Origin: Tessaracoccus bendigoensis DSM 12906
GTDB taxonomy: Bacteria > Actinomycetota > Actinomycetes > Propionibacteriales > Propionibacteriaceae
Direction: 5' to 3'
DNA: 33,099 bases
Assembly (NCBI RefSeq): GCF_900141915.1
Contig: NZ_FQZG01000050.1
Location: 1-33,099, forward strand
Shown: piece by piece, positions 1 through 33,099 of the stretch
How positions within the stretch are numbered: the first letter of the stretch is position 1
Layout: each line of letters opens with the position of its first letter
Made by a program: the position numbers and the translations under genes
Notes under the pieces: generated by a model
The model's database searches: none
Seen by the model: the letters and a program-made list of their open reading frames with translations, nothing else
Told to the model about the DNA's origin: nothing

Positions 1-143
1 CCGCGCGGAGCGCCGGGGACCGTGTCGAAACCATCGTGACGTGTTCGGGGACCTTTCCCAAAGATGCTGTGGTCGGGATTCTGCACCGTGTGCCATGTGG
101 TCGTCACGCCTCTTCGTTCCTCACGAGGCGACTCAACCGGCGC

Positions 144-1469
144 TCACCAACGACTCAGGTCGACGACCTCGGGGGAGAGACCCCGGCGCTCCAACTCCGG
201 CATCAGCGTCGAGGCGTCCCCGGTGACGGCGATGCTCGCGCGCTCAGGGCCGACCAACTTCCGGAACGCCTCCGTCGCCTCCCCCGCAGAAACCTGCCCG
301 AGCGCCTCGAAATGGTGCGGCAGATAGTCTGGCGTGAGCCCCGCAGCGGCCAGCGACGACGCCTGCGCCACAATGTCGGCCGACGTCTCGTTGGCCAGCG
401 GGGCGACCCCGATCAGGAACCGGCGCGCGTCGTCGACCTCTGCCTCCGTCAGATCGGTCGCCAGCGCCATGCCTTCGAGCAACCGTTCGACGGCGTCACC
501 CGCCACCTCGTTGCGCACACTCCCGCCGACGGTGAACTGGCCCTCACTCATCCCCGGCGCGAACCCGCCGTTGATGCCGTAGGTGTAGCCGAGGCGCTCT
601 CGCAGCTCCAGGTTCAGTCGGCTCGCGAACGCGCCGACCACCGCATGGCCCGCCAGCCGCAGCGCAGCCCAACGGGGGTCATCCCTTGTCACGGTGCGCT
701 GCCCGATGGTCACCGTCGCTTGAACGGCGCCGGGCTGGTCGATCACCAACACCCTGCGGCGCTGCTCGGGGACGCACTCGGCGGCCGCGTGCCGGGTCGT
801 CGACGTGGTCCAGGGGGCGAAGTGCTCCACGATCTCGTCGGAGTTGACCGCGCCTGCGATCAGCAGGGTCGCCCGCTCCGGGCCGAAATGGGCATGGTGC
901 CACGCACGGACATCCGTCGCCCCGATCGCCGCGAGCGTTGCAGGGGTGCCGCCGGCGGGCCGACCATCGCGATGGTCGGGGCCGAACAGTGCCCGACGGA
1001 GCGCCAGCCGATTGGCCGCGCCGGGTGAGGCGAGCGTCGAGTCGAACCCCGCCTCCTGCGCCTCGACGTGGTGTGCGACGTCCCGCTCGGCGTATGCGGG
1101 GCTTCGGAGAACCTCGGTGAACAACGGCAGCACGTCGTTCAGCCTCCGTGACGGCGACTGGCCACCGAACGTGGTGTACGGATACCTCGCCGTCCCATGC
1201 AGCGTCGTACCGTTCAATTCCAGAAGCTCGGAGATCCGACCGTCAGGGTGCTCGACGGTCCCCTCGTCGACGGCGTGCAGGGCGACGCTCGCCAGGCCCT
1301 CCAGGTCGCGGGGCTCATCGCTCAGCGGCACCGGGAACACCAGTTCGAACGTGGCGATGTGCTGCCCCGGCATGTGGAAGTGCCAGACGCTCAGCCCGTT
1401 CGGCAACCGCAGGATCGTCGGGGCCGGGAACTGCCACGGCGTCGCGAGAGTGACTTCGGGGCGGCTCAT
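144..1469 (-). CDS. M16 family peptidase-like protein, zinc-site-less partner subunit
   Basis: This 441-residue protein has the M16 (insulinase/mitochondrial processing peptidase) fold pattern: an N-terminal strand-rich half and a C-terminal half with the typical LRERLGYTYGINGGF segment. Where an active M16B enzyme has HxxEH it reads LHAVDEGT, so the zinc ligands are absent. In this family such a protein usually forms a heterodimer with an active partner and helps hold the peptide in the closed chamber. Its start overlaps the stop of the upstream active-subunit gene by 4 nt (ATGA), so the two are translationally coupled. That it is the non-catalytic partner is inferred from the missing motif and the pairing. 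No substrate can be deduced. Confidence 0.9.
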   Translation of the reverse strand: MSRPEVTLATPWQFPAPTILRLPNGLSVWHFHMPGQHIATFELVFPVPLSDEPRDLEGLASVALHAVDEGTVEHPDGRISELLELNGTTLHGTARYPYTTFGGQSPSRRLNDVLPLFTEVLRSPAYAERDVAHHVEAQEAGFDSTLASPGAANRLALRRALFGPDHRDGRPAGGTPATLAAIGATDVRAWHHAHFGPERATLLIAGAVNSDEIVEHFAPWTTSTTRHAAAECVPEQRRRVLVIDQPGAVQATVTIGQRTVTRDDPRWAALRLAGHAVVGAFASRLNLELRERLGYTYGINGGFAPGMSEGQFTVGGSVRNEVAGDAVERLLEGMALATDLTEAEVDDARRFLIGVAPLANETSADIVAQASSLAAAGLTPDYLPHHFEALGQVSAGEATEAFRKLVGPERASIAVTGDASTLMPELERRGLSPEVVDLSRW

Positions 1470-2740
1470 CGCAGATCCTCTGCCAGGTAGTGGAGTTCGT
1501 GGGCGTCCTCGGGCGAAAGCCAGGTCGCCGCCGCCTTCCGGACATCGTCAGGATCGACCGAAAGCACCTCGGCCAGGTGCGTATTGACGCGGCCTGGGTC
1601 GCCGTGGACGAGCCACGCCTCGTTTATCGCGTCGGCGCGACCCGCAGTGGTCGCCAGATCCCACAGCCAGTCCCGCTCGTACTGCGCGACGGCGCGGGCC
1701 AACTCCTCCTCGGTCGGCCCCGCCTCGATGAAACGTGCGACCTCGCCGAGCAGGGCATCGCTCAGCGCATCGACGGCGATCCCGTCGGACGGGCGGCCGA
1801 GGATCGCCGCGACCGAAGATGTCGACCGGTTGGGCAGAAGGGTGCTGTGGACCTCGTTGGCGATGTCCGAATTGCGCACCAGCGCTCGGTGCAGCCGCGA
1901 CGCGTTGCCGTCGGCGAGGACGGCCAGCGCCAGGCTCAGAGCCGGTTGATCGGCGGCCGACGCTGTGGGCGCGCCCCAAGACAGGTAGGTGAGCGAGTGC
2001 GGCACGGGTCGGGTCAGGCGCATGAGGCGTTCGGCGGTGGGTTGCGCTGTCGGGACCGGTGCGCGGTGGGGTTTCGCGACGGCGGGTTGCTGGCCGAAAT
2101 GTCTCTCGGCCAGCTCGAACCCTTCGTCGGGCTGGAGCGGCCCGCACAGCACAAGGCGTACGTTGCTGGCGGGGTACCAGGCGTTGAAGAAGGAGGCGAC
2201 GTCGTCGAGGGAGGCGCCGTCGAGGTCCTGCATTGAGCCGATGGTGAGGTGCCGGTAGGGATGCCCTGCCTGGAAGTGTTGCTCGAGTAGCAGTTCGAGA
2301 AGGTCGCCGTAGGGCTGGTTGTCGTAGCGCTGCCGCTTCTCCTCCTTGACCACCTGGCGCTGGGTGTCGAAGTTCTCTGCTGTGATGGCGAGGCTGGAGA
2401 AGCGGTCGGCCTCGAGCCACAGCGCAAGGTCGAGGGCGCCGCGGGGCACCGTCTCGAAGTAGTTGGTGCGGTCGTTTGAGGTTGTCGCGTTGACGGTGCC
2501 GCCGAGGGACTCGACGATGGCCATGTGCTCGCCCGAGGCGACGTTGGCGGATCCCTGGAACATGAGGTGCTCGAAGAGGTGGGCGAACCCCGTCCCCCCT
2601 GGTTGTTCGTCTGCGGAGCCGACCTCGACCCACAGGTTCACGGTCACGCCGGGGGCGTCGGCGTCTGGGGCGACGACGACCTCCATGCCGCTTGTGAGGC
2701 GGTGCCTGGCCAATTCGTAGTGGAGTCGCGCCGCGGTCAT
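1466..2740 (-). CDS. M16 family zinc metallopeptidase, catalytic subunit
   Basis: This 424-residue protein carries the inverted zinc motif HLFEH at residues 54-58, within GTGFAHLFEHLMFQG. The downstream VVKEEKRQRYDNQPYG helix is typical of active M16B peptidases, and the distal Glu ligand of the family lies between the two. No signal peptide or membrane segment is visible, so it is probably cytoplasmic. It is the first gene of a two-gene operon with the zinc-less partner, which it overlaps by 4 nt. A TAGGGT hexamer lies just upstream of the ATG on the minus strand, which could give a very short or absent leader; this is weak evidence. Family assignment is secure, the biological substrate unknown. 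Confidence 0.95.
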   Translation of the reverse strand: MTAARLHYELARHRLTSGMEVVVAPDADAPGVTVNLWVEVGSADEQPGGTGFAHLFEHLMFQGSANVASGEHMAIVESLGGTVNATTSNDRTNYFETVPRGALDLALWLEADRFSSLAITAENFDTQRQVVKEEKRQRYDNQPYGDLLELLLEQHFQAGHPYRHLTIGSMQDLDGASLDDVASFFNAWYPASNVRLVLCGPLQPDEGFELAERHFGQQPAVAKPHRAPVPTAQPTAERLMRLTRPVPHSLTYLSWGAPTASAADQPALSLALAVLADGNASRLHRALVRNSDIANEVHSTLLPNRSTSSVAAILGRPSDGIAVDALSDALLGEVARFIEAGPTEEELARAVAQYERDWLWDLATTAGRADAINEAWLVHGDPGRVNTHLAEVLSVDPDDVRKAAATWLSPEDAHELHYLAEDLR

Positions 2741-2822
2741 GGGACGAGACCCTATCGTCTGTGCGGTCCCACCGTCAGGAGTAGGGGAAGCGGGACGTGG
2801 TCCGGGGCGGGGTTGGGGGCGG

Positions 2823-3064
2823 GTTTGAGCAGGATTTGACTCTCATTGTGGGCTTGGGTGCGTTGTCTGCTGACGATGCGGCTGGGGCTGGTTTGAGTGG
2901 TGGATCCTGCTCATTTTCGAGTCCGGACGGGGCGGGCGGGGTTGGGTGCTGGTTTGAGCAGGATTTGACTCTCATTGTCGGCTTGGGAGTGTTGTCTGCT
3001 GACGATGCGGCTGGGGTTGGTTTGAGTGGTGGATCCTGCTCATTTTCGGGTCCGGACGGGGCGG
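2823..3064. repeat. 129-bp tandem intergenic repeat, two copies, each with a 10-bp inverted repeat
   Basis: Two nearly identical copies start at 2823 and 2952, a period of 129 bp, the second slightly truncated. Each begins GTTTGAGCAGGATTTGACTC and ends with GGATCCTGCTCATTTTCG. Within each copy TGAGCAGGAT (2826-2835 in the first) and ATCCTGCTCA (2904-2913) are exact reverse complements about 68 bp apart, so each unit could fold into a long stem-loop or be a binding site pair. The array fills the otherwise gene-free 2741-3139 interval between the divergent M16 operon and the reductase gene. It may influence either promoter. I recognise no named repeat family. Confidence 0.85.
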
Positions 3065-3139
3065 CGCCGGGCTGGTTCGAGGCGACCGGCCCCGATCGAC
3101 GCCGGGGCGGGCTCGACGGGTCGGGGTAGTCTCGACGTC

Positions 3140-4141
3140 GTGAAGTACCGCTACCTCGGAAACTCCGGCCTCAAGATCACCGAAATCACCTACGGCAACT
3201 GGTTGACCCATGGCTCCCAGGTCGAGAACGAGGCCGCGATCGCGTGCGTGCGGGCCGCCCTCGACGTCGGTATCACCTCGTTTGACACCGCCGACGTGTA
3301 CGCCAACACCGCCGCCGAATCGGTGCTGGGGGAGGCATTGCGCGGGACGAGGCGTGAATCGCTCGAGATCTTCACCAAGGTCTACTTCGCGACCGGCCCG
3401 AAGGGCCCCAACGACGCAGGCCTTTCCCGAAAGCACATCATGGAGTCGATCAACGGGTCGCTGCGCCGACTCGACACCGACTACGTCGACCTCTACCAGG
3501 CCCACCGCTACGACGTGGAAACGCCGCTTGAGGAGACGATGACGGCGTTCGCCGACGTCGTGCGCCAAGGCAAGGCGCTCTACATCGGCGTGTCCGAATG
3601 GCCCGCCGACCGGATCCGTGCGGCCGCTGCCATGGCCAAAGACCTCAACTTCCAGCTGATCTCCAACCAACCCCAGTACTCGATGCTGTGGCGCGTCATC
3701 GAGGATCAGGTCGTCCCGACGTGCGAGGAGGTCGGCCTGTCCCAGATCGTCTGGTCCCCGGTCGCGCAAGGCGTGCTCACCGGCAAGTACCTGCCAGGGC
3801 AGCCGGCACCTGCCGGGTCGCGGGCGACCGACACCAAGGGCGGCCAGCAGATGATCGGCCGGTTCATGAACGACGACGTCCTCACCCGGGTCCAGGGCCT
3901 CCGGCCCATCGCCGACGAACTGGGCCTCACCATGGCGCAGCTCGCCGTGGCGTGGGTGCTGCAGAACCGCAACGTCGCCGCGGCGATCATCGGGGCCTCG
4001 CGCCCGGAGCAGATCGCCGAGAACGTATCGGCCAGCGGCGTCGAGATCCCTGACGAACTGCTGGCGCGCATCGACGGCGTGCTCGGCGACATCCTCGAAC
4101 GCGACCCGGCGCACACCCGGACCCCTCCAACCCGACCTTGA
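3140..4141 (+). CDS. Aldo/keto reductase, Kv-beta-like (YghZ-type) subfamily
   Basis: An NAD(P)H-dependent oxidoreductase of the aldo/keto reductase (beta/alpha)8 barrel family, 333 residues, a normal length. Starting at GTG 3140 the protein opens KYRYLGNSGLKITEITYGNW, the usual start of this subfamily. The catalytic tetrad is visible: Asp49 and Tyr54 in SFDTADVYANTAAE, Lys80 in EIFTKVYF and His122 in LYQAHRYD. The C-terminal cofactor segment AAIIGASRPEQIAENV is intact. The frame is open back to 3026, but that extension lies inside the tandem repeat and does not resemble the family, so the GTG is preferred. No strong ribosome binding site is seen. The physiological substrate cannot be told. 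Confidence 0.9.
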   Translation: MKYRYLGNSGLKITEITYGNWLTHGSQVENEAAIACVRAALDVGITSFDTADVYANTAAESVLGEALRGTRRESLEIFTKVYFATGPKGPNDAGLSRKHIMESINGSLRRLDTDYVDLYQAHRYDVETPLEETMTAFADVVRQGKALYIGVSEWPADRIRAAAAMAKDLNFQLISNQPQYSMLWRVIEDQVVPTCEEVGLSQIVWSPVAQGVLTGKYLPGQPAPAGSRATDTKGGQQMIGRFMNDDVLTRVQGLRPIADELGLTMAQLAVAWVLQNRNVAAAIIGASRPEQIAENVSASGVEIPDELLARIDGVLGDILERDPAHTRTPPTRP

Positions 4142-4156
4142 CCGGCACCGGGACGC

Positions 4157-5719
4157 TCAGCCCCGACGCCCGGACGGCTCAAGCTCCGGCCCGTCGGCCC
4201 GGGCGGAGTCCCGACTGGGGGAGCCGCGCCCGGTGCGACCGTGCCGCAATCGTGCCACGACCAGCCAGACGATGAACCCGAGCGTGCCGACCTGGGAGAT
4301 CAGCCCCACCAGGTTCTGGACCGTGGGGAACGCCACGGGCGGGTCGTGCAGTGGTAGGTCAACGATCAACTCACCAGGGGCGCCAGAGGCATCCGAGAAC
4401 GAGTCGACCCGATCAAGGACCCGGCCGTAGGCGTCGACCGCGAGCGTGACCCCCGAGCTGGTCTGGCGGAACACTGCGGTGCCGTTCTCGACCGCCCGGA
4501 AGGTGCTCATGTCGGAGTGGATTGCCCTCACCTCGGCCCAGTCGTTGGCCGGCACCAGGAGCAGATCGACGTCATCGCGCCCGACCTGGGCGACGATGCC
4601 CGGGAAGTCGGCGTCCCAGCAGATCACCGCGGCTAGGCGGCCGAACGGGGTGTCGACGAACGGGATGTCCTGGTCTCCGCGGAGGGTGCCCTCGAACGCG
4701 TTCCCGCCGTACTTGACGTGTGTGAGCACCACCTGCCCGGTCGGGTCGATGATCTCCACTTGGTTGACGGCCGGGCCCTCACCGCCCAGCACCAGCGTCG
4801 GGAGCGCGATCCAGACCCCGTGCGTGCTGGCCACCTCGCCGAGGTCGAGCCGCAGCAGGTCGATGTCGGTGGCCGTGCCGAACCCGGCGGCCTCGGAGAA
4901 CACGACCACCTGAACGTCATCTTCGGCCAGCCGGACGGCGTTCTCGATCAGGTAGGCGTGTGCCTCGGCGACCCGGGCGTCGAACCCGTCGTCGGCCTGG
5001 TAGGCGGCCAGCGCCGCCGGAAGCACGTCGTTGCCGAGCGAGACGCCACCGACCCGGACGGTCTCGTCGGCCGAACCCGCGGACCGGACCCCACCGACGA
5101 CGAGCGCCGCGCCGACCACTCCCAACGACACGAGCGCCGACACGGGCCGCTCCGGGCGACGCTCCCACAGCAGGTTCGCCAGGCTCGCCGTCCAAGCCAC
5201 CGTGAACGTGACCAGGGCCAGCCCGCCGACGGCCGCCAACTGCATGACGGGGGTCGCGCCCGCCTGGCTGTATCCGGCCGAGCCGAACGTGCCGACGTCC
5301 GGGCTGGACGTCCCGAGCGTGTCCCAGGCCGTCATGGCCAGGGGGAACGCGAGGCTGGCGAGCACCGTCGCCCCGCGCCTGGTCTGCTCCTGGCGGAGTG
5401 GTTCTGCCCTCCGGTGGACGAGCCGGTCCAGCACGTAGGCGAGCATTCCCAGCGGCGCCATGACCAGGAACAGGACCGCAGACGGCAGGGGAGCGGTGAC
5501 GATGTCTGGCACCGCGCCCTGCCACAGGACGGCGGTGATGGCGCCGGTGAGCAGCGACAGGACGACGAAGTCGCGCACGGGCGTGGTGGTGTCGCGGAAG
5601 TACCTCAGCGTCAGCAACATGCCGATCCAGGCTGCGATGGGGACGTTCCAGGGGCCACAGGTGAACATGGTGCAAAGGGCGATTCCCGCCAGCAACAGCG
5701 CACGGATTCCGATGCTCAT
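4157..5719 (-). CDS. lnt: Apolipoprotein N-acyltransferase-like membrane protein (CN-hydrolase domain)
   Basis: A 520-residue protein with about six hydrophobic segments in residues 1-212, a periplasmic-type nitrilase/CN-hydrolase domain at about 220-460 and a last membrane helix near 478-495. This is the layout of Lnt, which adds the third acyl chain to lipoproteins. The Glu-Lys-Cys triad is present: Glu276 (VVFSEAAGF), Lys336 (THVKYGG) and Cys367 (VICWDADFPG). The ATG is preceded by GAAGGAAGG, a good ribosome binding site. It converges on the reductase gene with 15 nt between stops and is divergent from the sensor kinase gene across 147 bp. Actinobacteria often have several Lnt-like paralogues, so the exact acceptor is uncertain and the symbol is tentative. 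Confidence 0.85.
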   Translation of the reverse strand: MSIGIRALLLAGIALCTMFTCGPWNVPIAAWIGMLLTLRYFRDTTTPVRDFVVLSLLTGAITAVLWQGAVPDIVTAPLPSAVLFLVMAPLGMLAYVLDRLVHRRAEPLRQEQTRRGATVLASLAFPLAMTAWDTLGTSSPDVGTFGSAGYSQAGATPVMQLAAVGGLALVTFTVAWTASLANLLWERRPERPVSALVSLGVVGAALVVGGVRSAGSADETVRVGGVSLGNDVLPAALAAYQADDGFDARVAEAHAYLIENAVRLAEDDVQVVVFSEAAGFGTATDIDLLRLDLGEVASTHGVWIALPTLVLGGEGPAVNQVEIIDPTGQVVLTHVKYGGNAFEGTLRGDQDIPFVDTPFGRLAAVICWDADFPGIVAQVGRDDVDLLLVPANDWAEVRAIHSDMSTFRAVENGTAVFRQTSSGVTLAVDAYGRVLDRVDSFSDASGAPGELIVDLPLHDPPVAFPTVQNLVGLISQVGTLGFIVWLVVARLRHGRTGRGSPSRDSARADGPELEPSGRRG

Positions 5720-5866
5720 GACCGACCTTCCTTCAGTGTCTTCACGGATCAGGCTAGGAACCGGCCGCCCATCGCGCCTCGGCCGTGTAGGGGGCCGAAT
5801 GGGTGTCCGTTCGGACGAGGCCCTACGACTCCTCGGAAGTTAGGATTTCGGGAAGGGGGTGTCGAG

Positions 5867-7015
5867 GTGCCCGAGTTCCTGACTCGCAACGTCATGTACG
5901 TCCTGCTCACCGCGGTGCTGGGAGCGATCGGCGTCCTGGCTGTCGTCGACGCCGCCCGTTCCGGGCACGTGCTGGCCGCCTGGTCGATCGGCGCGGCGGT
6001 CATCGTCCACATCGGGGGCTACTGGTGGCACGCCACCGCTCCCGAACGGCAACCGTGGTGGGCCTATCAGCTAGCGCAGCTCGGCCTGGTGCTGGTGCTC
6101 GTAGTGCTGGGACGGGTGCTGGTCGACGTCCCCGTCAGCCTCGCCGAGTCCGCGCTGATCTGCCTGGCGGGTGAGGGCCTCGGGGTGTGGGGCAACTCGA
6201 GGCGCGGGTTCGGACTGGCAGCAGGGCACCTCGCCCTGGCGGTGGCAGTGATCCTCTTGTTCAGCGGGCCCGGCGGCCCCACCGGAGCATTGGTGAGCCT
6301 CGGCGTGAGCTCCGTGATGCTCGTCGTCCTGCTGGTCCTGTGGAACCGTGAGGCCGAGTTGCGTGGCCGGGCGGAAACGTTGGCGGCGGAGTTGAGTGCC
6401 TCGCGTGACGAGGTCGCCCGGCTCACCCTGGCTGCCGAGCGCCAACGACTCGCCCGTGAACTGCACGACACCCTCGCACAGGGCCTGACGGGGATCACGC
6501 TTCAACTGGAGGCTGCCTCGGAGTATCTGTCGCGCGGAGGCGTGGAACGGGCCGGTCAGATCATCGAGGGTTCGCTGGCCAGTGCCCGCACGACGCTGGC
6601 CGCTTCCCGCGAGGCGATCGACGACCTGCGACGGCTGCCTGAAGCGCTGGCCGAGGAGATCCGCGCAAGGGGCGAGGCATTTGCCGCGCGGACCGGAATC
6701 GTATGCAGGATCGACGTTGAGTCCGCGCCGGACCTGCCGTCGGCGGAGGCGACGCACCTGCTGAAGGTGCTCGATGAGGCCCTTGCCAACGTGGCGGCGC
6801 ACTCGGGGGCGACGGGCGTGGTCGTGCGGTTCGTCGGGCGATCCGGCGGCTACGTGCTCGAGGTTGCCGACGACGGTGTGGGCTTCGACCCGGGCGCCGT
6901 CGGCCGGGAGCACTACGGCCTGGTAGGGATGGGGGAGCGGGCAGACCTGCTGGGCGCCAGATTGACCGTTTCGTCGCGGCCGGGAGCGACCGTGGTCGCA
7001 CTTGAGAAGGGGTGA
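5867..7015 (+). CDS. Two-component sensor histidine kinase, HisKA_3 (NarL/LiaS) type
   Basis: A 382-residue membrane sensor kinase. About six hydrophobic segments occupy residues 10-158, with almost no extracellular domain, as in intramembrane-sensing kinases. A coiled linker follows, then the HisKA_3 box with phospho-acceptor His200 (RQRLARELHDTLAQGLTGI). The ATPase domain has an N-box near Asn308 (DEALANVAAHSG), DDGVGF at 335-340 and GLVGMGERA. The start is GTG 5867, placed by the ribosome binding site GGAAGGGGG ending 7 nt upstream; the frame stays open far upstream but antisense to the lnt-like gene. The response regulator starts 3 nt after its stop, so the pair is one operon. The stimulus is unknown; the fold resembles envelope-stress sensors. 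Confidence 0.93.
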   Translation: MPEFLTRNVMYVLLTAVLGAIGVLAVVDAARSGHVLAAWSIGAAVIVHIGGYWWHATAPERQPWWAYQLAQLGLVLVLVVLGRVLVDVPVSLAESALICLAGEGLGVWGNSRRGFGLAAGHLALAVAVILLFSGPGGPTGALVSLGVSSVMLVVLLVLWNREAELRGRAETLAAELSASRDEVARLTLAAERQRLARELHDTLAQGLTGITLQLEAASEYLSRGGVERAGQIIEGSLASARTTLAASREAIDDLRRLPEALAEEIRARGEAFAARTGIVCRIDVESAPDLPSAEATHLLKVLDEALANVAAHSGATGVVVRFVGRSGGYVLEVADDGVGFDPGAVGREHYGLVGMGERADLLGARLTVSSRPGATVVALEKG

Positions 7016-7018
7016 GCA

Positions 7019-7684
7019 ATGGGCAGGATCCGGGTGCTGATCGCCGACGACCACGCCATCGTCCGTGACGGGCTGCGCCTGTTGCTTGAGACGGCCGACG
7101 ACCTCGATGTCGTCGGGGAGGCCGCCGACGGGGCGGAGGCGGTCGCGCAGGTTGAGTCGACCGGCCCCGATGTGGTGCTGATGGACCTGCGGATGCCGCA
7201 CCTGGACGGTATCGAGGCGACGGGGCAGGTGCGGGCGAGGTTCCCTCAGACGGAGGTGGTCGTGTTGACCACGTACGGCGACGACCTGTTGCTGCGGGCG
7301 TTGCGCGCAGGGGCGCGCGGCTACCTGTTGAAGGACACCGCTCGCGACGCACTGTTCGACACCATCCGGGCCGCGGCGCAGGGGCGAAGCCTGTTGACCG
7401 GTGACGTGCTCGAGCGGGTGCTGTCCGCGCGCCTGAGTGAGGCGTCGCCGTCGGATGAGACGCCGACGGAGGGGCAGGGGATGCCGACGGTCGTGTTGAC
7501 GCCCCGCGAGCACGACGTGCTGTTGCTCGCCGCCGAGGGGCTCAGGACCCGTGACATCGGGCGACGCCTTGGGATCGGTGAGCGGACGGTGAAGTCGCAC
7601 CTGGCCTCGATTTACCTGAAGTTGGACGTGCCCAGCCGCGCCGCCGCCGTCGCAAGGGCCGCTCAGATGGGCCTGCTCCGGTGA
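7019..7684 (+). CDS. NarL/FixJ-family response regulator
   Basis: A 221-residue regulator with an N-terminal receiver domain (acidic pair in IADDHAIVRDG, phospho-acceptor Asp56 in VVLMDLRMPHLDG, conserved Thr in VVVLTTYGDD and Lys in YLLKD). The C-terminal LuxR-type helix-turn-helix is at about 157-217 (LTPREHDVLLLAAEGLRTRDIGRRLGIGERTVKSHL). It is surely the partner of the kinase immediately upstream, with only 3 nt between the genes. Phosphorylation should promote dimerisation and DNA binding; targets are not visible. The adjacent, divergent lnt-like gene is one candidate. Confidence 0.95.
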   Translation: MGRIRVLIADDHAIVRDGLRLLLETADDLDVVGEAADGAEAVAQVESTGPDVVLMDLRMPHLDGIEATGQVRARFPQTEVVVLTTYGDDLLLRALRAGARGYLLKDTARDALFDTIRAAAQGRSLLTGDVLERVLSARLSEASPSDETPTEGQGMPTVVLTPREHDVLLLAAEGLRTRDIGRRLGIGERTVKSHLASIYLKLDVPSRAAAVARAAQMGLLR

Positions 7685-7691
7685 CCTCGAT

Positions 7692-7718
7692 TTGTCCCTG
7701 TGGGCAACGCCCTATAAA
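7692..7718 (+). promoter_or_regulatory. Probable promoter of first initiator tRNA gene
   Basis: TTGTCC (7692-7697) and TATAAA (7713-7718), 15 bp apart, lie about 14 bp before the tRNA 5' end. The second tRNA copy has a comparable TTGTCT element preceded by the same GATTTGTC string. Spacing is shorter than optimal, so the -35 assignment is tentative. Confidence 0.5.
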
Positions 7719-7731
7719 GTAGACAGAGCGA

Positions 7732-7805
7732 CGCGGGGTGGAGCAGCTCGGTAGCTCGCTGGGCTCATAACCCAGAGGTCACAGGTTCAAATCCTGTCCC
7801 CGCTA
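7732..7805 (+). tRNA. Initiator tRNA-fMet (CAT anticodon), copy 1
   Basis: A complete cloverleaf with anticodon CAT at 7766-7768. Three GC pairs stack at the base of the anticodon stem (GGG/CCC) and the first acceptor base C1 is unpaired against T72; both are hallmarks of initiator rather than elongator tRNA-Met. The mature sequence is identical to the second copy at 13172. The 3' CCA is not encoded here (CTA follows the discriminator base), so it must be added after transcription. A strong terminator follows directly. Confidence 0.95.
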
Positions 7806-7812
7806 CTAAATC

Positions 7813-7856
7813 GAAGGTCCCGTCCTGGACAACCAGGGCGGGACCTTCTGCTTTTT
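7813..7856 (+). terminator. Rho-independent terminator of tRNA-fMet copy 1
   Basis: A 16-bp stem (GAAGGTCCCGTCCTGG at 7813-7828 with its complement at 7833-7848, one G-T pair) closes a 4-nt ACAA loop and is followed by CTGCTTTTTGCG. Confidence 0.9.
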
Positions 7857-8000
7857 GCGCGTCGGGTGGGCAGGGCGTGGGGGATGTAGCCGGGCGCTCT
7901 CTGCCGCGAAAATCGACCACTGGTCGATTCTGATCCGTTGGCCACGAGGATCGGCCAATGCCTGGTTGGTGGCTCCGTGGGGGCCGTTGTGTCGGGGCGG

Positions 8001-8257
8001 TTACCAGCGGTCCGGGGTGGATACCCGCGGTCTGGGGCGGTTACCAGCGGTCTGGGGCGGTTACCAGCGGTCTGGGGCGGATACCAGCGGTGTGGTGCGG
8101 TTACCTGCGTTATGGCTGGTTACCTGCTGTATTCGGCTGGTGTCGGGGCTTTACGTTGGTGTCGAGGTCAGAGTGCTGGTAACGGGGGTTTTCGTTGGTG
8201 TGGAGGTGAGGTCGCTGGTAACGGCGGATTTCGCTGGTGATGCGTGTTGAAGCCCGC
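8001..8257. repeat. Degenerate 20-bp repeat array 1
   Basis: Units of 20 bp begin at 8001 and repeat at 8021, 8041, 8061 and 8081; the consensus is TTACCAGCGGTCTGGGGCGG. They grade into a second unit type rich in GCTGGTAACGGGG and TTTTCGTTGGTGTCGAGG up to about 8240. TTACCAGC of the first half and GCTGGTAA of the second half are reverse complements, so the array is also a large imperfect inverted repeat. It ends in GAAGCCCGC (8249-8257). The second half is nearly identical to parts of array 2. No plausible gene crosses it; the open frames here are low-complexity products of the repeat. Confidence 0.85.
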
Positions 8258-8331
8258 GGTGGACCACTTGTCCATTGCACCGTCCCGCTTCGTGCCAGGT
8301 ATCGCCTTGCCTGCTGGCTTGGGCGTGCGTG

Positions 8332-8392
8332 ATTGATGAGTCCGGGATGCGCCGCCGTCGTCGCCAGTCTGTGAATCGGCTGGCCCTGAGCG
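8332..8392 (+). pseudogene. Decayed duplicate of the 5' end of the esterase gene
   Basis: Read from ATT at 8332 the sequence gives IDESGMRRRRRQSVNRLALS, closely matching the start of the esterase at 10140, MDESGIHRRPPVNRLARAV. The nucleotide match is strong (GAGTCCGG, CGTCG, GTGAATCGGCT and GCC blocks in order) and extends about 17 bp upstream of the start (GGCTTGGGCGTGCG against GGCTTAGGCTTGCG). The start codon is lost, 3 nt are inserted and similarity fades after about 60 bp. The distance from the GAAGCCCGC array end to this start is 83 nt, against 88 nt at the intact gene. This is a remnant from duplication of array plus promoter plus gene start. Confidence 0.7.
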
Positions 8393-8515
8393 ACTCCTCG
8401 GGGCGTCGCCGTCGACATCGTTGAGCCCTGGCCACCGGAGAGTGCTGCCGGGAGGGCGCGCGGGGTCCGGCTGTTACACTTGCTTCAGATAGAGCAGATA
8501 GCCTGGAGGTGGATC

Positions 8516-8899
8516 GTGACTGAGTTGCTCACCAGGGACGCTGGCGCGCTGCACCGTGCCCTAGAGAAGGGCGGGGACGAGATCAAGGTCAGCGTCTCCC
8601 GCGAGACAGCCGAGTGGCTCTCCCAGCTGGTCGACGCCAAGGCGCGCGGCCAAGGCGTGCTCGTCACCCGTCGCAACGCTGAAGTCACCCCGGCAGAGGC
8701 CGCCGAGTTGCTGGGTATGTCCCGGCCCCAGGTCCGCAAGCTTATGGACGAGGGCAGACTCATCTTCCGCAAGGTCGGCGCTCACCACAGGGTCAAGCTC
8801 GCCTCCGTCCACGCCTTCCTAGAGGAAGAGCGGCTCCACATGGAAGCAGGCATGGAGGAGCTTTCACGCCTGCAGAACGAATTGGGTCTACTGGAGTGA
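8516..8899 (+). CDS. Helix-turn-helix antitoxin-like protein (excisionase-type DNA-binding domain)
   Basis: A 127-residue protein with an excisionase/MerR-like helix-turn-helix at about 57-84 (EVTPAEAAELLGMSRPQVRKLMDEGRL), then a charged C-terminal helix rich in Glu and Leu. GTG 8516 is chosen because GGAGGTGG lies 3 nt upstream at 8505-8512. Its stop overlaps the GTG of the PIN-domain gene (GTGA), so the two are co-translated. In toxin-antitoxin modules with this architecture the HTH protein binds its own promoter and neutralises the PIN nuclease through its C-terminal tail. The DNA-binding call is from the sequence; the antitoxin role is inferred from pairing. Confidence 0.85.
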   Translation: MTELLTRDAGALHRALEKGGDEIKVSVSRETAEWLSQLVDAKARGQGVLVTRRNAEVTPAEAAELLGMSRPQVRKLMDEGRLIFRKVGAHHRVKLASVHAFLEEERLHMEAGMEELSRLQNELGLLE

Positions 8900-9495
8900 G
8901 AGGGCAGGAAGCCGAACCGCGGGTCCTGCTCAGCGTCGTACTGAGCGACGCCAACATCCTCTTCCCACGAGTCCTGCGTGACTACGTACTTTATGCGATG
9001 GCTCATCAGCTCATTCGAGTCAGCTGGAGCCGAGAGATTCTGCACGAGGCCGTCGAGCATCTGATCGATAAGGTCGAGGGTTTTGACGACGCCGCGGGTG
9101 AACGGCTGGTCAGAGCCATGAACGGCACATTCCCACACTCCCAGGTAGACCTGACCGCAGAGGCAATGGCGGCGGTCGCAGACTTCACACTGATCGACGA
9201 GGATGACCGGCATGTCATTGCCGCGGCGGTTGCGGCGGACGCCACAATCTTGTGCAGCGACGACCGCAAGGGGTTCCCGCCTGAGGTGATGGAAGCTTTG
9301 GGGATCGAATGGGTGACCTCGGACGCCATGCTCTGCACGCTGGTTGAGGAAGCACCTGAGACGATGCTCAAGGTCCATAGGTCAGCGGTGTCTCGGCTGC
9401 GGGGCGCGACTGACGCATCGACCATCGCTGCGCTTCGAGGTGCCAAGGCCGAGCGGACAGCTGACCTCATGGAGATACTGCTGCAGCAGTCCTGA
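8896..9495 (+). CDS. PIN-domain ribonuclease toxin
   Basis: A 199-residue PIN-fold protein. The N-terminal strand ends in LSDANILFPRVLRD with the first metal-binding Asp18, and the distal cluster is DEDDRHVIAAAVAADATILCSDD (Asp104, Asp122/123). This acidic set binds the divalent metal used by VapC-like toxins to cut RNA. It is longer than a typical VapC (about 130 residues), with an additional C-terminal helical segment from about 150. It follows the HTH gene with a 4-nt overlap, the normal antitoxin-toxin order. The RNA target is not predictable. The pair sits between two copies of the repeat array, which suggests it arrived as an insertion. Confidence 0.85.
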   Translation: MRGQEAEPRVLLSVVLSDANILFPRVLRDYVLYAMAHQLIRVSWSREILHEAVEHLIDKVEGFDDAAGERLVRAMNGTFPHSQVDLTAEAMAAVADFTLIDEDDRHVIAAAVAADATILCSDDRKGFPPEVMEALGIEWVTSDAMLCTLVEEAPETMLKVHRSAVSRLRGATDASTIAALRGAKAERTADLMEILLQQS

Positions 9496-9649
9496 CCCAG
9501 CGCTCAGTTCATGGGGCGGGCTCCGGGATGCTCTCACGGCGTTGAGGTCGATCCTCGGTCGGTGCACTCGTCGCGGCACCCAGCACGGCCTCATGACTGC
9601 TCGGTCAGGCCGCCGAGATGGGTATCGACAAGAGGAGCTTCGGTAGCTG

Positions 9650-10060
9650 GTGTCGGTGTTCCGGGGTCGGTTACCAGCGGTCTGGCGCGGATACCTGCGT
9701 TGTGGCTGGTTACCTGCTGTATTCGGCTGGTGTCGGGGCTTTTCGTTGGTGTCGAGGTCAGAGTGCTGGTAACGGGGCTTTTCGTTGGTGTCGAGGTGTG
9801 TTCGCTGGTAACGGGGGATTTGGCTGGTGTTGGGGCTGCGGGGCCGGGTGCGATTCGGGGCCGGTTACCAGCGGTCTGACGCGGATACCTGCGTTGTGGC
9901 TGGTTACCTGCTGTATTCCGCTGGTGTCTGGGGTTTTCGTTGGTGTCGAGGTCAGAGTGCTGGTGTCGGGGCTTTTCGTTGGTGTCGAGGTCAGAGTGCT
10001 GGTGACGCGGTCAGGTCGCTGGTGTCGGGTCTTTCGCTCGTGACGCTCGTCGAAGCCCGC
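9650..10060. repeat. Degenerate repeat array 2 (two units of about 194 bp)
   Basis: This array shares with array 1 the stretch from GCGGATACC/TACCTGCG through GGCTGGTTACCTGCTGTATT and GTTGGTGTCGAGGTCAGAGT. Inside it the block beginning TTACCAGCGGTCTG occurs at 9671 and again at 9865, a 194-bp period. Shorter units of about 20 bp (CTTTTCGTTGGTGTCGAGGT) recur several times. It ends in GAAGCCCGC (10052-10060), like array 1. It fills the 9496-10139 interval, where I see no gene; 9496-9649 holds nothing recognisable. It lies directly upstream of the esterase operon promoter. Confidence 0.85.
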
Positions 10061-10104
10061 CGACAAGCAATCGCGACGCCGTCGTCCCCGTCTCCGTGTC
10101 GCAG

Positions 10105-10133
10105 TCCGACGAACTTGCCCGCGGGCTTAGGCT
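10105..10133 (+). promoter_or_regulatory. Possible leaderless promoter of the esterase operon
   Basis: TAGGCT at 10128-10133 ends 6 nt before ATG 10140, and no ribosome binding site is present, as expected for a leaderless transcript. The -35 region (TCCGAC at 10105-10110, 17 bp away) is a weak match. The decayed copy near 8332 keeps most of the same upstream bases. Confidence 0.4.
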
Positions 10134-10139
10134 TGCGGA

Positions 10140-11105
10140 ATGGACGAGTCCGGTATCCATCGTCGCCCACCCGTGAATCGGCTTGCCAGGGCGGTGATGC
10201 GGCTGTTCGCCGCGCCGCGTGTCAACGTCCAGGAGGACTACGAGCAGATCCGGCGCCTACAGCGTCAACTGGCGGCGATCCCCACGTCGCGCTACCAGAT
10301 CTCCGACCTTGCCCTGGACGCCGCGGACGGGACGCACCAGATCCCGGTGCGGGTGTTCCAACCGCAGGAGAAGCGGCGAGACGATCTGCTCCTGTTCTTC
10401 CATGGCGGCGGCTGGGTCACCGGGGACATCGACAGCTACACGCCGGCCTGCGACACCCTCGCCGACCTCACGGGCTGCGTCGTGGCGTCCGTCGACTACC
10501 GGTTGGCACCCGAGCATCCGTTCCCGGCCGGCTTGGAAGACTGCTACCGCGTCGCCAGGTTGGCGCTGGAGGATCCCGCCAGGGCGGGCGTCGACGACGC
10601 GAGCCGGATCGTCCTGGTGGGGGACTCTGCCGGGGGCAACCTCGCCGCCGTCGTCTCGCTGCTGCTTCGTGAGCGGGGGCACCGGGTGCCGAGCAGGCAG
10701 ATCCTGCTGTATCCCGTCACCAACTGGGATCACCACCCCGAGACGTCCCCGTTCGACTCGGTCCGCGACCACGGCTCCGATTACCGCCTGACCGACGCCG
10801 AGGTCCGCGACTACCTTGAGCTCTACGTGCCCGACCCCGCGCTGCGTAGCGATCCCCACGTCGCGCCGCTGATGGCCGACGACCTGACCAGGCAGCCGAA
10901 GACGCTGCTGATCACCGCCGAACTCGATCTCCTGTGTGACGAGGGTGAGGCCTACGGCCTGGCGCTCCGAGAGGCGGGCAACACCGTCGAGATGTACCGG
11001 ATCGACGGCGCGCTGCACGGCTTCATCACGCTGCCGAGGTTCGCCCGGCCGCTCCGGGAGGCGTACCAGCAGATCAACGCCTTCCTCGACGGCGACCCGA
11101 CATGA
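10140..11105 (+). CDS. Alpha/beta hydrolase, hormone-sensitive-lipase-type esterase
   Basis: A 321-residue alpha/beta hydrolase of the HSL (bacterial type IV esterase) family. It has the oxyanion motif HGGGW at 88-92, the nucleophile Ser163 in GDSAGG, Asp263 in ITAELDLL and His293 in DGALHGF. The YRLAPEHPFPAGLED segment is classic for this family. No signal peptide is seen. It should hydrolyse short to medium acyl esters. It is the first gene of a three-gene operon; its stop overlaps the start of the acyltransferase-like gene by 4 nt (ATGA). With that neighbour it may act on a shared acyl-ester intermediate; that link is inference from coupling. Confidence 0.93.
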   Translation: MDESGIHRRPPVNRLARAVMRLFAAPRVNVQEDYEQIRRLQRQLAAIPTSRYQISDLALDAADGTHQIPVRVFQPQEKRRDDLLLFFHGGGWVTGDIDSYTPACDTLADLTGCVVASVDYRLAPEHPFPAGLEDCYRVARLALEDPARAGVDDASRIVLVGDSAGGNLAAVVSLLLRERGHRVPSRQILLYPVTNWDHHPETSPFDSVRDHGSDYRLTDAEVRDYLELYVPDPALRSDPHVAPLMADDLTRQPKTLLITAELDLLCDEGEAYGLALREAGNTVEMYRIDGALHGFITLPRFARPLREAYQQINAFLDGDPT

Positions 11106-12463
11106 GCGGCCCGGCGTGGGTCCGCCTCGACAATGCGTCCAACATTTTCCTGGCCGCCCGCAGCGACTCGGACCCGAAGGTGTTTCGGATGAGCGCCGAA
11201 CTCGACCACGAGGTCGACCCGGCACGCCTGCAGGCCGCCTTGGACGAGACCTACGACCGGTACCCGCTCTACCACGTCGTCCTGCGCAGCGGCGTGTTCT
11301 GGTACTACCTCCAAGACAGCGACCTGCGCCCCGTTGTGACGGCCGAGGATCAGCACACCTGCGCGCCGATCTACCAGCCGGGACGACGCAACCTGCTGTT
11401 TCGCGTGATGCACCATCGCCGTCGGATCATCCTGGAGATCTTCCACGCGCTCTCCGACGGCACCGGGGCGCTGTGGTTCCTGACCGACCTCCTCGAGGCG
11501 TACTGCGCCACGGGAACGCCGCGGATGGACGAGAGGGTCGAGGAGCCGACGACCCATGGCCTCAGCGTCGACAGTTTCGGGCACTACTTCCGCCGCCGTC
11601 GACGATCAGGCTCGGCTGACGCCTTCCGGGCGGCCGTCGCGTCAAGCGAACTGCCCGCACTCGCGCCCGCCCCGGTTCCCCCAGACACGCACGTTGCGAA
11701 GGAACGTCCGCGTGGGGCGAAGGTGTTCCGGGTGCGGGGGAGGCTGACCCCGGATAGCCGGACCCGGGTGGTCGAACTGACCATGCCAGCCGGACAGGTG
11801 CTCGCGCTGGCCCGTGCCGAGGGTGTGCAACTGACGATGTACCTGACGGCGCTGTTCTTCGAGGCCGTCCGACTGGCCTCGGGCGGTCTCGGTGCGCGTC
11901 GCACGCTGACGGCGTCGGTGCCGGTCAACCTCAGGCAGTTCTTCCCGTCGACCTCGCCGAGGAACTTCTTCGCGACCGTCCGCGTGGAGCACACCTACGG
12001 TGAGGGCGCAGACGACGTCGGGTCGATCGGCAGGCAGTTGGAGGCGCAGTTCCGCCCGAAGGTCACCCCGGAGGCGCTCGAGCGGAAGGTGCGCAGGCTG
12101 ATCCGGCTTGAAAGGATGCCCGTGCTGCGGGTCCTGCCCCGCCCGTTCAAGGACCTCGTGCTCGGCATCGTGAACCGGGGCGTCAACCGCAGCCTGACCG
12201 TCGCGCTGTCGAACCTCGGCAGGGTCGCCCTGCCGGAACCGGCGGAGTCGAGGGTCGGTCGGATGCTGTTTCACGTCTCGGCGGCGCGACCCCAGTTCTG
12301 CGCCATGTCGCACGCCGGGTTGCTCACCGTCAGCTTCACCTCACCGTTCAGCGATACCGGGCACGTCAGGGAGTTCGCGCGGCTACTGACGGGTAGCGGC
12401 GTCGACGTCACCGTCGCGGCTGCCCGAGTGACAGAGGACGAACTTGCGGCGGTGGACGCATGA
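11102..12463 (+). CDS. Condensation/alcohol-acetyltransferase-like acyltransferase (HxxxDG motif)
   Basis: A 453-residue protein with the active-site motif HALSDG at residues 115-120, the HxxxDG signature of the chloramphenicol acetyltransferase/condensation-domain/alcohol acetyltransferase superfamily. Around it are EIFHALSDGTGALWFLTDLL and, further on, LTASVPVNLRQFFPS and NFFATVRVEHTY, which match the C-terminal channel half. The motif His would act as general base, moving an acyl group to an alcohol or amine. No carrier-protein or adenylation domain is adjacent, so a free-standing acyl-CoA-using enzyme is more likely than an NRPS fragment. The gene overlaps both its neighbours by 4 nt, so all three products are made together. 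The acceptor is unknown. Confidence 0.85.
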   Translation: MSGPAWVRLDNASNIFLAARSDSDPKVFRMSAELDHEVDPARLQAALDETYDRYPLYHVVLRSGVFWYYLQDSDLRPVVTAEDQHTCAPIYQPGRRNLLFRVMHHRRRIILEIFHALSDGTGALWFLTDLLEAYCATGTPRMDERVEEPTTHGLSVDSFGHYFRRRRRSGSADAFRAAVASSELPALAPAPVPPDTHVAKERPRGAKVFRVRGRLTPDSRTRVVELTMPAGQVLALARAEGVQLTMYLTALFFEAVRLASGGLGARRTLTASVPVNLRQFFPSTSPRNFFATVRVEHTYGEGADDVGSIGRQLEAQFRPKVTPEALERKVRRLIRLERMPVLRVLPRPFKDLVLGIVNRGVNRSLTVALSNLGRVALPEPAESRVGRMLFHVSAARPQFCAMSHAGLLTVSFTSPFSDTGHVREFARLLTGSGVDVTVAAARVTEDELAAVDA

Positions 12464-13125
12464 GGCGCTGCACCGAATGCCGGGTCGACGTCGAGGGCGA
12501 CTGGTCGCGCTGCCCGCTCTGCTCGGCCTCGCTGGCGGGGGAGGAGTCCCCGGGGCCGATTCCGGCGGTGCCACTCAGATTCTCCCGACGCCGGGTGTTC
12601 AAGGCCCTGACGATCACGTCGATCCTGGTGATCCTGGCCTCCTTCGCCGCGCAGCTGCTCTTCGACCGGGAGGCCGCCGGGATCGGGGCGCTCCGGTCGG
12701 TGTGGCTCGGGGTGTGCGCGATGTGGCTGCTGGCGATCATGATGGTGCGTAAACGCAGCAACGTGGCAAAGAGCACGGTGTACTTCGTGGTGCTCGGTGG
12801 GCTGGTCGCCGTGTATTGGGACTACCTGACGGGCTGGGGCGCGTGGTCGCTGACGTATGCGGTGCCGATGCTGTGCATCAGCTCGATCGCTGCCCTGTTG
12901 ATCACGGTGGCGGTGATGCGCATCGACGCCGGTGATCACATCGTCTACAGCGGCCTGACGGTGTTGCTCGGGCTCACGCCGGTGCTGTTCCTGGGCCTCG
13001 GCTGGGTGACCAGCCCGCTGCCGTCGCTGATCTGCGGGGCACTGAGTTTCTTCACACTGGTGTCGCTGCAGCAGACCACCGGACGTGAGGCGCGCCACGA
13101 GCTCCGCAAGCGTCTGCATCTGTGA
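12460..13125 (+). CDS. Zinc-ribbon multi-spanning membrane protein (DUF6320-like)
   Basis: A 221-residue protein starting with a four-cysteine zinc ribbon (Cys4, Cys7, Cys18, Cys21: RRCTECRVDVEGDWSRCPLC). About six hydrophobic helices follow between residues 46 and 200, and a basic tail ends the protein. Its start overlaps the acyltransferase stop by 4 nt. From memory, proteins of this shape, called DUF6320, occur next to HxxxDG acyltransferases and alpha/beta hydrolases, which fits here. Function is unknown; it could anchor the two enzymes at the membrane or handle a lipid product, but that is speculation. The DUF number should be checked. Confidence 0.8.
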   Translation: MRRCTECRVDVEGDWSRCPLCSASLAGEESPGPIPAVPLRFSRRRVFKALTITSILVILASFAAQLLFDREAAGIGALRSVWLGVCAMWLLAIMMVRKRSNVAKSTVYFVVLGGLVAVYWDYLTGWGAWSLTYAVPMLCISSIAALLITVAVMRIDAGDHIVYSGLTVLLGLTPVLFLGLGWVTSPLPSLICGALSFFTLVSLQQTTGREARHELRKRLHL

Positions 13126-13131
13126 GCCGAT

Positions 13132-13160
13132 TTGTCTGCTTGGACGCGGTCGGGTAGGTT
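13132..13160 (+). promoter_or_regulatory. Probable promoter of second initiator tRNA gene
   Basis: TTGTCT (13132-13137) and TAGGTT (13155-13160) are 17 bp apart and end 11 bp before the tRNA. The -35 box overlaps the region just after the stop of the zinc-ribbon membrane protein gene. Confidence 0.6.
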
Positions 13161-13171
13161 AACGCAGGCGA

Positions 13172-13248
13172 CGCGGGGTGGAGCAGCTCGGTAGCTCGCT
13201 GGGCTCATAACCCAGAGGTCACAGGTTCAAATCCTGTCCCCGCTACCA
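13172..13248 (+). tRNA. Initiator tRNA-fMet (CAT anticodon), copy 2; integration site of the mobile element
   Basis: Identical to copy 1 over the whole tRNA and four bases upstream, with anticodon CAT at 13206-13208, the GGG/CCC anticodon stem and the C1-T72 mismatch. Unlike copy 1, the CCA end is encoded (13246-13248). Mobile-element genes begin immediately downstream and one of them ends inside the tRNA on the other strand, so the 3' half is very probably the attachment site (attL). The matching attR is not in the window. Confidence 0.95.
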
Positions 13249-13549
13249 CATCGGGAATCCCGGCCAACGGAAGTTGGTCGGGATTCTCTGCTTTCTTGCG
13301 AGGCAGGATGGTGGCGACGTCGACGTCGAGCAATTGTGCCGCCGCGAAGACGTCCTGAAGCGACCAAGCAACGTCGCCCCGCAGCTTCTTTCCAGCTACG
13401 GACGGGGTCACCCCGAGCGCCTCGGCCAGATCCTTGTTCCTGAGTCTGCGGCGAAACAGAGCGCTCTGAATCGTGATGCCGATCGACTCATAGATCGAGT
13501 AGCCGTCGGTCAAGCCGTTCGAGCGTGCGATCTCGTGATGCTGTGCCAT
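13205..13549 (-). CDS. Cro/CI-type HTH repressor of the mobile element, C-terminus antisense to tRNA-fMet
   Basis: A 114-residue protein with an XRE-like helix-turn-helix at about 38-58 (NKDLAEALGVTPSVAGKKLRG). It is placed at the element boundary like an immunity or maintenance repressor. The last 14 residues (VVAGTGFEPVTSGL) are encoded by the antisense strand of the tRNA; the TGA stop overlaps the anticodon loop. ATG 13549 is chosen because the protein from there matches HTH repressors and a -10-like TATTCT lies 6 nt upstream, giving a leaderless mRNA. An upstream start at 13735 would run antisense through the divergent gene and is rejected. The tail sequence depends on the integration site, so it is probably not functionally important. 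Confidence 0.8.
   Translation of the reverse strand: MAQHHEIARSNGLTDGYSIYESIGITIQSALFRRRLRNKDLAEALGVTPSVAGKKLRGDVAWSLQDVFAAAQLLDVDVATILPRKKAENPDQLPLAGIPDVVAGTGFEPVTSGL
13255..13295 (+). terminator. Rho-independent terminator after tRNA-fMet copy 2
   Basis: A 14-bp stem (GAATCCCGGCCAAC at 13255-13268 with 13273-13286) closes a GGAA tetraloop, followed by TCTGCTTTCTTGCG. It resembles the copy 1 terminator in layout and in the TCTGCTTT tail but differs in stem sequence. It lies inside the antisense repressor gene. Confidence 0.8.
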
Positions 13550-13555
13550 GGGGCC

Positions 13556-13653
13556 AGAATAGGCAAACAGTACCTGTAAGTGCAAGACGTGCAACGTGTG
13601 TTGCTTTGACACCAGAACTGGCATTAGGTGATACTCCATCCGTGGAGTATCAC
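13556..13653. promoter_or_regulatory. Divergent promoter/operator region of the element (repressor versus excisionase)
   Basis: Minus strand: TTGCAC (13580-13585) and TATTCT (13556-13561), 18 bp apart, 6 nt before ATG 13549. Plus strand: TTGACA (13606-13611) and GATACT (13630-13635), 18 bp apart, 6 nt before GTG 13642. Both transcripts would be leaderless. A perfect 11-bp inverted repeat, GTGATACTCCA (13628-13638) and TGGAGTATCAC (13643-13653), covers the plus-strand -10 and start. A smaller palindrome, GCAAC-GTGT-GTTGC (13591-13604), lies between the two promoters. These are candidate operators for the repressor. Confidence 0.6.
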
Positions 13654-13887
13654 GAGATGACACCAGCGGCATTAAATGCCAAGCCGTTCTGGTCGCCCGA
13701 CGAGGTGGCGGAGTTGCTGCCCGACGGCAACGCACGCGCGGTGTCGCGTTGGTGCAAGACCGGCAAGATTCCCGGAGCGAAGAAGCTCCCGAGTGGTCGT
13801 TGGGCTGTCCCCTCTGGCTGGGTTGGAGATCTCCTCAGCTCCGCGGGTGTCCAGGAGCCAGCTTCTCCCACGACGCCGGGGGAGTAG
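13642..13887 (+). CDS. Small excisionase-like HTH protein
   Basis: A protein of 81 residues (76 if ATG 13657 is used) with a MerR/excisionase-type DNA-binding domain: KPFWSPDEVAELLPDGNARAVSRWCKTGKIPGAKKLPSGRWAVPSGWVGDLL. Proteins of this kind act as recombination directionality factors or as transcription factors in integrative elements. GTG 13642 is chosen because a -10 box ends 6 nt before it and there is no ribosome binding site for the internal ATG; the choice is tentative. It starts the rightward operon and is divergent from the repressor gene across 92 bp. The next gene begins 5 nt after its stop. Confidence 0.75.
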   Translation: MEYHEMTPAALNAKPFWSPDEVAELLPDGNARAVSRWCKTGKIPGAKKLPSGRWAVPSGWVGDLLSSAGVQEPASPTTPGE

Positions 13888-13892
13888 TCGGA

Positions 13893-14204
13893 ATGTCGGT
13901 GTGGGCTGTGTCGTGGGCGTTGGGGGCGAAGGTTCCTGATGCGGTGTCGCGTTCGGTGTTGGTGGCCCTTGGCCATCTCGCTTCTGATCGTGATGAGGTT
14001 CGCGTCCCGGCTCAGGTGCTGCGCGATGTGGCTGTCTGCTCCACGGCCCGGGTGGGGCAGGCGTTGCGTGAGTTGGAGGACTGCGGTCTGGTCCAGCTCC
14101 TGGCGGCATCGTCTCAGTGGTTCGCGCTTCGTCTGCTGATCCCGGACATGTTCACGGGGATCGCGGACGCGCTGCCTGTCGAGGTTCCGAAGGTGGCGCT
14201 GTGA
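13893..14204 (+). CDS. Small winged-helix protein 1 of a four-gene series
   Basis: A 103-residue protein opening MSVWAVSWALGAKVPDAVSRSVLVALGHLASDRD, followed by the helix-turn-helix AQVLRDVAVCSTARVGQALRELEDCGLVQLL, the pattern of a DnaD-like or helix_turn_helix_36 winged helix. It shares the W-A-V and VK/VP motif and helix layout with the large gene at 14709 and with the gene at 14443. ATG 13893 follows the excisionase-like gene by 5 nt and its TGA overlaps the GTG of the next gene. It probably binds DNA; a role in replication or control of the element is inferred from its relatives and position. Confidence 0.75.
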   Translation: MSVWAVSWALGAKVPDAVSRSVLVALGHLASDRDEVRVPAQVLRDVAVCSTARVGQALRELEDCGLVQLLAASSQWFALRLLIPDMFTGIADALPVEVPKVAL

Positions 14205-14443
14205 GTATCGATGTGACTACCGATCGGGTGCCTACCGCCGTCACGAGGCGCGTGCAGGCGGTTCTGTATGGGCTGGCCGTGGATGGCTGGGTGCAGGGGA
14301 CTGCGGTCGAGGTGGCCCCGCACGTCGGGTTGTCGGTGGTTCTGGTGGCTGAGGCGTTGGCCTGGCTGGAGACCGCGGGGATGGTTCGGTTCGAGCTCGT
14401 TGATGGGCTCCCTGGATTCCAACTCTTGGAAGGTGGCAACTGA
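14201..14443 (+). CDS. Small winged-helix protein 2 of the series
   Basis: An 80-residue protein starting at GTG 14201, overlapping the previous stop by 4 nt. Residues 10-70 (TAVTRRVQAVLYGLAVDGWVQGTAVEVAPHVGLSVVLVAEALAWLETAGMVRFEL) form a compact winged-helix pattern in register with its neighbours: helix, gap with Gly, second helix, recognition helix, then strand. It lacks the N-terminal W-A motif of the other three and is the most diverged. It ends with TGATG overlap into the next gene. Function is not known beyond probable nucleic-acid binding. Confidence 0.65.
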   Translation: MSIDVTTDRVPTAVTRRVQAVLYGLAVDGWVQGTAVEVAPHVGLSVVLVAEALAWLETAGMVRFELVDGLPGFQLLEGGN

Positions 14444-14712
14444 TGGCTGTGCATGCGACTGCGTGGGCGATGTCGGTGAAGGTTGATGATCCTGTTGAGC
14501 GCCTCGTGCTGCTCGGGATTGCTGAATGCGTGGGGGAGGACGGGGCCGGCTACGTGAGCGGCTGGATCCCAGGGTTCGCTTGCGTGTCCCCGGAGCAGGT
14601 TCAGGCGACGGTGGCGGTGCTTGCCAGCGCCGGCGCGCTGGAGCGCCTGGGTGAGCATCCTCGCGGGCAGCTGGTCCGGCTGAACCTCGACTGGGAAGGG
14701 ACACCCGGGTGA
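14443..14712 (+). CDS. Small winged-helix protein 3 of the series
   Basis: An 89-residue protein whose ATG overlaps the previous TGA. It begins MAVHATAWAMSVKVDDPVERLVLLGIAECVGEDG, aligning with MSFWAVNWAAEVKLPVLSEKLVLLLLANFANDDD of the large downstream protein. The recognition segment (SPEQVQATVAVLASAGALERL) follows at the same distance. The stop overlaps the next GTG start by 4 nt. It may be a duplicated, stand-alone copy of the initiator's N-terminal domain that competes for or helps at the same DNA sites; this is inference. Confidence 0.65.
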   Translation: MAVHATAWAMSVKVDDPVERLVLLGIAECVGEDGAGYVSGWIPGFACVSPEQVQATVAVLASAGALERLGEHPRGQLVRLNLDWEGTPG

Positions 14713-15893
14713 GTTTCTGGGCCGTGAACTGGGCAGCGGAGGTGAAGCTGCCGGTGTTGTCGGAGAAGCTGGTCCTTCTCCTGCTGGCGAACTTCGCCAA
14801 CGATGATGACGAGGCCTGGCCTCGGATCGACACGTTGATGGACATGACGTGCAAGTCGAAGTCCACGGTCCACCGACTTCTGCAATCCCTGGAAGCGCAG
14901 GGCTATATCACCCGGATGGGCACCCGTGAGTACCGCGAGAACTCGCGTACTGGCTCGGTGATGAGCGTGTCCGTGATCCGGTTGAACGTGCCCGATTCGG
15001 TGCATCGTTCCCGCCGGAAGATGGGTCCGCGCCCTGAGGTCACTCAGCCCAACATGCCTAGTCAGATGGTGAGTCCCAAAAATGAGACTCACGGGAACGG
15101 GCCCATCGACTCTGAACCCGACTTCGATGAAGTGCCTAGTGAGGCCGTGAATCCCATTTTTGGGACTCACGGGGAGTTCGAGTCCGTGAGTCCCACCAGT
15201 GGGACTGAGGGTGTCCCACCAGTGGGACTCACATATAAGGAAGAACCACCATTTAGAACCACCAACCCAACCCCCCTGCCCCCCAGCGACGACTCCGAGG
15301 TCGACGAGCTGGGCGACGGGCCGGTCGGGTCGGGTCGGGTGTCGAACGACGAGAACGAGACGTTGCCGCCTGGGCCGACGGCCGAGCAGTGGCTCGTGCT
15401 GCGTGACTGCCTCCCCAGGCCGATGCAGGCCCTCGACGGGCCGACCGCGCTGCGAGTCGTCGGGCTCCTGGTCGAGCGGCTGGAGGCTGGCTGGAGCCCG
15501 GACCGGATCCACGACACGCTGGCCGGGAACGCGCTGCCACCGAACGTGCGGTCGCTGGGCGGTCTGGTGCTGCACCGGGTCGGGGCGATCCCGGTCGACG
15601 GCGCTCCGCGCCGCCTGACGGCTGTGCCCCGCCCTGCCGCTCCGCAGCCGCCCCAGTTCCGGCCGTTGTGGATGGTCGAGAAGAAGCGCGCCGAGCTGAC
15701 CGGCTCGGAGGATGCTGGCCGTCCCCGTGAGTGGTTCATGGCCACCTACCCGGGCCCCTCGACGGTGCTGGCTGATGTCGCGTTGGGGGAGTACCTCCGC
15801 GCTGAACTGCGCAACCCTGCTGCACCCGGCCGGAGCGGTGTCAGTGCTGCGCGAGACGATGACCAGGACTCTCCTCTAGCGAAAGGTTCCTGA
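14709..15893 (+). CDS. Replication-initiator-like winged-helix protein with origin-like repeats in its gene
   Basis: A 394-residue protein starting at GTG 14709. Residues 1-100 are a DnaD-like/helix_turn_helix_36 winged helix (FWAVNWAAEVKLPVLSEKLVLLLLANFAND, then SKSTVHRLLQSLEAQGYITRM). Residues about 121-215 are a low-complexity, probably disordered linker. A second conserved helical block lies at about 226-285 (WLVLRDCLP, WSPDRIHDTLAGNALPPNVRSLGGLV). This domain order, with the palindromic repeats in the linker-coding part, matches plasmid and ICE initiators of the RepA_N kind, where the origin lies inside rep. No primase or helicase motif is present. It is translationally coupled to three smaller relatives. 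Initiator function is inferred, not shown. Confidence 0.75.
   Translation: MSFWAVNWAAEVKLPVLSEKLVLLLLANFANDDDEAWPRIDTLMDMTCKSKSTVHRLLQSLEAQGYITRMGTREYRENSRTGSVMSVSVIRLNVPDSVHRSRRKMGPRPEVTQPNMPSQMVSPKNETHGNGPIDSEPDFDEVPSEAVNPIFGTHGEFESVSPTSGTEGVPPVGLTYKEEPPFRTTNPTPLPPSDDSEVDELGDGPVGSGRVSNDENETLPPGPTAEQWLVLRDCLPRPMQALDGPTALRVVGLLVERLEAGWSPDRIHDTLAGNALPPNVRSLGGLVLHRVGAIPVDGAPRRLTAVPRPAAPQPPQFRPLWMVEKKRAELTGSEDAGRPREWFMATYPGPSTVLADVALGEYLRAELRNPAAPGRSGVSAARDDDQDSPLAKGS
15069..15092. repeat. Origin-like palindromic repeat 1
   Basis: A 24-bp imperfect palindrome: left arm GTGAGTCCCA, right arm GAGACTCAC, with an AT-rich centre. It encodes SPKNETHG in the linker of the initiator-like protein. Confidence 0.8.
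15147..15170. repeat. Origin-like palindromic repeat 2
   Basis: Same 24-bp design: left arm GTGAATCCCA, right arm TGGGACTCAC. It starts 78 bp after repeat 1 and encodes NPIFGTHG. Confidence 0.8.
15186..15209. repeat. Origin-like palindromic repeat 3
   Basis: Left arm GTGAGTCCCA, right arm TGGGACTGAG, starting 39 bp after repeat 2. It encodes SPTSGTEG. Confidence 0.8.
15209..15232. repeat. Origin-like palindromic repeat 4
   Basis: Left arm GGGTGTCCCA, right arm TGGGACTCAC, starting 23 bp after repeat 3 and abutting it. Immediately to the right is an AT-rich stretch (ACATATAAGGAAG and CCATTTAGAA, 15231-15256), unusual in this GC-rich gene and suitable as a DNA-unwinding element. Confidence 0.8.
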
Positions 15894-15894
15894 G

Positions 15895-16890
15895 ATGTCT
15901 CGTCGTATCCTCGCCGCGTTCACTGCGGCCCTCACCCTCGCCGCCGGCGCGCTGGTCGCCACGGCACCGTCGGCTGCCGCCGATGTGTACACCGAGCCCG
16001 GCTATCACGTCGTCAACGGGCGCGAATGGCGCACCACCTGCGAGCCCTACTCCCAGACCAAGCGGTGCCGTACCGAGATCAAGGCCTCGACCGTGATCCG
16101 TACCGGTGCCCGCTACGTGCAGACCACCGGATGGGTGTTCAACAACCTCACCTACCTCCCCTCGGATGCCCGCCTCTGGGCAGGCAACCCGCTCGCCCGG
16201 ACGGGGCAGTGGACCGCCTCCGATGGTCGGCTGTGGCGCACCGAATGCAACACCCCCGCCACCGGCCGTAACGGCTGCCGCTCCTACAGCATGGTCGACG
16301 TCGTCGCAGCGGTGCGCAGCACGCGTGGCACCAGCTTCGTCAAGCAGCGCCAGTGGGTCCTCAACAACATCGTCCAGTTCACCACCCCCACCTCGGCAGT
16401 CACCCCGACGCCGAAGCCCACCCCCACCCCGACGCCTACCCCGACGCCGGTCGGCCCGTACGACGCCCGCGTCGGCATCGACGACCAGGACACCTTCGCG
16501 AAGTCACTGGTCGAGTGGACCAACAAGGCCCGCATCGAGGACGGAGTGAAGGTCGGCTACGGCAACGACGGTAAGGCAGTCGCCTACGACCCCACGCTCA
16601 ACGCCGAAGCCCTCAAGTGCGCCCAGTCGAACCTCGCCCACGGCTCGCTCGACCACTCCCTGCCGGGCTGCGTGGCAGGCGACGGAGTGTACGGCGAGAA
16701 CCTCGCTGGCACGACCATCGGTCGCCCGGTCAGTGTGCTTGTCGACGGCTGGATGAAGTCCCCGGGCCACTACAGCTTGATGACAAGCGCTCTCAACGTC
16801 GGATTCGGCGGGGCGTACGCGTGTGACGCCGAGTGGTGTGTCGCGGTGATCAAGGCGGAGCACGACTGGTCGTTGTATCCGGGCAACTAG
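15895..16890 (+). CDS. Secreted CAP-domain (SCP/PR1-like) protein with a duplicated N-terminal module
   Basis: A 331-residue exported protein. A signal peptide ends near residue 29 (APSAAA-D). Residues about 42-90 and 111-162 are two related modules with the pattern GRxWRTxC, a second Cys, and W-V-x-NN. A Pro-Thr linker spans about 167-188, then a CAP domain covers 195-322 with His254 (LDHS), Glu268 (GENLAG) and His292 (WMKSPGHYSLM), and further Cys residues. CAP proteins are extracellular and act on lipids, peptidoglycan or partner proteins in ways that differ by member. ATG 15895 begins one base after the initiator-like gene stop. Lying between replication and conjugation genes, it may remodel or label the cell surface during mating; this is inference. 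Confidence 0.88.
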   Translation: MSRRILAAFTAALTLAAGALVATAPSAAADVYTEPGYHVVNGREWRTTCEPYSQTKRCRTEIKASTVIRTGARYVQTTGWVFNNLTYLPSDARLWAGNPLARTGQWTASDGRLWRTECNTPATGRNGCRSYSMVDVVAAVRSTRGTSFVKQRQWVLNNIVQFTTPTSAVTPTPKPTPTPTPTPTPVGPYDARVGIDDQDTFAKSLVEWTNKARIEDGVKVGYGNDGKAVAYDPTLNAEALKCAQSNLAHGSLDHSLPGCVAGDGVYGENLAGTTIGRPVSVLVDGWMKSPGHYSLMTSALNVGFGGAYACDAEWCVAVIKAEHDWSLYPGN

Positions 16891-16957
16891 TTCGCGGTCT
16901 CCGAAGTCTCGGGGGCCGACCTCAACCCAAACCCATGGAAAGGGGAAGTCGAGAACA

Positions 16958-19900
16958 ATGAGACTTCGTAAAGTCGTAGCAACACTGGTTGCTGCGCTCG
17001 TGCTGCTCGTGTCGCTGACCGCGACCCGAGCCAACGCCTGGACGGCGGTGGAGGGCTCCGGCCCTGCCGGCGGCTACCAGTCGATGACCGGTGTCGGGGA
17101 AGGCGCCTGGTCCACCAGGAGCCTGACCACCTTCTCCACCTACCTGATGCCCGGCGGCGCTGGCCGCTGGATCTGCATCGACCCACTGGAACGCGTGCCG
17201 TCGGTGATCTCCACCAACACCACCCAGGTCTCCAACCCCAAGGTCGCCTGGATGATGCACACCTACAGCCTCACCAAGGACCCCTACCAGGCCGCAGCGC
17301 TGGCCTACTGGGTCAAGCGCCAGTACCCCTCCAGCGGCGGGGAAGAAGCCGCCCGCCAGGTCGCCGCGAACGAGCCGACCGACTGGGCTGCCATGCAGAA
17401 CTACATCACCGCGATGGATGCCCAGGCCAACAAGTACGCCGGCCCCTACGAGCTGGTGATGAACCTCACCGAGACCGGCGCCACCCCAGTGGTCCGCTCA
17501 ACGCTCAGCAAGCAGCCGCTGAAGTTCCTCACCCCGGCCGACGGGCCCCGGTTCGAGACCAACCCGCAGGTCCGCCTCACCTTCGGCAACGCAACGTTCA
17601 CCGACGGGCAGACCTCGAAGATCGTCGACGCTAACACCGCCTTCACATACCGCACTACAGACCGGACCAAGCCGGTCACCGCGACCGCCTCGGTCGCCGG
17701 ACTCCCCGGCACCACCATGACGCTCTACGCAGAGGCCGGCTTCCAGCGGATGATCGGACGCGGCATCCCCACCAACGACCCGCTGAGCGCCACCGCAACC
17801 ATCGAAGCCTTCCAAGAGACGCCGGTGATCGAGACGGTGTCCTCGGCTGTAGCGGGCATCAAGATCGGCGAGCCGATTACTGACTTGATCCGCGTCACAC
17901 GGGGCAAGCCGAACACGTCGATGGTCGTCCCGGCGGTGCTGTATGGCCCGTTCGACTCCAAGCCGACACAGCGGCAAGATGCCCCGTCCGGCGCGCCGGT
18001 CGCGTTCCGCACCGATGTGACGATCCGCCTCGACGCGCGCGGCGACGGTCAGGCGACGTCGGCAGGGTTCACGCCGACGAAGCCGGGTTGGTACACGTGG
18101 GATGTCAACTGGGCTGGCGACGCGAACAATGCGGCGTTCAACCACGAGTTCGGTGTCCCGGCGGAGACCGGCTTCATGTCGGTGTTCACGCCGACCATGA
18201 CCACCGTGTCATCGGCCGCCAACGGTGAGCTGAAGGTCGGAGACCAGGTTACCGATGAGCTGAAGATCACTGGGGGACGTCCCGGTGCGACGGTGCAGGT
18301 CGATGTGGTGCTCTACGGCCCGGTCGCGGATGAGCCGGTCGAGGCCGCGACCGCACCGGCCGGCACCCCAGAAGCGACCCGAGAGACGCTGTCGGTGAAG
18401 CTGGACGCCCAAGGCAATGCCACCGTCACGTCCACGCCGTACACGGTCGAGGAGACCGGCTGGTACTCCTACACCGGCACGGTGCGCGCCGACGAGTCGC
18501 ATGAGGCGTTCAGCCACAATTACGGCGTCGCGTCGGAGACGGGGCACCTGCGCAAGCGCACCCCGGAGATCTCCACGGTCACCTCGGCCGTGGCAGGGAT
18601 CCGGGTCGGGGACCCGATCCGTGACGAGATCACCGTTACCGGTGGCCGTCCCGGCTCGACCGTGATCGTCGACGCCACCTTGTACGGGCCAGTGGCCGAG
18701 CAGCCCGTCGAGGCCGCGACCGCACCTGAGGGTGCTGCGGTGGCATGGTCGGGTGAGATCTCGATCACCCTCGACGCGCAGGGCAACGGCACCGGCACCA
18801 CCGCCGACTACATCCCGGCAGCTGCCGGCTGGTACTCCTACACCGGCACGCTCCGCGGCGACACCTCACACGAGACGTTCGTCCACAACTACGGCGTGAC
18901 CTCCGAAACCGGCCAGGTGCTGCGCTATCAGCCGGAGGCGACCACGCAAACCTCCGACACCCTCATCGACGGGCCCGGGGAGCTGACCGACACGATCGAC
19001 GCCACCAACGGCAAGCCCGGCGCCGCATTCAGCGGCACCTCGACGCTGTTCGGCCCGTTCGAGGTCGATCCGGTGGGCCAGCCGCTGAACCCGGACACCG
19101 ACCCCGTCGTCGGGATCTCGACCTTCGAAGGCTCGTTCGACGATGAGGGCAACGCCACTGTCGTCTCCACTGCGCAGACGGTCTCCGAGGCCGGCTACTA
19201 CGTGTGGGCTGAGCAGATTGCTGCTGATGTGAATAATGAGGAGTCGCAGTGGCCCGATGCCGTCACCTCGGAAACCAGCCTGTGGCTCGATATGGAGGTG
19301 GCCTCGCAGGTGTCGGCGCAGCTGGCGCTGGTGGGTCACACCATCACCGATGACGTCACCGTCACTGGTGTGAAGTCCTCGATCGGTGACACCCCGATCG
19401 ACTACACCCTGACCGGCACCCTCTACGCCGCCCCTGCGGTCGAGGGCTCGTGTGAGGCTGTCGACTGGGCCGATGCTGCTGTGGCTGATTCATTCACTGA
19501 GCAGCTTGCTGCTGGTGATGTGCCGGCCGACGGGACCTGGTCCCTGACCGGGCTCGGCGAGCACACCGTCAAGGAACTGGGATGCCTCACCTACGGCTAC
19601 GAGCTGACCGCTCAGGCCGGTGAGGATGCCATCACCGCCATCCATGCCCCTGGGCATGTGACCCAGACCACGTTGGTCACGCAGCCGGAGATCGAGACCA
19701 AGGCCCACGACAAGGCGGACGGCGATCAGCACCTCCACGGCGCGACCGAGCAGGTCATCGTCGACGTGGTGCCCTACGTCGGTCTCGTCCCCGGCAAGGA
19801 ATACACCGTTGAGGGCATCCTCATGGACAAGGCAACCGGTGAGCCCCTGTCGCCGGAGATCACGGCGACGACCACCTTCACGCCGACCGAACCGTCGGGC

Positions 19901-20890
19901 CAGGTCGAGCTGGAATTCGTCGTGAGCGTGGCGCACATGTACAAGACGATCGTGGTGTTCGAAACCTTGTTCCATGAGGGTCGTGAGATCGCGATCCACG
20001 CCGACATCGACGATGAGCAGCAGACGATCTGGTGGACGAAGATCGGCACCACCGCCACCGACAAGGCTGACGGCGATTCGTTCCTGAACAATGCCGGCGA
20101 CAAGCAGGTCGTTGACGTGGTGGCCTATCAGGGCCTCATCCCCGGCAAGACCTATCTGATCGAGGGTGAGTTGATGGACAAGGCCAGCGGTGAGCCATTG
20201 CTGCTGGCGTCGAAGGCGTCGACGACGTTCACCCCGACCACCCCCGATGGGGAGGTCGAGCTGGAGTTCACCGTCGTGGCCGATCATCAGGGCAAGGTCC
20301 TGGTGGCGTTCGAAACCGTCAGCTTGGAGGGTAACACGGTGGCGGTCCATGCCGACATCAACGACGTGGCCCAGACTGTGTACTGGCCCGATCTGCGCAC
20401 GTCTGCGACCGATCAGGCCGACGGCGACAAGCAGCTCCTGGCTGCTGGCGGCACCATCGTCGACAAGGTCACCTACACCGGTCTCCAGCCGGGGGAGACC
20501 TACACGGTGCGCGGTGAGCTGATGGACAAGGCCACCGGCGAAGGCACCGGCATCCTCGGTGAGGCCAGCTTCACCGCTGAGACCGCCGACGGCGTGGTCG
20601 ACGTGCTGTTCACCGTCCCGGGCGGCTACGCGAACAAGACCCTGGTCGTGTTCGAGACCCTGTTCCACGGCGATGTTGAGATCACCGCGCACGCGGACCT
20701 CAAGGACGTCGAGCAGACGGTGACCATCGCCCGCACGTCGGGCGGTGGGATCAGCACCGGTGACGTGCCCGAGCTGGGTACTGCTGGCGGTGGCCCCGCG
20801 TGGCCGCTGATCGCGGTCGGCGCGGTGGCTCTGCTCGGCGCCGCGGGCGTGGGTGCCCGCACCCTGCGCACCCGAAAGACGGGTGCGTAA
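16958..20890 (+). CDS. Large multi-domain surface adhesin with VaFE repeats
   Basis: A 1310-residue surface protein. Residues 1-27 are a signal peptide. Residues 28-200 look like a thioester (TQXA-like) head: Cys73 in WICIDP and Gln111 in YQAAALAYW are candidates for the thioester pair. Four Ig-like repeats of about 120 residues start near 284, 411, 535 and 658 (VSSAVAG, then GKP or GRPG, then LYGP). A diverged module follows at about 775-905. Three VaFE repeats start near 911, 1030 and 1147 (ATDKADGD, then VAFET or VVFET), likely isopeptide-bonded. The C-terminus has a membrane helix and RTRK tail, but the preceding motif is VPELGTAG, not LPXTG. The ribosome binding site is GAAAGGGG. Probably a stalk-mounted mating-pair adhesin; the role is inferred from position. 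Confidence 0.88.
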   Translation: MRLRKVVATLVAALVLLVSLTATRANAWTAVEGSGPAGGYQSMTGVGEGAWSTRSLTTFSTYLMPGGAGRWICIDPLERVPSVISTNTTQVSNPKVAWMMHTYSLTKDPYQAAALAYWVKRQYPSSGGEEAARQVAANEPTDWAAMQNYITAMDAQANKYAGPYELVMNLTETGATPVVRSTLSKQPLKFLTPADGPRFETNPQVRLTFGNATFTDGQTSKIVDANTAFTYRTTDRTKPVTATASVAGLPGTTMTLYAEAGFQRMIGRGIPTNDPLSATATIEAFQETPVIETVSSAVAGIKIGEPITDLIRVTRGKPNTSMVVPAVLYGPFDSKPTQRQDAPSGAPVAFRTDVTIRLDARGDGQATSAGFTPTKPGWYTWDVNWAGDANNAAFNHEFGVPAETGFMSVFTPTMTTVSSAANGELKVGDQVTDELKITGGRPGATVQVDVVLYGPVADEPVEAATAPAGTPEATRETLSVKLDAQGNATVTSTPYTVEETGWYSYTGTVRADESHEAFSHNYGVASETGHLRKRTPEISTVTSAVAGIRVGDPIRDEITVTGGRPGSTVIVDATLYGPVAEQPVEAATAPEGAAVAWSGEISITLDAQGNGTGTTADYIPAAAGWYSYTGTLRGDTSHETFVHNYGVTSETGQVLRYQPEATTQTSDTLIDGPGELTDTIDATNGKPGAAFSGTSTLFGPFEVDPVGQPLNPDTDPVVGISTFEGSFDDEGNATVVSTAQTVSEAGYYVWAEQIAADVNNEESQWPDAVTSETSLWLDMEVASQVSAQLALVGHTITDDVTVTGVKSSIGDTPIDYTLTGTLYAAPAVEGSCEAVDWADAAVADSFTEQLAAGDVPADGTWSLTGLGEHTVKELGCLTYGYELTAQAGEDAITAIHAPGHVTQTTLVTQPEIETKAHDKADGDQHLHGATEQVIVDVVPYVGLVPGKEYTVEGILMDKATGEPLSPEITATTTFTPTEPSGQVELEFVVSVAHMYKTIVVFETLFHEGREIAIHADIDDEQQTIWWTKIGTTATDKADGDSFLNNAGDKQVVDVVAYQGLIPGKTYLIEGELMDKASGEPLLLASKASTTFTPTTPDGEVELEFTVVADHQGKVLVAFETVSLEGNTVAVHADINDVAQTVYWPDLRTSATDQADGDKQLLAAGGTIVDKVTYTGLQPGETYTVRGELMDKATGEGTGILGEASFTAETADGVVDVLFTVPGGYANKTLVVFETLFHGDVEITAHADLKDVEQTVTIARTSGGGISTGDVPELGTAGGGPAWPLIAVGAVALLGAAGVGARTLRTRKTGA

Positions 20891-20893
20891 CCA

Positions 20894-21667
20894 ATGAAGC
20901 ACGTCGGGCAGCACCGTGTGCCCCCCAACACCAGCCTGGACTCGAGCCAGGCCGGTGCTGCCCGGCGTCCCTGGGCGACTCGGCTGGCCTGGTGGCTGGT
21001 CGGGTTGCTGCTGGTGGTGAGCGTCACGGCCACGGTCGCGGCGTTCACCACCGCCCCCACCCCTGAACCTGTGGCACCCGAGGGCCTAGCCGTCGTCGAC
21101 GGCACGGTGCAAGCCCCCGCCGCTGAACCCCTCCACAACCCCACACCGGCCCTGACCGGCCCCACCGCCGTCCCCACAGCATCCTCACCCAGCGGCGGGC
21201 CGGCGGCTGCACGCGGGTCTCGTAGGGTGCAGATCCCTGCTCTCGGGGTGGATGCCCCGATCGGAGCTGATCTGCGTCGCGGGAGCAGTGGAGATTGGAT
21301 TCCCCCGGACCATGCGATCGGCGCATGGCGCGAGTCGGCTGACCTGTCCGCCACCGTCGGGGTGACGATGCTGGCTGGGCATGTGTGGGTCGGCCAGCGC
21401 CCTGGTGTGCTGATCGATCTTCGCCACATCACCCCCGGCAACCTGATCACGGTCGTCGACGGCGACACCGTCCAGCACTTCCTGGTCACCGACCGTTACG
21501 AGGTGGCCTCCGATGCGCTGCCGGAGTCGGTGTGGGGATCGTCCACCGGCGATCGGGGTCTGGTGCTGGTGACCTGCGCCGGTGAAGGGATCACCCGCGA
21601 CGGGCGGCGCGTGTGGTCGCGCAACCTCATTGTTGAAGCTTCTCTCTACACGAAACCTCTCACCTAA
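20894..21667 (+). CDS. Sortase, class E/F-like
   Basis: A 257-residue membrane-anchored transpeptidase. A hydrophobic helix at about 31-51 is followed by a Pro/Ala/Thr-rich linker to residue 108 and the sortase barrel (RRVQIPALGVDAPIG to the end). Catalytic residues are visible: His163 (LAGHVW), Cys228 (VLVTCAG) and Arg243 (VWSRNLIV). The gene begins 3 nt after the adhesin stop, so this enzyme is probably dedicated to attaching the adhesin to peptidoglycan. Because the adhesin lacks LPXTG, the enzyme should have altered specificity, or the adhesin stays membrane-anchored. The exact class is uncertain; lack of an N-terminal extension typical of class C pilin polymerases argues against pilus assembly. 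Confidence 0.9.
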   Translation: MKHVGQHRVPPNTSLDSSQAGAARRPWATRLAWWLVGLLLVVSVTATVAAFTTAPTPEPVAPEGLAVVDGTVQAPAAEPLHNPTPALTGPTAVPTASSPSGGPAAARGSRRVQIPALGVDAPIGADLRRGSSGDWIPPDHAIGAWRESADLSATVGVTMLAGHVWVGQRPGVLIDLRHITPGNLITVVDGDTVQHFLVTDRYEVASDALPESVWGSSTGDRGLVLVTCAGEGITRDGRRVWSRNLIVEASLYTKPLT

Positions 21668-21680
21668 AGGAGAACCCGAA

Positions 21681-21884
21681 ATGGACCAACTCAAGAGCAT
21701 CATCACGCTGCTGTCGACCTTCGTGTCGGTGGCCGGCGGCTTGTGGCTGGCGTGGGGTGTGATCAGCCTCGGCTTCGCGATCAAGGAGCAGGAAGGCTCC
21801 GGTATGCGTGGCGGCATCCTCCAGATCGTCGGCGGCGGGCTTGTCCTGGCCGGCGGCGTGTACCTGGGCACGCTCGGCGGCTGA
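21681..21884 (+). CDS. Small two-helix membrane peptide, VirB2/TrbC pilin-like
   Basis: A 67-residue protein with two hydrophobic helices (about 7-33 and 46-63) separated by a short charged loop (KEQEGSGMRGG). This is the shape of VirB2-type pilins and of the small membrane peptides at the head of Gram-positive conjugation operons. ATG 21681 has an AAAGGAGA ribosome binding site. It precedes the VirB6-like gene by 14 nt. Assignment rests on size, topology and position, since no sequence motif is diagnostic. Confidence 0.7.
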   Translation: MDQLKSIITLLSTFVSVAGGLWLAWGVISLGFAIKEQEGSGMRGGILQIVGGGLVLAGGVYLGTLGG

Positions 21885-21898
21885 GCTGAGGGGCTGAG

Positions 21899-22756
21899 GT
21901 GTCGTTCGCGCGTGACGTGCTGGAGCCGATCCTGCGCGATATGTCGGGAGGGTTGGGGTCGATGTTCGGCCTCAACCTGACTGACGTGCTCCAGTCACCG
22001 GAGGAGTACTCCGCGTCGACGGCGGCGCTGATGGTGACGATCTCCGACACGATCGTGATGCCGGCCGCGACGCTGATCCTGGTGGTGCTGTTCATGCTGG
22101 AGCTCGTGCGGATCGGGATGCGCACCGACGGCGACGGGGAAACGTTCGCCAAGACGGCGTTCTTCACCCTGGTGAAGTTCGTCATGCTCAAACTGATCTT
22201 CGAGTCCACCCATGTGGTGATGCAGGGCATCTACGCCCTGTTTGCCGAGATGGCCAGCCAAGCCAACACGATCACTGCGGTGACCACCGGTGTGGGCAGC
22301 GACCAGCTCAACGGGTTCCTCACGTCGGTGGACGACATGGACTGGCTCGGGCAGACGGTGTTGATCATCTTCATGCTGCTGGCGTGGCTGGTGAACAAGG
22401 GCGCGATGATCGCAGCCCTGGCGCTGGTGGTGGTCCGGTTCGTCAAGCTGTACATCTTCGCCGCGTTCGCACCGGCACCGATCGCGATGTTCGCCACCCA
22501 GGAGACCCGCACCTTCGGCGTGGGGTTCCTGCGTAACTATGCCGCGATCGTCCTCCAAGCCCTGGTGCTGGTGTTGGCGTTCGCGATCTATCAAACCGTG
22601 ACCAGCACCTGGGCCGGTAGCGCGTTTGCCAACCTCGACGGCAACGCCGTCACCGCTGCACTGTCGATCAGCGGCAGCTTCATCATGATGGGCGTCGTGC
22701 TGGGCATGGTCGTCCTCGGATCAGGAAGGATCGCCAGTGAGCTACTGGGCAACTAG
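21899..22756 (+). CDS. VirB6/TrbL-like polytopic membrane protein of the conjugation machine
   Basis: A 285-residue protein with about five or six membrane helices (near 50-70, 88-105, 150-168, 170-195, 215-235, 255-280). The pattern, with an amphipathic N-terminus and a conserved VNKGAMIAALALVVVRFVKLYIFAAFAPAPIA core, resembles TrbL/VirB6 proteins that form the inner-membrane channel for DNA export. It starts at GTG 21899 after a GAGGGG element. Its 3' end overlaps the lipoprotein gene by 20 nt. Family assignment comes from topology and context; it is secure as a conjugation membrane subunit, less so as a strict VirB6 orthologue. Confidence 0.78.
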   Translation: MSFARDVLEPILRDMSGGLGSMFGLNLTDVLQSPEEYSASTAALMVTISDTIVMPAATLILVVLFMLELVRIGMRTDGDGETFAKTAFFTLVKFVMLKLIFESTHVVMQGIYALFAEMASQANTITAVTTGVGSDQLNGFLTSVDDMDWLGQTVLIIFMLLAWLVNKGAMIAALALVVVRFVKLYIFAAFAPAPIAMFATQETRTFGVGFLRNYAAIVLQALVLVLAFAIYQTVTSTWAGSAFANLDGNAVTAALSISGSFIMMGVVLGMVVLGSGRIASELLGN

Positions 22757-23441
22757 AACCCGCCACACCACCCTAGCGACGCTAGCGGGGGCAGTGGTCA
22801 TAGTGGGGTTAGTGTCGGGGTGTGGTGCTCCGGCACGGGACCTCAACGAGGTCCGCCAAGACGCGCTCGTTGAGATGGAGCAGTTGCGGTTCGCGGAGGA
22901 CTACCACGACTCTCTGAAGACGATCGAACGCTCGGTCAACATCGACGAGATCGACAACGTGCTGCGGATCGCCCGCGACACCGACGCCGAGAACCAGGAC
23001 GTGTTCTGGGGCTGCGCGCAACGCGGAACCGGGCTGCTCGACGGAGCCACCCTGAGCGCGATGACCGACGGGGTCAAGGAGTTCAACGAGTTCGAGCTGA
23101 CGCTGGGGCGTAACCAGTCAGCGTCGCTGGACTTGGTCGGCACCGCTGAAATGATCGGGCAGATGGAGATCTCGCAGGGCGATCAGTGGCTGATCGACCA
23201 CGCCGGCACCGTGACCGGGTGGGAAGCGACGTTGGATGAGTCGATCGCCAACCGGCGAATCGAACTGCACGAGGGACGTCAGATGGTCTATGTGTATGGC
23301 CCCGATCGGTGCCACGTGCCGTTCACGTTGACGCTCACCACCACGGGGGAGGGCCCCACTGACCATGAGGCCACCTTGCTGGTCCAGGAGTCCGGCGCAC
23401 TGCTGATCGACGTGTTCGGTTCCTCGTTCGACATCAAGTGA
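22737..23441 (+). CDS. Conjugation-operon lipoprotein
   Basis: A 234-residue lipoprotein. An N-terminal basic and hydrophobic signal ends in the lipobox LVSGC, with Cys29 as the acylated residue. The mature part begins with a charged helical region (ARDLNEVRQDALVEMEQLRFAEDYHDSLKTIERS), then a mixed domain with two Cys residues. I recognise no enzyme motif. It starts at GTG 22737 inside the end of the VirB6-like gene and is followed by prgI after 15 nt. It probably forms part of the outer side of the translocation complex, the place held by VirB7- or VirB8-like parts in other systems; this is inference from location. Confidence 0.75.
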   Translation: MSYWATRTRHTTLATLAGAVVIVGLVSGCGAPARDLNEVRQDALVEMEQLRFAEDYHDSLKTIERSVNIDEIDNVLRIARDTDAENQDVFWGCAQRGTGLLDGATLSAMTDGVKEFNEFELTLGRNQSASLDLVGTAEMIGQMEISQGDQWLIDHAGTVTGWEATLDESIANRRIELHEGRQMVYVYGPDRCHVPFTLTLTTTGEGPTDHEATLLVQESGALLIDVFGSSFDIK

Positions 23442-23456
23442 GCCGGGTGGATTGCT

Positions 23457-23852
23457 GTGGCGTTGGAGATGAGGGTCTACGAGGAGCTGACCTCGATCGA
23501 GCCGAAGGTGATGGCCGGGTTCACGTGGCGCCAGTTGTTGGCGGTCGTGGTCGTCGGTGCCGTCACGATCGGGTTGGTGGTGGCTCTGTTCCTGGCTGGG
23601 ACCACGGACTTCAGCATCGTGTCGTGGATCGTGATCCCGATCGCGGTGCCGTTCGCCGCGTGGGGCTGGGTCAAACCGTTCGGGATGCGGTTCGAGAAGT
23701 ACGCCGGGCATGTGCGGCGGTTCCTGGCCCGCCCCACCAAGCGCCTGTATGCCAATGACGCGCTGTGGCAGGCGCACCAAAGAGAGTCGTTTGAAGGGAA
23801 GAGGCCTCGTGTTCCTCGGAAACAAGAGCAAGTCGAAGAAGCCGGCCACTAA
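23457..23852 (+). CDS. PrgI family protein (VirB3-like)
   Basis: A 131-residue protein with the PrgI pattern: a short N-terminus (MRVYEELTSIEPKVMAGFTWRQL), two closely spaced membrane helices (28-48 and 54-72) and a conserved basic tail (WVKPFGMRFEKYAGHVRRFLARPTKRLY). PrgI proteins in Gram-positive conjugation clusters precede the VirB4 ATPase and correspond to VirB3. The start is GTG 23457. Its last 44 nt overlap the VirB4 gene, supporting coupled translation and a tight complex. Confidence 0.88.
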   Translation: MALEMRVYEELTSIEPKVMAGFTWRQLLAVVVVGAVTIGLVVALFLAGTTDFSIVSWIVIPIAVPFAAWGWVKPFGMRFEKYAGHVRRFLARPTKRLYANDALWQAHQRESFEGKRPRVPRKQEQVEEAGH

Positions 23853-26241
23853 CCCGGCAGGCACGCCTGCCGCGACGCCGAAGTCGTCCAAGGCTGCGGC
23901 GAAGAAGAAGGCCAAGGCACGGGCTGCGGAGGCGAAGAAGGCCCAGAGCGTGCTGTGGTACGACGCGATCACCGAATCAGGTGTGTGCGTGCTCGGCGGT
24001 GGGAAATACTCGGTGATGCTGCGCCTGTCTGACATCAACTACCAGTTGGCCACTGACGATCGGCAGCGCGAGCTGCTGGAGCGCTACGCGAGGTTCTTCA
24101 ACCTGTTCTCGATGGGCCAGCAGTTGCAGGTCACCATCGTCAACCGCCGGCTGGAGCGCGACACCCTGTTGGGCAAGGTGCTGTTCCCCGAACCGCTGCA
24201 CGGTGACGCGGTCAGCGTGTACCGCTCGGACCACAACAAGCTAGTGCGGTCCATGATCGGTGAGTCGCGCTACTCGATCGTGGCAGAGAAGTACCTGACG
24301 TTGACGGTGTCTGGCGAGTCGCTCGACGAGGCCCTGGCCGTGCTCAACCCTCTGGTGGAGCAGGTCACCAACCAGATGTGGACGCTGCTGGAGTGCCGCG
24401 CCCACCGCGTCGATGGACCGGGCCGGATCGAGTTGCTGCGCGAGCTGACCCGTGGCTGCTACGCGGCCGGGTTCGACTACGCCGGCATGGCCCGCTCGGG
24501 AGCAACCACCCGCGACGAGCTGGCCCCGCAGGCGGTGGAGTTCCCCACCCGCAGCGAGCTGGTTCTGGCCGGCGACGAGGGAGACATCTGGTGCCAGACG
24601 TTGGTGCTGCGCGACTACCCGTCGTGGATGAGCGACCAGCTGTTTCGGCGGTTGTCGGAGGTGCAGACCGATCTGGTCATCTCCTTCCACATTTCCCCGA
24701 TCGATCGGTCAGAGTCGCGTGATCTGGTGATGCGCCGCAAGGCGGAGCTCGACATGGAACGCACGGACCGGCGCCGCAAGCTGGTCAAGGCGAACATGGA
24801 CCCGGAGGAGGATCTGCCGGAGTCGTTGAAGCGGTCGTTGGCTGAGGTCAAGGACCTCATGCACGACCTCGACGACAACGATCAGCGTCTCTACACCACC
24901 ACGTTGGTGGTGATGGTCCAGGCGTCGTCGGCTGAGGAGCTGAAGGATCGGGTGACGAAGGTGCGCCAAGCGGCGAAGACCGAGTCGTGTGATCTGGCGG
25001 TGATGAAGTTCTTCCAGGAGCAGGGATTCAACACCGCGCTGCCGCTGGGGGAGTCGTTCCTGCCGGTGCATCGCACGCTCACGTCGGCGGCGGTGGCGGT
25101 GATGGTGCCGTTCACGTCGCAGGAGATCCTCGACGATCAGGGCCTGTTCTATGGCACCAACGCGGCCACGGGGAACCCGATCATTGCTGACCGTCGACGG
25201 ACACGTAACGGCAACGCGTTCGTGCTGGGAACCTCCGGGTCGGGCAAGTCCCACTTCTCGAAGTGGGAGATCGCAGAAGTGCTCATCGGTCGCCCCAACG
25301 ATGAGGTCATCATCATCGACCCCGAACACGAGTACCGTCCGCTGGCGGATGCGTTCGATGCGACCGTCGTCGACGTCCATGCCGGCTCGTCGCAGGTGAT
25401 CAACCCGTTCGACATCGTGCTCAACACCCGTGAGGGTGACCCCGTCAGGTTGAAGGCAGAATCGCTGCTGTCGATGCTGCGTGTCCTGCTGGGTGGCGGC
25501 AGGGGTTTGTCGGCCGCGCAGGAGTCGATCCTCGACCGGTCGATCACCACTTTGTATCACCGTTACCTCGACGACCAGAACCAGCCCGTGCCCACCCTGC
25601 GGTCGCTGCATGGGGAGCTGCTGCTCCAGGCCGAACCGGAAGCTGCGGCGATCGCCACGGCGCTGGAGATGTATGCCACCGGCACGTTCTCCGGGTTCGC
25701 GCAGCAGACCAACGTGGATGTGTCCAACCGGTTCATCTACTACGACATCGCCAAGCTGGGCGACCACATGAAGACCTTCGGGATGATGGTGGTCCTCGAC
25801 CAGGTGTGGAACCGGGTCATGTCCAACTTCGGCCGAGGGATCCGCACCTGGCTCTACGTCGACGAGTTCCACCTGATGTTCACCAACCCGCACGCACTGG
25901 CCACGTTCTTGTCGATCTACAAGCGGGCCCGCAAGTACGGTCTGCTGCCCACCGGCATCACGCAGAACGTGGAGGAACTCCTGGCGGTGCCTGAGGCCCG
26001 GTTGATGCTGTCGAACTGTGATTGCCTGTTCCTGCTTGGACAGAAGAAGACTGACGCCGACGAGCTGGCGGTCCTGCTCGGGCTGTCGGATGACCAGATC
26101 AGGGCGTTCACCTCCGTCGAAGCCGGCTACGGCCTGCTCAGCTTCGGGGCGACCACGCTGCCGTTCAACGCGCGTAAGGAACAGTCCCCGCGCGGGCCGC
26201 TGCTCACCCTGCTCGACACGACGTTCGACGACCGCAGCTAG
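23809..26241 (+). CDS. virB4: VirB4-family conjugation ATPase
   Basis: An 810-residue ATPase, the usual length for VirB4/TrsE/ConE. Residues 1-45 are Lys/Ala-rich. An N-terminal domain of about 50-430 is followed by the RecA-like core with Walker A GTSGSGKS at 474-481, IIIDPEHEYRPL just after, and Walker B LYVDEFH with Asp685-Glu686. A Gln-rich sensor (TGITQNVEELL) and the closing GQKKTDADELAVLLGLS match the family. GTG 23809 with GAAGGGAAGAGG upstream is chosen over an earlier ATG that would give an unrelated leader read inside prgI. It powers assembly of the type IV secretion channel at the membrane. Confidence 0.93.
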   Translation: MFLGNKSKSKKPATNPAGTPAATPKSSKAAAKKKAKARAAEAKKAQSVLWYDAITESGVCVLGGGKYSVMLRLSDINYQLATDDRQRELLERYARFFNLFSMGQQLQVTIVNRRLERDTLLGKVLFPEPLHGDAVSVYRSDHNKLVRSMIGESRYSIVAEKYLTLTVSGESLDEALAVLNPLVEQVTNQMWTLLECRAHRVDGPGRIELLRELTRGCYAAGFDYAGMARSGATTRDELAPQAVEFPTRSELVLAGDEGDIWCQTLVLRDYPSWMSDQLFRRLSEVQTDLVISFHISPIDRSESRDLVMRRKAELDMERTDRRRKLVKANMDPEEDLPESLKRSLAEVKDLMHDLDDNDQRLYTTTLVVMVQASSAEELKDRVTKVRQAAKTESCDLAVMKFFQEQGFNTALPLGESFLPVHRTLTSAAVAVMVPFTSQEILDDQGLFYGTNAATGNPIIADRRRTRNGNAFVLGTSGSGKSHFSKWEIAEVLIGRPNDEVIIIDPEHEYRPLADAFDATVVDVHAGSSQVINPFDIVLNTREGDPVRLKAESLLSMLRVLLGGGRGLSAAQESILDRSITTLYHRYLDDQNQPVPTLRSLHGELLLQAEPEAAAIATALEMYATGTFSGFAQQTNVDVSNRFIYYDIAKLGDHMKTFGMMVVLDQVWNRVMSNFGRGIRTWLYVDEFHLMFTNPHALATFLSIYKRARKYGLLPTGITQNVEELLAVPEARLMLSNCDCLFLLGQKKTDADELAVLLGLSDDQIRAFTSVEAGYGLLSFGATTLPFNARKEQSPRGPLLTLLDTTFDDRS

Positions 26242-26261
26242 ACGCACTCCAAAGGGTTGGG

Positions 26262-28028
26262 ATGTACAGGACCAGGGGTGCGGGCCGGCTCACCGGCCAT
26301 CAGCGGGGGACCGCGCTGACCCGCTCGGCGCGGGTGATCAGCCGTACCCGAGGCGAGGTCCACTCCCTGGCCGCGACCGCCCGCGCCACTGAACGCAAGG
26401 TTGCTGCCGCTGGTGATCTGGACCCTGACCAGCAAACCAACTCGGCTGTGGTGTCTCGCAGCAAAGAGATCGCGTTGCAGAAGGTCAGCTACAAGCTGGC
26501 CGGGAACCCGCCCAAGACGTCGATCGGCCGGACCGCGAACCGGGCAGGGGTCGGCGCAGTCCAAGCCACCGGCTCGGAGCTGAAGAACGCACTTCGTGAC
26601 GGTGGGCGGCTCGACATCGACGACGCCGCCGTGTCCGCGGCGAGGTGGGCCAACCGCCACGGCACCGCCCTGACCGTCAAGGTCGGAGCCAAGACGCTTG
26701 TGTTCGGCGGCAAAGCCGGGATCAAGACCTCCTCGCTTGTCGGGCACGCCACGGTCGGCGCCGTCCGCTACTCCGCGATCGGCACCATCCACGCCGCACG
26801 GCTCGGCGCCACCGGCGCCGCAGCGGCTGGCCGGCTGACCGGGCAGGTCGCCACTCGAGGAGCACGCCTCACTGGCCGCGCCGCCACACGGGGCACCAAC
26901 ACTCTCCGCAAAGCGGGAGCGGCAGGCTGGAAGCGCGGCACGGCCGCAGCCCAGCGGGCGAAAGCTGCGGCTGTCAGTGGAGCCCGCGCAGCTGCGGTAA
27001 TGGTCAAGGCTGCCGCGAGCGCGATCGTCGCCGCCGTCTCCGGCTCCACAGTGCTGCCCGTCGTGGTTGGCATCATCGCCGTGGTCGCTCTGCTGGTGGC
27101 GATCCTGCCGGGGTTCATCACCGGCGCCGGCCATGAGCAGCACCGTTCAGAAACCCTCTCGGCGGTGTGCATCTCGTCTCCCTACGAGCTGGGCCCGGTC
27201 CAGCCGCACGTCGAGCAGGCTACGGTGCTGTTGGGCACCCTCCACGGGGTTGAGGTGATCGGCGGCTGGCGTCCAGGCAACACCTACGACGTTGAAGGCC
27301 ATCCGGCCGGGTTGGCTGTTGACCTGATGACCGACCGCGCGAAGGGCGATGCGGTGGCCGCCTACGCTCAAGAGCACGCGGCCGAGCTGGGAATCAAGTA
27401 CATCATCTGGTGGCAGAAGATCTGGTCGGTCGAACGCGCCGGTGAAGGGTGGCGGCAGATGGAGGACCGTCGCTCCGATTCGGCCAACCACCTCGATCAC
27501 GTTCACATCTCCTTCAACCCCGACCCCGGCACCGGCGGCTTGGAGACCCTCATGGCGGAGGCGTGTGGCACCGGCGCCGACGGCGCGCCAGCGGTCAACA
27601 AGGCGGCAGCAGAATCGATCGGGGGCTGGGCCAACCCGACCCCGTCGACGAGGGTCACATCCCCGTACGGGATGCGGACCCATCCGATCACCGGGGTGTA
27701 CAAGCTCCACACCGGCGCCGACTACGGCGGCGGCTGTGGGGTGCCCATCAACGCGGCCGCGTCCGGGACGGTCTCCTCGGTGTCCCCCAACCGCGCCTAC
27801 GGCAACCTCATCACCATCGACCATGGCGCCGGTATCGTCACCCGCTACGCCCACTCCTACAAGAGCGAGATCTATGTCCGTGCCGGCGATACCGTCGTGG
27901 CCGGGCAGCGCATCGCCGCCATGGGCAGCTCCGGCTACTCCACCGCCTGCCACCTCCACTTCGAAGTGAAAGTGGGCGGCGGGTTCGTCGATCCCGTCGC
28001 GTTCCTGCAAGCCAGAGGTTTGGGATGA
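26262..28028 (+). CDS. Two-headed peptidoglycan hydrolase (M15-like plus M23 domains) of the conjugation machine
   Basis: A 588-residue protein with three parts. Residues 1-262 are Ala/Gly/Arg-rich, without membrane segments, and probably cytoplasmic. A membrane helix lies at about 263-288. Outside are two different metallo-hydrolase-like domains. The first, about 300-420, has GWRPG, His347-Asp354 (HPAGLAVD) and DHVH at 412-415, the zinc pattern of D-Ala-D-Ala peptidase-fold (ARB_07466-like) domains. The second, 467-585, is an M23/LytM endopeptidase with His483-Asp487 (HTGAD) and His564/His566 (HLHFEV). It should open the wall for the mating channel, like VirB1-type hydrolases. It lies between virB4 and virD4. 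The long basic N-terminus is unusual and could bind nucleic acid or the ATPases. Confidence 0.9.
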   Translation: MYRTRGAGRLTGHQRGTALTRSARVISRTRGEVHSLAATARATERKVAAAGDLDPDQQTNSAVVSRSKEIALQKVSYKLAGNPPKTSIGRTANRAGVGAVQATGSELKNALRDGGRLDIDDAAVSAARWANRHGTALTVKVGAKTLVFGGKAGIKTSSLVGHATVGAVRYSAIGTIHAARLGATGAAAAGRLTGQVATRGARLTGRAATRGTNTLRKAGAAGWKRGTAAAQRAKAAAVSGARAAAVMVKAAASAIVAAVSGSTVLPVVVGIIAVVALLVAILPGFITGAGHEQHRSETLSAVCISSPYELGPVQPHVEQATVLLGTLHGVEVIGGWRPGNTYDVEGHPAGLAVDLMTDRAKGDAVAAYAQEHAAELGIKYIIWWQKIWSVERAGEGWRQMEDRRSDSANHLDHVHISFNPDPGTGGLETLMAEACGTGADGAPAVNKAAAESIGGWANPTPSTRVTSPYGMRTHPITGVYKLHTGADYGGGCGVPINAAASGTVSSVSPNRAYGNLITIDHGAGIVTRYAHSYKSEIYVRAGDTVVAGQRIAAMGSSGYSTACHLHFEVKVGGGFVDPVAFLQARGLG

Positions 28029-28079
28029 GAAAGTGTCACACCTGCCCGGTAGCGTCACCTGGTGACGAAAGGAGCCGGC

Positions 28080-28274
28080 ATGGAGATCAACCTGAAGATT
28101 GTCGCCGTCGTGGCCGCGATGTGTGTCGTCGGGCCGGTGGGGCTCATCCTGATCCGCTGGGTGTTCCGCGCCCTGGGGCTGTTCGTTGCCCTCGCGCTGG
28201 GCACCATCGTCCTAGCGTTGGTAGTGGCGCTAGTGCGGGGAGTGGTCACGGGCGGTATCTCGTTCACCTGGTGA
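28080..28274 (+). CDS. Small two-helix membrane protein in the conjugation operon
   Basis: A 64-residue protein, almost wholly hydrophobic, with helices at about 5-25 and 30-57 and a short polar end (GGISFTW). ATG 28080 has a strong GAAAGGAG ribosome binding site; an earlier start at 28062 lacks one. It follows the hydrolase by 51 nt and precedes the coupling-protein gene by 13 nt. No family is recognised. It may be an accessory subunit of the coupling protein. Confidence 0.7.
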   Translation: MEINLKIVAVVAAMCVVGPVGLILIRWVFRALGLFVALALGTIVLALVVALVRGVVTGGISFTW

Positions 28275-28287
28275 ACCGGAGGACGTC

Positions 28288-29997
28288 GTGAAGCGCCGCG
28301 CCGCAGTGTTCTTCGGGCTCATCATCGCCGTGATCCTGTTCTGGATCGGCAACACCGTCTGGCACGATGCCCGCCTCGGCTACGAGACCGGCGGCTGGGC
28401 AGGCGCGTTCGACCACGCCGACGACGGCCTCCGTACCGTTCGGCTGGCCATCTCCACCCACGTCCATGACCTCCTCGCAGGTCTTGCCCTGGTCGGGTGC
28501 GCCGGGCTGGGGTGGCTGTACTACGTCGCTGAGCGGGGTAGGGAACGCCGCGGCGAGGAACACGGCTCTGCCCGCTGGGGCAGACCACGCGATATTGGGC
28601 CGTTCATCAACCCCGACGCCGGCCGGAACCTGCTGCTGACCCGCACCGAACGGTTGACCATCGACCGGCCAGCCAAGATCCAGCATCAGCGCAACCTCAA
28701 CGTCATGGTGATCGGCGCCGCCGGCACCGGCAAGTCGCGCAACTTCATCCTGCCGAACATGGCGCGCCCCCACTCGTCGTATCTGGCCACCGACCCCAAG
28801 GGCGAACTGCTCGCAGCCTCCGGCACCGCCCTGAAGGAGGCCGGCTATCAGATTCGGGTGCTGAATCTGGTCAACTTCGCAGAGTCCGACCGGTTCAACC
28901 CTCTTGCGTATCTGAGGCCCGGGCACGAACCAGAAGACGTCAACCTGATGGCGATCAACATCATCGCCAACACCGACGTGCCCCGCCAACAGATGGCCGG
29001 CGGGGGAGACCCGTTCTGGGAGAGGGCCGAAGCCGGGCTGCTCAACGCCCTGATCGGCTTCGTGGCCGCGACCTACCCGGCAGGGGATCAGCACCTCGGG
29101 TCGGTGATGGATCTGCTGCTCCAGATGCGCGCCAGTGATGACGTCGCCTACACCAGTGAGGTGGATGCGATCTTCGAGGGCGCCGCACGGATGCTGGCCG
29201 ATAACCCGTCGATGCTGCACCACGAGCTGCTGGCGTTCGCGATCGCCAACTACAAGGTTTATCAGCGGGCCGCGCAGAAAACCGCCGCGTCGATCATCGT
29301 GACCATGGGTATGCGGCTGGCACCCCTCCATATCCCGTCGGTGAGGCGTCTGGTCACCGCTGACACGATGCAGCTGGACCTGGTCGGGTTCGAACCGACC
29401 GCGTTGTTCATGGTGCTGCCAGACACGAACAAGCAGTTCGCGTGGCTGTCGGCGTTGATGCTGACCACGTTCTTCCAACGCGGGGTGTGGCTGGCCGACC
29501 GGCAGTACAGCCGCCGGCTGCCCGTGCCGGTGATGTGCTTCCTCGACGAGTTCGCCAACATCGGCAAGATTCCCGATTTCGACATCCTCGCCGCCACGCT
29601 GCGCTCACGTGGGATCTCGTTCCAAGCCGTGATCCAGGCGCTCGGTCAGGGCCAGGCGCTCTACCGTGACGGCTGGAAAGCGATCCTCGGTAACTGCGAC
29701 ACGGTGCTGTTCCTCGGCTCAGCGGATGCTGACACCAAGGAGTACATCTCCAAAGCGTTGGGCAAGCAGACCATCATGGTCACGGACTCGTCTCGCACCA
29801 AGGGCCGGCACGGGTCGGACTCCCGATCCCGCAAGTCGCAAGGCCGTGAGCTCCTCACCCCCGACGAGGTCGGCCGGCTCCCCGGCGACGAGGCGATCGT
29901 CCTGATCCGAGGTCTCCCGCCGTTCAAGTCGAAGAAGCTGGCCCCACTTCCTGAGACCACCCCGTACCGCCACCAGACGCAGAATGCGAGGATATGA
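28288..29997 (+). CDS. virD4: VirD4/TraG-family type IV coupling protein
   Basis: A 569-residue coupling ATPase that links the DNA substrate to the secretion channel. Two N-terminal membrane helices lie at about 5-21 and 60-79. Walker A is GAAGTGKS at 143-150, Walker B CFLDEFANIG with Asp420-Glu421. Further family motifs are YLATDPKGEL, GSADADTKEYISKALG and the C-terminal LLTPDEVGRLPGDEAIVLIRGLPPFKSKK. The start is GTG 28288 after CCGGAGGA. It is the last recognisable transfer gene. Coupling proteins of this kind normally work with a relaxase, which is not in view. Confidence 0.95.
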   Translation: MKRRAAVFFGLIIAVILFWIGNTVWHDARLGYETGGWAGAFDHADDGLRTVRLAISTHVHDLLAGLALVGCAGLGWLYYVAERGRERRGEEHGSARWGRPRDIGPFINPDAGRNLLLTRTERLTIDRPAKIQHQRNLNVMVIGAAGTGKSRNFILPNMARPHSSYLATDPKGELLAASGTALKEAGYQIRVLNLVNFAESDRFNPLAYLRPGHEPEDVNLMAINIIANTDVPRQQMAGGGDPFWERAEAGLLNALIGFVAATYPAGDQHLGSVMDLLLQMRASDDVAYTSEVDAIFEGAARMLADNPSMLHHELLAFAIANYKVYQRAAQKTAASIIVTMGMRLAPLHIPSVRRLVTADTMQLDLVGFEPTALFMVLPDTNKQFAWLSALMLTTFFQRGVWLADRQYSRRLPVPVMCFLDEFANIGKIPDFDILAATLRSRGISFQAVIQALGQGQALYRDGWKAILGNCDTVLFLGSADADTKEYISKALGKQTIMVTDSSRTKGRHGSDSRSRKSQGRELLTPDEVGRLPGDEAIVLIRGLPPFKSKKLAPLPETTPYRHQTQNARI

Positions 29998-30001
29998 AGC
30001 C

Positions 30002-30586
30002 ATGAGCACCCACGATGCGCCGGCCACCGATGAGGACCGGCTTGAAGAAGTCCGCGAGAGCCTGGTCGAACGAGACACCATGATCACCGAAGTCTGGCGG
30101 CGGGTAGAGGAAATCGCTGGCGACGTCGACGCCCTGGCCAGTAACCAGACAGCAATGAGCTTGATCATCGAGCATCTGGTTGAGGACATCGATGAGGAAG
30201 AGTCAGCCGCTGTCGAGGTGGCCCTTCGCCCGTGGACGAGGATGCCGCGCACCCGCCAGGATTGGCTCGACCTAGTGGCATGGGTCGACGAGATGAGCGC
30301 CGCCCACAGCCTCGCGGAGATGCCGGTGTGCTGGCCAGCGCACGAGCAACTGGTGTTGGAGCTCGACGCGGCGCGAGCGGCGTGGAACGTGGCAGTCGCG
30401 CGACACCAGAAAACGGTTTCGGATGCGATGTGGAGCTGGTACAGCTACGTCTGGACCCCACTACGAGCACGGCTCGCCGCCTGGGACCGCTGCCGCAACG
30501 GCCACATCGCGGATCCTGTGGGAGCACTGACGGGGATGGAGTTCCTCCCGCCAATCGCGGATGCCCTGGTGTCCAGCACAACCTAG
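30002..30586 (+). CDS. Conserved hypothetical protein of actinobacterial conjugative elements
   Basis: A 194-residue acidic protein. Residues 1-70 are predicted coiled-coil (EVRESLVERDTMITEVWRRVEEIAGDVDALASN). Residues about 77-170 have a Trp/Leu-rich helical pattern with PVCWPAHEQLVLELDAARAAW and a final WDRCRNGH. From memory similar proteins, some labelled DUF4913-like, follow the coupling-protein gene in actinobacterial elements; the DUF call is not certain. ATG 30002 starts 4 nt after the virD4 stop, so it is the last gene of that operon. No enzymatic motif is seen; a scaffold or DNA-processing accessory role is possible. Confidence 0.7.
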   Translation: MSTHDAPATDEDRLEEVRESLVERDTMITEVWRRVEEIAGDVDALASNQTAMSLIIEHLVEDIDEEESAAVEVALRPWTRMPRTRQDWLDLVAWVDEMSAAHSLAEMPVCWPAHEQLVLELDAARAAWNVAVARHQKTVSDAMWSWYSYVWTPLRARLAAWDRCRNGHIADPVGALTGMEFLPPIADALVSSTT

Positions 30587-30622
30587 ATCTCCGGCTTCTC
30601 CTTGGAGTGGCTCCACAGCTTT

Positions 30623-30656
30623 GGGGGTGAGACGAGTAGTCCTCGGCCTCACCCCC
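30623..30656. terminator. Hairpin between convergent operons, probable bidirectional terminator
   Basis: GGGGGTGAG (30623-30631) and CTCACCCCC (30648-30656) form a 9-bp stem, with an inner CGAG/CTCG extension. It lies between the end of the conjugation operon and the end of the sigma-factor operon. There is no clear T-run on either side, so the terminator call is moderate. Confidence 0.55.
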
Positions 30657-30689
30657 ATTCGGTTGCTCTGTTCGAAGTCTGTCAGGTCA

Positions 30690-31097
30690 TTACTGCAGGG
30701 TGACGCGGTACCAATCAAGAAAGGACATGATGTTCAAGTCGACGGTGCCACTTGGACCTTCCAGCGTCAATGGAAATGTGTTTCCTGATTGGAGGCCAAT
30801 TGTGACATCGATTTCTGAGGGGTCTGTTGGTTGACCCAGCCTCTGCCATATCCAATCCAACTGCATTTGCAGCTCGTCCACCCCGATCTTGTTCGTAATT
30901 GTCCGACACGCCGCTTCAGCATCCCTGGCCGCTAGGCTCTTTATGAAGCTGGTAGCGGCTGATTCGGGTGTCGGAGCTCCGCCGTTGCGACTGTCACACG
31001 AGAACTCGCCTTTGGGAGAGACCCAGAGCCACCAGCCGATCACCGTGATGAGCGCAATGATGAGGATGAGGATGGCTGCTCGGAGTTTCTTGATCAT
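30690..31097 (-). CDS. Small membrane-anchored extracytoplasmic protein of the sigma operon
   Basis: A 135-residue protein starting at ATG 31097: MIKKLRAAILILIIALITVIGWWLWVSPKG, an uncleaved membrane anchor or signal. The outside domain of about 100 residues has two Cys residues (FSCDSRNG and AACRTI) and ends in LDWYRVTLQ. It resembles small exported actinobacterial proteins of the lumazine-binding/NTF2-like kind in outline only; I do not assign a family. It lies 7 nt downstream of the CU044_5270-like gene, so it is the third gene of that operon. A longer frame to 31193 would overlap the upstream gene by 89 nt and is less likely. Confidence 0.7.
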   Translation of the reverse strand: MIKKLRAAILILIIALITVIGWWLWVSPKGEFSCDSRNGGAPTPESAATSFIKSLAARDAEAACRTITNKIGVDELQMQLDWIWQRLGQPTDPSEIDVTIGLQSGNTFPLTLEGPSGTVDLNIMSFLDWYRVTLQ

Positions 31098-31104
31098 TGT
31101 GTTT

Positions 31105-32046
31105 CTACTTTCTTTCCCATGCTTCGTAGGAAGTGACTGCTGGCGCGGTGATGTCGTGTCGGTCATTGCCGGTGTAGATGGTCTCGGTTGCAATGATCTG
31201 ACCGGTATCGGTCGCGATGATGAGGTTCTGTTGGTAGTTGTCGACGTCAGAGCCGATCCTGAAGGAGAGGGCTGATCGGCCCAGGCGATCGGTCACTTGA
31301 CCGATGAGGGTGACGTCAGGCCGGGATGCGAGGTACTCGAGCACTGTGGCTTCTTGAGCTGGTGTCACGGTGGTGTTGACGAGGACGCTCAGCAGGCTGA
31401 GTGTCGATTCCTCGGTGTTGGCGGGATCGACCGAGAAAGCGGTCTCAAGCCACTGGGCCAGTTGATCGGCGTCCTCAGGCAGGACACCGCTCGCGGAGGC
31501 CGCAACGGATTTCTCGGCGCTCAAATGCTCAGAAGACAGCGGCGTCCCAGGAATTGGCAGATCCTTGACCTCTTGGCCTGGGAAGGGTCGTCCCACGACG
31601 GTTTCGATGGTGACGCTACCGTCTGGTGAGAAGGTGGTCGAGGAGACGGTGGGGCTTGTGTTGGAAGCAACTACCTTCCCGGCCGCGTCGATTTCGCTGA
31701 CGAGGCTCCACGCGTGCAGTTCGATCGCGGTGCGTGGCCACGCGCCTTTGCGGCGTAGTTCGGCGAGCTTCATGAGGTGATTTTGGGCTGACCCGGCGAT
31801 TGGCGTGGCTTCCATTAGGGGTGGAGTTGCGCTGGCGGCTACAGGGCGAAAGACGATCATGCCGATGAGCGCTACGAGAACTGCACATGCCGCGAGCGTA
31901 AGTGGAGCGTGATTCCGATGCGTCTTCTGCATCTTCGGCGGCGTGGGGGCGGGGGTGGACAGGATGCGGGCGAGGTCTGCCTCGGCACGCGGGCCATACT
32001 CGACGTTGGGGGCAGCGAGCTTGATCAGGAGTTCGGTGTTCTTCAC
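31105..32046 (-). CDS. CU044_5270-family membrane protein, putative anti-sigma partner
   Basis: A 313-residue protein: a short cytoplasmic N-terminus (1-47), one membrane helix at about 48-70 (APLTLAACAVLVALIGMIVF) and a large exported domain. The helix is followed by PPLMEATPIAGSAQNHLMKLAELRRKG, and the end has LGRSALSFRIGSD with IIATDTGQIIATETIYTG, all typical of CU044_5270 proteins. That family occurs beside ECF sigma factors in actinobacteria and is thought to play an anti-sigma or sensor role. Its ATG overlaps the sigma gene stop by 4 nt. Anti-sigma function is inferred; no classical zinc anti-sigma motif is present in the short N-terminus. Confidence 0.82.
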   Translation of the reverse strand: MKNTELLIKLAAPNVEYGPRAEADLARILSTPAPTPPKMQKTHRNHAPLTLAACAVLVALIGMIVFRPVAASATPPLMEATPIAGSAQNHLMKLAELRRKGAWPRTAIELHAWSLVSEIDAAGKVVASNTSPTVSSTTFSPDGSVTIETVVGRPFPGQEVKDLPIPGTPLSSEHLSAEKSVAASASGVLPEDADQLAQWLETAFSVDPANTEESTLSLLSVLVNTTVTPAQEATVLEYLASRPDVTLIGQVTDRLGRSALSFRIGSDVDNYQQNLIIATDTGQIIATETIYTGNDRHDITAPAVTSYEAWERK

Positions 32047-32642
32047 GGTTGTAGCCCCCTTTCAGGGCCGTAGCGGCTGGAGAGTTGGAGAGCTCGGCGG
32101 AATTCCGCCTTCGCCCTGGTGAGTCTCACCCGGTAGGTGACGGGGTTGAGGTTGAGCGCCCGGGCTCCTTCAGCAGTGGTGAGATCACTCCAGTAGGCAA
32201 GGAGGAGGACCTCTGCCTGCTCGGGCTTGAGTAGCTGAAGGGCGCGTTCGATATCGAGCTGTTGCTCTGTCGCCAGAGCGTGGTCAAGTGTGGAGGGTGA
32301 AGCTCGGTAGGCGAGTTCCTTGTGCACTGTGTCGCGAACCCTCTGGCTGCGGTAGTGGTCTCCGATCTTGTTGCGGAGAACGCCGTAGAGCCATCCCTTG
32401 TCCAGTTCGCCCTTCTCCAGGAAGCGATGCCACATGAGGATGTAGGCCTCCGCGGCCAGCGCCTCAGCGTCGCAACCCGCAGTGCGGCCAAGTACGAACT
32501 TGACAGCCGCAGCGTAGGTGTCGCGATAGAAGACGGCGAATACCTCGTCAGAGGGGCGCTTCGCGCCCTTGGGCAGATCGGCTTGACGCGAGACATCCCG
32601 GTCTTGTCCGACGCCAGGATGGCTGCCTGATGGGTCTGTCAT
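32043..32642 (-). CDS. ECF-type RNA polymerase sigma factor
   Basis: A 199-residue sigma-70-family protein with sigma2 at about 35-100 (VFAVFYRDTYAAAVKFVLGR, AEAYILMWHRF, GWLYGVLRNKIGDHYRSQR) and sigma4 at about 135-190 (LKPEQAEVLLLAYWSDLTTAEGARALNLNPVTYRVRLTRAKAEFRRAL). It has no sigma3 or C-terminal extension, as in small ECF factors. GGAG precedes the ATG on the minus strand. It is the first gene of a three-gene leftward operon with a putative membrane partner. It may control this operon and possibly genes of the mobile element; no matching promoter pair was securely found. Confidence 0.9.
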   Translation of the reverse strand: MTDPSGSHPGVGQDRDVSRQADLPKGAKRPSDEVFAVFYRDTYAAAVKFVLGRTAGCDAEALAAEAYILMWHRFLEKGELDKGWLYGVLRNKIGDHYRSQRVRDTVHKELAYRASPSTLDHALATEQQLDIERALQLLKPEQAEVLLLAYWSDLTTAEGARALNLNPVTYRVRLTRAKAEFRRALQLSSRYGPERGLQP

Positions 32643-32757
32643 GATCCGCTCCGAATAGCCGCGTAGGGGTTCACGTAGGGTATTGGACGAGACTCATCGT
32701 TTGTTACCGCTCTGGCTCCGGGGCCCAGACCTGTTGAGGGTGAAGGGCGTACAGGGC

Positions 32758-32840
32758 TTATGCCGACGTGTGGATTATGCCGACCGTGACCACGTCTGCC
32801 CTTGTCGGAACTGGTTGGGTCGGGGGGTTGTCGGCATAAT
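32758..32840. repeat. TTATGCCGAC repeats, two direct and one inverted
   Basis: TTATGCCGAC occurs at 32758-32767 and 32775-32784 (17 bp apart). Its inverse GTCGGCATAA lies at 32830-32839; the arms 32774-32784 and 32830-32840 match over 11 bp. They lie in the 242-bp gap just upstream of the tyrosine recombinase gene. They could be recombinase binding sites or an end of an inserted element. From memory the TTATGCCG core resembles ends of Tn4651-group Tn3 transposons; this is unverified. Confidence 0.7.
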
Positions 32841-32884
32841 CGCGGCGTGAGAGCCTGCCCTTTTCCGGACGGGAGGGGTGGGTC

Positions 32885-33099
32885 ATGGGTTCTCCGATTC
32901 AGCTTGAGGGTTGTTCTGCTGGCCCTCCGGCGGGTGGTTGGCATGCGAGGATCTGGCCGCGTCGGCCTGCCGGTCCTCTTGCAGCCGTGATGGTGGATCT
33001 GATCGATTGGCTTGTCGAGCAGGGTTACGCCTCGACCACGCAGCGTAACCATGTCCGCGCGGCGGCACGGCTCGGCTCGTGGATGGTCGCCAAAGGGCT
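32885..33099 (+). CDS. Tyrosine recombinase/integrase, N-terminal part (truncated by window edge)
   Basis: An incomplete gene of 71 codons starting at ATG 32885, 6 nt after GGGAGGGG. After a Gly/Pro-rich leader, residues about 34-71 (AAVMVDLIDWLVEQGYASTTQRNHVRAAARLGSWMVAKG) match the N-terminal SAM-like DNA-binding domain of tyrosine recombinases: a helix ending in L-x-x-x-G-Y, the polar turn, then an amphipathic helix. The catalytic Arg-His-Arg-Tyr domain lies beyond the window. It could be the integrase of the conjugative element or part of a separate insertion at its right end; the adjacent TTATGCCGAC repeats favour a recombinase with its own sites. Confidence 0.7.
   Translation, partial: MGSPIQLEGCSAGPPAGGWHARIWPRRPAGPLAAVMVDLIDWLVEQGYASTTQRNHVRAAARLGSWMVAKG

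Follow-up and report, generated by a model that had tools for sequence, protein, structure and literature searches.

The gene at positions 14709..15893 (forward strand) of the DNA analysed here raises the question whether a conjugative element can carry a replication origin inside the coding sequence of its own initiator. The window, that is the whole stretch of 33,099 nucleotides, is a contig of Tessaracoccus bendigoensis (contig G000:C126 in our set of genomes). An earlier note on this DNA had proposed, by comparison with RepA_N-type initiators, that the gene is initiator-like and has an intragenic origin. Comparison of eight loci at the DNA level supports the core of this proposal well, but not the RepA_N type, and we estimate the probability that the gene, named rep below, is a replication initiator gene with the origin inside its own linker-coding segment at about 0.8. 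The element would then have an autonomous replication stage, and such an origin would give elements of this kind a plasmid-like copying stage.

The rep gene and its dyad array

The putative initiator gene, supported by its open reading frame, Pfam and PHROG matches and homologues, has a GTG start and encodes a 394-aa protein with an HTH_36 N-terminal domain, a repeat-bearing linker and a conserved C-terminal domain. The HTH_36 winged helix (Pfam, 6.7e-12) covers residues 18-67 (14760..14909, forward strand) and is the presumed dyad-binding domain. The C-terminal domain, at about residues 222-300 (15372..15608, forward strand), was delimited by alignment and has no Pfam match; by analogy, it is presumed to recruit host replication proteins. 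At E<=0.01, the Pfam matches of the window protein were HTH_36, HTH_IclR, MarR_2 and HVO_A0261_N only. Phage_rep_O was absent among them, neither RepAM nor Prim-Pol was matched, and membership of the RepA_N group was rejected since the Pfam search gave no match to PF06970. Instead, aside from HTH_36, the protein matched the PHROG 'replication initiation' family phrog_1032 (6.8e-19) and the O-like family phrog_391 (3.6e-14, residues 6-138). An NCBIfam search gave nothing above the cut-off, and a sequence search of solved structures returned winged-helix regulators only (best E 0.0097). Using tblastn, the window protein had no match in plasmids and phages (phages at 1e-5), unlike the proteins of relatives, which did match plasmids or phages, and one of these, P0018, matched annotated phage O proteins. 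None of the viral contigs matched when searched with two relatives, and no DnaA box was found near rep.

Four imperfect dyads of the form GTGAGTCCCA-N4-TGGGACTCAC are all located inside the linker-coding part of this gene, at the coordinates at which palindromes had been noted before, with start spacings of 78, 39 and 23 bp. The first two putative iterons, GTGAGTCCCAAAAATGAGACTCAC (15069..15092) and GTGAATCCCATTTTTGGGACTCAC (15147..15170), differ from GTGAGTCCCANNNNTGGGACTCAC by 1 mismatch each, and the last two, GTGAGTCCCACCAGTGGGACTGAG (15186..15209) and GGGTGTCCCACCAGTGGGACTCAC (15209..15232), by 2 mismatches each. All four were called by motif matches and the repeated-dyad score, and the fourth lies 23 bp past the third and out of frame with it. 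Together, the dyads span about residues 121-175. In frame, dyads 1-3 read as SPKNETHG, NPIFGTHG and SPTSGTEG, which are indeed the repeated peptides that had been reported, and the fourth is translated in a different frame as VPPVGLT. A scan of the own genome (4,131,430 bases) at <=3 mismatches to GTGAGTCCCANNNNTGGGACTCAC revealed four sites in total, all in rep, and thus no copy upstream of rep or elsewhere in the 4.13 Mb. At the same threshold, 100 dinucleotide shuffles of the window gave 0 matches to GTGAGTCCCANNNNTGGGACTCAC. A chance origin of the dyads is ruled out by these two results and the synonymous shuffles described below.

The AT-rich stretch that the earlier note had placed after the palindromes is real. 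The 40 bp of lowest stability in the gene, which also have its lowest GC content, are found at 15226..15265 and begin 5 nt from the last dyad centre, based on a stability and GC scan in which duplex stability was calculated from stacking energies. This segment contains TATAAGGAAGAACCA and is a putative unwinding element. Single-strand folding of 15060-15300 was strong (z -5.6), because of the dyads themselves.

Constraint on the linker-coding DNA

A protein search yielded 34 homologues; later searches yielded 2 homologues with the G061 protein and 59 with the G067 protein, and were left out of the tests. Within the family, 16 of 198 genomes had a match at E 1e-8 or better, and in an order-level sample of 293 genomes there were 11 matches at 1e-15, all within the same family. 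The homologues show two N-terminal classes joined to one common C-terminal domain. Class 1 carries HTH_36 and was found in two genera (G000, which is the window's own genome, G019, G024, G027, G029, G038, G041, G060, G061 and G067), and class 2 has a different N-terminal domain (G052, G054 and G055). Among class-2 proteins, that of G055 and two metagenomic ones, P0032 and P0034, gave no Pfam match close to a cut-off. On plasmid pCmus45274, a distantly related protein (30% identity) is encoded in front of the transfer genes, and the plasmid also has a conventional RepA_C initiator, so that the rep homologue need not be the initiator there.

Selection at the DNA level was examined by permuting codons among synonymous positions, which leaves protein and codon usage fixed, using 200 shuffles per gene and a repeated-dyad statistic (6-bp half sites, spacer 0-6, <=2 mismatches). 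G029 and G041 were omitted from this set as near-copies of the window. None of the 200 shuffles reached the observed score for the window and for G027, G038, G024, G019, G061 and G060, i.e., six of the seven further class-1 relatives, and the array of G067 was weak (6/200). The linker is therefore under DNA-level selection, as had been suggested. As a positive control, the lambda O gene gave 0/200, and three of its four annotated iterons were recovered. As a negative control, 31 further ORFs on the G029 element were taken (>450 nt, selected by codon position and cut to their first 1500 nt), and none stood out, the fewest being 8/60. A palindrome-only score, without the repeat requirement, separated less, with 2/200 for the window, 21/200 for G067 and 3/200 for two control ORFs. 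In class 2, G052 and G055 scored 0/200 with a 15-bp period, and G054 had no array by the repeated-dyad statistic. The earlier note had held that homologues with the same protein and no palindromes would speak against its reading; among the homologues, class-2 G054 lacks them and G067 carries a weak array. Further afield, the pCmus45274 homologue (spacing 36-30, without the 23) and gene 25 of phage Laila gave 0/200, gene 44 of phage Gingerbug 1/200, and a gene of an S. xanthii plasmid 2/200; gene 13 of phage mEp021 and plasmid pAC5 showed no array.

The arrays of the seven class-1 relatives, of which that of G067 is weak, are found at the same place in the gene and consist of other sequences: the site is GTCCCAC-NN-GTGGGAC in the window, TGACAC-NN-GTGTCA in G027, TGTCAC-NN-GTGACA in G061 and CTACGTCA-NNNN-TGACGCAG in G019. 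They hold 3-7 sites, spaced 78-39-23 in the window, 57-30-23 in G027 and G038, 57-57-30-23 in G024, 33-57-33-57-30-23 in G019, 99-23 in G067, 57-57-57-30-23 in G061 and 30-23 in G060. The terminal spacing is thus 23 bp in all eight class-1 genes compared, which amount to fewer than eight independent cases as G024/G038 and G060/G061 are near kin, and since 23 is not divisible by three, translation passes through the last dyad in a different frame in all of them. A variant of TATAAGGAAGAACCA follows the last dyad in 8/8 genes, with about 12 nt more in between in G067. The 16 codons past the last dyad have a third-position GC of 0.25-0.44, whereas the gene means are 0.67-0.78. The 40-bp segment of lowest stability begins 0-23 nt from the centre of the final dyad in six of the eight genes; in G024 and G060, the least stable DNA is located elsewhere in the gene. 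Two genera have kept the reading frame, the dyads and the AT-rich block, with constraint at the DNA level.

The hexamer CCTAGT is a further regularity of these genes. Based on motif counts, it is present in the window at 15057..15062 and 15135..15140 (both forward strand), 24 nt before the centres of dyads 1 and 2, and all 12 occurrences in the eight class-1 genes lie exactly 24 nt before a dyad centre. Where Pro-Ser is encoded at this position the codons are CCTAGT in 12/12 cases, compared to 0/23 for Pro-Ser elsewhere in these genes. The element precedes 12 of the 20 dyads outside the last two of an array; the remaining eight have CCTTGT (three), CCTGGT (one) or neither (four: two in G019 and one each in G061 and G060). 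It was never found before the last two dyads of an array in the eight genes. CTAG itself is rare in the window, with 20 found and 104 expected from base composition. We know of no CCTAGT element in lambda.

Co-variation of the repeats with the N-terminal winged helix had been named as a way to check the proposal, and it was indeed found, at the protein level. The alignment (A1) comprised the window protein plus 33 homologues, all but P0014, which is without the N-terminal part, and 29 of its 34 rows were used, as in five the linker could not be delimited or the C-terminal part was missing. Linker identity correlated with N-terminal identity when C-terminal identity was held constant (partial r 0.52, with 0/999 permutations as high, many of the pairs being non-independent), whereas, with N-terminal identity held constant, it did not correlate with the C-terminal one (partial r -0.02). 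Proteins P0018 and P0019 have a C-terminal identity of 1.00 versus 0.70 for the N-terminal part, and a linker identity of 0.35, and P0009 and P0012 have an N-terminal identity of 1.00 versus 0.68 for the C-terminal part, with 0.99 for the linker. Both pairs are natural recombinants. The linkers of P0010 and P0012 share 0.66 identity, reflecting repeats gained or lost despite the same N-terminal domain.

The conjugative element

The left boundary of the element is a tRNA-Met gene (CAT; 13172..13248, forward strand), based on the tRNA call and on a repeat in genome G029. After rep, the genes on the same strand encode a CAP-domain protein, a 1310-aa T-Q ester bond domain protein and a sortase, followed by a weakly TrbL-like protein (TrbL/VirB6-like; 21899..22756, forward strand; Pfam, below the curated cut-off), a VirB4/TraG-like T4SS ATPase (23710..26241, forward strand; profile match), an M23 peptidase and a VirD4-like coupling protein (28288..29997, forward strand; profile match). 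A divergent ORF at 13205..13735 (reverse strand), called from the reading frame and the comparison of relatives, reads as a helix-turn-helix regulator and was classed by eye as XRE-like. Relatives of this regulator sit divergent to rep in 6/7 further class-1 relatives, and none was found in G019.

A scan of genome contigs revealed one near-identical locus, the closest named one, in a Propionibacteriaceae MAG with a protein copy that is 99% identical. In G029, a one-contig genome, the match to 13168-32757 of the window is 99.9%, with two insertions in G029, and the two rep genes show 1 nt difference in 1185. The G029 element extends, in coordinates of the joined stretch, from the tRNA-Met at 8646-8722 to a repeat at 55556, about 47 kb, and this right end carries an exact 37-bp repeat of the 3' part of tRNA-Met. 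Beyond the point where the window ends, the G029 copy encodes a MOBF (TrwC) relaxase with helicase domains, and this copy also has a DnaG-type primase and ParA. With VirB4 and VirD4 in the window and the relaxase in the G029 copy, the element is a T4SS-type conjugative element at tRNA-Met, as the earlier note had claimed for its conjugative nature. An FtsK-type AICE (pSAM2 type) was rejected, as the transfer genes are T4SS genes and rep is without RepAM or Prim-Pol match.

No match to a PF00589 integrase was found within the G029 copy; in G027, G038 and G067, a PF00589 tyrosine integrase is encoded at a distance of 24-38 kb from rep. The order regulator, rep, TrbL, VirB4, M23, VirD4, relaxase and ParA is kept in G027 and G038, and homologues of VirD4, relaxase and ParA are present in G067. 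In G019, G060 and G061, no T4SS homologues turned up within some 30 kb on the 3' side of rep, and in G061 rep is followed by adhesin and sortase only, so that conjugation is not shown for all relatives. These three loci may be remnants or other elements.

Candidate origin, rival explanations and known systems

An origin inside rep could function as follows. Dimers of the N-terminal winged helix would bind the dyads as iterons, a role suggested by the co-variation of the linker with this domain. The array would bend or wrap the DNA and open the AT-rich block 3' of the last dyad, whose position and composition point to an unwinding element. The C-terminal domain would then bring in the host helicase or primase, by analogy with pSK41 Rep, whose C-terminal domain is described as binding DnaG (PMC5703833). 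Theta-type replication of the excised circle would start once the operon holding rep is switched on, and because rep lies ahead of the transfer genes and beside a divergent regulator, replication could be coupled to transfer induction. Origin and N-terminal domain would travel together as one cassette, and by exchanging it an element could switch to another incompatibility type and still retain its host-facing C-terminal domain. We also count in favour of an origin the primase and ParA on the G029 copy and, at locus L049 outside the family, an array upstream of a DnaB-like ORF.

The dyads might instead be intragenic operators, at which the winged helix blocks or attenuates transcription into the adhesin, sortase and T4SS genes without any role in replication. 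This would fit with rep leading co-directional adhesin, sortase and transfer genes, the next ORF beginning 1 bp past its stop codon, with winged helices being common as repressors, and with pCmus45274 having the gene ahead of its transfer genes despite its own RepA. However, there is no dyad copy upstream of rep or elsewhere in the genome, a separate regulator lies divergent to rep, and the phage matches are replication families. Moreover, arrays of 3-7 sites that end in a fixed geometry and are flanked on one side by AT-rich DNA resemble origins, and the best-preserved array, in G061, is at a locus without T4SS homologues found downstream. We therefore consider operators unlikely. The repeats could also follow from a repeated peptide linker that was selected at the protein level, the DNA pattern being a side effect. 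Of the four, three are in frame with similar peptides, but the last dyad is out of frame in 8/8 genes, synonymous shuffles destroy the arrays in 7/8, and Pro-Ser at -24 nt is always encoded by CCTAGT (12/12, elsewhere 0/23). These three observations lead us to reject a protein-level repeat as the source of the dyads, an idea that is hardly tenable.

That the origin is ancestral and inactive, with an array that now serves as a binding sink or determines incompatibility, while the element is copied by rolling circle from its oriT or passively as part of the chromosome, seems quite improbable to us. The near-identity of the rep genes of the window and G029 (1 nt in 1185 apart), and the DNA-level constraint on frame, dyads and AT-rich block in two genera, argue against such decay. 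On the other side, T4SS elements are described as assumed to be non-autonomous in replication, with few exceptions, and their relaxase can serve (PMC3218068), the G029 copy has no PF00589 integrase match, and three relatives have no T4SS homologues near rep. Dyad clusters are also typical of centromeres, and the G029 copy, like the stretches of G027, G038 and G067, encodes ParA, so the array could be parS-like with the protein as adaptor of the element's ParA. We regard this as very unlikely: the G029 ParA is about 29 kb from rep and has a different gene as its neighbour (39125-39817), no ParA was seen in the stretches examined from G019, G052, G060 and G061, and the AT-rich block and the replication-family match would be left unexplained.

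An origin within the initiator gene is already a known kind of arrangement, as in lambda O, pSK41 and pPR9, and by analogy the rep origin would work like these. Lambda has four iterons, 18-bp inverted repeats in gene O, that adjoin a 39-bp AT-rich region, according to the account in PMC6022878. As in lambda O, the candidate iterons of rep are dyads within the gene itself (about residues 117-145 in lambda, 121-175 here), an AT-rich block follows the intragenic dyads, the last annotated iteron spacing in the lambda record is the same 23 bp, and the N-terminal part of the window protein is similar to PHROG O-like families. Unlike in lambda, the C-terminal domain was not matched to O, and no helicase-loader (P-like) gene was found next to rep on its 3' side, where the CAP-domain, TQ-domain and sortase genes are located instead. 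Also, rep sits on a conjugative element, and the upstream dyad spacing is wider and variable.

In pPR9, an HTH_36 N-terminal domain and a different origin are reported to be joined to the pSK41 Rep C-terminal domain in a functional mini-replicon, a block of about 500 bp that comprises N-terminal domain and origin being exchanged while the C-terminal domain is constant (PMC5703833). The window protein has the same type of N-terminal domain (pfam13730, 6.7e-12), and its N-terminal domain and array are likewise swapped as a unit against the C-terminal domain, at the protein level. This likeness is to the published description of pPR9, which is a Firmicutes plasmid, unlike the integrated actinobacterial element here. 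The staphylococcal pSK41 Rep, of the RepA_N type, is described as binding four boxes mid-gene and as having a host-specific C-terminal domain, and shares with the present protein the N-terminal winged helix, four mid-rep boxes and an origin-encoded linker (PMC5703833). The boxes here, which are putative, sit between two conserved domains by position only and are GC-rich dyads, unlike those of pSK41, and no RepA_N domain was detected. The lambda O gene and the pPR9 chimera are closer models than RepA_N.

With its T4CP, VirB4 and TrwC relaxase, the element resembles the actinobacterial T4SS ICEs surveyed by Ghinet et al. in 2011, in which the T4SS types appear without initiator requirement, and the survey's list of replication families shows no HTH_36 (PMC3218068). 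Circular elements of 35.6 kb (JS25) and 24.9 kb (JS12) have been reported in P. freudenreichii; they encode TrwC, TraC, TraG, TrbL and ParA, and the account states that no origin was found (PMC5644110). In JS25, coverage of the circular element was 800x versus 400x for the chromosome, and in JS12 400x versus 250x for each of two chromosome versions (PMC5644110). The rep element differs, as far as these descriptions go, in that they mention an initiator neither for the actinobacterial T4SS ICEs nor for the JS12 and JS25 elements. Among the papers listed in literature searches, which covered a minority of the subscription journals, an intragenic origin in an actinobacterial conjugative element was not found.

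A wider proposal, which we put forward tentatively and hold to be somewhat short of an even chance, is that actinobacterial T4SS elements carry a theta replicon with a one-gene exchangeable specificity cassette of winged helix, iterons and unwinding element, which would also hold a specificity-independent CCTAGT signal read by a conserved host or element factor. If true, this would overturn the assumption that T4SS-type elements do not replicate autonomously, and such a replicon might be the origin that is missing from the circular elements of P. freudenreichii. The candidate origin is narrowed down to one gene and a segment of 200 bp, the natural recombinants allow the recognition by the winged helix to be read, and CCTAGT stands out as a conserved signal.

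Beyond the family, a class-level sample contained 29 further HTH_36 loci, of which 27 were long enough for analysis, with ORF starts chosen mechanically. No array was seen in 21 of these genes, many of which resemble ordinary regulators, and the other six have arrays whose score was reached by <=1/60 shuffles. At L049, the HTH_36 gene contains GGTCAATCTGACC-type dyads, and the ORF directly downstream reads, by eye, as the start of DnaB. Loci L054, L061 and L063 have GGCCGCAC-type dyads in common, with terminal spacings of 23 or 24 bp.

Dyad arrays and the CCTAGT element

In the putative replication initiator gene (rep, window 14709-15893), the hexamer CCTAGT lies at window 15057 and 15135, at -24 of the dyad centres, where codon choice is conserved, 12 of 12 Pro-Ser pairs being written this way, even though it contains CTAG, a word that is avoided in the window. 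Dyad arrays of the GGCCGCAC type are common to the HTH_36 genes L054, L061 and L063, found in other genomes of the class, and their terminal spacing is 23-24 bp. Read by eye, the ORF downstream of the L061 gene resembles a DUF2637 membrane protein. Since rep is adjoined by non-T4SS genes in the relatives G061 (loci L037 and L038) and G060 (L046), rep and its array persist in these genomes without nearby transfer genes. Farther downstream of rep, both genomes carry a large ORF; the two, 1108 and 1107 aa long, resemble each other.

The class-2 homologues L013 and L027, which have a different N-terminal domain, contain long stems (TGGTTGGGAGACTGACGTCTCCCAACCA and relatives) shortly 3' of the repeat region, at about the same place as the class-1 AT-rich block; in L014 and L015 the stems are shorter.

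Genes flanking rep

Upstream of rep, three small tandem ORFs occupy window 13893-14712. By eye, each looks like a single winged-helix domain; a Pfam search with the three gave no match above the cut-off, and the first matches the N-terminal domain of rep at 35% over 69 residues. Window 16958-21667, between rep and the T4SS genes, codes for a sortase and for a protein of 1310 aa with three matches to T-Q ester bond domains. This may be a mating adhesin or pilus, and homologues are also present in G061 and the relative G067.

Other genes of the element and the tRNA-Met sites

An ECF-type sigma factor gene (window 32043-32642, minus strand) is located inside the element in region 31105-32642, and the 313-aa ORF overlapping it may, as a guess from position, encode its anti-sigma factor. 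In relative G029, two transposase ORF pairs (L028 and L030; joined stretch 19140-20407 and 54140-55407), IS3-like by eye, have equal lengths and identical beginnings, and one pair sits in a transfer-region insertion that the window copy lacks. Two tRNA-Met genes (window 7732-7806 and 13172-13248) have their 3' parts in common. The 5.4 kb separating them, encoding a PIN domain, an alpha/beta hydrolase, a weakly PapA-like protein and DUF6320, could represent a remnant or, alternatively, stacking of a second element at the same site.
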